From Anisakis pegreffii (Eukaryota > Nematoda > Chromadorea > Rhabditida > Anisakidae): a stretch of DNA of 64,000 bases. The position numbers and the translations under genes are program-made. Below, in pieces: positions 1-64,000 of the stretch (position 1 is its first letter; every line of letters starts with the position of its first letter). The notes under the pieces are model-generated. The model did not search any database. It was not told the DNA's origin and was given only the letters and a program-made list of their open reading frames with translations. The DNA is taken from NCBI GenBank assembly GCA_035041965.1, contig JAPYMA010003037.1, positions 62,001 through 126,000 of the forward strand, in the 5' to 3' direction.

Positions 1-1744
1 GTCAATTTGATAATGAAGCGCGGATCAATCATCAGTCAACAGCAACAACCAAAGGAGCAATAGAAGATTGCAAATCATCTTGTTCTGTTATTGAAATCAG
101 GTTCTAGGTTACTATTAGGTTACTGCGTCGCTAGACAGATCCACTAATTCTTTCCGATAGTATTCTCTTTGAGAAGATCTTCTCAAGATGGCTCAGAATA
201 ATGATAAAGCTAATGAAAACGATATGACTGATTAAAATTCAATGCAAGAAATGCGATGCATGCTCTTCAGAGAATCTATATTTTCAAAAAAATCAACAAC
301 GAGGTCACTGCATTGGAAAAATTCTAAAGAATTTTCCAGTTTGAATCCGTTGCGATTACGAAAATTTTCTTTTCACCTGGAATGAAATTCATGCTTCAAA
401 AAATATCAGAGTTGATTAGCGTATTTGTTAGCGAACATGGCAAATGTTGTGAACTGACAAGTGATTTAAAAAAATTGTTATATATGTTTACTTTGCAGTG
501 TTTAGAATTATTATTTTGATATCATAATAACTTTAAATTATATGACAACAGCTACACCCAAAGTATGTTCATGTGGAAATCTGTCTGTTATTGTGTGTAT
601 ATTTCATCTGCATAAATGTTTCACTTGAGATTGTTCAGTTGTTTGCGGTCAGATAAAAATTTTTAAACATTCTTATTGAATTCCCTCTCCGAGAGAACTC
701 CTTTCCGGTTAGGTAGCGCATCAATAAGGAGCTCTTATTTACGATGTCATTCCCGGCTACAGCCAACCATATTTACTGCTTTCATGAATGCTGCATCTCA
801 TTGCTTTGATAACCTTAATCAACCGGTACTTCAGTTGTATTGATAAGCTGGTGAGGACATTTGCGGCTGAATCGACTGGTAACGATATTTCTATCCTATC
901 ACAGTATCAGTAACAATTGCAGAAATTAACATCGGTGCAGCAACTGAATTTCATGTGGACAGACATCGGCAATGAAGCAAACAAGTACCAGACTAAATAA
1001 CAAACGAACGACTGCGATTGCTTTACGGTTTTCTGGTCTTGATTAACATTATTTTTATTTAACAAAAACTGAACAATGATCACATCACAGCTGATGTGGG
1101 CAGCTGATGAAATTTGCAACTGTTGAGCGAGTTGACTGTGTCTTTAAACAGAATGCACCAAGTCGATTTTGATACTTTCTTGAACGGTGCTGAAAGATTT
1201 TCTGATTGAACAATAATTCTGGCAAAATTTTCAGCACTAACAGACTCACCACAATACCATTTTTCATGATATTTTCATCACCAATTGCTGCAATCAATGT
1301 TTGCCTATAAATTAGAACAACCAATGTCATTCAGACTTTCTCCTTTGTCAATTCAAATCTGTTGTCTAATTGGTCCCATAAAAAAGTCCTTTTAATAAAT
1401 TATTCATGAATGTGGAATGTTCCGAACGTTCGTACGGTTCTGGAGAAATTAAGGAGGAACGTGGAGTTGTTTCAGATCACGTTGAATAAATCTCAAATGC
1501 AACAAAACATTCAACTTACTCTCGAAAGTAATCTCCCTGGACGGCTCCCGTTATTGCACAGCTCTTTTTCTTCTTCTGCAATATATTCATTGCAGACAAA
1601 GAAACTACTCAAATCCACAAAAGTTAACCGCACAGAATGTAATTGAAATAGAAGAATACTTTTTGAAAGAAGATCACGTTAACGCTTATTACATCCGATT
1701 GCCAATGGAGTTGACGTGAACACTTTTCATGCTCATTAACCACT
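1..1744. other. no gene recognised
   Basis: Short ORFs on both strands, none with convincing splice sites or recognisable protein. The far end lies just downstream of the minus-strand coiled-coil gene that stops at 1745, so part of it is probably that gene's 3' UTR and downstream spacer. Confidence 0.4.
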
Positions 1745-4165
1745 TCAACTCCACTTATACCACCATTTCAATAATTTCAAAACGAACTTGCGCTTTTCTA
1801 AAACTATATCCGTGAACGGGTTGATTCTTTTAGCTAATTTGCAAATCACATCGTCATCTGGTGCTGGTTCCTCCTTTGACATGTCACATTTGAACGAGCC
1901 AGTTCCTACTGAAACGAATACGGATTATAAAAATACAAATAGCGGATAATTCATTATTAATTTGATGTTACTTATGAAGCACATTTCGTATACCTGCCAA
2001 ATCGATGCCCCATTCTTTTAAATCTGCCGATAGGCCACCATCGTTCAGATAAACCGAAATATCTCTCAACGGTTGATAGATCACATCCAATCCCTCATCG
2101 TGGTACTCACGGTCCATTTTTTGCCACTGAAACAAAACACTTGCGAATGATTATGGGTTTTTTAATGAAGGGTTTTATTAATGAAGCACTGGCGTGTGTC
2201 ACATCTCGCACAGCAGCTTTGAATTTTTTATCCGAAACGGTATTCTAATTTTATTTGAAAGCAAAAACTAACCACGTCGAGTTCCCTGTGCAAATAATCC
2301 ACCAGACGCTTCAGAGAACCAAGATCCCGCATAAGGCCCCGTATTTTTTCTCCCAAATTCGTACTGAAATCATTACAACTTTCATCCAGAATTTTGCTTG
2401 TGATTCTCTAATTTACCAAAAAATTCAGATCAAAAATATCCTAAAGTGTTGCACAATGAATGACTCTCGATAAGTTGCAGCAGGATAGAATCATCTCGAC
2501 AGTCTTTTTGCTTCGAATCTCATCGAAAATTTCCCCATCCCAGATTCCCGTCTCTCTCTCCCATATAAACATAAACAGATACGTTTCCAAAAGTTTCGCT
2601 CTTGTTTGATCCTCTTCTTTCTGAACTTCGGTCAATTCAGCCTCAATCTGTGGTTTCCTTTGATCCAGTCGGTAAGAACGTTTGCCATCTTCAACTCTTT
2701 CTCTTGCTATTTTGTCGTATTGATCTTTCCGTTGCTTCATTATCTGCAAAAAGATTCATGAGCTGAACGTATAGAGCAGTGGTCCTCACGCTCGCATGCT
2801 CCATTTTTCCCTTCGATGGTGTGGCAGGCCGTAATTATNNNNNNNNNNNNNNNNNNNNNNNNNNNNNNNNNNNNNNNNNNNNNNNNNNNNNNNNNNNNNN
2901 NNNNNNNNNNNNNNNNNNNNNNNNNNNNNNNNNNNNNNGTTGGCCCTCATAAGAGTTCTTCTGTGGCTACATTCATTGCATCGGAAATTCCTAATTTCTC
3001 TGCTTGTCTGTTTCAGCGACATTATAGGATGGAAGATATCAAATTCTATGATCTAATGAGATGATAAAGACAACAATGAAATTCCCTAAAATTAATTTTC
3101 GGCGGCAAAAAAAAGCTGCTCTTTAACTTTAGTGGCAAAGAGGTTTTACCACCAAACCTTTCTGCGGATTTCTTCTCCAGTCATAAGTTTCCCTTCGAGC
3201 ATTGCAACCTCCAAGGATACATTCTTTAGTTCTTCACTTAGTGCAAGGCGCTGATCGCGTAACTTTTTTTGTTTGGCAACCAACTCAAGAGTTGTTGCTG
3301 ACAGCTGGTCCTTGTGGATCTTCAGTCCACTAATCTAAAACGCCGAACTTCCTTACATCCTCATTTTTTGATCATACGTTTGCAGGGGAATTCCGTTTCA
3401 TCTATTTAAAGGATTTGAAGGATTTAAATAGACCGTTGAAGCTTCTTGCTAGGAAAAATATGGGTGATGAGCATCAGTTCCGAGCATTTAAACAAGAGAA
3501 ATTTGGAACACATTTAATTCATACAGAAGCATCCAGTTGCTCCTGTTATAAATACTCACAAATCACTTATGGAACTGATGAGAAAAACGATGTTCATGTG
3601 GCTCTGTTTATCAATTGAACTGAACGGATTGCGTTTCACGTTGATGGCTATGAGCAATCTCAAAGATTTTTTTAGACAACTTAATCTTTTCTCTTTCTTA
3701 CAATCACACAATATGCGAATGCTAAGAATAATTCGGCAGAATGCATTGGTAAGCTCACCTCATTTTCCACTTTACTCGAGTAATTCATAATCATCATGAC
3801 CGTTACTGTGACTCGTTCTCGTACTTCCGCAGGGGTAAGTAACTTACCGTTTACTGTTATCGGAGCACTTTGGGTTAACACAGCCGATTTACTCATCAGC
3901 ATAGGAGCATGACTAATTTGTTCAAGGTATTCTTCTTCGTATTTCACAGGTATCAGCTTAGCAGTCCAGTCATTACTCCAATTCCGAATCTTGTTTCGAT
4001 TTTGCTGCAGTGAGAAACATCTTTCATTGAAACGCCCATGAGACCAGTCAAACGACAAATTGAAGCAATGGTCACTTTCTCATTATCATGAGAAATGTAA
4101 GCTTGTTGCGAGGTTTTGACAGATTCTTTGTGAACCGTCAACGAACGATCAGAATATAAGAGAGC
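1745..4165 (-). CDS. coiled-coil protein, 3' seven exons (5' end not found)
   Basis: I do not recognise the family. Exons by phase and GT/AG sites (minus strand): 4165-4034, 4004-3759, 3334-3158, 2743-2583, 2363-2273, 2126-1994 and 1908-1745, ending in TGA; they join in one frame (1104 nt, 367 codons plus stop). The third to fifth exons are charged and heptad-like (for example LVAKQKKLRDQRLALSEE), so the middle is a coiled coil; the sixth holds a conserved-looking block starting WQKMDREYHDEGLDVIY. The C-terminus is basic and aromatic (KLLKWWYKWS). No signal peptide is seen in the traced part. Oddities: the gap between the first two exons is only 29 nt, so a sequencing indel or wrong junction is possible there, and the intron between the third and fourth exons holds the 100-N gap and a transposon fragment. 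The start codon lies upstream of 4165 and was not identified. Confidence 0.6.
2777..2963. mobile_element. hAT-type MITE fragment interrupted by assembly gap
   Basis: The left end begins CAGTGGTCCTCACGCTCG and shares the internal block CCCTTCGATGG(T)-TGGCAGGCC with the intact element at 40508-40714. The rest is lost in the N run; the right end (about 2939-2963) is only loosely similar and no target duplication could be matched. It lies inside an intron of the coiled-coil gene. Confidence 0.5.
2839..2938. other. assembly gap, 100 N
   Basis: Exactly 100 undetermined bases, a conventional scaffolding gap of unknown true size. It falls in the intron between exons at 3334-3158 and 2743-2583 of the minus-strand coiled-coil gene and within a repeat, which probably caused the break. 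Confidence 0.99.
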
Positions 4166-6152
4166 CTAAATGGAGATGAGCTCTTGTTATCAACCAAATA
4201 TGGAAATCATTCGGTCTTAGAGCGTGCTCTCATCGGTACAACGGAATTCCTGAGTGTGGGCAATGCGAAGATTCATGTATGCTTAATTTTCATCATCGCA
4301 ACCATCAAAATTTGAGCGATTACTTTTCTGAAACAGTGAAAACGAGTTATAGTACGATAATCCGATCAATTAAGGTGCGTTAAAATGGCACGAAACATAT
4401 CAAAGAGGCACTACCTTGGCTTGATTGGATGAAGTTCTCGTGGAATCGTTGGATGAAGTCAGTGGTAATGTATAGGCGAGGTGGAATAATGAGATAAATA
4501 AAATAATTGCATATATTTCCATTTCAATGAATCCCTTTTATTGACGAGCGCAGTGTTATACTGGATCACTGAAAACAAATTATAAGTCATCTACACATAT
4601 CACTGCAATTTGTTTTCCGTTTTCGCATACGACGGTGATTTGATCGTAGATTCCACATTCGTTGAGTGTGAGGTATTCAGATGCCTGCCACTATTTAGCT
4701 CTTCGGTGGTTTCGCGTCGTGTTTCAGTTCATAAACAGGTCCACTGCACACAATAGATGAAGAAACTGATCACTCTTCCTATGTTTACAGGATTGTCAGC
4801 CAGCAAAAAGAAATTATCGCAGTAAAATCGAGTCCAACACCAATGCTTAACTTAACAAGGCGGATCATATTCACGATAAATTAGAGTCAGTCAGCATTCG
4901 AGTCACACTCATTCCGTTCGAAATGATGCAGCTAGAACCAAATCAACTGTCAAATGCAGGGAGAATTAATGTGGAAGAGGAATTGGGCAAAAAGCAGAGG
5001 TGCAATGATAGTGCAATCCAATGAAAAAAAAATGAATGGAACCTTCTCTTAAGCCATGCGCATCAATTGATCAGCTGCATTAATCTGGTGAGCATCATCA
5101 TTCCATTTGAATACGTTTGCTCATCACCATACTGAGATCAGCTGTACTAAAATGGAATGTTTTTCTGACTAATTTACAGTTCTCTCAACATTTACAGTTC
5201 GTTTTGACATGCTTTATTCATTGCCAATTTCGAGCGATTTGCACTTTTGTTCTAAGGGACATCGAATTTGCGGGATTTATCCTGCAGAAGCCTCTCGCAA
5301 TCTTTCTGGCTACACTGTCCATGTTCACTATAGCTACAGCCGTATAGTCAACAATTAACAATTTCAATATTACTGTTATTAACAATTAGCTTGAATAGAT
5401 ATTAGCCTGAATTAACAATTTCCATGTGAATGATGAGAATTTCCTGGGTTGGAGGTTTATATCTGAGGATAGAAATATTCTATAGTTTTTACCGAAGTCT
5501 CCGTCATGGAAAAACAAATATCTGCAATATTATTACTGCTAGCACCTGATCGATAATGATTTGAGCTTATTTGTATGATCAGTTTTTCATTTTCCATTTT
5601 TGGCGGAACTCCTGATCTAATCACCAATCGACTTCATCTCTGCATTGTTCATTCGTTGTGTTAACGTTAAATTTCTTCGAAGACGATTTCTATCACGGAT
5701 TCGGCTATGATGGCCAAAATCGATAGTTTCAGTGGTTATGCATTCAGCGAAGGAGTTCAGTTCCCACCATGTTGTGACCACATTTAATCAAATATACACA
5801 CATTTGCTTGATGATGAAGATGATAAAACTTATTCATTGAACGAAACAAATATCACATAAGCCAAGAGAGATAGATGGTTGATATGATTATTATCCCGCA
5901 CACTCTTCCCATGAAAGTGCATAATGACATTGTTGAACACACACACACAAAAACAATACAGTATGTGCGTTTTTCGATTGAATGCATTGATAGATATTTG
6001 AACGGGCAATGCAGTACAATGAAATCAGTATCGAGGATGATGACAGAAAAAGCAGCATTCATAATGCAACAAAAAATTCAGCCTTAACCAACGCATTGTT
6101 CTGAACGTTGTTTGGTTGTGACTGCATGTTTGAAGGGAATCAGAAAAGGACT

Positions 6153-6280
6153 TTGATATGGTCATGAATTTTTAGAATACTCAATGAGCTGGAGAAACAA
6201 TTCCAATATTTGAAAGTAATAGCATTTTCATTGGCTTTCGTTGTAGAATTGGCATGACTTATGATGTATAGCTATGAAAC
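6153..6280 (+). repeat. direct repeat, copy 1
   Basis: About 130 bp that recurs at 6594-6727 with scattered substitutions and a small insertion; both copies contain GCTGGAGAAACAATTCCAA and TTGTAGAATTGGCATGACTT. No ORF or terminal inverted repeat was seen, so it is a local duplication or an unclassified dispersed repeat. Confidence 0.75.
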
Positions 6281-6593
6281 ATCAACTTGAAACATATCAA
6301 TAATGTATAACAGTCATTTTATAGATATCTGCCTGATGTACTGTTAATACAATTTCACATTATGGTATGAGCTCAATGTGTTTGACGAAAAAACTTCGTT
6401 GTACTTAAATCATCATATCCTGATCTTAACGTCATTAGTTTTGGATTTAAACAGTTTTGAAACTGATATGTCGATTTTTCGAAATTGATATTTCGAAGCC
6501 ACCGATTGCTTTAAATAAGGTTCACTTGGTTCAGGCTTTTGCTCGATTGGCTACCAACAATTCCTAAGAGGCTACTGACAATCACTTCAAATG

Positions 6594-6727
6594 TTTGATA
6601 TAGTCATGAATTTTTTGAATACTCAATCAGCTGGAGAAACAATTCCAACATTTGAAAGTATAATAATAGCATTTTCATTAGCTTTCGTTGTAGAATTGGC
6701 ATGACTTATGATGTACAGCTATGAGAC
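6594..6727 (+). repeat. direct repeat, copy 2
   Basis: Second copy of the repeat at 6153-6280, same orientation, about 440 bp downstream. It carries an extra short TAATAA-like insertion relative to copy 1. Confidence 0.75.
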
Positions 6728-6856
6728 AATCCATATTAAAACTGCATTATACCAGGAACATGTCATTTATAGCTTTATTGTAATTGCAATTTTCTTAAAA
6801 ACAATTTCAGACTGCACATGAAGATGGGCAGAAGATTTTCATCGTTATTTTCCTCC

Positions 6857-8048
6857 TTATGTAAACTGTTCGATATCATTTTCCGATTTGTGTTTGATAT
6901 AAGGACTCGGATTTGCTGTTGAGCTTGAAACATCATCAATATTATCAGCCTTCGCAGAAAGATTCACGGTGCTCAGTGTAACACTGCTAACTGCGACTGT
7001 AGTGCTACCTTCGTTCTTCGCTTCGCCATCGGCTGGCGATGGGCTTGGTGACGTTGAATTGCTTGTTGAAGCGTTATTGGATTCTTCACTTACAGATGGC
7101 ATCGGAGTAGTTTCGATGTTTCCACTTGAAGAGCTTTCCACCGTGGTGTTGCTCACAATAGTTGTTTCATTACTGATATTCGACGTAGCATCCACAATAC
7201 TTGTTTCGTTCGTAGCATCCGACGTACCATCCACAATATTCGTTTCGTTAGTGGCATTTGACGTACCATCCACAATATTCGTTTCGTTAGTGGCATTTGA
7301 CGTATCATTCACATTAGTTGTTTCATTACTGATATTCGACGTACCATCCACAATATTCGTTTCGTTAGTGACACTTGACGTATCATCGAGAATAGTCGTT
7401 TCGCTACTAGCGTTCGACGTAGCATTCGTATTCTCAACCAATGCTTCATTGATTTCATCACTTGTGAGAGTGCTGTTTGATCCAGATGAAGTGTCATTTC
7501 CGGACGGAGATCCTTCAGTTATGTTTCCATCGACAGTTATTGTGCCGTTCAGTGCATCGCTCAGAGTTTCGTTTTTTTCACTGTTCGAAGTGTTACCAAG
7601 GTTTACAGCATTCACAGTTTCGTTTGCATCACGCTGTAAAACAATGCGTTTGAATATGGTCACGCGTAGTCTGCGTCGACTTTTTGCATGACTTACATAG
7701 CACATAATCGGATTAAAACTCAGAGTTTATAATATGTGCGTGTTTTTGAAATGACTCTACTTCAAATGAAACTTTTACTGGTCATTCGCTTGCGAGCTTG
7801 CACAGGTCTACAGTTGTTGAAACCTGATCCAATTTGATTCTTTTTTTTTTGAATAGTGATGGGGAAATTATTGCTAATCTGTTAACAGTTTGGGCAGAGG
7901 CGTATCAAGAAGTTCGTCAAAACGGGAAACTGAGAAACTGAGCATCACTCACCGTCCAACGTATTAAACTTTGCGGTTCCACCAAGGCGAATATCAGCAT
8001 GCAATAGAAGACAGCCATCAGGAACTTGTTCCAACATGGTGTGATCAT
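6857..8048 (-). CDS. secreted Asn/Thr/Ser-rich (mucin-like) protein with 13-residue repeats
   Basis: Two exons: 8048-7953 and 7633-6857 (stop), joined in phase 0, giving 290 aa. The first exon encodes a 32-residue N-terminus with a hydrophobic core (MAVFYCMLIFALV), a good signal peptide. The second exon is 777 nt and is almost entirely Asn, Thr, Ser, Glu, Asp and Val, with very many N-x-T/S sequons. Its centre is seven tandem 39-bp (13-aa) units close to NATNETNIVDGTS (7143-7415). It contains no cysteine-rich or enzymatic domain and the C-terminus is not hydrophobic, so secretion rather than anchoring is inferred. Likely role: heavily glycosylated surface-coat or secreted mucin; this is inference from composition. 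A paralogue of the same plan lies upstream on the same strand (11454-12714). The splice donor GTGAGT and acceptor TTTACAG are both good. Confidence 0.7.
7143..7415 (-). repeat. seven 39-bp tandem coding repeats
   Basis: Period 39 bp, in frame with the mucin-like gene. Two central units (7221-7259 and 7260-7298) are identical; flanking units differ by several substitutions. Each unit encodes 13 residues with one or two N-glycosylation sequons. Exact repeats make copy number likely to vary between alleles. Confidence 0.9.
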
Positions 8049-11000
8049 CTTTTAAATGATATTATCTTGAGAGTATTTATCGCAGTTGAAGCACACTGAA
8101 ATTTGCTCATCTTACACATCATACACATGTCATTTCAAAAATTCGAATAATGAATATGTCCAGATAGAAAATTTCATCATCAATTACTTTACATTTACTA
8201 TTCATCGCACTTGAATCCTATTACAAAACACATAGACATTTATCGACGCGTCTGTCTCCTCATTACAGGAAACAATTGTTGGACTTTTCTAGGTGGACGG
8301 ATTTTGAAAATCGGTTCAGTTTCGCTGCTCAGTGTTAATCGAGACAAGCAAATGCAACCGCAAATTGACCATGTCGCAATGAAATCGCTATTCAAACATT
8401 CTATTAATATTCCATTAAACATGCGAACTGATGATAATCACTAATGGAAGGTTTTCGAAAAACAGTTTTGCTCATTCCATCTTTGCAATGTGAGCAGAAA
8501 TTTTTGATGTGCTCACCTCACGACTTCGGTTATAATTACTCACTCAGTGCTCTCATCATAAAGGTATTTTTGATGTTGCTTGTAAATATCTAACTGCTGC
8601 TCAATGCTAACACTCAAGAAAACGATCCGCTGATTATTCTCGCTCACATTTTATTAAGATATTCATGGGTTCTTGAACAACAAACAACAAACATCAAACA
8701 ACGACAGATTACATATTGATATACTTGAAGATCACAACTCGACATATTTCTACTTGCGCCATTTTAAGGGTGAAAGTGCCTGCTTGCAGTGAGCAAAAAA
8801 TGAGCGTCTAATCACACAGAATTGAGGAGCAGCCTATCGGCTCACTGAAACCTATCGGCTTCTTTAAGGCCATTAAAAAGAAGCAAACCACCGAAAACGA
8901 TAAATCTGGCTTTCAAATAAATGAGCTTGGAAGCACACACTGGAGAACACCTGCAAGTGTTTAACGTCGGAATGCGACGGTGATCTACTAATGCAGTCGC
9001 TTTTGTAAGTAATCACTTGAGCGTAATGAGGTAGGTTGTTCGAAACCGGTATTTGCATAATTTGCACGCATCTAGATATGACGACGTTTGATGATGTAAT
9101 AACAAAAGGAATTCGCACCCATAATACTCCTCCATCAAACGGCACCGCCGAACTATCATCTTAAACATTCTCGATAGAACGGTAAACTGCATAGAACATG
9201 CATCCACCATTGCGGGCATAATTGATTTACACATTTATAAGAGAGGTCGAAAAAAAAATTAATACTCTAACAATAAGCTCCCCGATACAGATAAAGCATT
9301 ACATCGATTGAAAAGAAAAAGATTTTCCGGTGATAATCAATCACAAGCGAAGTCTCCGAATTCATTACTGTCCTAAATTATGAATGCGACGACATAACGC
9401 ACAATTTGCCAATTAAATTCTTTTATACGGCGCTTTTGAAGCAGAAGTATCCACTAATCATCACACATTTTTCAGTGAAACCGTTCAGTATTTTGATGGA
9501 TTGTCTTTTGGTCGTTGAATAGTTATCGAATGAGATACAGTTTCGATGAAAGTTGCTGCTTATTTCACGAAGGAATCCAGACCACCATTGAAATTCTCAT
9601 GCAATTTGGGTTTTTCAGAAGTGCGAAGTGTCTTACGATTAGTGCTGTGTTCACGTCGACTGAAGCTTTTTGTCCACCTGAAATCAACCTTTCTCACCAT
9701 CACTGATGGGTCCATGTAGGGGTCTTGCACTTTCAGGGAGGAATGTTTCTCTTCCACAAAGTGTGCTGTCTTGTTCTTCCGCGCCGCATCGCTTTTTGGA
9801 AGTCGTTCTGTCCCATTTCTAGGAAGAGAACATGAACAGAACAGGAAAAGAACAGTTTGTCTAAAGTAAAGCCATCACCAGTTCAGAGTAGCACTCGATA
9901 TTACGATATTGATAAGAGGTGATCTCCTGTGCGGTTGTAGAGTTATAAAAGATGATGACCTACATGGTAATTATGGTTATTTTGATAGAACTATCGAGAT
10001 GATAGCATCGATACTATTGGAAAGCACGTTGAAATTGAATATTACCGTTTGCAGAGAAAAATCTTCGATATTCGAATAAACATAGAGATGGAATAAAATT
10101 GGGCGAGGATTTTTCTAAGGATTGTAGAGCAGCTTTTTACGCTGATTCTGGAAATATGATTCATTTCTTCGCATCATAGTTTGTTAATTTAACACGATTT
10201 TGGTAAGATTTATTACAGAACTATTAACAAGGATTCGCATAATGGAAAGTGAGAACAGCTCAAAAACGATTGCTGACAGAAAAACCGGTCAAATATTGAT
10301 GTCAGTGCCGAGAAGTGCTCCCGAATCGGTGAGCTGATCATAAAATCATGACAAAATCCGAACAGCATCTGAATGATTGATAATACAACGGTGATAATCT
10401 TGTCCAATACCATAACTTGGGAACAAACGAGGATACGTAGTAGGGATATTTGAAATCCATGCAGAACATTGTTCCCGTTGGTCGTCAAGTTGTGGAGCTA
10501 AAGAATCTGGTTGATCAGCCTGTCTGTATGGTCAGGTTGTTTCCAAAGCGTGTTTGAATGTGCTCGTTCCTAACAGCTTACGACACCGATAGATGAGACG
10601 AATAAAATTTTCCAACTGACCAACGTAGTTCAGTGAAAATTTTCGGAACACAAACAGTAGGTGTTGTGGTTTCAGGATTGGACAATGAAATTAGTTGGAG
10701 TAGAATGAAACGTGCTTTCTTGAGACATCTCATCCTAAAGTTTACCCACTTCTTGGATATTGCACTTTCCAACGATTAATAAGGGCTCAGAAACAGCTTC
10801 TTATCTGGGCTTCTCATGAACCACAAGAAATTCGCTGAGAAAACGCCTTCAACGAAATCATCTGAACCAAATGTATAACTAAGTTAATTCTCGTTCCTTC
10901 TCCGTGGACTGCTCGAAAAGTCTCACAAATGCAAATGATTGTGAGGGAGCATGTTCAGAAAGAAGGATGTCTTATTTGACTGTTACATGACTGTGATAAT

Positions 11001-11453
11001 GTTGAAGGATATCGATAACCAATGTGCAATAAAGCCAATCATCCTACAAATGATTATGGACACTGAGTTATCGAACGAAATATTGAGAATATTAAAATGC
11101 TATTCATATACACATATGGCGAATATGTTGCATATTCTATTAATTACTGGAATGCCTCACTGTAACATGATCAATGTAACATGATCGACATAGTTCACTA
11201 CGCTATCAACACGAACTAAAATTGATCTGATTCAAGATAGGTTCAAAATTTTTATGTTTCAGATGAACCAACATCCGGAATTGAGTTTTGTACAAAAGTG
11301 TAACTGGATAAGGATGCATCTCTAATAAACTCTTGTGTACTTGAATTCACACACTTCAATATCAGACAGAATACAATAAACGATGAAGAATGGAAAAACA
11401 ATTGCGAAAATGAATATTATTAGTAAGATATATACAGTCAATGAACATCACGT
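8049..11453. other. intergenic between the two mucin-like genes
   Basis: Several ORFs of 60-90 codons on either strand, but none has a recognisable domain or matching splice sites. I looked for a third signal-peptide exon followed by an N/T/S-rich exon and did not find one. Probably holds the promoter of the gene at 6857-8048. Confidence 0.4.
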
Positions 11454-12714
11454 TCACATCAAAAACACAATAAAACCCATTAATAAAACCAAGATGCGGT
11501 TGAGTATGGTGGATGCTGCAGCATTAGAAACTTTTCTCCTGTAGTTAGGCTCTACTTTATCGCCAGTACTTGATGTTGGGACTTCGGTTTCGCTTGGAAT
11601 TTCGCTCTCATCCGGACGTTTGTTTCCGCTTGAAGATTCGCTCTCGCCTGAGATATTACCGCCACCTGGGAGATTTCTATCGCTTGAGGGTTTGCTTCCG
11701 TCTGAGACTTCGTTTCCAGTCGAAATTTTATCAGCACTTGTTGAGGCAATGCTAGCTTCGGTAACGTGCGTCGTCGTTCCATTCTCATCACCGTGTGATT
11801 TCTCATCATCTGCATCGTCGCTTGTATTCGTAGTGCTCACCACTTCGCTCGTAGTCGAAATTCCATTTGCGCTCGTTTCATCCGTTGTAATATTGTTCCC
11901 TAGCGCAATTTTGCCTACACCTTCATGTTCCCCACTGCTAAGGGTTTCATTCGTGGTTGATGCTATAGTGCCCAACTCGTCAATACTGAAACTGCCATTT
12001 CGACCCTGTGAGATAGTCTCGAGTTCTTCGGCGGTGAAGTTTTCATTTCCGCTGAAGCTCATATTTTTCAGTTCGAATATCTCATTCACAGTCGAATTGC
12101 CGAACTCAACCTGACTTCCGTTCCAAGTGGAACTGGAATTGTCGACTTCGTTTGCATTCAACTCGTTCGAAGCATTCACATCCGCGATATTGATCAGAAG
12201 ACTGGCATTGCTTCCCGTCACAATCTCTCGCTGTAAATTCAACTTTCAAATGAGATTCCAAATGCCTGTCAATGTCAGGAGAAGTCTCATACCTAGATCG
12301 TGAGGAAAAATTGATGCACTAAATTCATTCATAAAATCTAATGGCATTACAATGTGTTACTCTTTGGATACCTGTGTCGTTGATCCTATTGTTTTATGCT
12401 CTACTTATGCTACATTTGTTCATTTTTGAATGGTGGTTCCTTCAGTGGCATCTAGGATTTGAGTCTGCAGCTCAGAATATCACACAGTCCAATTTCGTGA
12501 GAACGTCTCGGCTTCATTGCATTCGAAAATGTTTCTAATTTGCATAACCTATCGACCAGTTTCCGTTTGATATGGATAAGAAAATTACTGATATGAATAA
12601 GAAAATCAAATGAACGATAACCGTGGATTGCGTGTTGCTGATTGGTTGGAACAGAATGAAGATGGTCATGCTATAGGCTACTGCGACATGAATTGATCTG
12701 AAGTACGAATCCAT
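11454..12714 (-). CDS. secreted/surface Ser/Thr/Asn-rich protein with hydrophobic C-terminus
   Basis: Paralogue of the gene at 6857-8048. Proposed exons 12714-12622 (31 codons, hydrophobic core AVAYSMTIFILF) and 12230-11454, joined in phase 0, 289 aa. The large exon is 777 nt, the same length as in the paralogue, and starts at the same phase with RE- against RD-. It is rich in N-x-S/T sequons near the N-terminus and in Ser, Glu, Gly and Pro toward the C-terminus (degenerate repeats around GSKPSSDRNLPGGGNISG). Unlike its neighbour it ends in a hydrophobic run (ILNRILVLLMGFIVFLM) directly before the stop, typical of a GPI-attachment signal or a C-terminal membrane anchor. Weak point: the proposed donor is GTTATC, so the first exon is less sure than the second. 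An earlier in-frame ATG at 12741 is possible. Confidence 0.55.
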
Positions 12715-12741
12715 CGAAGCGGATAATCGACGTTGAGACAT

Positions 12742-14147
12742 GGAAGGGTTAGTCCTCTTGCTTGCCGAATCTTCTGGAACCTAAACGATGAATTTTGTTA
12801 GGTGAACGAGTTCTCTTGAATGACGATCGATTTGACTGAATGAAAGTGCTAGGACAGGGGCAAATGTTATCAAAAATGAATCATTCCATTTGTTGTATTG
12901 TTCCACCGAACAGTGATTTGCATATGCATGAGGATTATCCAAAAAAAACAGTCGGTCAAACTGCTGGATCGATCATTTGCATGGAACGTTGTTATTGTCT
13001 GAAATTTTTACGAGAAATGAAACACATCGAATCATGAAGAAAGAAGAGGATTGTTAAATTGCTAAAGTATTCAATGACTGAAAGAATTCATTCGAAAAAG
13101 TACTTATCCTAATCGACACTCCGGAGAAGTCAACATCATGCGGTTGCTTCGCTGAAAATACTTCGAAGTGATTCTTCATTATATTCATCTCCTCATCAGC
13201 AGCAAAGGATTTGCTCAGTCCACCTCTGGCCGAATGAGGTGATCAGCAGTGTGGATTCATTTTTATCGATGAATGCTCTTATTTGATCACTGAAAATTAT
13301 TTGGTATGAATTATTCACCAGCAAGTCTTGTTGAGGAATCGATTTTAACAAACCGATTAATAAGTTGGCGTTGATCAATTGGTGCTGACGCATTGAATCC
13401 TTACAGTAAGTAGTGTCGCCTGAATTTTTTAGCACCTTAACAGAGGTCACAATCAATGCCAAATTACGATCGATGTGTAATTGTTCCATCGGACCGTAGT
13501 TTTGATGATATGATATCCCATAGAATAAAGAATTTAGATTCATTTATCACTGAATTGTTCTGATGAACAGAACGTTTGAGAAAGCATCTATCAAGAACAG
13601 ATAACTGATTTGCAGTTCGAAGCATGTTCATTTCATTATTTTGTAGTCCTTGGTCATGTTTTATGCCCTACAATCTCCACAAAAATCCGCATGAAAATTG
13701 AGGTTCTGAATATAGAGACATTTTCACGTTTATCCGAGCAGTTGACTCTCAGACCGTACGATTGCCATAATCTTTGAGTTTTCTCCTTTATTCACCGTCT
13801 TTTCAATTCTTTATGTTGTACGGTATCTTCTTTTCATATGTTGTACGGTAAGAATGTCCGTTAGTTATGTTACTCACCCATCTGCTAAGAGTGGCGCGTT
13901 TATTTTTCAAGCATTGTGGCATTACAGCCTGTTTAGTTCAACATCGAATCGCGGGAATTGTGTTTAAGCATTTTTTCTCAGATGGCGATTCTGACTCATT
14001 TTCATGCTTGTTGGGCGTAGAATTCCTCAAATTTTTCCAACGCATTATACCCTATAAATCAACTCATGCTCATCTCACCGGCGATTTCCTTTATGTGGTT
14101 TTTATCGGTAGTTGTTCGTATGCTTTTGGATACGTTATGTTTCAGTA
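12742..14147. other. intergenic; one possible minus-strand exon
   Basis: A 115-codon minus-strand ORF (13543-13196) has a soluble-protein-like composition, with a stretch beginning DRNLALIVTSVKVLKNSGD, and a possible acceptor just upstream, but I could not join it to other exons or recognise it. The rest has no supported gene. Confidence 0.3.
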
Positions 14148-17100
14148 ATGATACGAGCGACATCAAGTAAAAGTGAAAATGATCGAGAGAAGCAAACTGA
14201 ATTCATGGTCAGACAACTCGAAAGTCAAATTAAGAAATTGCAGAATGAAAACTGCTCGCTCATCAAGGAATTAAAAGCGGTCAAAAAATGTGCATCCTGT
14301 GAATGTCGTGGTTAGATTTCGGTCATTTTAGATCTCTTTCCACTATGACTTACTTCAGTCAAACATGCTTTCTATTCAATCCAGTGTCGCAAGTAAACGA
14401 AAGCTATAGGAGTAGTGATTTGTCTTGAAATAATTCAACTCAGTAACTTATTGATCAACGATAAAAGAGAGAATTCAATTCAGTAACTTATTGATCAACG
14501 ATCTCATATGAAATGTTTGATTAAGCGAACATTCATATCACACAGTTACATTTAGCGAACATACCTTGCGATAGGTCACACTGTATTTCATGTTAGGTAA
14601 GTATGCTATTCGGTAGATTATGATCTATGGCCAACCGGATCGATGTTGCAGTATTTGTGTCACTTCAAAAAACTGGTTGAATAATGCAATCTAATGTAAT
14701 AACTAGTAATTGCAACCCTGCAATATAACCTTGCAGTTTGTGGTTGTTGTAATAAAATTACAAAAAAGCACACTTAAATTTTATAGTTATTTGAAGTGAA
14801 AATACGAATAATGAAATGAGTGATAATACAAGTTCAGTTTCGAATTACAGATGAACAACTGAAACAATCAGTTGCACTTAAAGAACTCTTGAATAATGGA
14901 TTGGATGGGATAACGGCAATAAATCCTCCTGTAGATCCGGAACCGCAACCAAATTCTCAGATTCAGTCGACGAACATTCAAACACTTCGTCACGCTAACG
15001 ATAGCCTTCAAAATTGCGTTCAAAATCTACAGCGATTAGTTTGGTTTCATCTTACCTTCACAGTATCAAATGCTTATTTAGTTCATCGTTGAGTAATCAC
15101 AATTGAAAAAAGAAAACATTGAAAGAATTCTCAGCTTTAGTTAAGTATGAGTGCAGGAGATATCATAGGTTATCATATGAGACTAGAAGCACTGAACTTT
15201 ATCATTATTTTCATTTCATTCTCGAACTGTTAAATTGGTAAATTCAATTGGAACGATGTTTTATTATGTTTTAAACCTTTCATAATTTTTACGTCTCAAC
15301 CGAAAAAATAATTGTTCGCGTGTTATATTCAGTTAAAAGAGAAGGCGTTGGAAATATCGCGAATGGAATATCAATTTTCAAAGGATGTTCAGGAGCGTGA
15401 CAATCAGATCATTTCTTTACATAAACAACTGGAAGAATGCAAGCGCCAAAATCCCGTTCATGTCAACGCAAATCAGGCAACGACAAGTGTTGGTGATGAA
15501 ATGAAGGACATGAAGCGTCGATTGAATGCATCCATGAAGGAAAGAGAACAGTTAATTCATAGAATACAGCAACTCGAAGAGCAATTGCAACGATATCAAC
15601 AGTCCAGCAATTTGTCAATTTCCGACGATATTCCATCATCGTCGAATTACATGGCGAAGTTTAAGCATCACAACAGCGATGCCTCGAAACGTTCAACAAA
15701 TGATGCGTTGAATTTTGAACTGAAAAAAGCTTATGATAAGATCAATTGTTTGGAAATGGAATTAGCGTCGCAAATGCAACGAATCGCTTCGGAGGAAAGT
15801 CAGTTGTCGAAGTCGTCATCGCATTTAGCACTTCTTCAGAGCAACATACATCAGCTGGAACAGTATAAGAGAAATTGTGATAAACGATTGAATGATCAAG
15901 AAAGTAGTTTGCAAGAATTGGAAAGTGACATAGCGTTGTTGATGGATGAAAAGCGTGAACTGAAGGAACGATGTAACCAAATGAAACGTCTCAATGATGA
16001 AGCGATCGCTGAGAATACAAAACATTTAAATGAAATTCATGTTGGTTGTTATTCTTATTACCATTGTTATTGTCGTTGTTGTTGTTTCCATTGCTTATCA
16101 TTGTTTATTCAAGGTGCCTGAGTCAATCCATTTATCCACTGATTCATTCCAATGAGCTCTTAGTAAATAACTGTAATAAATTAACGGTACTATATGTGAA
16201 TATTAGCAGTAATAAAAATGATAGCAGTAATAATAATGAATCATTAATTTAAAGGAATTACGTTGTCGACTGGAACGTTGCGAAGAGAAAGAGATTACAA
16301 GTGCACGTGCACATCTTGATGAAATTGATACGTATCAAAAATTGCTGAAGCAAAAAGTGAGTGCTTTCAATCATTTCAATAGCTCTCTATCTGAGCAGGA
16401 ATTTTCATTTGTGTTCCAGTAATAATTTTGCTACAGATTCGCCTCTACCAATGAGTCGTAACATACCAAAAGTTCACACATATTGCTCACAATTAGATAT
16501 TGTATGAAATTTATCACGACATTTTATACTCTTCAATCTCCCGTTGTTGGTTGCAATAAATTGTTGTAAATTGAAAAGCCAAGAAATTGTTTTTATATTC
16601 TATCGTTTGATTTGAATGAGTTGAACTTCAGTAGGAGACATTCATGAGTGCTGACGTGAAATCGTAGTCATAGTTTCATATTCAATAATGCGTTGATTTA
16701 GATGATTTTTTAATTCATGATTCGATTAGATGATTTATGATTCGATGATTTTATTGGAGTCCGAAAGAGCCATGTTCATAGAACAGCTTTGTGGTGATAA
16801 CCGACCAATTCACGTCGATGATTCGACTCCGTTGATGGAAAATCAAGGTTGTGCATTTCGTAGAAATTTATTTTTTATGCTTTATCGGTGTGAAACCTTA
16901 AGTTGTAGTATTGAAATCTGAGTCTGTGTTCCTACATGTAGTGAAAGTGTGTTTTACATATAATTTAATTCACTGAAACATTAAAGATGAATTTTATTTT
17001 AGATTCACTGGAAAAACAGCGTTTATTGGAAGTAACCGGTAAACTGGAGAAATCAGCTGCTGAGAATAAGAAGGTTCTTATTCCTGTATAACTTAATTTC

Positions 17101-18971
17101 TTCCGAAGTCAACATTTTAGAATGTGATGAATTGAGTTAAACCTTTATTTCAGCTCCTCGATGAAACGAGTCGATTGAAAGCGGATTGTGATAAATTGCA
17201 AGAGCAGCTGTGTGTTAAGGAGAAAGAACTCGAGGAGAAGGTAACAGAAGGAAGTAATCTTCAAAAACAACTGGATGATGCACTTAAGTCGGTCAGTTTA
17301 TCTAATATGAATTTATTTGCTACTAATAATTTCCACATGGGATCAGTACGTCGTAAGATTATTCTAAGGCATAATGTTCGTTGATATTGCTGAACAAATC
17401 AAAAATTATAAGAGTGTTTGAAATTAGGCTTCCAGCCACGTCGAAAGAGGCTCGTTATCAGCCGTTAAGTTTCTGTAAATAGGAGTGTTCTTATGCGATG
17501 AGTAGAACTGGAACGGTATGAAAGGGCAACTTCCTTTCATTTTAATGATGTGGATAGTTTTTCTGGGCTGGATTACAATTCGTTCAAATTTTCGAGTTGT
17601 ATCTATGAGTGTATCTGATAGTGAGACTACATTCGCAGCTCATTATTTGGTGTTATCTGCAGATATCAGAGAAAGATGCGCAATTGATGGATTTGAACAA
17701 TCAACTGTATGTTATGGAAGTGAATCTCATGAAGGTTATCTTTATCCATCATTCTTTCCATCGTTTATCGTTCATTTACAGTCGCAGTTTGAATTTCACG
17801 TCATCCCTAAAAATTTTCCATTTGCACTGGAATGGTCAGAGATCAGTGTGGAAAATTGACTCCTTTCTAAACATGATTGTTAGCTTCAATCTATCACTGT
17901 TGCCCTATCGGCAGTATGTGAAGTAACTACAGATCAACGTAAAAATTATATATTCGCGAAATTTTTCGGCACCAATAATGTGCTTTTTGATTTTCCGCAG
18001 CCGTTTGTATGATTCTCAATAAATATTGAAATTCTCCCATATCGCTGGAGTTGAGATTCTATCAGGTAGTGAATATATTAGTGATGTAATGATGCGATTC
18101 GAGTATGAGTTCTCATTTGGAACATTCGAATGTGATGTGAGGTGGTTGTTGTAGTTAGAAACAGAACTGAAAAATGCGAACGATCATTTGGATGTGGAAC
18201 GCGAGTCGAATAAAACACTTCAGAATGCACTCGATGAGCTAGAAGAGATGCTTGGACAGAAGAATGCGGAACTGATTGAGTCAAATGAGAACGCTATCAA
18301 AGCGAATTCGAACGCGCAATTGCACAAGGAGACAGTGTTTGATTTGGAAACCAAATTGTAGGTTATCACACATTGTTGTGTTTATTTCATTTAAACGTCC
18401 TTTTCATCATTTTATCCACAATTCGAAATTCGCATCTTTCCATCAGTCATATTGCGCTATGAACAATTTAGTACACTTTAAAAGTTCTTAAGAATCGATA
18501 GTGAGTAGTAACGGAAATGAAATCTATTGTAGTAACCAAATCGGATTGTTCAGCCTATAATATGTATTGAAAGTTTTCGAAAGCCACTACTCGATCAACT
18601 TGATATTCATTGTTGTTTATAAAATTCAAGCGGAAACATTGTTGGATTATTTGTAGAAGGTTTTCAGAACATTACAAGGTCGCGAACTGAAAGATACTCG
18701 ATCTAAGCTGTTGAGTTTGAAGTCAAAAATTAAGCGATTGGAGAAAGAAAGTTCTGAATTATTACCTGGGTTGGTTTTGATTCTATATCTTTGATAAATC
18801 AGATGAGCAAAGTTTCGCTTCTCTTTGCTTTCGAAATGTTAAAAGTGATTGGAAAATGTATTGAATAAGTGGATATTTGATTTCAGAAGTAAGTTCTCAT
18901 CACCGCAATCAACGCCGACAACAACGAACCTCACATCGCCAGATTCAATTCCAAAAACATCTTCAGTCTGA
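14148..18971 (+). CDS. long coiled-coil protein, 11 exons
   Basis: Exons 14148-14310, 14851-15038, 15333-16040, 16255-16356, 16730-16847, 17003-17073, 17154-17291, 17663-17734, 18155-18357, 18668-18769 and 18887-18971. They total 1950 nt, 649 aa, with phases agreeing at every junction. Almost the whole protein is heptad-patterned and rich in Glu, Lys, Gln and Leu (for example the 236-codon third exon), so it is a rod-like coiled coil; the last 28 residues are Ser/Thr/Pro-rich and disordered. A small Cys cluster (CASCEC) closes the first exon. There is no signal peptide, membrane segment or motor head. The start was chosen because a TTTCAG acceptor lies 2 nt before the ATG, as in trans-spliced nematode genes. 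Candidate roles are centrosomal, Golgi or endosomal tethering scaffolds; composition alone cannot decide. The fifth exon's acceptor (GATTAG) is the weakest. Confidence 0.8.
14432..14502 (+). repeat. two-copy tandem repeat, 40-bp period
   Basis: Two 31-bp copies, at 14432-14462 and 14472-14502, differ by a single base and share CAGTAACTTATTGATCAACG. They lie in the first intron of the coiled-coil gene. Confidence 0.9.
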
Positions 18972-20290
18972 TTGGTTGATCTCCATCTGGAATCGGTGTC
19001 TGGCTGTCCTCTCTCGACATTTTTGTTAGCGATGATACACTTTCGAGTATTATTGTAGTAATGTTATTTATGTGTGTATATAATGGAAGTCCATAACTTG
19101 ATCTCTTTCCATTCCTCTGTGTTGTTTGATCTGATTATATTTATTGTGCGTTTAAGGGCGATGGTTCTAACAGATGGAATCCATAAGACTTTAAAGCATC
19201 ATTGTGCTCTTTTGTGATATTATCCGTTTCATTCCTGACAGCGTTTCAATCAATCTATTATTTAGCTCGTGGGAATAGTAATGTATATTGAAACGGTTGA
19301 AACTTTTTTACGAGTTCATGAGTTGTTAAACTCGTATGAATTCAGTGGAAACAAAGTGTAGTGGGTGTCCATTTTGGAAGATTCATTTTGAAAACGTGAG
19401 CACAATGTTGCATTATCTCACTATTTGTTTATAAGTTCCTATTCCAACGTTGAGGTATACTCTAATGGTGTGATATCGAAAGACCAAAATCTCTTTTTAG
19501 TTTGATAACCGATGGATTCTTGTTCATATTAATTGTTGAAATGGTATATGTTGAAAAAATATCATGATGATAAACCTGTGATATTATTCATTTCTCTCAT
19601 TGTGCAAAAAAATTCAAATGATGGCTGGCAATAAATCTGAATTTAATAGAATGAATTATCATTTTCAATTCCCAAATTTCACTAGCAAATTCAGAAGAAC
19701 AGTGAATCGTTTGCCGACATTAAGAGAGTTTTCGAGGATATTCAAGATCGCTGAACAATTTTTGCATTATTTTATCGAATGCAAAATTTCGTTCCGTAAA
19801 GAATTCGCTGCGCATTTCGAATGATGTATCAGAGTTGATATTAAATGAGGTGCGGTCGTTTCGTAAAATTCGGAGAGTTATGTCGTTGTTGGATCTGTTG
19901 AAAACCGATGACGATGGAAGTTCGGCGATAAATTTCGACGAAAAACGACAACCATCCTATTTACTATTCGTTATTCGTTGGAATATCACACTTTTCACCA
20001 ATAATTTGGCATTCAGTGAGGCAATTTCATTCGCGACTTCTTATCGATACGACATTTATGAATGGTTAGGTGTTTCTTAATAACACTCAACAATGATGAT
20101 TGATAATAATCGTAATAATAACAACGCATCTAAAGATTTTGCAATCATATGTAGTACATTCAGCTTTATAATTGCTCATTCACTGGATAAGTGATTCAAT
20201 ATGAAAGCGTCAGTCTTAAAATATCCTCGAGCAGGTAAAGGTGTCATGAATGCAAAATATGACCGAAGCACCCATGAGAGGAATGCCATA
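18972..20290. other. intergenic; no confident gene
   Basis: Includes the 3' UTR of the coiled-coil gene. A plus-strand ORF at 19835-20080 (with MSLLDLLKTDDDGSSAINFD) could be an upstream exon of the BTB gene, but its junctions do not resolve. Confidence 0.35.
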
Positions 20291-23130
20291 AACGAATTAC
20301 GAACGTAACAGTCAACGTGATATTTGAAGGTGTGCACGAATATATCGAGACTTCTCGATGGGTAATGTCGGTGAATATTCAGTCGAAATGGTCATTGAAC
20401 CAATTCGTCCTCAAGGACGGCAACATCCTCTGGTAGATTCGTGTAGATTGACTTTGAAAATTTGTGAATGCGACCAATTCTCGACGCATTTCGACGATTT
20501 TGGCGTTACACCTGAGCATGCAAATGGTAATTATAAAATGATGTAGAATGGCTCCGATTCGGCGGACTTAATTTTGATCCAAACAATGATCCCATGAGAC
20601 TACAGAAATTTTGTTTGAGTGGAAATATTTACGGTAAACTCACTGTCAGTGTTGTAGAGTGGTGATGAGTGACTCATGAACGTGTGAGCAACAAAATATG
20701 AGACTAAGCGGAGGACGGACGGCTCATGCTCCCGAGTGTGAGCAATCACAATTACGCTTTTTTCGTCAGCATTTGGCGAGCAACTCTTACTGAACTCATA
20801 AACAATGAGCACCTCGAAAATTTCTGCTCCAGTCGTTTAAACTGAATAAGTAACACATTTCTTCAAACATCGACCATCACTACTGGCAAATGAATTCCTT
20901 CACGAGCATTTTTTAGTGTCAGACTCATCAGTGATCGAAGTGGACGCAAGGAAGAACGTTGAGCAAAATTCACAAAGGATAACCTATCGTGTGCCAACTC
21001 AAACGAAATTCGCCGATCAGCTTGACCGAATATTCCGAAGTAGAAATTATTTGGGTGAGCTAGCGATTTCTTTAGAGCACTACTGCTATCATAGCACCTC
21101 ATTCGAGTATTGCATTCGAAGGAATCTTGTAAACACTGTCGATCTCATGATCAATTCGTATTTTGATGAAGTAACTCCACTCAGATGATTATTCTGATTT
21201 GCACTAATCGCATGGAAATGACTGAAAGTAAGTGTAACGCAGATCTATGTCTCATAGCTTATGGTCATCGATAATGCCAACGATTTTAATGAGTCATTTG
21301 AACACAGGAAAACGTGTGCACATCACAATTGGAATGCGTTTCGCAAGGCAAGAATTCGAAACGGACTTCAGTAATCGCTGTAATTGTTGTTGTAAATTGG
21401 CGGACCCGATCACTCCAAATGATTTTCGATCGAAAGCAATCGAAACGATGAACTGGTGAATTTTCAAGTCGCGCGTTCAAACTTTCAATAATTCCAAAGC
21501 ACATCTATCACCATAATGACATTTATCCGGATATGCATTCAATACACAAAGCATCTCCAGCGAATTAAACACTAATTTGGTAGAGTTACTTAGCGCGTGA
21601 TCGTAAATCCACCATTAGCAACGCTAATTTTTGCGTTAACTTGCTTGCTCACTCATTAATCTCTTATTACAAATCGTTAACGTTAGTTTCTGGTGAACTT
21701 ATTTTTTGCGTCAATACTTGACGAAAATGGTCATTTTAATGGATCACTTTTGTTCCCCATTCACTATTCCGTTATTCTTCGTCATGGATTTTGCATCCGC
21801 AAAATATTTTATACCGCAATGTTATGCCAACGAATTCCTAACACTCCAGGAAAATAGTCTAATTTCAAGAAACATTTTGTGTTTCCTCGATGTGACAAGA
21901 AAGGAAATTCGAACAGTTCCAGTGATTACAAATTGCTTTGTACGGATGGTGAACTAAAAACGTCGAAACATCTGCTGTTCGTTGCTTCACCGCGTTTTCG
22001 AAAACAGTTTTCCAGTGAAACTCAACCGTCATCTGAATGTCACTTAGAATTCACTTGTGCAGCTGTTGAACAGGTCAGCCATCCAACATTCCTGTCTTCT
22101 TTATCTCGAACAACGAAAGCGTTTTCAAAAGCCTCGCACTTCAACATTCCACTTGTAGTTAACATCAATCTCGAAGTTGGTGTTAGTTTTACACCAAATT
22201 CAGCATTGAAAGTTTTCAGGTATTGAAGTTCATATATGTTGGTGTATTTTCGCTAGATACAAAACAAGCGGATTGTTCGTTTGTACGTCAATTGATCACT
22301 TTTGGACGATATTTTCAATTCGGATATTTGGAAGAACTCAAAAATCAGCTGCAAACGCAACTTTGTGCGTATTTATTCAATGTCAGTCATCAGCTTAACG
22401 TTTTCCTTCAAACTACTTTCTTTCTGCAATCAGTATATCAACATATCACGTGGCATGCTCTTGGAAAATTTTTTCGAAGTGGATAAACAGATTCGTTGAG
22501 TGGGTATGCGAAATTTCGTTGGTTATCTGCATGAGAAGGGAACAAAACAGTATAAACCAAAAAAAATTGGTCTCACGCTCGATGATATTTCTCAATGTTT
22601 CTGGAGACTTTCTCAAGTATTAGTATGACTTTATTGCGTTTCAGCATGCAGATAATTTGAAACTATTTGTTGATTTGTTGATACTCGCAAGTGATTTGGG
22701 TTTTACGCGTTTGAAAAAGCATTGCATATGTGCCATTATCAATATCTACTATGTGAAATTCAAGAGGAGGTATAACCTCAGTGTAAGTGTTTTAATTGTA
22801 TGCCTAATTTGACGTTTTTGAACTCGGTTTCGTACCCTCAGACTGTTTTGTTGTTTCGCAAACGATCAAGCTTACTTACTATTAGACTACAACACATGGC
22901 GTGACAGTGAGAGTAATTAGCATCTTTCGACAACGGATTTGCTTATGAATGCGAAGAAAATTTTCGACTGTTTAAGGCAGATAATTTCGATGATCGTGAT
23001 ATATTCAATCAGTTGGGCAGAGGCGAATCAATATTCTCACCGTCAATCCTTCAACGAATCGATTCCGCTTATAAACTCTCAAGGAAAACATCACTTGTTT
23101 ATAGTTACTGAAATGATTGCTGTTCAATTC
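20291..23130 (+). CDS. BTB/POZ-domain protein (gene model incomplete)
   Basis: The BTB fold is seen in two exons that join in phase 0. Exon 21900-22073 (DYKLLCTDGELKTSKHLLF, then ASPRFRKQF) gives the first strands and the 'stays hidden until' helix. Exon 22220-22381 gives VLKFIYVGVFSL and then ITFGRYFQFGYLEELK, the conserved end of a BTB domain. Further downstream, 22434-~22494 (YINISRGMLLENFFEVDK) and 22645-~22784 (HADNLKLFVDLLILASDLGF) look like the following helical region. Upstream candidate exons are at about 20309-20420, 20917-21054 and 21258-21370. BTB proteins of nematodes commonly act as Cullin-3 substrate adaptors, often with an N-terminal MATH domain; I could not confirm MATH here. 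Several phases do not agree (after ~22494 and before 21258) and two alternative 3' ends exist, so this may be a decaying gene or contain sequence errors. Confidence 0.55.
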
Positions 23131-23149
23131 AGAGAATTATTTTGAGAGT

Positions 23150-25380
23150 TTCTCATTGAAATGTTATCTCGTGTTACATCACTGATGTTTATTCTATTGT
23201 CGAATCAGCGACGAGTTTTATTACGCTTGCTAGCACATGTAAATGAGTCGTTTTTGAGTGTGAACAACTGGATTTGCGAATCTTCTCTGCGTATAAACCT
23301 ATTATAGCTTTCCTTTGCAGCTAACTGCAACTGAAAAAGCAACTGAACAATCAATACGAGCATATGACATTGAATATGTCTGTTCTAGTCATATAATACG
23401 TATGAAGATGCGAGGAAATCGATAATGTTATTTATGCAAATGAAATGTTCAAATTAAAAACACACGGAATTAACAAATCGTCCGTTGAAATGCATCACTC
23501 ATTTAGCAATGAATGCATCGATTTATATTTTACACAAACATGTTTAATGAATAGCAGAGTTGAGATAATCAAAATCTGTTTTACTTTCAAAGTATTTTTC
23601 ATAACGTGCTCTTGCTCAGCTGTCCACCTATAGTCGCGCTCTCATAGATCAACATCGTTTTTGCCTATTGATTCTCCATTCTGTTATAATTTCAAAAGTC
23701 TTTCTAATTTAAATTTAATTAGAGGACTATCATTTCTAGTTTTTTCTGAATTTTAAAACTTACTGTGCATACTTCGTACATTGTATTCGAATGTCATATT
23801 TACGCAGTAAACAATTGTGCATCAATGTAAGAATGAATTGTATACGAAAGGTAATGTTTTCGTGATCTGATCATTCGTATTATGCATTGCGTCCTGAATT
23901 AAAACGGATTGCATGAGGTTTAGAGTAATGGCATTGAATTGTCAATGGGTTTTCAAGTAAATAACTCGTTTCTTTACTGGTTGTGTTCAACAACAGTATA
24001 CATGAAATATCTGATTGTCAATTGATTTTGCACATGGAAATAGCGGATCTCTCATTCTAGGCTGCTTACTGTCGATATTTTTGTGCGCTTTACAATCGTT
24101 AAACGATCGCAATATTGTCACTGTTTTGATTTATCACAGTTTACATATTTGTCTTAAATCTTCTTACCAGAGCGATATTCTGATACATTGAGTTAATGAT
24201 CACAGAACAACAACATTAAAGCTATCACGTTAATATCACTATCCGATGAGTGATATATTGCTATCCTAATGATATACGAAGAATAAAATTGACCTCATTG
24301 ATCTCTGTTTTTATAATGTTCATCAGCGATTGCTCGTATCGGCGCCTCAAAAGCTTTATTGCTTAAGACCATCAATTAGAGAGCTTGATAAGATTAGACA
24401 GTCATTTTTTGCATCGATTCATTTGTGACCACGGAATTCATTGTTGTATATATGTGAAAAGAGACGTTAAAATTGACGTTCTCATCGCCCGACCTTCAAT
24501 TATTCGGATCCGTCCCATTTTTCATTCCAATCATTATTTCCATGCAAGTTCTCACTCGACAACGTGACATTTTCTTTTATGCAGTTATCGTATACGTTCC
24601 ATATACTATCTTTGTTAATTTCTAAGGCGGATATATTTGGTGATAGGAAAACGAAGTGACATCTGAAAGTATCCGTTTAATTGGTCAGGTTTTCATCGGT
24701 TTATCCTAATGGTTCTCATGGGTGAAAAAATCCTTTTGATGAGAGGAGGATTCGTCAAGATTTTTAGGTGGGAATCAAAGAGGTTATTGTTGACTGACTT
24801 CTTTTTTTAAAAAATAATTCTGTTAGGGATATCTTCAAAATGTTCGCTTGACCACAAGGAATATCACCTACGTATTGTTGAGAGCAAACTCTTTATTGGT
24901 GGCTCAATTTAATCATTTTCTTTTAGCTGATTTCAAGGAATTCGTAGATTGTTGAAGGAGGGGGTTGGGGAGGAAGTCTTGGAAATTAATGAAGTACGAG
25001 AAACGATCTGGCATATACCTTCCGGAGGGAGTATGGAGCAGAAAAGCATGAGAATCACTGGTCTATACAGAATTCTGTGTGACATTCTGTTGATAGAAAT
25101 TAGCAATGTTTCATTGCTAATTTTAAACGGAAGTGAATATATTCGGTGCGGTTTTGCTTGCGCGACACTTCCTAGCCTTCTGCATTTTACATCGATCGAA
25201 AAGTAGATCAGCTCTTAAACGTGCGACTGACTCCAAGCCTAAACGTGAGACAAATCTTAAGCTTCCTTTACACCAAAGGAAAACACATGCAAAATGGAAC
25301 ACGATAGGAGTTGTGCTGGTACCGCGTTTCTCGTCTGCCACATGAGAAGACATCGAATCAAATTAATGGTCTCATAATAT
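23150..25380. other. intergenic; no confident gene
   Basis: AT-rich spacer between the BTB gene and the SAMHD1-like gene. ORFs of 60-85 codons occur but overlap on both strands without splice support. Nothing else recognised. Confidence 0.4.
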
Positions 25381-25398
25381 TTTGCAGATAGTGTTGGT

Positions 25399-28300
25399 AT
25401 GACATTGCTAAAGAAAAACTGGCCACCGAGTCGAGATGAAAAACCGGTAATTGTTAATTTTATATCGATTCGAATAAAATAACAGTTTCCTTGATTGAGA
25501 GCGCATGAACGGTGTGAAGATGTTTGGTCACAGGCGAATAGTGCTTGTGGCTAAGATAACGATGCTAACGTAATGTTAAAAAATGGTATCGTTGTTGTAG
25601 TGAATGCATCAGAATTGCGGAGTCCTTCTTAAAACCATATGATGTTTAGAACCTATCATATGATTATTATCAAAAAGTTAACGCTTTTGAATCGTTTTAC
25701 AAAGGTCATAAGGAAACTAATGAAGTTTTCGATAAACAGCTGATAAACAGTTGATAAATTAAAATAGAAACGTTAACGATAACACTTCAGTCGTCAATCA
25801 TTCAATTGTCACTGTCGGTTATAATTTCATTGCAAGCGTTGTTATCAGTTCAGTCTCATTACTGAGCAATACTTAAACCGCTCTTCTGAATGCTTCTTTT
25901 ATAGTATCGTGAGATTGTCGATATAATTCATGGAACCATACCTGTGCCACATCCCATTGATCTCATTATTGATACACCCGAATTTCAACGAACTCGTCAA
26001 ATTAAGCAGTTGGGAATCACATTCTCAGTTTTTCCGAACTGTGATCATAGTAGATTCGTTCATTCACTTGGGTTAGTTACCATGTAATTCTTATCAATTT
26101 TCGAAGAAACACTTCTTCGCCATTCAAATCGATAAATTATTCTACGTGAGTAATAATTCAACGAGCTAATTGAATACTCAACAGCGGATTAGCGATTAGC
26201 GTGTTACTGCCCGCCACTGAAAGACACCACAATTAAGAAGTGGTGATATTGAAAGCGAAATATCGCGATGAGGTTGAGATATCTAATAAACAAAATGATG
26301 ATTATGCCACACTGACGTTAGGTATTTCCTATGATTTGGTAACTTCTCACGAGCTTCAATTTAAGCGTAAACACAAGTAGGATACCTTGCATATTTCATT
26401 GCAATTATCACCATTCCATTGTTAAGATCGCTTTGTTTTGAAGCGAAACGAAATTGATTTGAACGATTTTTTAGAGTTTTTCATCTCTCACGACTCTTCG
26501 TGCATGCACTGGTTGAACGTTCACGGAAAATTGTTGAAATAACACCCAGCGATGAATTATGCGTTTCAATCGCCGGTTTATGTCACGACCTCGGTTCGTT
26601 TCTTCTGCTTTCCGTCCGTTCATATCTGCCAGATTTCATGTATTTTTAAAATATTGATTTTAAAATTTTGAAAAAAAATTAGAAAACACTTTCAGGTCAT
26701 GGACTGTTGTCTCATTTGTTTGATAGAGATTTCTTGACGATAGCGAATCCATCTGCAAAATGGCGGGTATGAACTTGTTCAATGCACCCAAAACTAGCTG
26801 TTTTATTTGAAGAGCATTCAGGATCTATCAGTCATAAAGTTTATTTAAATAAATGCCCTGGTGAATTGCAGCACGAATATGGCTCAGTGCTTATATTCGA
26901 TCGGATTTGTCAGTATAAGTGGGTAAGAGAAGCGCTTTTGGAATATCTGCAAGAGGAAGATTTTACTTTCATCAGGGAACTCATCGATCCACCAGCAGAG
27001 CGATTCGTTAGTTGTAGCAATTATTATTATCTTTATTATTATTGTCAATGGTATTATTATCATTCTTCTTATTGTTACCATTATCGATAATTTGATTTGT
27101 TATTATCATTCCTGGACAATCTGTTATTGCAAAAGTGTCCGTACATACAACTGAAAAAACTTTGAAGCATAATATAGAAAAATGAAAGGGCTCCTAAAGG
27201 ATTCAAAAATTGTTTAAAGAATGCGAATGGTGAGTGGAATTATCGAGGACGGCCATTAGAGAAATCATTCCTGTACGATATCGTGTCGAATTCTATTGAT
27301 TCGTTGGATGTGGACAAATTCGACTATCTCCTTCGTGACTCACATCATGCCTCAATTGCCATCTCATTCAATCAGGTCGAGCAAATCAGACATTCGTATC
27401 TTTTTTAGCTGTTTTTGCTCTTAAAATTTGCGAATCCAATTGAAATCGCCTGCAATTGCACTTTATCTTTTCAAATGCTGTAATGATTGAATGTTTAGAA
27501 TAATGTGATGAGAATAATGGATTGGATGCGACCGATTGAGGTTGAGGAGCGATTGCCGAGTGGCGTTTTGGTGAGATGCTCAAGGATTTGTTACGCGATA
27601 AAAGTGTTGAACGATATCGATATTGTTGGACAGAGCAGATATGCTTTACATGAACGATTGTACTCGCATCATACTGTTAGGGCTTATCAAGCGATGTGAG
27701 TCAATCAGTTAATCTCGTTTGATCAGTTTTGACGACGATTGCATTAATCTGGCACGCTTCAACCACTGATCACTCTCATTTTAAGGATATTGAAAGCGTT
27801 ATTGAGTGCAGATCAGCACCTTTTGTTCGAAGGATCCGATCACAAATTTTATACATTATCACAGACTGTAAACAATCTTGATGCATTCCTCAAAACAAAC
27901 GATTCAATTCTGCAAATGGTAATCTTTCTCAGTTCATATCACCAGAACTTGATTCCGGCTTCAAGCTTTCATCACCGGATTGCTTCTTTCTTTTGTTTTT
28001 TTTCAGATTGAGAATTCTACATCAGATAAGCTGGAACCAGCGCGAAATATTTTGACTGATCTCAAATTCCGACGAATCCCAAAACTGATTGCTAGCACAA
28101 TATTACGACGGACGGATCAATCCGAAGAGGTCACCAGCATTCGTTCATTCTCATTTTGCTGCTTTGATCGGTGTTGCTTTGATCGTTTCTCGTTTTTTTG
28201 GACCAATTCAAATTCTTCATGAGATGGTTCCATCATACAGTTTAATTCAGTTCAGCGTACTCGAATCTACCATTCAAGAGTGATTTTATTGGGAATGTCG

Positions 28301-29203
28301 TTGAATTATCGTTACAGGATGAAATTAAGAGAGGAATCTACAAATATGTCGATAAAAACATTGTATCGATGGACGATTTCATTGTCTGCGTAAGTTTTAG
28401 TTACTGGTTTTCGGCTTCAGCATGAATCGCTATTATCAGTTTTTCAATCATATGGTGGCTTTCTGAAATCGCTCGAAACCATTAATGTTTGCGGCATTCA
28501 GATATTTGTCTGCTACTGTCTCTTAATCATGCAAATTGTGATATCTCTTCATTGTTCAGTTATTTTCGCTAGATATGATTGAATTTTTGCTTCAGCTAAG
28601 AGCATTTCATCGCGGAATGGGTATCGAGAAGTATCCGATGACTGAAGTGCTGTTCTACGACCATAAAGTACAAACCGAGCAACCGATTCCGTTTCGAGTT
28701 GATACAACTGTTGTAAGTGTACGCTTACTTAGATTAACAGATAAATTAAGATTACTAACGTGACTGATGCGCTCTTTGTTGTTATTCTGATTATTCCCAC
28801 CAAAAAAAATCACTTACGAGTGATTGATTTCAACAAATGGTCACTTTTGATTGATGTGCCTAACGATTAGTTTCACCGTTTTCAGTTTCAACATAAGTCA
28901 CCAATAGTTGGTGGCAGCAGAAATGTGATGATTTATGTGGTGCATGATGTATCGAAAAAAGCGAATAAACACATGATTGTTACGGCACTAATGAATGCGT
29001 TCACAAAATTCGCGTTGAATGAGCGACACGAAAAGCCGATCTCAGTTAGTTTCTCGTTATTTGCTAATTTCAGCCAAATAATCACTGTCATGGCAGATGT
29101 CGAGTTCAATATCACTGTGCATTTTTTTTTGAAACGTTTGAAGTGTTTTTTCGCGAAGCAATTCCAACGTCACATTAAAACTGCTGACGATCAGCGAAGT
29201 TAA
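25399..29203 (+). CDS. samhd1-like: SAMHD1-like HD-domain deoxynucleoside triphosphate triphosphohydrolase
   Basis: Exons 25399-25446, 25905-26071, 26475-26593, 26696-26766, 26872-27006, 27220-27375, 27499-27695, 27786-27918, 28007-28129, 28318-28389, 28596-28712 and 28886-29203; phases agree throughout, 551 aa. The protein matches the catalytic and C-terminal parts of SAMHD1, which hydrolyses dNTPs to deoxynucleosides and triphosphate. The HD metal site is intact: His69 (RFVHSLG), His109-Asp110 (LCHDLGHG) and Asp212 in [11 protein letters not shown]. Residues equivalent to human His215, His233, Lys312, Tyr315 and Asp319 are present too (His118, His136, Lys213, Tyr216, Asp220), and [10 protein letters not shown] keeps the Asp/Gln/Arg used for allosteric nucleotide binding. 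No SAM domain precedes the HD domain; only about 18 residues do. Acceptor TTTTGCAG lies 11 nt before the ATG. The final exon may be over-extended beyond about 29044, because the read-through tail is atypical. Confidence 0.9.
27018..27090 (+). repeat. degenerate TTA-type microsatellite
   Basis: Runs of TTATTATTA broken by ATCTTT and GTCAATGG, lying in the fifth intron of the SAMHD1-like gene. Similar ATT/TAA-rich runs occur in an intron of the coiled-coil gene at about 16040-16250. Confidence 0.7.
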
Positions 29204-31487
29204 CTGTCATATTAACCAATCTATTCGGGTTGCACTGAACTGAAAATAAGTCGGTTCAAAAAGTTAATTCTAAATGTTTTACAGGCGTGGTGATTCCCTA
29301 TTTTATGGGTATAATTTTTCGAATTTTTATGTTTGTTCCGTTGTTGCACAGCATGCTCGTTTGTAACTAATGATATCGTTTATCCTAATGCATTCACAGC
29401 ACGCACTTCATGAACATTAAAAAGAAATAAATTCGCTTGTTTTTTGATGCTTAGTACATCTGAGTTTTATTTTTCTACTGATCCTGAGCAAATTTTACAA
29501 AAAAAATATCTGACCCATGAACTAAGTCCTTCCGCATCTAGTACCAACACGATCAGAAAACTGCAGATGGGGAGTGAACTCGGGGCGTATACTGAGTGTT
29601 TCGTTGAGCATGCTTGACAGTTTTAATTACTAATGATTCTCTGCTTCTGTTTCGTTATTGTTTGGATTCCATGCTAACCCATCGTTGAGCACGTGTACAT
29701 TTCATTTCGAGAATATACTCGCTGAAATGAGTGGTTATGTTACAGAGTTGTCGAATGTGATGATTCGCCTTCCTGATGAATGCAGTCATATCCAGAATGA
29801 AGCAATATGCAGTTTTGGACCAGTTCCTTTTTGGAAAATTTCGGCCATCGATCAAAATGTATCTCCATTAGATCCATAGCATTTTCATATTTGTTCTAAA
29901 CTTCTTACGCCATAAAACACTTTGTGAATGTGAATGTATTCGGTGAATTTCCTCCCATTACGATAAGCTTCAACATGTAATGTCGAAACTCAGAAAATCA
30001 TAATACCCTAAGTCGCTGAATCTACAGATTTGCTGTTACTCGTTGATCATTTTATTTTTAATTTGAACGTCAACTCGAAGTCTGTATATCGATGTTTAAG
30101 TGTTAATATTGTATTGTGTGAAATGCATAATTATAATTATTGACTTGAAAGACATTGAATAAAAATCAATGGAATTATGTATGTATAGCATTGCTGAACA
30201 CCTACTGCATCATTTAAATTCCGTTTTATTGGTTGACCTCTTCGTTTTCCAAGTTTTCCTTCTTGAAAAACGGTGATTTCATTCGACACTCTTTTCAAAC
30301 GGCACATTCTTTCCTGGAATCGACGGTCCCTTTAAGAGAAGGGCTACTATTCCTTGCTTTGTGTTTAAAACGAATGCAACAACTTCACTACGTCAAATGC
30401 AAATGATGTACAAGAGAGGCACTGCGAGTAATGATTTTAAAATGAATAAACTGAATGAAAATGATTAAATGAAAATTATTAAACTGAAAACGACAACTGT
30501 AATTAAGCAATCATAATGACAATAACTGGATCCCAAACGATCCGATAAAGAATTTCTTTTGATTTCAGCTCAAATAGCATTTAATTTGACAGTACCATTT
30601 TCACACGGAATGTCCTTCCTGTCACAAAGTCTCTAAATTTTTCAGACTTGAGACCAATATTCCATGCTATTGAGCGTCTGTAGTCATTGAAGTGAGTGCA
30701 CTTTTCTAACTTTGGAAGGAATAAAACCTTCCTCTCATTCCGTTCCATTTATGCTTGGGAATAGACTGGAAGTCCCCGTTCCATCGAATCGAAAATTGTA
30801 GTGCAATCCGAGGAATTATATCACCACGAAAAGTATCAATCTCTTGAGTAATTTAGTTTTCATATTAACCCAATTACCCCATTTGAAACGAATTTTTAGC
30901 TAATAAGTTATTTGCTAGTTTCGAAACGATTGTCGAGTATGAACAATCTTGTGCGGTACATAGTCTTGTTATTATTGCGCAACTAGAACTGAAAGCCCTT
31001 TTCCTCGACATGAGAGGATTCGTCAGCTTTTCATAAACTCAGCTGATGTTTCAGATGGTATTCCATGTTTTCGTTTTCACAGATATTGCGAAGTCACTTA
31101 ACTGTTGATTGGGCAGTTAAGGTTGTTGAAACAGTAATGGCACCAAGTTCGCTCTCATTTCCAGTTCATCGGGCATTTCATCGAACCGTTGGAGGGTCGA
31201 CTGCAAATTTCGCAAGATCAGTCAAATTTCTGAATTGTATTTGCACGTGGTTCCGGTATTTTAGACTTTTCGCGTATCCAGAAGAGTGTTGAATATTTTG
31301 TGGCCATGGGAATAGAGTATGGATGAGTTGCGAACGTAGGCGAACGTTTAGCCATTCAGCTTTCAGCAGCCTCAAATGCAGTATCATGTATTTATTCGAT
31401 GATGCAGAGTGTACATAGGGTCCGTGTTTTTTGTTTTGATTATTCGAATAAAGTCAACCTGAGCGTTGAGTTTCCACATAATTTCAG
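29204..31487. other. intergenic; no confident gene
   Basis: Contains the 3' UTR of the SAMHD1-like gene (an AATAAA lies at about 29426) and the upstream region of the eIF1A gene. A 73-codon ORF at 29658-29879 has no splice support or homology that I recognise. Confidence 0.4.
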
Positions 31488-31499
31488 CGCATCTGAATC
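31488..31499 (+). promoter_or_regulatory. short 5' leader after a 3' splice site
   Basis: The sequence ATTTCAG ends at 31487 and the eIF1A ATG is at 31500, leaving a 12-nt leader. No upstream coding exon is needed, so the acceptor most likely receives a trans-spliced leader; a 5' UTR intron is the alternative. Confidence 0.5.
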
Positions 31500-32679
31500 A
31501 TGCCGAAGAACAAGGGAAAGGGAGGCAAAAATCGTCGGCGTGGAAAGAACGAAAATGATATTATGAAACGAGAATTGATCTTCAAGGAGCAAGGACAAGG
31601 TTTGCTTTTTCAGTTTGTTGTTGGTTATCGGGAGGCATCACCCAGCAGTATACCGCAATCTGTTTTGGTCGACTCTTTGATCATGAACGCATCATAAAAT
31701 GTGTTCGAATCATTAATTGTTCTTCTGGCGACATCAGTCGTTTGGTATTCGTAATAATAGGATTGATGAGGAAAATTTTATGTTATTGATGCGATGAAGC
31801 CAGAAAACTAAATAATATTTTTCAGAGTATGCTCAGGTGTTGAAAATGCTCGGTAATGGTCGACTGACAGCGTTTTGTTTCGATGGTAAACAACGTCTGT
31901 GTCATATTCGTGGTAAACTGAGGAAAAAGGTTTGGATAAACACTGGTGATATTATACTTGTTGGGTTGAGAGACTATCAAGATGACAAGGCAGATGTCAT
32001 ATTGAAATACAATCCGGATGAAGCAAGGAATCTGAAAGCATGCGGGCAGCTGCCTGAGAACGCGAAACTGAATGAAGGTGTTGATGATCAAGACGAAGGT
32101 GGCATTGAGTTCGGTCAGTGCTTTGTTTCTTGTTATTATTGTTATCACTCCTTTATTGATGTCATTTCGCAACGACTCATTATGATTCCTCTATTCAGTC
32201 CATTTTGCTAGATTGTATATTTCGGAAGTATGATTTCCAGATCGTTGTTCTCTTTCCCAATTTACCGTCTAATTGTAAGGAGACTCAGTCGTTCCTTCTT
32301 CGAAAGTTGTATCAATAGTGTTGTTTAGGGTACAGCTTGTTGCAGTGTGCGATCAAGTGGGAGAATCATTCAGCAAAAAATTTTTTGTGAATTGGATGTC
32401 ATTTTCGTTGTTAAAACATGCTATAGTATTTGTGAGTTAAGAGTTGACTGATGAATCTAAATTTCAGCGGATACGGGTGCATTGTCGGACGAAGAGAATG
32501 ACGCTTCTGGGGACGAAAATCTGCCATCGGCAGGATCCGAAGATGACTCTGACGAAGACGAAGACGAGGAGGAAGAGAGTTCTGAGGATGAAGATCAACT
32601 GAATGAAGAACAACTGGCCAGGGGTCATGGCTACAAGAAACCAGGATCGAGAGATCGGTACGCCAAAAGAAAGTATTGA
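31500..32679 (+). CDS. eif1a: eukaryotic translation initiation factor 1A
   Basis: Exons 31500-31599, 31826-32113 and 32468-32679, phases 1 and 1, 199 aa. The first residues ([19 protein letters not shown]) are the basic N-terminal tail of eIF1A. Exon 2 is the OB-fold: [46 protein letters not shown]. eIF1A binds the 40S A site with eIF1, helps recruit the ternary complex and eIF5B, and controls start-codon scanning. Exon 3 encodes an unusually long acidic tail ([15 protein letters not shown]) followed by a basic end ([16 protein letters not shown]); the usual short C-terminal DDI-type ending is not seen. An alternative donor or stop shortly after exon 2 could give a shorter form. All intron borders are GT/AG. 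Confidence in the identity is very high; the exact C-terminus is a little less sure. Confidence 0.95.
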
Positions 32680-34304
32680 GATGAACGTTCAAAGAGAAGA
32701 GTTTGGACGACTATTTTTTTTGCAGTTTTGTGCGGATGTTCACTGTTCGCGACATATTACTATTTTTTTTGTGGGAATCATGCAACGCATCTTAATTCAC
32801 TGTGTGTTTATTTTTTAAATTCAAACTCATGTTCAACTTTCGTGAGTACGTTTGCTGTGGCCATATGATTGAGTTTGTTTGGTGGGAATAATTGATCACA
32901 ACTGCTGAGAATTGTAACATTTTGCAAGTGGATATGGATAGTTCAAATGCGCAATCTATAGTAATATTCAAAAATTTTTCTCAAATTATTTGAGGCACTC
33001 TGAAATTCTTTTGATTTCCTGGCAGCTTTGTAAGACTTCTCTGGGTTTTCTTGTTGAATATGTTTGGCGAAAGAAATTTTCACTTGATTTCGAGGTAAGC
33101 TTTTGTTGTCTAGATGAAGGAATATCGCCGTTCCTGTATGTCTGGTGTCCAGTCTTAATTTATTTGCCCAAACTAGCTGAAAGTTGTTGTGTCGAAAAGA
33201 CTGAAGGACGCCATCAAAAGCAAACAAGACAAATTTTGTTTCGATTGTCAACATTAGCGTGAGAATTGCAAGTATTCTGTAGATTGACAGCGTTATTGAA
33301 TATTCAGGATGGAAACTCACATTCAGTTCGTATGGATGATTCGTAATTTAATGCTTTTGTTTTTGTTGCATTCAGTAATATTTCTTCATGTAAATTAATA
33401 AATATCTTTAATGGAAAAGACAACGCGAACATGAAACAGTATCGTTTGTTACTATCTGCTTTCTAGCGATAAGCTGCTAATTCAAGTGGTGAATCAATAG
33501 ACTTTCTGTCGATCAATTCCTTTCAAGTATCCAGTTTGATCATCTGTTCTACTGTGCTTCGTTCTGATGAATATTTATCCTTGCGTTTTACCAAGCAATT
33601 GAAATCGCAATCTACCTGACTTGTGTTTCGTTTCAATATAATGAGTTCAGAAAGTGTCTCTTGGGTGATTTTTGCTCCATTCTGACTGGAAATATGAATT
33701 CTTCTCGCAAGTTTTTTCTTTGGTATGTGCTCTTTCTTGTGTTTCGCAAGCGCTCGAACATTTCTTTGTTTGTTTTTTTTGTTTCATGCAATATTTATTT
33801 GTGACATGGTTGAAGATTGTAAGTGAATTATAATGACGAGTGTCATTTGTGTTTATTGTTGGTGCTTTATGCACCACAGACAAGCAAATCTGATTCCGAG
33901 CATATTTCTGCTATTTTGTTCTTCGGTTGCCTGAAAAAATTTTTTTTCCTAAATGCATGTAATTTTTGGCGATAAAAGAAGTTGTTTTGTTGATTGCATG
34001 GTGTAGTGTGCACAACGTCAAAACTTAAACAATTGAACATTTCCAACTATCATTCACTAATTTGATGCTAGGACGGAAACGTTGTCAAACTTAATTACAT
34101 CATTTGTTCAGAGTCACTGAAGTCAGTTGCGTTTGCGACTGATCCTAAATCGTTGGTCGATTAAAATGCCAGCAAAAAACTCTAGCAGTGAAGAGAAATG
34201 AAAGAATGTGAAAAAAAACACGTGTTGTGAAGAATTTCAAAAACGAGTTGCGACAGAAACTGCGAAAAAAAATCAAAAGTCTGCTCAAAATATACACCGC
34301 CCTT

Positions 34305-34364
34305 GTTCAATTAATTTAGGTGAAGTGTCATTCTTTTCAGAGATATTGCATTTACTCTTATAAC
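34305..34364 (+). repeat. 60-bp direct repeat, copy 1
   Basis: Starts GTTCAATTAATTTAGGTGAA and recurs at 35015-35074 with three substitutions. No coding frame is obvious. It may belong to a larger, diverged dispersed repeat. Confidence 0.85.
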
Positions 34365-35014
34365 AGTTCAATGGATTGATGAACGATTAAGTTTCATATG
34401 TGTTTGACGAGTAGACGATAGCGATTCTCTGAAATTAATTATGATTCTAAAATGTTCATTTTTTGAAAGCATTTTAAAACCCGGAACAGAATTTTCTTTA
34501 TCATTATAAGCAACAACATCGTATTTGCCATTGCAAAACATTTGTTTTTTAAATCATCGTCGTTGCCATTCCTAAAATTGTTGCTGCTTATTTCACTTCC
34601 TCACAATATTTCAATCCTACCTTATTGTATAAAAAAACCGTATTTATTCTCCATTGACTGTGTTTTCTATCATTATATATCAGATCTTAATAAAGTCTTC
34701 ATTAGAATGGCTGGGCGATCGTTTTTCTCTCATATTTACCATCTCATAATATTTTCGAATTCTGTGGAAGCCATTTCTGTATCCCAAAAGTTTGATCTCA
34801 AGTTGTTATTTCAACATCATAAGCTAAAGTAATACGCTGTATGAGAAAATGAACCTAAGATTTGAAAAAAAAAGAAGTTGAACCTAGTAAACACCAGCTA
34901 AATTCAACACCTTGTTGCATTGATGGGTGGGCCAGAGAAATCTGAGGATATTGTTGCTGCAATATGAATATCACAACTGACGATGGACGCATGCAAAGCC
35001 ATTGTCTCTGTCAA

Positions 35015-35074
35015 GTTCAATTAATTTAGGTGAAGTGTCATTCGTTTCAGAGATGTTGCATTTGCTCTTATAAC
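35015..35074 (+). repeat. 60-bp direct repeat, copy 2
   Basis: Second copy of the repeat at 34305-34364, same orientation, 710 bp downstream. Confidence 0.85.
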
Positions 35075-38000
35075 TTTTTTTAGAGTGAAGGACATTCTCT
35101 TGATGACTTTTCTCATTCATTTCGTCGTATTTCACTTGAAAGCGTCAAACATGTTCTTATTCCATATCGGTGCCGTTCACGCAATTCATTGACGATTGCT
35201 GACAGCCCAAATCAGCAGCATCACATCAAATTACTGAGATGCACGGCAATGATCGATGGTCTAGTTTTGCTTCCTCCAGCCAGAAATTTTCTTCAAGTAG
35301 CACTGACGATTTTCTGAAGCCATCCCATGCAGCCAAGCCCTCATTCCGATACATTGTATCTGCTGCACTGATCAATGTGTATAAGGAATCAGCACTATGA
35401 CGATCATCATTTTCAAACTAATGGTGCTCTCAGGTTTGCTCGACAACATATTCTTTTCATTCCACCATAACATCCTCCAGATTCTCTAGTTTCTGAAAAG
35501 TGCAGATGTTATGGGACGATATGGAATTGCTGCACGAAAGACTGAAGATTTTCTAAAACCATCCCATACAGCTGAGCCGCCCATTTCACTAGTTGTTTGG
35601 TGATATTGCTTGCTCGACGGACGGCACTGAAAAGTGCTCGACATTTCCAAACCCTAGTGAGATACGATAAATGATCAGTGTGTCCTGAATCTATAAACTG
35701 ATGCTGCTACAACAATATGATTACCATTCACGTTTTAATTGCTGCTGTTATTATCTGTTACAATAATCATGTACAGGGAAAATTGTCGCACTTACTGTCG
35801 GCACCATTTGACATATTTTGTTGCTGGATTTAACTAGGTACTGACATAAAAAAGTTAAGGTGCAACCGCAGCACTCATGCTCGAGAACCAATCAGATCAT
35901 TCGCGATTACTAGAAAAAACCATTTTGAAGCTCAATGATGCTTTTTCCATTCGTGGAGAAATGATTCGAAAGTTGTTGAAAACTATCAATTTCAAACGGT
36001 ACGTATGAATGAAATGCAAATCAATTTTAGGAGATGATCATTCAGGTTCCCGTATGTACGTTTATTCATTTACATTCATGCCTTATTTAATGTGCTTTCA
36101 TTTACGCTTCATAATCGCACAAATTCAGTGTTTTCTGACGATTCTTTGTGCTGATTAGATGAACTGTATTAAATTCACCATATTCCGCGCATGCGTCCAA
36201 CAGATAATTTCTGCTGAAAGGAAATTCCATTTGTGAAATAAGAATGTCGAATGTGAAATTTGAGATCTGAACGTTGAAATGCGAGTGCGCTCCCTTCAAG
36301 GAATTTTCGTTTTGTGGTTTCAATCAGCTTTGCTTCTCAACAAACGAATTGCATTATGCAAATGGATTAGCTGACGAATATCTATGCTGAATTGGTTACG
36401 TTGTCGATTTGTTGAATTTATGCATGAATACCAAGTATTCATGAGGTTATTTTCTCTTTATCTCGATCGTAGACAGACAAATAGGAAAATGAATGTGCTG
36501 AGCTAATGTGATTGATGCAATTTGCGAAATTAGCTCAAATTTCTCTTTTTTTTCCAAATTTTATTCGAAACATCTCAACGGTAAATCGCACATGAAAGCC
36601 ACACACGAGTCATTCTCTTCGAACCAACCTGGTGATGGTATTCACTCGTGCGTCAACATTACTCAGTGTACTTGTTACATAGAATACGATGAATCTATGA
36701 TTTACAGTAAGTCAGAATTATGCGTTATTCTTGAGTTACGTGTTCAATACGAGAATACGTAACTTGAGAATACGCAAAAAACAAGTTCCTATGCACAGTT
36801 TATGACGAGAATAACATCGCTTATGGGTAGGTAGCTTTAATATGTATTGTTTGTGAATCACTATTGCATACCACCTGAAATTCATTGAAATATCTGATGA
36901 CACTCAAGTCTTCATCATTTTCGGTTTCCATGAAGGATAAGTGGAAAATTCGATGAGGTTTCGTCGTTTATAATGAACATTTTCACTTGTATCGCGCTTA
37001 ACTTATTGAATCTAAGCGATGAAAAGCGTTTCGTTGTGAGCATTCATTGAATTTTGTCGTATATCAGTTGTAAAGCAGTGCGTGACACGACTGAAGTCGG
37101 GAGAATGGATAATGCGTGAAATTCGGTTCGTATCAAGCGAACATTAGTCTGAAATCGATTTTGTGTATAGCAAATCTGAATTCCTTTAGAAAACATCAAA
37201 GTATCGCTACATTTTGAACAGTATTCGAACTACGACATTTTTCTTTCGAATCCTCGGATCATATCACAGATATTCAACGAAATCATCTTTTTTGATTGAA
37301 CACTCTCACGTCAGCACTTGCTGAAGTACGAAATTAAGTATTTCATGACGTACCAAGGAAAGTTTCTATGCACAGTTTATGACCATCGACATTATCATTT
37401 TTTGTTGCTATCGATAAAATCACGGAATTCTCGTTTGCACGTTCCACTTTCAGGGTTTGCCGAGAGTTTTTTCTGATTTTGTTGCTAGCGTTATTTTATT
37501 CAGTTGTCGAGAAATCTCATGTGAGGGAAATTGCTGGGAATAAGCAGAAATCATTCGTGCCATTAAAAGTTTTGTTCAGTCTAAAAACTGCTTCCCGTCA
37601 TGAACTGATAAACAGGCATAGTTTTGGATCTAATTTGACTATGACAGTCCTCTCTATCAACGGGTGAGGTTTTAATCGGAATGAATACATATTAAGAAGT
37701 GCCCATTCCTTACAGTACCCAATAATATACTGAGTCAATCGTCCGCTCTGAGAGTATAGATTTCTTGCACTTATCCACGGCTATGAAGCGACTCAAATGG
37801 CAAGAAATGCATCTAGTCAACAGATAAGTACTGCACTTGGTTATTTTCCGAGACAAATCATTCATTTTTCGATGACTGTTGAATTTGAAACGAGCTTCGA
37901 CCTGTCCATCATTGCGGTTCATCTCATGAAATAGTTACTGCCGATAAGAGTCACAGAAAGGGTAGTGTCAGGTTTTACAACGTCAATTCGCTTTATTCGT

Positions 38001-40507
38001 CATTGCACATCAAGCGAATCACTTTCCATGGCTAAGCATAGACGTATTCTTAGTTTCGTTGAATCTCAGTTTCATAATTATCCTTAATGCACTTCACTTC
38101 AATGAAAAACCTCCCTTGAGAGCTCAAAAAAAAGATAATTCGCAATCTCATACGTGTTTAAATGGAAAACTAAGCGGTGCCCTACCACTAGAGATACACT
38201 TATCGACAATAATCAGTGCTAATCTGAATTGCAAATCGTAGAAGACTGAGCCTAACGGACTCCATTAAAGTGAACTTCAGTTTTATCAGTGGATACGCAT
38301 CATTTGCTCGAGAGACTAACGACGCGTTTGAAGCGATACAAATTTGTACGACATCCCCGTTTTGAGCCGTTATATCCATTCCATTTCACATGATATTCCG
38401 CTTCAGTAACTGCACCACGAACATGTGACTCGATAATGGATTAAAAACAAATAAAATTCCTCATCAATTGAATTTTTCGTGGTGGATTATTAAATTTTTA
38501 ATGATTACTCATATTCTTTCCATTCGACGTTGTAAATTTGGAGAGAGCTTATGCTGAAGAATTTCTGATTTTTAAAAATGTGTTTCTTCAGCGCCCACTG
38601 CCCATCCCACTGAAGTTGGAAGAAAATAGGAAAACAAGATGGAAAGCGAAAGGAAAACGGGCAAGAGTAAGGAGATGTGACAGAAAAAAAAACGGGAAAA
38701 GTAAGGATGGAGGAGGCAAGTAAGAAAAAATAAGTGTAAAAAATTCCTCTCAAATTTTTTGACGAGTCCATTTTGTGTCCCTCTCTCGTATAAAATGTCA
38801 AAGGAAAGGGGACGTAAAATACGCCACTTAAAGAGCTTGTCTATTCAGCCGTTGACTTTCTTCATGTAACGATAAGTTTGTTAGATATTCGTTCGCGCAC
38901 AATAGCCATTGTTGTCGGGTTGTGTTGTCTCGTTTTCAAAATTTTTATTGGACAATGAAGGTCACACTTTTCAGGAAAGTGATTTTGACATTGTTCGATT
39001 GTCATCATCGTGAAAGTATGCTGACATTGTCTGTGTGCTTATGGTATTGATCCGGCGCATCCGCATTTCGTGACACTCTAGAATCTAAGTAGTCATTTCA
39101 ACAGCAATAAGTTTGGAATTATTTCTTTTTCATTACCCTGACATCGAATTTTATTGGTTGGTTACAACTTGAGTGTGATCCATTGATAGCATCTAGAGTT
39201 TTCGACTATTCGACGTTGCTTCAAGTGAGCGAGTAATTATCATGGCTCTTGGCGATTCGGTAGAATTTTATTGGTTGGAATCATGTGCTTGCCAACTGCT
39301 TTTTTGATAATCACACGCCAACATCATTATTATGTAATGGATTGCTCTTCACGAAGATCTGAAAACGACTACTGACAGTAAGCAGTTGGTCGAATGCATA
39401 CTACTTTTCTAGCACTCTACATAACCAGTTCTACACTTTGACCATCTATCGTTTCTTATTGTTAGTGAAAAAATTGAAGAAAAATCCGAAAATTATCCAC
39501 TGATCAAGAAGTCTCTTCAGGTCATCAATTCATCGTCGGTTGTCATTTGCCATAGGAATCCATTCGTTTGGATCAGACGAACGTTTTTAGAGCATTACTG
39601 GACATTTGTGGAAGAATCTGGCGAAAATATCGATCAGCAATGAATCGGCAATCTCCTCAATGTTATTAACACCTCACATTCTCAGCCCTATCAGAAGCAG
39701 TTTAGTGGTACATAAAAGTGCCAGTGTGCGAATATGTATTCCGCTATAATTGAGTTACAAGTGCGTAGGGATTGCCCATCGAGCGATAGCGTTGATGAAA
39801 AGTGAATACAATAAACTGATGATTTTGGTGGCTGCATTCCACGACTCTCAATGAATATACACAAATTGTAATTCAGTTTATTGTATGCGACGAATTAAGC
39901 GATTCATTGAAAATTTCTAAAATACCATCCATCCATACACAATAAATTACGATGTATTGTCATCGATTGTAGGCATGTGGATCTGCATAGAGAATGTTCG
40001 TTGATGAAATGTGACAGAAAAATGCAAATTAAACAAATTATGCTCGTATTGTGAGTATATCATATGAAATATATTCACATAATATGCTCTCATCGAACAA
40101 ACAGCTTGATTACTCGGACTGTATAAGTGGTTCGATTCATATGTTCAAACGATGATTAGATCATGGAAGTTGTTTTTTTTGGTTATAGAATGAAAGCATA
40201 ACTAGAAGATTCTCGAATGTGAAAGAGAAATTCAAGCTCGAGATATTTTGACGGGCATTTGATGCAATGTTGAGTCATTAATGCGGTACTGAAACCGCAA
40301 GAATGCTATTCAGTGAACATTGCATTCGGTATAACCGCACAGATTTTGCTCTCAAGTAAACGATTCGTCTGGAACGCCGACCCAAAACAAATTCTTCGTA
40401 TTGCTAGCATATGCGTTTCGATGACGACAGGAACGGATGGGCAGCGATGAGCAGTGCTTTAAACGTTCAACTGATCAAATGCTAGGCGAAGAATGCTCCG
40501 TCTAGAA

Positions 40508-40714
40508 CAGTGGCGCCCACTCTCGAGTGCTTCATTACCCCTTCGATGGTCTGGCAGGCCATTATTACCCTTCCACCGTCCCCTCTCACTACAATAATTT
40601 ACTATTATTTCTGTGCGAACGTCAGAACTAGGTTCCCGACCCCCTTCATTACCCTCTGATACTCTTAAATCACTAAAAAAAAACGGGTAATTTCCTGCCC
40701 TATGAGGACTGCTG
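40508..40714. mobile_element. hAT-type MITE, 207 bp, with 8-bp target duplication
   Basis: Flanked by perfect 8-bp direct repeats GTCTAGAA at 40500-40507 and 40715-40722. The left end is CAGTGGCGCC and the right end, read inwards, is CAGCAGTCCT, matching the CAG-type ends of hAT elements; an 8-bp duplication is also the hAT rule. There is no transposase ORF, so it is non-autonomous. A related, broken copy sits at 2777. Confidence 0.85.
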
Positions 40715-40722
40715 GTCTAGAA

Positions 40723-42857
40723 TATGAATGTGTTATTAGTAAGCGTTAGATGGGAAAGAGCGATAACGCAATTCAATGAGAACACTTCGATTAGGTTCGA
40801 TTGTAAAGTGATGTATCCGTTTTTCCAATGTGTATTTCAAGAAGTTAATTTTAATTATCGTTTTCTGAATTGATTCCTCAGCATACATTTATCTACTTGT
40901 ATTACTTTTACATTCAATCACATCAGTACGAAAAAAAGTGCGAATTTTTACAATGTTTTCTCTAATTTCCTTAAATTGCTAAAATGATTATGGATTTTAT
41001 CATTGTTCACATCGTCAAGATGTATCAAACAGACTCGGATCGCCATTCTTTCTGACAACGAAATCTTTCACTTGATCCAACAATAATTTCGCTGCACAAC
41101 AGCCCATCTAAAAATGATCACATACGATTTAATGCTGCAGTTATCAATTTCCACCATTATTTTGATGGTCAAATGGTTTTACCGTGCGAATCATTGATAC
41201 ACATGCAAATTCGCTTGAATTTATGTCATGTTTTTGCGTATGCTAATCAAGTTTTTTAATTTGGCTATACTTTCTTAAACATTTCATTATTCTGTTGTTA
41301 TGATTTGAATAAAGCATTTGTCTGAATGCAGCGAATTCCTCACCTTTTTAGTCACTCATTCAAATTCATTTTTTAGTCACAGTCGTTAAACAATAATACC
41401 ACATCTTCAGAAGTGGTCGTTAATTCTAATGTGCATTATCATCTCGCATGTGTTCATCACTACATTATCGCATCTTCGTTTCTATTATTTTGGCTGCCCT
41501 TTCTTCACATCCTATCCTCTACTCCGCACATCCGTAATACTCTCCATCCTTCACCAGCATCAGTCTAACATATTTTTTCCATAGTCAGTCGATGCAGTGG
41601 CATATTTATCGGTGAATCCCTTCAGTTTGGAATAATACAATATTTCATGTGTCAGTCACAAAGTTTAATTACTCGTGTACATCCGCGTACCTATGTGTTC
41701 TGTTGTTTTCACACAACCTTGTTACCGCATTCACTCCCGATGAATGGCGACCACTCATAAAGTATGTGTCTGGCCATACGGAAGCAATCAGCAAATCGTT
41801 TGTGTTGTTCATTATTTGAGAAATTAACTGCAATTCCATAAATCGTCCACCTTGCATCTATTTCTCTCGTTTTCTTTCCATCCCGTTCACGATATTGACT
41901 TCGTCAACGAACTTAAATAAGTGAAGTAGAAAATGGAATGAAGTTAGTGCATCATTAATTTGTGAAAGAAACCGATTCGTTCATCTTTATGATTGATCAC
42001 CTTTAATCTGTTCATGCATACAGTTGCATTTGTTGATCGCTCTTCGAACAAAAACTCACTGCTGAAAAACCGACAGCAAGCACCTTGCATAAAAACTTTT
42101 AATCTAGTAAACTATTAACGATTTCCTTGACTGCGGAAACGATTCTGTTTGCTGTTATCTGACCGAAAGTGCACCTCATTGAATTGCTTTTAATATCACG
42201 CCTCCTAAATAGATTACTTTCTGTCCTGTTTTTGTTTCAACAGTTCGTAACGAAGCGGAATTTATATGTATTAGCGAAAAATTTGCAATTTCTCTTGATG
42301 TTTCAATGCTGAATGTTCATTCGGCAGTAAAGCATCTAGAAGAATCTGCGTATTCGTATTTCATTTTGAATTTCTTATCGGTTCAAAATTTTCATCAAAA
42401 TCATGCGCATTGTCAGGTAATTGACACATTCAATGTTCACACTTAACTGTGTATTTGTGTAATCGTTGTTGCGTAGCATTTAGAAGTCATTAAAAGTCGT
42501 CAATCTGCTCTGATTATAATAATTGTTTTGTTCATTTCATTGCTGCGAACGATTCTTCATTTTAACGCATACTGAATCAGTCAAGTGCTTATTTTGATGT
42601 TACATTTCATGAGCTTTCATCAGTTATCAGTTCTACATTCGTATAATATTTCGAACTAATGAAACGATTTCGAGAGCAAACGATGCGTTAATTGTCATTC
42701 AGTGAACAGGTTTCTATAATACACGAATCAAATTTACGAATAATCATTTAAAAAAATGAAATGCGTCTGGATGATAATGTCAGCTAATGTATTGTATTCA
42801 GAGATATGACCATAAGCACTTTCATTTGAGATGGATGAAAAGAATTGAATAGAGGTT
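40723..42857. other. intergenic; one possible minus-strand terminal exon
   Basis: Minus 41107-41015 has a good TTTTTAG acceptor and reads MGCCAAKLLLDQVKDFVVRK onwards to a TGA after 30 residues, with a soluble-protein-like composition. I could not find convincing partner exons upstream on the minus strand (a 62-codon ORF at 41857-41669 is a possibility). The remainder shows nothing. Confidence 0.3.
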
Positions 42858-43793
42858 ATGGTTAGTACTGTAAAGGCGACATTAATCAACAGTCATGGTG
42901 ATACACGTTCGAGTTTGGTCACGAACGCAAGGGCAGATCGTAAGTTGAAAGCACATTTCGAGGATGATGACCGCAATTTTGGATCGTATTTGTTCTTGAT
43001 GGTGATTGTGCTGGTGGCGTTAATAATAGCGATGTTGTGGTTTGTTGCGTTGGTCGCTCGGCAACGAGACCGAGAGGAAATGCTCACTAAACTGCAACAA
43101 CAGCGAAAACAACAGCAGCAATCAAACGATCAGCTCGACGAAATTTTATCAGAGAGGTTCGTTGCACGGTCACATCTCCAACATTTTTTTTTAGCAAAAC
43201 ATCCGGTTATATGCTCGGAATTTGTTGATGACATGCACGAATTTTCAATGCAAACATGGTCAGAAAGCGGAACGGCTAGAATAAAGCAGTTATTCAACGA
43301 CATTCAAGAACTTATGGATAGCAGTGAGCGAGCATGCGCAGTATTTCCTAAGTGCCAACTGATTCAGTTCTACAGTTGGGTTCCTCAAGCAGTTCACCGT
43401 ATTTTAATCGGATAGTTGATCCAGTTGCGGTTGTTGAAAAAATAATGTGATCTGTTCGTCAGGCTTTTCCAAATAAATAGCACAATATTTATTGCTTATC
43501 ATAGCACAATATTTACTGTTGAATGGTATAAATAGCATAATATTTACTGTTGAATGGTATCTTAAAAAAAAAGAAATTGTTTTTCTTGGTGTTGCAGAGA
43601 CTCAAGGGATCGATATGAAGTGATTGTTGGTGAAGGTGAAGGCGAAAAGGTGAAGAGGAATCTGAAGAGACGTTGGATAGGTGCTGCTAGCAGATGGCGG
43701 AGTTTAGATGTTGAGTTGAGGAACGAACGACGAAGAAACGAAGAAAAATTCTATTTTGCACTTGGTGATCACCTAAATGCGCTCACACTTTAA
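42858..43793 (+). CDS. small single-pass membrane protein with Gln-rich coiled coil
   Basis: Two exons, 42858-43156 and 43598-43793, joined in phase 2 (GAG AG|A GAC), giving 164 aa. Residues about 44-66 are one strongly hydrophobic span (FLMVIVLVALIIAMLWFVAL). Before it is a hydrophilic 43-residue N-terminus; after it comes a short Arg-rich stretch and a Gln-rich helix (LQQQRKQQQQSNDQLDE), then a very basic region (KRNLKRRWIGAASRWRS). The positive charge after the span suggests that the C-terminal part is cytoplasmic (N-out/C-in). Reading on without splicing also gives a long frame (to 43415), but the spliced product is more regular and uses a good TTGCAG acceptor. I do not recognise the family. 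Confidence 0.65.
43475..43560 (+). repeat. short tandem repeat in intron
   Basis: Two close copies of ATAGCACAATATTTACTG with GAATGGTAT tails (from 43501 and 43532) plus a diverged copy from 43476. It lies in the intron of the small membrane-protein gene. Confidence 0.85.
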
Positions 43794-43811
43794 TGCGCTC
43801 ACCAAAATCCA

Positions 43812-44915
43812 ATGGATTACTACTTAACTTACCAAATAGACGACTTTTTGACTGCCAGAAAAAGCGATCTTGCACTAGGCATTCCATATTGGAATGCATG
43901 TGAACTGGGAATCTTGCCTCAGTCACTGATACATCTTCGGAAAGGCGCCAGTGACTGGAGTAAGTTCACGTACACTCCACTTCGTATCGGTGTTGCGATA
44001 TTAGGCAGAGCGATAGGAGCGTTAACCCAACATGTACAAATCTTCCAAGGCATCCGAAATCTTCGAATTCATGCTCCCTGATCTGTCATCTTCAACTGTT
44101 TAGTTGAATCCGACCGTGTTAAGCAGCATATCTGTGTATTTATTTATGAATTGCATGATCTCATGTATTAAATCGTTTTCATTTATTAATTTTCGTGCAT
44201 TTTCGTTCTTATGCAATCAGTTTAAATGTTCAGACAAAATAAAAAGAATAAAATGAGTGCTCATGATGTCCGTAGGAGAAAATCAATTATCATTGGCTTT
44301 ATGTTCAAAATTTGATGTGTTCCGCAATAGCGACCCATATTCCAGACTCTGATGAATATCAGCTTCCCCAAGGACCCAATTAAGTACTTTACAAAGAACA
44401 TCAATTAACGAAATTTTCGTTTGAAGTATTCTCATTTCAAAGAAACTATCCGTAACAGTAACAGCATGAATTCCATTAGAATGCCAAGTCGATTATCTGA
44501 AGATCTGACCGAAAAAAAAAGATTTGCGATGATTGCTACGAAATTCGGAATCGATATCCGCAAATATCGGAAAAGCAACAGTGATAATCACATTTAATGA
44601 TGAAACAATCCAACTCAAAATTGTTTGCTACGAACAGACATCGGTTTAACGTCGATTGATTCAGTTACATCACCGAAACAGAGTAATGGTCAACAAACAC
44701 AAATAGCGCATAACTGACATTGAGTGAATTAAACAAGGAGGTGTGTAAACGTGGATGGTTTACGAGAGAGGATTGTGGTAAAATTGCGCTGAAACAACCA
44801 TAATTATCATCGGAATCATCATGAAAATACAAATGTTACACCAATCATTATGAACGCAGCTGAATCAATAATGCATTCAAGGTACGCTCAGCAGTAGATG
44901 GTAAGTTCTGAAGAG
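43812..44915. other. intergenic; no confident gene
   Basis: A plus-strand ORF of 89 codons (43812-44081) follows the membrane-protein gene closely but has no recognisable features and is probably fortuitous. The rest lies downstream of the minus-strand Cys-rich gene. Confidence 0.4.
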
Positions 44916-46812
44916 TCACCGCTTGCCTAAAACATGAACATAGTTTCCTTTAACGGACAAATAATTTCATTGTGCATGCGTATTTCCAATTAATGAGTAG
45001 TAGTTATTCGAAGGGGAATGAATCAAAGTAGTCAAATAGAGCAAAACAGACCTGTAAGACTGTCAGACTCGCTAGTGGCTATGCTCGACTAGGGATGCGG
45101 CTGAATTGTTGAATGCATCTGAAGTGTTGTAAATCAAGCTTTCGTTGCAAACATCAATAGCAATCATCATATTTGTCCCGTATTCGTTATGTACTTATCT
45201 TTATTGTCAATAGGACTATGGATCAAGAATTTGAATGGTTCTTCATGCGAAGCCCAAGCGAACTACCACTGAGGTGTGTGAATATTTAATTATCCAAGTT
45301 TAAATTGAAACGAACAAACCGAAGTAATGCGCAATATAATGTCCCGATTCAGAAACAACGTTTTGATGCTTACGAGTGAATGGAAATCGAATTGAGGAGA
45401 ACACAAGTAAATATGGGTATTTTGAGAGCAGAAGCATCCGATAAATCAAGCAGTATTATGCAAACTTACCAATTTCATCAGCTTTACACTGATTATGATC
45501 ACTAAAACATTCCCTCGCATGAGTTCTGCAACGAATCGTATCGCGACTGCACTTCTCAAGGCATCTTGCTAGCAAAGTAGGGCATCCTCAAAACAAATTC
45601 ATTTCAAATGAAAACATTCCGCTGTTGAGCATCAAACTCTATTTGATTCGTCTACAATTAAGTTCAGTGTTCGTAATATTTCTGCTGACTATTTGCGTAA
45701 CAGATATCGGTTAACAATTTATATCGGTTTTAACTCGAAAGCGAAGCATAATATCTTTGAGCTAGATGATTGTTTAATCATTCACGTTTGCAATGAAAAG
45801 GAAAAACTAAAATCTTGCGCGACATACTGTTGCGATTCTGAGGTAACATTTTGGTGATTTCGAATGTATGGAATGAAATGTCAGTTCAGGATACTCTGAA
45901 CGGTTTCAGAAAACGAATTTATTGTGTAATTCTTGGCGAAAACTAGTCCTTTGTCGAAATTGCTGATCGAATTGGGGAAACAGAAGTAAATGTACGTGCT
46001 CAGAAGCGTAAGCATCCGATAGTAAATCAGCATTATGCAAACATACCAATACATTGATTATATGTTTGCTGACAAGGCACAGTTGAACAACCCCCCGTGC
46101 TGACGCTACAACTTTCAAATACGGCAGCCTTACACGTGACTAGATTATGATCGCATTCTAAAATTGGACATCTTTTCAATGAAATTAGCTCGTCGTTGAT
46201 CATCAGACACTGTTTAGAAAGAAAGTATCGGAACATCATCAGAGCATGAAGCATACGAAGTAAATGTACGTGTCTCGGAGGCACAAACATCAATACATCG
46301 CTCATGTGACTGCTGACGAAATCATATGACCGATGTATTGATGTTTGTGTATTGACAAACATCCGATAGTAAATCAGCATTATGCAAACATACGAAGACA
46401 TTTGTGATATGACGGCTCACAAGCCGACATAGATGAACAATCCCCCGTGGTGACGCTACAATCGTGAAATTCGTCACTCTTACACCTGAGTAGATCTCTG
46501 CGGCAGTCTAAAATTGGACATCTTTTCAATGAAATTAGCTAGCCGTTGATCATCAAGAAAGTAGCGGCACATCATGAGAGCATGGAGCATACGAAGTATC
46601 CAGACGAGCGCTTACAACATATTCGAATTGTGCTTTATTTCATCTACGCGTTAGTTTCATGTGACACGACGATAACTTCTAGAATAGTGATCCAAAAGTG
46701 TTTAAAAATTATCATAGATGACACGAATAAACGTCTGAGGCTCACCTGTCGAAACAACTGCATTCAGATGAACTGCCAAGACCGTAAGAAGCAAATCAAC
46801 CTTAATACCCAT
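44916..46812 (-). CDS. short secreted cysteine-rich protein (paralogue A)
   Basis: Exons on the minus strand: 46812-46746 (signal peptide, hydrophobic core LLLTVLAVHL), 46507-46394, 46157-46047, 45586-45470 and terminal 44926-44916 (GKR-stop). Every junction is phase 1, and the sum is 420 nt, 139 aa. Three exons each encode one six-cysteine module; spacings are C-x6-C-x7-C-x6-C-x5-C-x6-C, C-x6-C-x7-C-x6-C-x4-C-x6-C, and C-x6-C-x3-C-x6-C-x6-C-x6-C. An extra exon-like segment at 45118-45052 resembles the Ser/Glu modules of the large paralogue but is 14 nt short and has an in-frame TAG; if it is included, the protein ends there. The signal peptide ends VVSTG, against AVSTG in the paralogue. The protein is presumably secreted and disulphide-bonded. 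I do not recognise the module as a named family; function unknown. Confidence 0.7.
45052..45118 (-). pseudogene. decayed Ser/Glu-type exon in paralogue A
   Basis: Acceptor CTTCAG and donor CAG|GTCTGTT match those of the intact Ser/Glu exons in the large paralogue. The exon is 67 nt instead of 81 and contains an in-frame TAG (45074-45072) after 14 residues. It is either skipped or gives a truncated protein. Confidence 0.65.
46283..46348. repeat. inverted repeat, hairpin-forming
   Basis: Perfect 18-bp arms ACAAACATCAATACATCG (46283-46300) and its reverse complement (46331-46348), with a 30-nt loop whose edges are also partly complementary. It lies in the intron between the first two Cys exons of paralogue A. 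Confidence 0.9.
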
Positions 46813-46897
46813 TGTTGTGGATGTAGAAGTGTTCAGTGAGTATGCTCATCAAAAAGGAAACGAATTTATAGTATTTTTAACACATGGCAAAGACCTT

Positions 46898-46925
46898 TTC
46901 ACGATGCACTCTTTCCTATCAGTTG
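46898..46925 (-). promoter_or_regulatory. conserved upstream block of paralogue A
   Basis: 28 bp, about 86-113 bp upstream of the start codon, identical but for one base to 55317-55344 upstream of the large paralogue, at nearly the same distance from its ATG. Both contain CACGATGCACTCTT and CCTATCAGTTG (plus-strand sense). The flanks have diverged more, so it may be a shared promoter element. Confidence 0.5.
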
Positions 46926-47029
46926 TCAATGAACTCAATTGATTACTGATCATCGATGACAAATTAGGGTGGAGTCTGGTGTCCTTTAGCTACGTATTGT
47001 ATAAATTTCCACGTCTGAGGTGAAACGAA

Positions 47030-47340
47030 CAAGTTGAAGTATTGCGCGAATATCTTCCCAAATTTGCACTTTGATGCATTCGAGTGCGTAGAATAAACTG
47101 TCCGCTCAGGATGATCAGAACGGTTTCAAGAAAGGAACTTACAATATCGTCAATGGTAATAACCTCATTCCTTCATTGAAGCCGGCATACACAAGTGAAT
47201 GTAGGTATTTTGAGAACGGAAGCATCCGACGGATGAAGCAGCATTATGCAAACTTATTCATTTCAACAGCTTTACACAAATCATGCCACTTTCAAAAATT
47301 TCGCACTTAGATGCTGATTCAAGCACGCAATGACTCAAGC
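47030..47340 (-). pseudogene. decayed Cys-rich exon copy with flanks
   Basis: The segment 47197-47262 matches the intron before the last Cys exon of paralogue A (shared TATTTTGAGA and GAAGCATCCGA). It is followed by a degraded Cys exon (47250-47320) in which the end TGTGTAAAGCTG(T)TGAAATG survives but the donor and the upstream cysteines are lost. A remnant of another family member. Confidence 0.6.
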
Positions 47341-47695
47341 TGTTTCTCTAATGTATTGTGGTATTATAGAATGAATGAAGATTAAGGTCGGTATAATCGA
47401 ATACGCATCAAAACAGCTGAAATTCTGATCGCAAGCTGACATGAGCGTTATTTTCTGCGTTGATCGGAATTGCATTCAAGGAAATGTTACTGATTGCTGT
47501 CTATTAACGTTGATAATTTTCGAGGAGATTGACTATCTGGGCGACTACTGTACTGAATCTGATGATTCTGATGCATTCTTCCATACTGATATGATAGGCT
47601 GATTGTATGGTGTGCAGATCGTCAACTTGCATCAATCTTTGAATGTGAATTCATTCAAGGAAAATTCAATGAATGACGTATGTCACGTTCCATAA

Positions 47696-47753
47696 GTCGT
47701 CATGTTCCTACCAATCATACTGATTAAAGTTCGATCGGTAGGAACTTGACGAC
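47696..47753. repeat. imperfect inverted repeat
   Basis: Arms 47696-47716 (GTCGTCATGTTCCTACCAATC) and 47733-47753 are complementary at 19 of 21 positions, with a 16-nt loop. It stands at the edge of a duplicated segment. Confidence 0.85.
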
Positions 47754-48162
47754 ATATGCCACTGCGACGTACACAAAAAGCCGATTAATGCTTTACAGAA
47801 CTACAGGGTATTGATGACGCACAGATGACGGGTATAGATGTGGGTGTAGGTGACGCTTGTTGACAGTGCAAACTGGAGCGAAAGAGTTAGCCACGAATTA
47901 ACACCAAACATGCATAAATTTACTCCACAACATCCATTATATGAATTTACAACCAACAAACAGCAGTAACGTAAAACTGACACCAAATGGAATGTAAATC
48001 AAGAACGAAAGATAACCCACATGTAACAACGAGATGACTGGAATGAAAATGATTGCTAATAATCATAATTATTTTCGAAACCACCAAGGTAACGAATAAA
48101 AAAAATCACTTTGTCTAAACCTAATGATTATCGTTCCATCGTGAATCGTTCCAGTTGACAAT
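47753..48162. repeat. duplicated segment, pair 1 copy a
   Basis: About 410 bp, nearly identical to 49657-50070 (long identical runs, a few substitutions and small indels). It lies immediately downstream (minus-strand sense) of an orphan terminal exon and looks like the 3' flank of a Cys-rich family member. Confidence 0.9.
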
Positions 48163-48445
48163 CACTGATTGGTAATGTGATCCGAAGGCTCATGCTATGC
48201 CTGAAAATGACGACAGGCTTTTTTTTTTACAACAGCTTCTCTATTGGTGAACAATTTATCCTGCTCTGTTCAGGACGCCTAATATGGTGACAATAGTCAA
48301 ATTTAGACATAAGAATAAGCTACTGCGGTTGATAATCACACCGCAAGAGCTAGTTATTTGACAATCAATAGCCATCACGCGAACAGTAACGAGCGATGAA
48401 TTTCTGCAACCGAAATCATTCAATTTTTCCAAACAAATTCTTTTG
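47987..48445. repeat. duplicated segment, pair 2 copy a
   Basis: About 455 bp, nearly identical to 57188-57648. It includes the orphan terminal exon at 48200-48190 and the region upstream of it, and overlaps the end of the other duplicated segment, so the same block has been copied at least three times. Confidence 0.9.
48190..48200 (-). pseudogene. orphan terminal exon of the Cys-rich family
   Basis: Acceptor TTTTCAG followed by GC ATA GCA TGA, the same phase-1 layout (two bases, two codons, TGA) as the last exons of both Cys-rich genes. No Cys exon was found within about 2 kb upstream, so it appears to be a leftover 3' end. Confidence 0.55.
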
Positions 48446-49656
48446 CTATTCACTAACAATTCTCAGTCGTATGTACATGCCAAAACATGGCCTTGATAGC
48501 TGCCACCAGCCCTGTGTAATCACTCGGTTCCAGTCGGCTTCTCAGATTCAACATTAGCTTCATGATCTTCAACGAAATAGACTGTATGGATTGTGCATGA
48601 CGCAGTTACAATAGTAATATTAAGATGTGTTTGTTTTACTACTGAATTCAGCAAGAATGACAATGTTACCTCTTTATTCAAATTATGGCTCTTCTGCTGT
48701 TATTTGTGCGTGAATGATGTGTGAATGTCTTTAATTCGTTCCTATCGCTCATGTTGACCAAATCCTCGTATTCGTTTCCGAGTGCACATAGTGGCACATA
48801 TAGCGCATATGGTCTTCGAGCGCTGCAAACCTATCCACGCTCGATAAAAAGCGATCAATTCGAACGTTGTGCAATCAATACATTGCTGTAATTCGTGGTG
48901 CAAATTTCGAATTCAGACGTATTTCATTGTTGTAATGTTTGATGAATTGAGACAAACAACGGCGCAGTCAGATTCTGAACAACTTTGAGTAGCCAGTGCC
49001 GTATTTCAGTTTTGATCACAGTTTCACTCCAGCATACACACTGTCGATGGAATCAGTGATATATTTGATAATGGTCTCATTTCGTATGGATAAGCATCAT
49101 ATGCAGCATTACCATCCTTATCAACAGTGCACTCTTTACGTGTAGCAAATATCGAAAGATAGTGAAAAAACTGCAGCGAGACAGTACTAAACTGAGAATA
49201 ACGGTGCTAATAGAATGTGAATGCGATGCGAATGCAATGCAGAAGGTGCCTCAAAAAATATCGTTCTGATTTGTAAAACCTACAAAACCGTTTTCGTTTT
49301 AAAACAGTTTGGAAACCTTAAAAGAACCATTTCGTAATGTGAATCCTGCGGAATTACCCATTGTAAATTGATTGAAAAGTGCATTTGGTGCACTTGGAGC
49401 ACTGAAACGCAGAGGAAGAAAGTTTTTTTCCGTAGTCTTTCACGATAGTTTCATAGAAGCCTCATGCGGTTCAAAAATCCAGATCAATCCCGTTCCATAT
49501 CTCCACCGAAGATTGAAAAGTGAACTGTCCAGTGGGGCTTTCGGGAGATCTGAATTATCTGAACAGTTGTCCAGAACTGTATGGTGTTCGTGATCGTCAA
49601 TTTGCATCAATCTTCGAATGCGAATTCAATCAGTTCGATTGGTGGGAACATGACGG
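48446..49656. other. spacer within the cluster; no exon recognised
   Basis: No six-cysteine exon, signal-peptide exon or Ser/Glu exon could be found. The part at 49575-49656 resembles 47600-47690 and 56395-56460, that is, it belongs to the duplicated downstream flank. Confidence 0.45.
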
Positions 49657-50070
49657 CATATGCCACTGCGACGTACACGAAAACCAGATTAATGCTTTAC
49701 AGAACCACAGAGTATTGATGACGCACAGATGACGGGTATAGATGTGGGTGTAGGTGACGCTTGTTGACAGTGCAAACTGGAGCGAAAGAGTTAGCCACGA
49801 ATTAACACCAAACATGCATAAATTTACTCCACAACATCCATTATATGAATTTACAACCAACAAACAGCAGTAACGTAAAACTGACACCAAATGGAATGTA
49901 AATCAAGAACGAAAGATAACCCACATGTAATAACGAGATAACTGGAATGAAAATGATTTCTAATAATCATAATTATTTTCGAAACAACCACCAACGTAAC
50001 GAATAAGAAAAAATCACTTTGTCTAAACCTAATGATTATCGCTCCATCGTGAATCCTTCCAGTTGACAAT
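49657..50070. repeat. duplicated segment, pair 1 copy b
   Basis: About 414 bp, nearly identical to 47753-48162, ending just downstream of the orphan terminal exon at 50095-50085. Divergence between the copies is a few per cent by eye, so the duplication is recent. Confidence 0.9.
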
Positions 50071-50084
50071 GAGTTTTGAAGAGT

Positions 50085-50095
50085 CACGCATTGCC
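50085..50095 (-). pseudogene. orphan terminal exon of the Cys-rich family
   Basis: Acceptor ACACAG followed by GC AAT GCG TGA, phase 1, as in the family. It lies 0.5 kb downstream of the true terminal exon of the large Cys-rich gene (50597-50587) and could serve as an alternative last exon for it. Confidence 0.5.
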
Positions 50096-50586
50096 TGTGT
50101 CGCGACCAGTAGAAAATTTAAAATCTGAATCCGCAAAAACCAAACAATCTAAGAGTTAAGGTAGTAATGACGTTCAACAATAAAACAACAAAATTGCTTG
50201 CTAGGACATCAGCCGAACGTGTATTTATTCAATTACATCAATGAGAAATGGAATCATGATCAGCAAACACCGATTAGACAAAACTGGCACTAAGTAAATC
50301 TTAAATAACGAAGTAAGCAACGAGGATAAATCAATGTCCTCAAAAACCAAACGAAATCAACAATAGATCATCAACGTCTTCAACCAATAAAGTAGCACAA
50401 GGAGGCGGTGTAACTGCGAAAGATTCACCAGAGACGATTGAGATAAAATTAACCTGAAACAAGCATAATTATCTTCGAAGCCATTGATATGTTCAAACAA
50501 TAAAAGAGTACAAATTTTCAAACAATCTGAATGATTACCAATACAATCAGGAGAGCGTTCATCAGTGGGCGATGAGTTTTGAGGAG

Positions 50587-53500
50587 TCATACATTGCCTG
50601 AAAAATGAACAATTTCTCATACGTCTTTTGCATAGCTCTTCATGAAAAGACTATTCTGATTTGACCACGATGCAGAGAATAGAGATTTTTTAGCCAAACT
50701 CGGAAGAAAAAAAGCGAATAGAATGAAATGTCTCATCAGGATAGTCTGACCGGTTTGAGAAAACTATGTAACGGCTGGCGAGAACCTAGATGCTTCGGTG
50801 AAAATGATGATAGAATTGAGGGGAACACAAGTAAATGTAGGCGTTTCGAAAGCCCAAGCATTTGATAGAACTAGTTTCATTATGCAAACTTACCACTTTT
50901 GCCAGCCTCACACTGATCACGTAAATGAACACAACGTTCTACAAGTTCCGGACAATTCCTCATCATGCGACCGCAACCACTTCGGTTCATCTCGATACAT
51001 TTCATAAGCTGACTATCGCAGGCTCAAAATAAACGCCTTATGAATTATAACATTTCATCCCTGAGCATAAAAGCTTATTTGATTCGTCAGTAATCACAGT
51101 AAGTGATGGTGCTTCCAGACAACAATCGTGAGCAAATGACTTCCTACTGTATTTGCGCTTCTCATTAATGATTTAGTTTAGGATGAATGCATCTTATTAG
51201 TCAAATAGGCCGCAACAGACCATCAGGATTTCTGAGGATGTTGGCATCACGCTTGAGCTCGAATGCGCTCCAGCTTGACTCCACCTCCGACTTAATAGGT
51301 TCTGCAACTGAAGCGTTAACCGATCACGTAAATCAACATTTCGTTGCTCGACATTTCAATATCAATCGTTGTGTTTGCTGTGAATGAACGATTTGAGTCG
51401 GTTCCAATGCGAACATTGAGTTGATCGTCAGTAAGCTGTGTGAAATTAGTCAAGTAGATCATAACATACCTGCAAGAATTTCAGCGCTATTGGTGCTACG
51501 CTCCACCTCGAATGCGCTTGAGCTTGACTCCACTTGCGACTGAGTTCCATCTGCAATTGAAATGCGAATCATCATTTACACGTTGATATAGTTCGATGAC
51601 AATGATTCTTTTGGCTACAAATGATTCTATGACTAGTCAGTTTCAACGCGGAGGCTGAGTAAAATGTCATTGAGCTATTTGAGTGTATAGCAACTCATTT
51701 TTGATTAGAAGAGGAGAAGCTAACAAACTGAATTTCTGCGCAATGTACTCTTTCGATTCCTAATCAACGTTTCAGTGTTTTCGAGTGCACAGAATGAAAT
51801 GTGCGATTAGGATATTGTTTCAGGGAGCGGATTTATCATATCGTGTGTGGCGGAAACCATCTCTCTATTCAAATTGCTGATCGAATAGGGTAAAAGTTAA
51901 TGCACGCGTCCCGAGACCTCAAGCTCTCGACAGAGCAATCGGAATAATGGAAGCTTACTACTTTCAGCAGATTCGCAATGGTCATATGAATGATAACACT
52001 GCCACATAGTTTGCAGGCAAGTCGTCGCGCAGTGACCGCAACATTTCAAGGTGTTATCAAGACATGTCCTTAGACGACTACTGCATCCTCAAAATAAACG
52101 CCTTTTAAATCAAAATGCTTCATCCCTGGGCATCAAGCTCTGTTTTATTCGTCAACAGTCGTAGAAAGTAGTGACGCTTCAAGGCAGCAACCGCGAGCAA
52201 ATGACTTCCTACTATATTTGTGCTTCCCATGAATGATTTAGTTGAAGAGGAATGCCTCCCAGTAGTCAAACAGGACGTAGCATACCCGCAGTACTTTCAG
52301 AGCTGTTGGCACTAAGCTCCACCTCGAATGCACTCGAGCTTGACTCCACCTCCGACTGAGTAATTTCCGCATCTGAAGTGTTGAATCATCATGTAAATCA
52401 ACAAATCGTTACTCATTTCAAAACCAATCGCTGTATTTGCTATGAATGAACGATGAGTCGCTTTCAACACGAAGAGTGAACTGGTCATCGGTAAGCTGTG
52501 TGAAATCAGTCAAATAGACCATAACAGACCCGCAGGCTTTTCAGAGCTGTTGGCATTACGGTTCACCTCGGATGCGCTCGAGATTGCTTCCACCTGCGAC
52601 TTCGTTGTTTCTGTAACTGGAGAGCTTAATCATCGTTCACGTGAGAATTCCGTTGCATATTCCGATGGCAATGATTCTTTTTGCTATGTATGAATAATTT
52701 GAGTCAGTTTCAACGCGAAGGCTGAGCAAATTATCACAGACCTATCTGAGTGTATAGCCATTCATTTTTGAGTGGAGGAAGGGAAGCTAACAAACTTAAT
52801 TTTTACGCAATGTACTCTTTCGATTCCTAACCAACGGTTTTGGTGTCTTCGAGTGTATAGAATGAAATGTGCGATTACAATATTGTGACCGATTTCAGGA
52901 AACAAACGGATTCATCATGTCATGTGTGGTGGAAACCACCTCTCTATTTAAATTGCTGATCGAATTTGGTGGAAATAAGTTAATGTACGTGTCCCGAGAG
53001 CTCAGAATTACGATAGAGCAATCATTATAACGGAAACTTACCAATTTCAGCAGATTCGCAAAGGTCACGTGAATGATAACAGTGCCATATATTTAGCAGG
53101 CAAGGCTTCATCAAGTGACCGCAACTGCTCCAGGTTTCCTCAAGACATGCTCCTAGCTGACTATGACATCCTCAAAATAAACACTTTTTAAATCAAAAAG
53201 TTTCATCTTTGAGCACCAAACCCTAGTTTATTCGTCAATAAGCATAGAAATTAGTGGTTCTTCGAGACAGAAAATGACTTCCTACTATACCTATGCTTCC
53301 CATTGATGATTTCCACTAACGGAAATCTATCCTAACAGCCAAATATAACTTAACAGACCTGAAGCGTTTCCGGGGTTGATGGCATTACGATCGACCTCTG
53401 ATGCGCTCCAACTTGTCTCCACCTTCGACTGAGCCCTTCCTGCAACTCTACTATCAGTTCATCGTGTAATTCAATATTCCGTTCTAAACATTCATATCAA

Positions 53501-55228
53501 TCATTCTGTCAGTTTTGTTTGAATAATATGACTCGCTTTCACCACGAAGGCTGAATACATTCTCGATGAGCCGTGTGAGCGTATAGTCATCCACGATTAA
53601 AATAATAAATTGCAGTTCTGCGCAATAGTTTGTTCCGGTTTCTGAACCAACATTTTGATGCTTTCGAGTGTATACAATAAAGTGTCCGCTCAGGATATTC
53701 AGAGCACTTTCAAGGAACAGATTCATTTTGCCATTTGTGGCGAGAAGCTCTGCTTTATTTGAATTGCTGATCAAATTGGTGGAAAAGCAGATAGATAGAC
53801 ATACGTGGAGATAAGAATCATATTACAGAGCAATAAGCAAGCTTACCCATTTCAGCAGCTTCACAGATATCACGTGAAAGATAACAGCGCCTTACAGTAA
53901 GCAAGCAAAGCTTCATGAAGTGACCACAACTGTTTCTGTTGTCCTCAAGGCATGTCTTCAGCTGACTATCGCATTCTCAAAGTAAACGCCTATTGAATGA
54001 AAACATTTCATCAACGAGCATCGAACTGTATTCGATTCGTCAACAATCACAGAAAGTAGTGATGCTTTATAACCGCAACCACAGGGAAATGAATTCCTAT
54101 GGCGTCTGTGTTTCCCATTAAGGAGTTACTTCAAGGGATGTAACAGACCTGCAGAAGTTCCAAATCTGCTCGCAGTACGCTCGACCTCGTATGCTCGTAG
54201 GCTTGCTTTCGCCATCGATCGAGCAACTTCTGTAACTCTAGCTTTCATTGCCTCTTTTGTTTGATATCCCTCTCTAATAATAATCTCATCGTCTTCAAAC
54301 GAAACTGTCGTTGTTTCGTTCTTGTTCAATTCGCACGTCTTAATTAAACCCGAATTATAAGTTATGGTCGTGATTTCCGCGACACTTACGAAAAGCTGAT
54401 GGATTTCAAGAAATAAATTTATCGTATCGCGTGTGATGATAACGTTAATCTTTGATTGAAAATGCTGACTGAATTGGGGGAAATGAGTAAATTTACGTGT
54501 CTCATGAGCACAAGCTATCATAGAGCAAACATCATCATAAAAATTTACCGAATCCATCAGCTCTACACAGATCATGACTATGGCGGCAGTCTTGTGAAGG
54601 TATCAAGCAAGGCATCGCCAAGATACGGCAAGATACCCATGCGACTTCAAGACACCGCTTTAAATCTCTGTTACATTCTGAAAATAAGCGCCCTTTAAAT
54701 CAAACTCCAGTGTTTCCGCTTACAGTGAACTGTTTCAAGAGGTGAGCATAACGATCCGATGGAGCAATGATCATTATGCAAACATACCAATACACTGGCC
54801 GTATGAATGCTGACAACGCAATAGAGATGGACAAGACGGCTCGGTGATGCTGCAATCGCTCCGTGCCGCAGCGGTACACAGCTGCCGATCACGACCGCAG
54901 TCTTAAATTAAACGTCTCCTCAATGAAATTAACCCGTCGTTGAACATCTAATACTACTTACTCCGCAAACAGTGAGAGAAAATAGGGGCTCTTTATAACA
55001 GCATGGACCATACGAAGCGTTTAGGCAACCAGTTACAACATACCAAATTATCGTTTATTTCATCTACACTGTTAGTTTTATGTTACACGATGATAACTTC
55101 CAAAATAGTGATTCAAAGGTGTATAAAAACTAGATGAAACAAATAACTCCCTACGGCTCACCTGTCGAAACGGCTGCAGTCAAATGAATTGTCAGGAACG
55201 TAACAAGCAAACCAGTCTTCATACTCAT
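50587..55228 (-). CDS. large modular secreted cysteine-rich protein, 14 exons (paralogue B)
   Basis: Minus-strand exons: 55228-55162 (signal peptide, core LLVTFLTIHL), 54901-54788 Cys, 54677-54549 Cys, 54229-54149 Ser/Glu, 53975-53847 Cys, 53439-53359 Ser/Glu, 53170-53042 Cys, 52610-52530 and 52372-52286 Ser/Glu, 52087-51959 Cys, 51550-51470 and 51301-51221 Ser/Glu, 51022-50894 Cys, and terminal 50597-50587 (TGA). All junctions are phase 1; 1329 nt, 442 aa. Five Cys exons are exactly 129 nt and encode C-x6-C-x7-C-x6-C-x6-C-x6-C; the first (114 nt) has x5 in the fourth gap, and that at 52087 has two extra Cys. Ser/Glu exons are 81 or 87 nt with a core like SQVESSSSAFEVERS. No membrane span follows the signal peptide, so it is presumably secreted, with disulphide-knotted helical beads on flexible, possibly O-glycosylated linkers. 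No known family recognised; alternative splicing of the symmetric exons would always stay in frame. Confidence 0.8.
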
Positions 55229-55316
55229 CGGCGTGGATGTAGCAGTGTGCAGTGAACATGTTCATCAAGGAGCTGACGAATTTGTATTACTTTTTGCAGC
55301 ACATAACAGTAAGCGT

Positions 55317-55344
55317 TTCACGATGCACTCTTGCCTATCAGTTG
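55317..55344 (-). promoter_or_regulatory. conserved upstream block of paralogue B
   Basis: 28 bp, about 89-116 bp upstream of the start codon; 27 of 28 bases match 46898-46925, at the equivalent place upstream of paralogue A. Candidate shared promoter or 5' UTR element; no TATA box stands out. Confidence 0.5.
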
Positions 55345-56906
55345 AGAATGAAGCCAGTTGACTGGTATTACTAAATCAACTTCGCTTCATAAACAGAATG
55401 ACATCATCGATGACACAAAATCGAACAAATGCAGTTGAATTTCATGCAATGATGGAAATAAACGTTTTAAAGACAATCGACAGCCCGCATTCAAAATATT
55501 TGTGCTGAAAATTTTCAACAGCAGTGAATTGATAGCAGGAATGATATTTCTACTGGACAACATTCAGGATTGCCCGCCAGAGAATTTGCATCGCTTTTTT
55601 TCAGCAAGCAACACTAACTGGACTGTCCTATAAGTACCCATCAGGAAAGTATCACTGTGTGCCCATCTAGGTAGCATTCTGGATTCAACATGAAGAGATC
55701 AGTTTCTCGGAATCCACATTGTTGTTCCTCAAACTAATGTTTATAGAGAGGGAAGCCAGATCAAATAAACTTGCCTGTGATCAAAGATGGCGGATGCCGA
55801 TATCTACGTGATAGTGCATGTATAACTGCTGTGGAAAGAAATGAAAACTGTGTTGAAGAATATTCCTTCATGCTTTTTGAAATGGAGCAAGTTTCCGGTT
55901 TCTGAAGCACATTGGGTTTTGAATTTTCGCAAGTCATCGCACTCTCGATGCTTACTTCTAGGAGAGTTTTTTGAGTGTTCGTGAGAAATCTTTATCCAGT
56001 GGCAGTGGCTCGAAAATTTGGATTACATCGAGTTTTGATAGGCATATGTTTCTTATTTGAGCCACCGCACACTGCTCTTCGTTGCGATATGGTTTGCGGA
56101 AGATTCACCTGAACGTTTTCTAGAGCAGTTCAGATTTCCGTTCGACAATGCAGAAAGAAGACAGAACGAAAGTAATCGATGGCCCTAATTTGCTACCGAG
56201 ACATTCGCATCCCTAGAAACCAATCAACTCTTCTGCGTGAATTAGAATTGCACTCAAAGGAGAGTTACTCATTACTGTCCATTATTTGATAATTTTTGAG
56301 GAGATTGACTAGATGGACGACTACTGAACTGAATCTGATGATTCTGATGCATTCTTCATACTGACTATGAGATATTAATTGTGTGTTGTGCAAATCTTCA
56401 TTTTGCAGCAGCATTTGAATGCGATTTCGATCAATTCGATTGGCAGGAACGTGACGACACACGCCACTGCTGAATATGCAAACAGCAGATTAATCCTTTG
56501 CAGAATAACATTGTTAAGGGTTTAGATGATGTTTGTTCATAGTACAAAGCAAAGCAAAAGAGCCAACCAGCTATGAATCGACATTAAACATGCCTTAATT
56601 TACTCGACAGCATACAATACATTTAGAATTTAGAATCAACAGACATCAATGAAACGATTTCGAATTGAATGATTTTTCAAATGACAAGACATAAAACGTA
56701 AACGACGAACGAAACAAGTCTCACAAGTGACCACGAAACGTTTTTTAGAGATGTCTGGAATGAAAATGATTCTTAATAATCATAATTATTGCCGAAACCA
56801 TCAAATTATCAAATAAAAAATATCACTTTGTCTAAACGTAATGGTTATCGCTCCATCATCAACACTTCCATATGACAATCACTAATCAGTAAAATGCTTC
56901 CAGAGA
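55345..56906. other. spacer within the cluster; duplicated flank, no exon recognised
   Basis: 56260-56460 resembles 47460-47660 (shared GAGGAGATTGACTA and CTGAATCTGATGATTCTGAT), so it is another copy of the downstream flank of a family member. The rest (55345-56250) shows no supported gene. Confidence 0.45.
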
Positions 56907-56917
56907 TCATGCATCGC
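56907..56917 (-). pseudogene. orphan terminal exon of the Cys-rich family
   Basis: Acceptor TTTTCAG followed by GC GAT GCA TGA, phase 1. No upstream Cys exon is visible; a palindromic element has inserted about 50 bp upstream (minus-strand sense). Confidence 0.55.
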
Positions 56918-56969
56918 CTGAAAATGATAACAAGCTTTACTGTAAATTAACAGCTTCTCTACTCGTGAA

Positions 56970-57143
56970 TAGTGATGTCTCTATTCCAGTTAAACTGTTC
57001 CATTCCTGTTCTGTTCCATGGAATAGAATAGAACAGTTCGTAAACGAAGAAGGAACAGTTTGGAACAGAATAGAGCCGCATTTGAGCCCCCCAAAAAAAC
57101 AGAATGGAACAGTTTTCAAAAACGTGGTATAGAGACATCATTA
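56970..57143. mobile_element. palindromic MITE, 174 bp, hAT-like, with known empty sites
   Basis: Ends TAGTGATGTCTCTATTCC (56970-56987) and its reverse complement with two mismatches (57126-57143). The interior is largely palindromic with repeated GGAACAG/CTGTTCC motifs. It is flanked by CTCGTGAA and CCCGTGAA, an 8-bp duplication with one mismatch. The paralogous segments at about 48248 and 57455 read straight through (GGTGAACAATTTATCC) without the element. Eight-bp duplication and TAG-type ends suggest the hAT superfamily; there is no transposase. Confidence 0.8.
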
Positions 57144-57187
57144 CCCGTGAACAATTCATCCGGCTCTGTTCAGACATAAAACTGAAA

Positions 57188-57648
57188 CCAAATGAAACGT
57201 CGATGAAGAACGAAAGAAAACTCACATGTAACAACGAGATGACTACAATAAAAATGATTTCTAATAATCATAACTATTTTCGAAACCACCAAGGTAACGA
57301 TTAAAAAAAATCACTTTGTCTAAACCTAATGATTATCGTTCCATTGTGAATCGTTCCAGTTGACAATCACTGATTGGTAATGTGATCCGAAGGCTCATGC
57401 TATGCCTGAAAATGACGACAGGCTTTTTTTTTTACAAATCAACAGCTTCTCCATTGGTGAACAATTTATCCTGCTCTGTTCAGGACGCCAAATATGGTGA
57501 CAATAGTCAAATTTAGACATAAGAATAGGCTACTGCGGTTGATAATCACACCACAAGAGTTAGTTATTTGACAATCAATAGCCATCACGCGAACAGTAAC
57601 GAGCGATGAATTTCTGCAACCGAAATCATTCAATTTTTCCAAATAAAT
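57188..57648. repeat. duplicated segment, pair 2 copy b
   Basis: About 460 bp, nearly identical to 47987-48445, including the orphan terminal exon at 57405-57395. It follows the MITE-containing copy head to tail. Confidence 0.9.
57395..57405 (-). pseudogene. orphan terminal exon of the Cys-rich family
   Basis: Same sequence as the orphan at 48200-48190 (acceptor TTTTCAG, then GC ATA GCA TGA). No Cys or signal exon was seen upstream of it within this window. Confidence 0.55.
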
Positions 57649-57975
57649 TCATTTGTTGCTCGTTAATATTTTGCAGCCGCGTGTACATGCCAAATAAGGC
57701 CCTGATGGCTTTTACTAGCCGTGTGTAATCGCTCGGTTCCATTCTTAGATTCAAGATCATTTCATGATCCTCGCTGAAAATTCATCAGACGGATTTTGCA
57801 TGACAGGATTTTGCAATTCATATGACGATATAGTTGTTTTTAAACTATTTTCAGTGAAATTCAAAATAGTTTCTTGTTATTTTGAATATAGCTCTTTTCC
57901 TACAAATTCAACGCAATCTCTTGTCGATCTTCAATGCAAAATTAAGTGTTCGTTTTCCGTTGATTTTTTTTTCAG

Positions 57976-58908
57976 AGAGCTGAAACAATTACAGCGGACC
58001 AGAATACAGTTAAGGGCAAGCATTCTCATACAGCTTATCATGATTTGAAGCTGGAAATCTTTATTTGGCATTCGAAAGCAGTAAAGTATCAGTTCAATTT
58101 TAGTCTTGCAATCGTGAAACGTGCACTCATTGCCCCATTTTCGGCGTGATAACTTCGCAGGAAATCGCTTGAGTTGGAAGTTTTCACAGTCACGATGTAT
58201 GATGGCGCTTCATTTGATTTACTAACCCATGCGATCCTGTGGAGCTGAAGGACTGTCCATTTTGTTTGTATTCAAAAGTGTTGATTCGTTTGTGCAATTT
58301 TTGTATCGTTGACGTGCATTGTAAGATTTGTACAGTTGCTGTACTAAAGAATAAGAAGTTTCGAGTGAGAAGCGAAGAAGTCTCAAAATTGGATGCGTAA
58401 AGGCATGGAAAAAATTGAGAATCATCTTGAAATGATCGGAGCCAGTGTAATTTTTCAAGATCAGCGAGGATCACCGAAAACAAGATGCTTTCGTTCAGAG
58501 TTGTCAAATGATGAATCAAACGATGGAGAACGGGTAGGATTTAGTGAAGATTTGGTTCAGCACGTATGATTAATTCATGATGAGAAACGTGTATTTCGAC
58601 GGAGCACGGAACCTGATTGCAGCTTCCATAATGCCTTAAATAAACTCGAGAATTGTTTGACTGATGACGCGATGAACACTCATTGACGGCTTTGAATCCT
58701 CTTTGACCAAGTCACTGCTTCGAATAATCCACTAAGTACTGGTTGTTCAGATGAAGACATTCAAATCAGCTTATTCGAGATTTCTTTTTTTGGATCTGAT
58801 TTTCAGCAGGAACCCGAATACGATGGTTTGACATTATTTTATTCATTCAGATTCACGACATCGTTATTGCGATACCTGAAGTGGAAAAAAACAGAATTTT
58901 GTTTATAA
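57976..58908 (+). CDS. putative Cys-rich, zinc-finger-like protein (model unresolved)
   Basis: A set of plus-strand exon-like segments with coding character. 57976-58080 (good TTTTTTTTTCAG acceptor); 58104-58145, with SCNRETCTHCPIFG; an open stretch 58218-58397 containing DCPFC, LCNFC and HCKICTV, three paired-Cys knuckles; 58405-58566, acidic; and terminal 58807-58908 with a good TTTTCAG acceptor, reading QEPEYDGLTLFYSF to a TAA. The paired cysteines suggest zinc binding. Problems: the first two segments are only 23 nt apart, and the frame after SKLDA (58397) continues only if one base (T58398) is ignored or another splice is used, so there may be a sequencing indel or pseudogenisation. A start codon was not found. 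Family not recognised. Confidence 0.4.
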
Positions 58909-61900
58909 ACTGTAACAAATAGCAGTTCATTGTTTTGATTGGGACAAAACTCACTGAAAGTGTCCATTGAATGGTGTTAATGGATTGAAAGAATGCTTTC
59001 GAAGGTGAAAGGAAATATGGCGAGACGAAATGGCGAGACGACAACGAATTGGACTATGATTTGATAGGGGTAATAAATTAAGTGATGTGATTAAACGGTA
59101 TTAATATCGGTTTCGTTAATTAATAAGTGAACTGCGATCAGCGAACAACAATAGAAATTGTTTTGAACATGATTGTTTGCAGTGTGTACGTGCGATGTTG
59201 ATCATATCTGTTTTGAACGAAAGATGGCTGTTTGTTTTATCACGTTCGTTCGATTGAGAATGACTGAAAGAATAACATACGTATACATGATTTTCCCGGG
59301 GTCCTAGTCGGGCTTGAAAATTTCATTCAAACCGAAAAACTTTCCAAAACGTGAAAACTTTTTGAATTGACTCATTATAATACAGCCACATTCGTCATGT
59401 GAATGATTCGATCAGTAATCCGCAATCAACACCTAATTTTTGAACGATAAACAAGGATGGTCCTGTATAAATTTTTGAAAATGGTGGAAATTCATTTGTT
59501 CGTAGGAAGCTTCCAATAGGGTAAATGGAAGGCTCTCTTATTATTTCAACCGGTCATATGATGAATGTAATGAGCCATTTAATGGCGCCGTAAACAGATC
59601 CTTCAAAATAATTCTCCTTTTCGAGAAGATTTTGATGGAAATGAATTTCGAAGCGGAACGACAACTTGTTGAACATCCTCATTTGTGCTCTCTCAATCTA
59701 AGCGTTCCATCGCGATCAATTGCGAGCTTCACAGCAAACAAATAATGCGCATAATAACGGGAACAAATGAATTTATTCGAATTTTTAATTCAACATTATC
59801 AAAAGAAATCTTTTGGCTATGTAAGAAATTGTTGAAAGAAATGCGAATGGAAAATCTGAACATCATGATTATATCAGTTAAATCAAAAATGGACACCATC
59901 GACATTAAGTAGACCCGTCCCGCTTGTTTCTCGACTGGAACCTGAAATGATAGTTTTTTTTGCTTGAAATTGTCATTTGAAAAAGTCAACAACGCAACCG
60001 AAAACGTTGAAACATCCGCCTTCATCTGTCACTTCATTGGATAATCAAATACAGGCGTTGCAACCCAAACAATGCATAATGCTTTGATAGTGGATTGATG
60101 TTAAGGTGATGATTCATTTATAAGGCATGAACCGAACCAGTTGCTCGGTTAGTTGCTCTCGGTTGCATTCCTATTCTTTTGACGGATGGACTCTCATCCA
60201 GTTTTTTTTTTCGGCTCTCCAAGTTCATAATAGTGCACGTTTTTATGGGAATATTTGTGAGTGATGAGAGTGAAAAGTGAGATGATAAATGTCTACAAAT
60301 GCACATAAAAACACTCAATTATGACTGACCACTGTCGAATTTGATTAAGAGAGAACAGTCGATCGCAGACTGACATCGTAATGATTTGTGAAAACGTCAA
60401 TCATCACCCGTCATATATCGTCACTTATCCGTTCTCATTGATCCTTTCCACGTCGAAACCACTTCGCTGCCTCAAATCATCAACAATTTCAACATACTTC
60501 CGGTGTTGCGTTTTCAAGATTCCTTCATGAACAACTTCAGTGACCATTTTTTTCAATTTTTACCGCTCCGTTAGGTTGCTTCGGCCAGTTTTTCTTCGTT
60601 GTTAGCTGCCTGCTAGGAATAGTTGCTTTTTCAGCGTACCTGATGACTGAGGCGCGATTATGTTATAAACGTCATCCGGCAGTGTGAACTGTCAAATAAA
60701 TTCATGTGTGATTTTGCATACTGTTCATTTTCAATCATAAGATAGCTCATTCTGGAAGACTTTTTATCATCGTCTAACTTTTAGAACAACTGTCTACGAT
60801 GGAAGCAATAAGGATCGAAAAATTCGCGAAATACTTTCTCATTTTAAACGGCGCAGTCAAGTGTTTGATGATGCGAACCCCAGTTGAGTTTATCATGAAA
60901 TAGTAGCAAACGCCAGTTTCAGTTGCTCAATTGTTCTTACTATTTTTTGAATGAATACAATATCTGCGACCTCCTGAGATCCACACTCACGTCTTACTGA
61001 AATGATTTCTTCCACACTGAATAATTCGGTGATGTATATTTATTGTAACAGTTGTCGATTAGAATGCTGCAGGTTATGATCCTCCAGTTATGCGATGCTT
61101 ACCGCACTTTATTCAGCCTCACAATGTCGCAAACTTCATTGGGTTTACAAACCTGTATCTGCGGACCTTAAAGACGGCGGAAGCACAAGTCACTGAGCTG
61201 ACCTATTACTGCTCGGTTGATGCATTCAGTGGATTCGATTCTCCTGAATATCTCTGAAAATTACGTGTTATTATAAACATGCGACATTTTAATGATTTCT
61301 AAATGCAAAATGATTTTCGGAATGAGAAAAATCGAATGCGATGTTTCGAGGCAACAGATTTTGAAAAAAAAAACAGAACTTTGTGGTGACAAGTGAAATG
61401 GTCGATTGAGGAAAAACGTGAGATTTGTGTAGATCGTCAAACTGTATGGTGGTTTAGTAGGGCATGAAATGCGGAGAAATCGAATGAGATCAAGTTAGAA
61501 TCAGTGATGCAGAATGGGTTATTAACAATAAGTGATTTTTAAACGGGTGCATTCAGGATGCGGTAAGATGATGAACGATAAAGGATTGTTCATTTTTTGT
61601 ACGGTCAAATTTCAACGGAACGAAAAAACATTCACCTCACCAGATCGTTATCAATTAAATTTATGCCGATTTCTCTAACGAGATCATCCTACTGTGACAA
61701 CAATCGGGCAATCCAATTACCATTCACCATTCCGTTGACAGCGGAAACGTCAGTTATTGGATGACAGTATCAAACGAACGAGTCCATCAAAACGAACGAA
61801 TTTTGAGTTCTTGAATTCCAACTTTTCCTGATTTTTGTGTCAGTAAATCGGTGGAAAAAAGCGAATATGAATTACATGTGTTGCGGAGTACCTTCATGAT

Positions 61901-64000
61901 GACTGTTTGAGTATATGCGAGAATCGATGCCAGAGCGAACGTTTTATTGCTCCTAGCCAAAGGGAACAATGTAAGGAAGTTGTGATTTGTCCTTTAACGA
62001 TAGATTATCTCTCTTACGTACATCCTGCAAACTAAGCATATTCGAACTGAACGATAGACGGATTTTTTGGATGTCACCTTTGCCAGAAGCATTTTCACTC
62101 GTTGACTAGTAACAAAGTGAAATGGTACCCGGAGATTTTCTCTAAAGACGTTTTGCCTAACGACAGTTTGCCTACTGGATGACGAAATATCCATTAAAAA
62201 ACCGTCCGTTAGGCACTGTGTCCATAGACAAACCATCGTTAGGCAAAACGTTTTTAGGCAAATTATCTGATCACGATGTGAAACTTATGGTGTCTAGCTA
62301 AGAAACAACCTTGCAATTGGCTTGAAACGTTAATCTTTAAAAATCTCCATATCTAAATTCATTTATCAAGTTCCATGATCGAAGAACTTATATAATGCTT
62401 CGTTGCATCCGTGATGCATTCAGAAATTTCGTTTAGTCCTCAATGGCACATTTCGTTTATTCGTCAATTTATTTGTCGTTTTCGATTGAATGTCGTCGTC
62501 CTTCAACGATATCGAGATAATTGTTATTGCACTCGTAAAATTAAGATGATTTTGGTGTGCGATCATATTGATGTTTTTAATTCATATGACATTGATAAGC
62601 ATATCAAGGTAAGAGGATAATCCTCAATTTGGAGGAGCATTTTGATGAAACGATAACGGTTGAATGGCTTGCTGTTGATTGACAATCTCGTTTTTGATGG
62701 TTATTTCATGGATGCGATATCCTTGCTCTAATGATCACTAATGCAGGCGTTGGACAGACAAAACCAGTTTCTCTACGTTCAGTCTAATAACCACATCAGT
62801 AGTAACCTGCCTGCGGCACTCAACACAGATCATAAAACTTGCATTTGCTTGTTAATCCGTCTTAATGTTTTTATTTTCCAACGCGTATCCTTTTCGACTC
62901 TCAAGCAGATGTGCCTATGAATCACTATCATTTATCATCATCACAACACATTCGTCATGTCTTAATCCATTATTCGCGGTTACGTTGCATTCAATCCGTC
63001 TTACATATATTACACAAGGCGTGTAGAGCTGTCGGTTCGTTATCCATTAAAATTCGCAACTTGTCATACACCTAATTGACGTAAATGACTTATGACTGTC
63101 ACAATAAACAGCTAAGGATGTTTATCCCTTAATATAAATGGAAATGTTCCACAAGTGTAAACCTAATTCACAGAAATGATAAAATAACAGTTTCAAATTT
63201 GAAAAAGTGAACGTTTGCCTCACTAAGGATATCAAGCCAATAGCTTAGGATGAAACCGAAATCATAGTTGAAATGCTAATTTCGTTGATTTTAGCACTCA
63301 ACAAACTAACATCTGCGTTAACTGAGATGCGCTAGCGACGAACCAACATGGGGTTCGTTTGGATTTCGTGAATTATGAAAATCGATCAGAATTCTGAACG
63401 TTTCCCTTTCGAATCATGCCAATCGGATTGACCTAGCAAAGTCAAATTGAGAAGCCGTAAAAAGAAATGAGGCATTTGATGTGATAATTGGATTTGTCTC
63501 AATGACTTTGCACCGAATCCTGTTTCTTCCTAAAATTGCTAGATGCGATGTTTTAGTAGGTGATTGTAGTTTTTTGCATGACTAACGCAATGAATATCTT
63601 CATACCTGTTATATAATATAATCTTCTTCCATCTCACTTAAATTGTTCATTTTGAAAATTCATGAACGTCTCTATATGTTTCTCGGTTCCATGTATATCA
63701 ACAAATCCCAATAGAAATATTCTATTCATACGTCACCCGTTCCCGACAAGTTTTGCAGCAATTGTGAATTGAATTTGTTGATTGCGTTTTAATTGTCGCT
63801 TGCATTTAAGAAAACGGACGCATTTCAATCAAACCATCACTTGAATTCTGCATTATTTGTGGTTTTCCCGATTGTTTCTTGTATGGTGAATCCGTTGAAT
63901 GTTTTTGCGAATGTCCCAAGACTCATATATGTTCTCAACCAAAAAAAAACCGACTGCAGTGATGATATCGTGAATCGAACTGAGAACGAATTCCCTCGTC
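58909..64000. other. no confident gene
   Basis: Short ORFs only. Two weak exon-like pieces: minus 60550-60426 (starting VTEVVHEGILKTQHRKYVE) and plus 62411-62609, which ends at a strong donor (AAG|GTAAGA). Neither could be linked to partners. A fold-back repeat lies at about 62141-62258. Confidence 0.35.
62141..62258. repeat. fold-back repeat with GCCTAACGA motif
   Basis: Perfect 16-bp arms ACGTTTTGCCTAACGA (62148-62163) and its reverse complement (62236-62251), with further partial complementarity on both sides, about 30 bp per arm in all. The core TTAGGCA/TGCCTAA occurs several more times between and beside the arms. Possibly a short fold-back transposable element. Confidence 0.8.

What the first reader, a model, noticed from the sequence alone, without database searches (positions are those of the whole stretch)
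50587..55228. A secreted protein built from alternating symmetric exon modules: six-Cys beads and Ser/Glu linkers
Seen: 14 exons, all internal ones phase 1-1; five of exactly 129 nt with C-x6-C-x7-C-x6-C-x6-C-x6-C, one of 114 nt, and six of 81 or 87 nt that are Ser/Glu-rich; the sum is divisible by three with a signal peptide first and TGA last. Introns between modules are also similar, so whole exon-plus-intron units were duplicated. Inferred: a rapidly evolving, possibly variable-length secreted protein (surface, egg-coat or host-interface). Any subset of exons can be skipped in frame. I do not recognise the Cys spacing as a named domain.
Basis: partly seen in the sequence, partly recalled or inferred. 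Interest (0 to 1): 0.85.

Follow-up and report, generated by a model that had tools for sequence, protein, structure and literature searches.

The report
Orphan bead-and-linker secreted worm protein family
A roundworm that looks like the fish parasite Anisakis appears to carry a large family of probably secreted proteins built like beads on a string, matching no known family in these searches, in which each bead keeps six cysteines while the stretch between them changes fast, as expected of proteins that meet a changing partner such as a host.

Summary
On the minus strand, 55228 to 50587, 14 exons join to 1341 nt (446 aa and TGA): a signal-peptide-like exon, six six-cysteine bead exons and six Ser/Glu/Asn linker exons, internal junctions all phase 1. 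It belongs to a large family: 87 bead matches on 23 contigs, the signal-exon DNA at 11 places, beads with linkers in all six regions read at length. eIF1A points to an anisakid nematode. Pfam, NCBIfam, PDB sequences and two protein-database searches gave no credible family. New here: the outer CX6C arms are exactly spaced in 56 of 56 beads; the bead middle changes faster than silent sites (pN/pS 3.15, p 0.0017) while linkers look constrained; and 39 of 56 bead exons have a TTTGAG acceptor, while 1 of 47 linkers ends in GAG. Best reading: a multivalent secreted recognition protein, helical-hairpin beads on glycosylatable linkers, grown by exon-unit duplication and diversified at a host or mating interface. 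Fold, expression, secretion and target are untested.

The parts
55162..55228 (-). Exon 1: signal-peptide-like start MSMKTGLLVTFLTIHLTAAVST, donor GTGAGC
   Evidence: DNA around this exon matches 11 places in the genome, this one included
54788..54901 (-). Exon 2: bead 1, 114 nt, spacing 6-7-6-5-6, acceptor ATTTAAG
54549..54677 (-). Exon 3: bead 2, 129 nt, acceptor TTTTCAG
54149..54229 (-). Exon 4: linker 1, 81 nt
53847..53975 (-). Exon 5: bead 3, 129 nt, acceptor CTTTGAG
53359..53439 (-). Exon 6: linker 2, 81 nt
53042..53170 (-). Exon 7: bead 4, 129 nt, acceptor TTTTGAG; query of the genome search
52530..52616 (-). Exon 8: linker 3, 87 nt (81 if the second of two tandem acceptors is used)
52286..52372 (-). 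Exon 9: linker 4, 87 nt
51959..52087 (-). Exon 10: bead 5, 129 nt, two extra Cys, acceptor TTTTGAG
51470..51550 (-). Exon 11: linker 5, 81 nt
51221..51307 (-). Exon 12: linker 6, 87 nt (81 if the second of two tandem acceptors is used)
50894..51022 (-). Exon 13: bead 6, 129 nt, acceptor TTTTGAG
50587..50597 (-). Exon 14 (least certain): 11 nt ending in TGA, acceptor TTTTTCAG
   Evidence: alternative end by intron read-through
45470..46812 (-). Tandem paralogue: signal exon 46812-46746 and bead exons 46507-46394, 46157-46047, 45586-45470; no linker found between the beads; 3' end not found

Best explanation
A real, multi-exon gene of a large secreted-protein family of an anisakid nematode. Each bead is most likely a small helical hairpin stapled by three nested disulphides (C1-C6, C2-C5, C3-C4; Cys at 1, 8, 16, 23, 30, 37): two arms of invariant CX6C spacing hold a variable middle. 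Ser/Glu/Asn-rich linkers, many with an N-glycosylation motif, keep beads apart. Because bead and linker each sit in their own phase-1 exon with similar intron ends, units can be duplicated, lost, exchanged or skipped without breaking the frame. The mature soluble protein would work as a multivalent binder or decoy whose bead middles are diversified by selection, most likely at the host interface. Shown: exon arithmetic, family size, arm spacing, excess amino-acid over silent change in the middle. Inferred: splicing as modelled, fold and disulphide pairing, glycosylation, secretion, and function.
For: Exon chain. Family: 87 bead matches at E<=1 on 23 contigs, 40 of them at E<=0.001; 56 bead exons on 14 contigs in the DNA held; signal-exon DNA at 11 places. 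C1-C2 and C5-C6 spacing is 6 in 56 of 56 although 5-7 was allowed; middle spacings vary in 9 of 56. Selection, 47 standard-spaced beads, pairs chosen by intron similarity: middle pN 0.105, pS 0.033, 65 versus 6 differences, p 0.0017, 14 pairs; arms ratio 1.13, not significant. Codon model on 41 distinct beads: omega 2.37 in the middle, 0.85 in the arms. Linkers pN/pS 0.61, p 0.0007, 15 pairs chosen by exon similarity. N-X-S/T in 28 of 40 linkers and 6 of 56 beads (not corrected for composition). Hairpin: helix-like hydrophobic periodicity in positions 1-16 (p 0.006 at 90 degrees, 0.019 at 100); no Pro at 1-17 or 29-37 in 41 distinct standard beads, Pro in 16 of 41 at position 22. C3 and C4 are both missing in three related C809 copies and in C1522:25189.
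Against: No transcript or protein evidence. No structure: the fold job was lost and the tool then switched off. Positions 23-37 gave weak helix periodicity with Cys (p 0.034 at 110 degrees, 0.059 at 100) and none without. The nested pairing is not borne out by all Cys losses: besides the C3+C4 losses there is loss of C3 alone (C648, C1417), of C2 alone (C648:130919) and of C4 with C5 (C1223:4211). A non-standard bead in L069 has three Pro at positions 12-15. With pairs chosen by exon similarity the whole-bead ratio was 1.06 (15 pairs, p 0.41), the fair comparison with the linkers' 0.61. The codon model is saturated and gave linkers 1.17 (not different from 1) against 0.61 pairwise, so its absolute values are not trusted. 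Recombination between beads is visible and some pairs may be alleles. 4 of 75 bead-like places carry stops. Nothing ties the family to a host tissue rather than to eggs, sperm or immunity.
Confidence: 0.45

Rival explanations
1. Reproductive protein: the same architecture serves in the egg coat, seminal fluid or sperm-egg recognition, and diversification comes from sexual conflict.
For: Repeated, fast-changing Cys-rich modules with constrained spacers would look the same. Nothing found here is specific to a host.
Against: No direct evidence either way; no tissue or stage data were available.
Confidence: 0.2
2. Innate-immunity peptide precursor: beads act on microbes and may be released from the linkers by proteases, as granulin modules are from progranulin (abstract of PMC4527844 seen in the listing).
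For: Small six-Cys modules in tandem with linkers; fast change is common in such peptides (recalled).
Against: Beads are not strikingly cationic: D 7.0%, R 6.9%, E 6.3%, K 3.3% of 56 beads. Cleavage sites were not tested.
Confidence: 0.1
3. Mostly a decaying or selfish tandem repeat: units multiply by unequal crossing-over, many copies are broken, and few are expressed.
For: Stops in 4 of 75 bead-like places and Cys losses in others; no open linker at the end of the neighbour gene; identical units in C475 and C111.
Against: Arm spacing invariant in 56 of 56; 45 of 47 linker places read as open, with the caller's bias noted above; linkers constrained in pairs; amino-acid change above silent change in the bead middle; signal-exon DNA kept at 11 places.
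Confidence: 0.1
4. A diverged branch of a described nematode Cys-rich family (ShKT, TIL, CCP/TGM, or the Ani s 7 / 12 / 14 repeats).
For: Probably the same worm family as Ani s 7, 12 and 14, whose repeats also hold widely spaced Cys (PMC7397233, passages).
Against: No Pfam family for the gene at E<=10 and none above cut-off for window beads. Published spacings differ (CX17-25CX9-22CX8CX6; CX13-25CX9CX7-8CX6; CX8CX6CX22,26C). The CxxxCxxC end of ShKT (recalled) is absent from the window beads.
Confidence: 0.1

Closest known systems
TGM family of Heligmosomoides polygyrus (TGF-beta mimics; PMC10516467, passages read)
   Same: Nematode secreted multigene family, tandem Cys modules, exon modularity, module duplication and neofunctionalisation; different domains bind different receptors.
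   Different: TGM domains are about 80 aa, CCP-like, with 4 or 6 Cys, each coded by two exons. Beads are about 43 aa, one exon each, predicted helical, alternate with separate linker exons, and match no CCP profile.
Ani s 7 / Ani s 12 / Ani s 14 repeat allergens of Anisakis (PMC7397233, passages)
   Same: Probably the same family of worms; tandem Cys repeats, of 40-52 aa in Ani s 12; Ani s 7 and 12 have unknown biological function (PMC6080401, passages).
   Different: Four Cys per repeat with other spacing; no separate Ser/Glu linker exons are described in what I read; their sequences were not compared here.
ShKT (SXC) domain proteins
   Same: Six-Cys modules, numerous in this genome: 85 matches at E<=0.001 (a lower bound).
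   Different: Different Cys spacing; the listed ShKT matches include none on the window's contig, and none of 9 window beads matches it in Pfam.
Twin CX9C / CX3C proteins of the mitochondrial intermembrane space (motifs in PMC5404111, passages)
   Same: Works like, if the model holds: antiparallel helices stapled by nested disulphides (pairing recalled).
   Different: Two rungs (recalled), mitochondrial and not secreted; here three rungs at CX6C / CX7C spacing. No sequence relation found in Pfam.

Membership tests
ShKT (PF01549) | Six Cys ending in CxxxCxxC and a Pfam match | tested here: not met
   Window beads end in Cx5-6Cx6C; no ShKT match for 9 window beads nor for the full gene. The motif is recalled. 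The genome-wide bead scan could not have found such an ending (it allowed 5-7 between C5 and C6).
CCP / TGM-like | About 80-aa module with 4 or 6 Cys over two exons, CCP profile | tested here: not met
   One module per 114-129-nt exon; no Sushi/CCP match in Pfam. TGM features from PMC10516467 (passages).
Ani s 7 / 12 / 14 repeats | CX17-25CX9-22CX8CX6, CX13-25CX9CX7-8CX6 or CX8CX6CX22,26C | tested here: not met
   Beads fall in 6-(3..7)-(6..8)-(4..6)-6 in 56 of 56 (the scan asked for six Cys in loose spacing).
Ani s 7 / 12 / 14 repeats | Sequence or fold homology | not tested
MSG (PF02349) | Match above the Pfam cut-off | tested here: not met
   1 of 9 window beads, E 0.0034; 19.5 bits against a cut-off of 22 for the same bead with two added end residues.
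Secreted soluble protein | N-terminal signal peptide, no anchor | tested here: inconclusive
   Start looks right by eye in this gene and its neighbour; no predictor was run.
Nested three-disulphide helical hairpin | C1-C6, C2-C5, C3-C4 pairing between two antiparallel helices | tested here: inconclusive
   For: symmetric Cys positions, helix periodicity in arm 1, Pro distribution, C3 and C4 missing together in two contigs. Against: loss of C3 alone, C2 alone, C4 with C5; weak arm-2 periodicity. No model.

The most novel reading that the evidence does not exclude
A splicing-based repertoire generator: bead exons are cassette exons kept deliberately weak by the family-wide acceptor TTTGAG (or TTTAAG) while linkers keep CAG, so that each transcript draws a different in-frame subset of beads, with intron read-through adding early stops. 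One gene would then make many bead strings, a Dscam-like diversity system (comparison recalled) in a parasite secretion. Evidence: the base at -3 is G in 39 and A in 9 of 56 bead exons (36 and 6 of 50 distinct), against 1 and 1 of 47 linkers (Fisher p 8e-14 with copies counted singly). GTTTATTTTGAGNNTGY occurs 41 times genome-wide (reversed control 4), 36 on contigs that hold beads, while the CAG form occurs 9 times (control 3). The intron tail is similar to about -30. Against: no transcripts; GAG may simply be inherited with the unit; that G at -3 is weak is inferred from the C. elegans consensus; my linker caller preferred C or T at -3; the genome's background rate of GAG acceptors is poorly known.
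Probability: 0.18. Interest if true: 0.85.

Novelty: new variant of a known kind. Interest (0 to 1): 0.62.

Why it matters
Anisakis larvae infect people through fish and cause allergy (abstracts in the listing), yet the repeat allergens Ani s 7 and 12 were still called proteins of unknown function (PMC6080401, passages). An orphan family at many loci, with an apparently new six-Cys module and signs of diversifying selection, is a concrete list of candidates for what the worm shows its hosts or mates. The recurrent GAG acceptors make a question directly testable with RNA-seq: whether modular secreted proteins of parasites are varied by exon skipping as well as by gene duplication.

Tried and rejected
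Rejected: plant-parasitic cyst nematode, suspected from genome size. Pectate lyase gave no match, though no control rang either; an NPA polyprotein array is present; eIF1A is 99% identical over 80% to Anisakis simplex and 88% to Toxocara and Parascaris. Rejected: ShKT, CCP and MSG membership (see membership test). Rejected as chance: Pfam matches such as 3H, UBZ, FliT, EF-Ts and phospholipase A2, each in 1 of 5 gene models (19 families listed at E<=10, none in the window gene). The 3H match passes its cut-off narrowly (25.7 against 25 bits) in a repetitive partial model.

Led nowhere: tandem repeat finder on L069; ShKT exons as a background for acceptors (one usable, itself GAG); structure prediction; PDB sequence search (best E 0.18 and 0.41). 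Background of acceptors outside 44001-58000: TTTCAG 85 against 27 reversed and 54 for the AC control, TTTGAG 36 against 33 and 47; both eIF1A introns end in CAG. This suggests, but does not measure, that CAG is the usual acceptor.

Selection tests: pairs chosen by exon similarity gave 1.42 (10 pairs, p 0.32), 20 amino-acid against 0 silent differences (2 pairs, p 0.005), 1.23 (11 pairs, p 0.068) and 1.06 overall (15 pairs, p 0.41). The split into arms and middle and the choice of pairs by introns were made afterwards; p values are not corrected. Only beads of standard spacing were used (47 of 56; 41 distinct). Introns were aligned with gaps and gap columns dropped, which understates their divergence, so the tests of pN against introns lean towards my reading. 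The linker set is 40 of the 47 places (two not open and five of other length or border dropped).
Full report
OBSERVATION. The gene is on the minus strand. Joining the exons at 55228-55162, 54901-54788, 54677-54549, 54229-54149, 53975-53847, 53439-53359, 53170-53042, 52616-52530, 52372-52286, 52087-51959, 51550-51470, 51307-51221, 51022-50894 and 50597-50587 gives 1341 nt that translate to 446 residues and TGA, with 38 cysteines. All internal junctions are in phase 1. Intron parts are repeated with the exons. Exon 14 is tiny and could be replaced by read-through of the last bead donor, which meets a stop after four codons; 30 of 50 distinct bead donors do so.

THE ORGANISM. The genome has 122.7 Mb in 1740 contigs. 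The nematode spliced leader matches 302 places with up to 2 mismatches, the 100 listed ones exactly, against 0 for the reversed control. The eIF1A gene of this window (31500-32679) is 99% identical over 80% of its length to Anisakis simplex and 88% over 99% to Toxocara canis and Parascaris univalens. I take it as an anisakid, Anisakis or a close relative; the species is not proven.

THE FAMILY. One bead finds 87 matches at E<=1 on 23 contigs, 40 at E<=0.001; another bead finds 74. DNA around the signal exon matches 11 places, this one and its neighbour included; these were not read one by one, and some may be alleles or broken. Corresponding beads of C1522 and C1223 lie in the same order, the four pairs listed being 91-99% identical. 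In the DNA held, a scan requiring an AG acceptor, four T in the 12 bases before it, six Cys in loose spacing and a GT[AG] donor found 56 bead exons on 14 contigs, 50 distinct peptides. Donors were chosen by rule, so lengths other than 129 (34 of 56 are 129) are uncertain. A homology scan found 75 bead-like places. Of the 19 not among the 56, six keep six Cys, one is matched only in part, four lack C3 and C4 (three of them close copies on C809), two lack C3, one lacks C2, one lacks C4 and C5, and four carry stops. Linkers, found by DNA similarity in six regions, number 47, of which 45 were read as open by a script that preferred open frames. Beads and linkers occur together in all six regions. 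A second, smaller gene with three beads and no linker found between them lies next door at 46812-45470. In C111 three beads about 743 bp apart differ by at most one residue, and two further beads share their first half with these but not their second, which points to exchange inside bead exons.

NO KNOWN RELATIVE. Pfam: none for the corrected gene at E<=10; for nine window beads only scattered weak matches, best MSG in 1 of 9 at E 0.0034. NCBIfam, which serves bacteria and archaea, had none for the nine beads. PDB sequences: best E 0.18. Searches of 5.8 billion proteins with the gene and with five gene models gave nothing at E<=1, although the same database holds many nematode proteins. That search needs shared 5-residue words and similar length, and scored only the 7987 candidates sharing most words, so fast-evolving or fragmentary relatives can be missed. 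Paper searches showed no description of such a family in the listings I saw, which are capped.

HOW A BEAD IS BUILT. In the 41 distinct beads of standard spacing the arms keep a pattern, for instance L at position 9 in 37 and D at 35 in 29. Positions 1-16 show the periodicity of an amphipathic helix with the Cys (p 0.006 at 90 degrees, 0.019 at 100) and without (0.009, 0.044); positions 23-37 show it only weakly and only with the Cys. Pro is absent from 1-17 and 29-37 and peaks at 22 in these 41, but one non-standard bead in L069 has three Pro at 12-15. Cys positions 1, 8, 16, 23, 30, 37 are symmetric (sums 38, 38, 39), as three nested staples of an antiparallel hairpin would be. Loss of C3 and C4 together on two contigs fits; loss of C3 alone, of C2 alone and of C4 with C5 does not, though some of these copies may be dead. 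This fold is inference; no model could be made.

SELECTION. Choosing independent pairs by similarity of flanking introns, so as not to select on the exon, the bead middle has 65 amino-acid and 6 silent differences (pN 0.105, pS 0.033, p 0.0017; 14 pairs) and the arms 26.5 and 6.5 (ratio 1.13). In the 10 pairs with intron difference 0.12-0.27 the middle has pN/pS 1.40, p 0.04, and pN 0.353 against 0.193 in introns (p 8e-13, inflated because gap columns of introns were dropped). In the 11 closest pairs pN/pS is 7.5, p 0.0096, but pN does not exceed introns significantly (0.053 against 0.041, p 0.12). Pairs chosen by exon similarity gave 1.06 for the whole bead, not significant, against 0.61 for linkers chosen the same way (p 0.0007). 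A one-ratio codon model on 41 beads gave 1.23-1.29 with Cys (log values), and on that tree 1.78 without (2 dlnL 23.3), 2.37 for the middle and 0.85 for the arms. The trees are saturated, and the same model gave linkers 1.17, not different from 1. The safe statement is the contrast: bead middle above silent change, arms near one, linkers below in pairs.

SPLICE SITES. In C. elegans the acceptor is UUUUCAG/R, and changing the C at -3 to U already lowers U2AF binding (PMC4889670, passages); the effect of G is my inference. Here 39 of 56 bead exons have G and 9 have A at -3 (36 and 6 of 50 distinct), while linkers have CAG in 41 of 47 (p 8e-14; my linker caller favoured C or T, and copies are not independent). 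Positions -4 to -11 of bead acceptors are 76-100% one base, and similarity extends to about -30. Genome-wide, GTTTATTTTGAGNNTGY occurs 41 times, 36 on contigs that hold bead matches, against 4 for the reversed pattern; the CAG form occurs 9 times against 3. Several linkers have two acceptors 6 nt apart, a pattern reported for paired sites in C. elegans. This may be plain inheritance with the duplicated unit or a device that keeps bead exons skippable; only transcripts can tell.

INTERPRETATION. The parts fit a soluble, multivalent, possibly glycosylated bead-string protein whose bead middles face a changing partner. A host interface is the most likely partner in a parasite; reproduction or immunity remain open. 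The closest parallel in working style is the TGM family of Heligmosomoides (PMC10516467, passages), for which no relation was found. Anisakis allergens Ani s 7, 12 and 14 are also Cys repeats but with other spacings (PMC7397233, passages).

Noticed in passing
window 45025-45138 (-) and 47153-47281: A linker-like stretch with no open phase-1 exon after the neighbour gene, and a stretch 65% like a bead-end-plus-intron repeat before it: perhaps remnants of lost units.
   Followed up: partly
window 47728-48493, 49632-50136, 56686-57703: Dispersed repeats of 264-300 nt around both genes, up to 97% identical; possibly the substrate for local duplication.
   Followed up: no
L069 4950-6248 (C111): Two beads share the first half with their neighbours but have a different second half: exchange inside bead exons.
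   Followed up: partly
bead donors in the loci held: 30 of 50 distinct bead donors are followed in frame by a stop at the fifth codon (G-K-F-A-stop type), so retained introns would truncate the protein.
   Followed up: partly
window 6857-7726 (-) and 11454-12245 (-): Long open frames rich in Asn, Ser, Thr and Glu, mucin-like, no Pfam match at E<=0.01.
   Followed up: no
G000:C1694:130912-136925: Array of 16 matches to NPA (polyprotein allergen), many with identical scores about 1.2 kb apart.
   Followed up: no
G000:C14:549-3882 and C181:498-2175: Spliced leader SL1 copies at a regular 552-bp spacing.
   Followed up: no
window 62132-62267: Inverted repeat with 43-nt arms, 81% complementary, 50 nt apart.
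   Followed up: no
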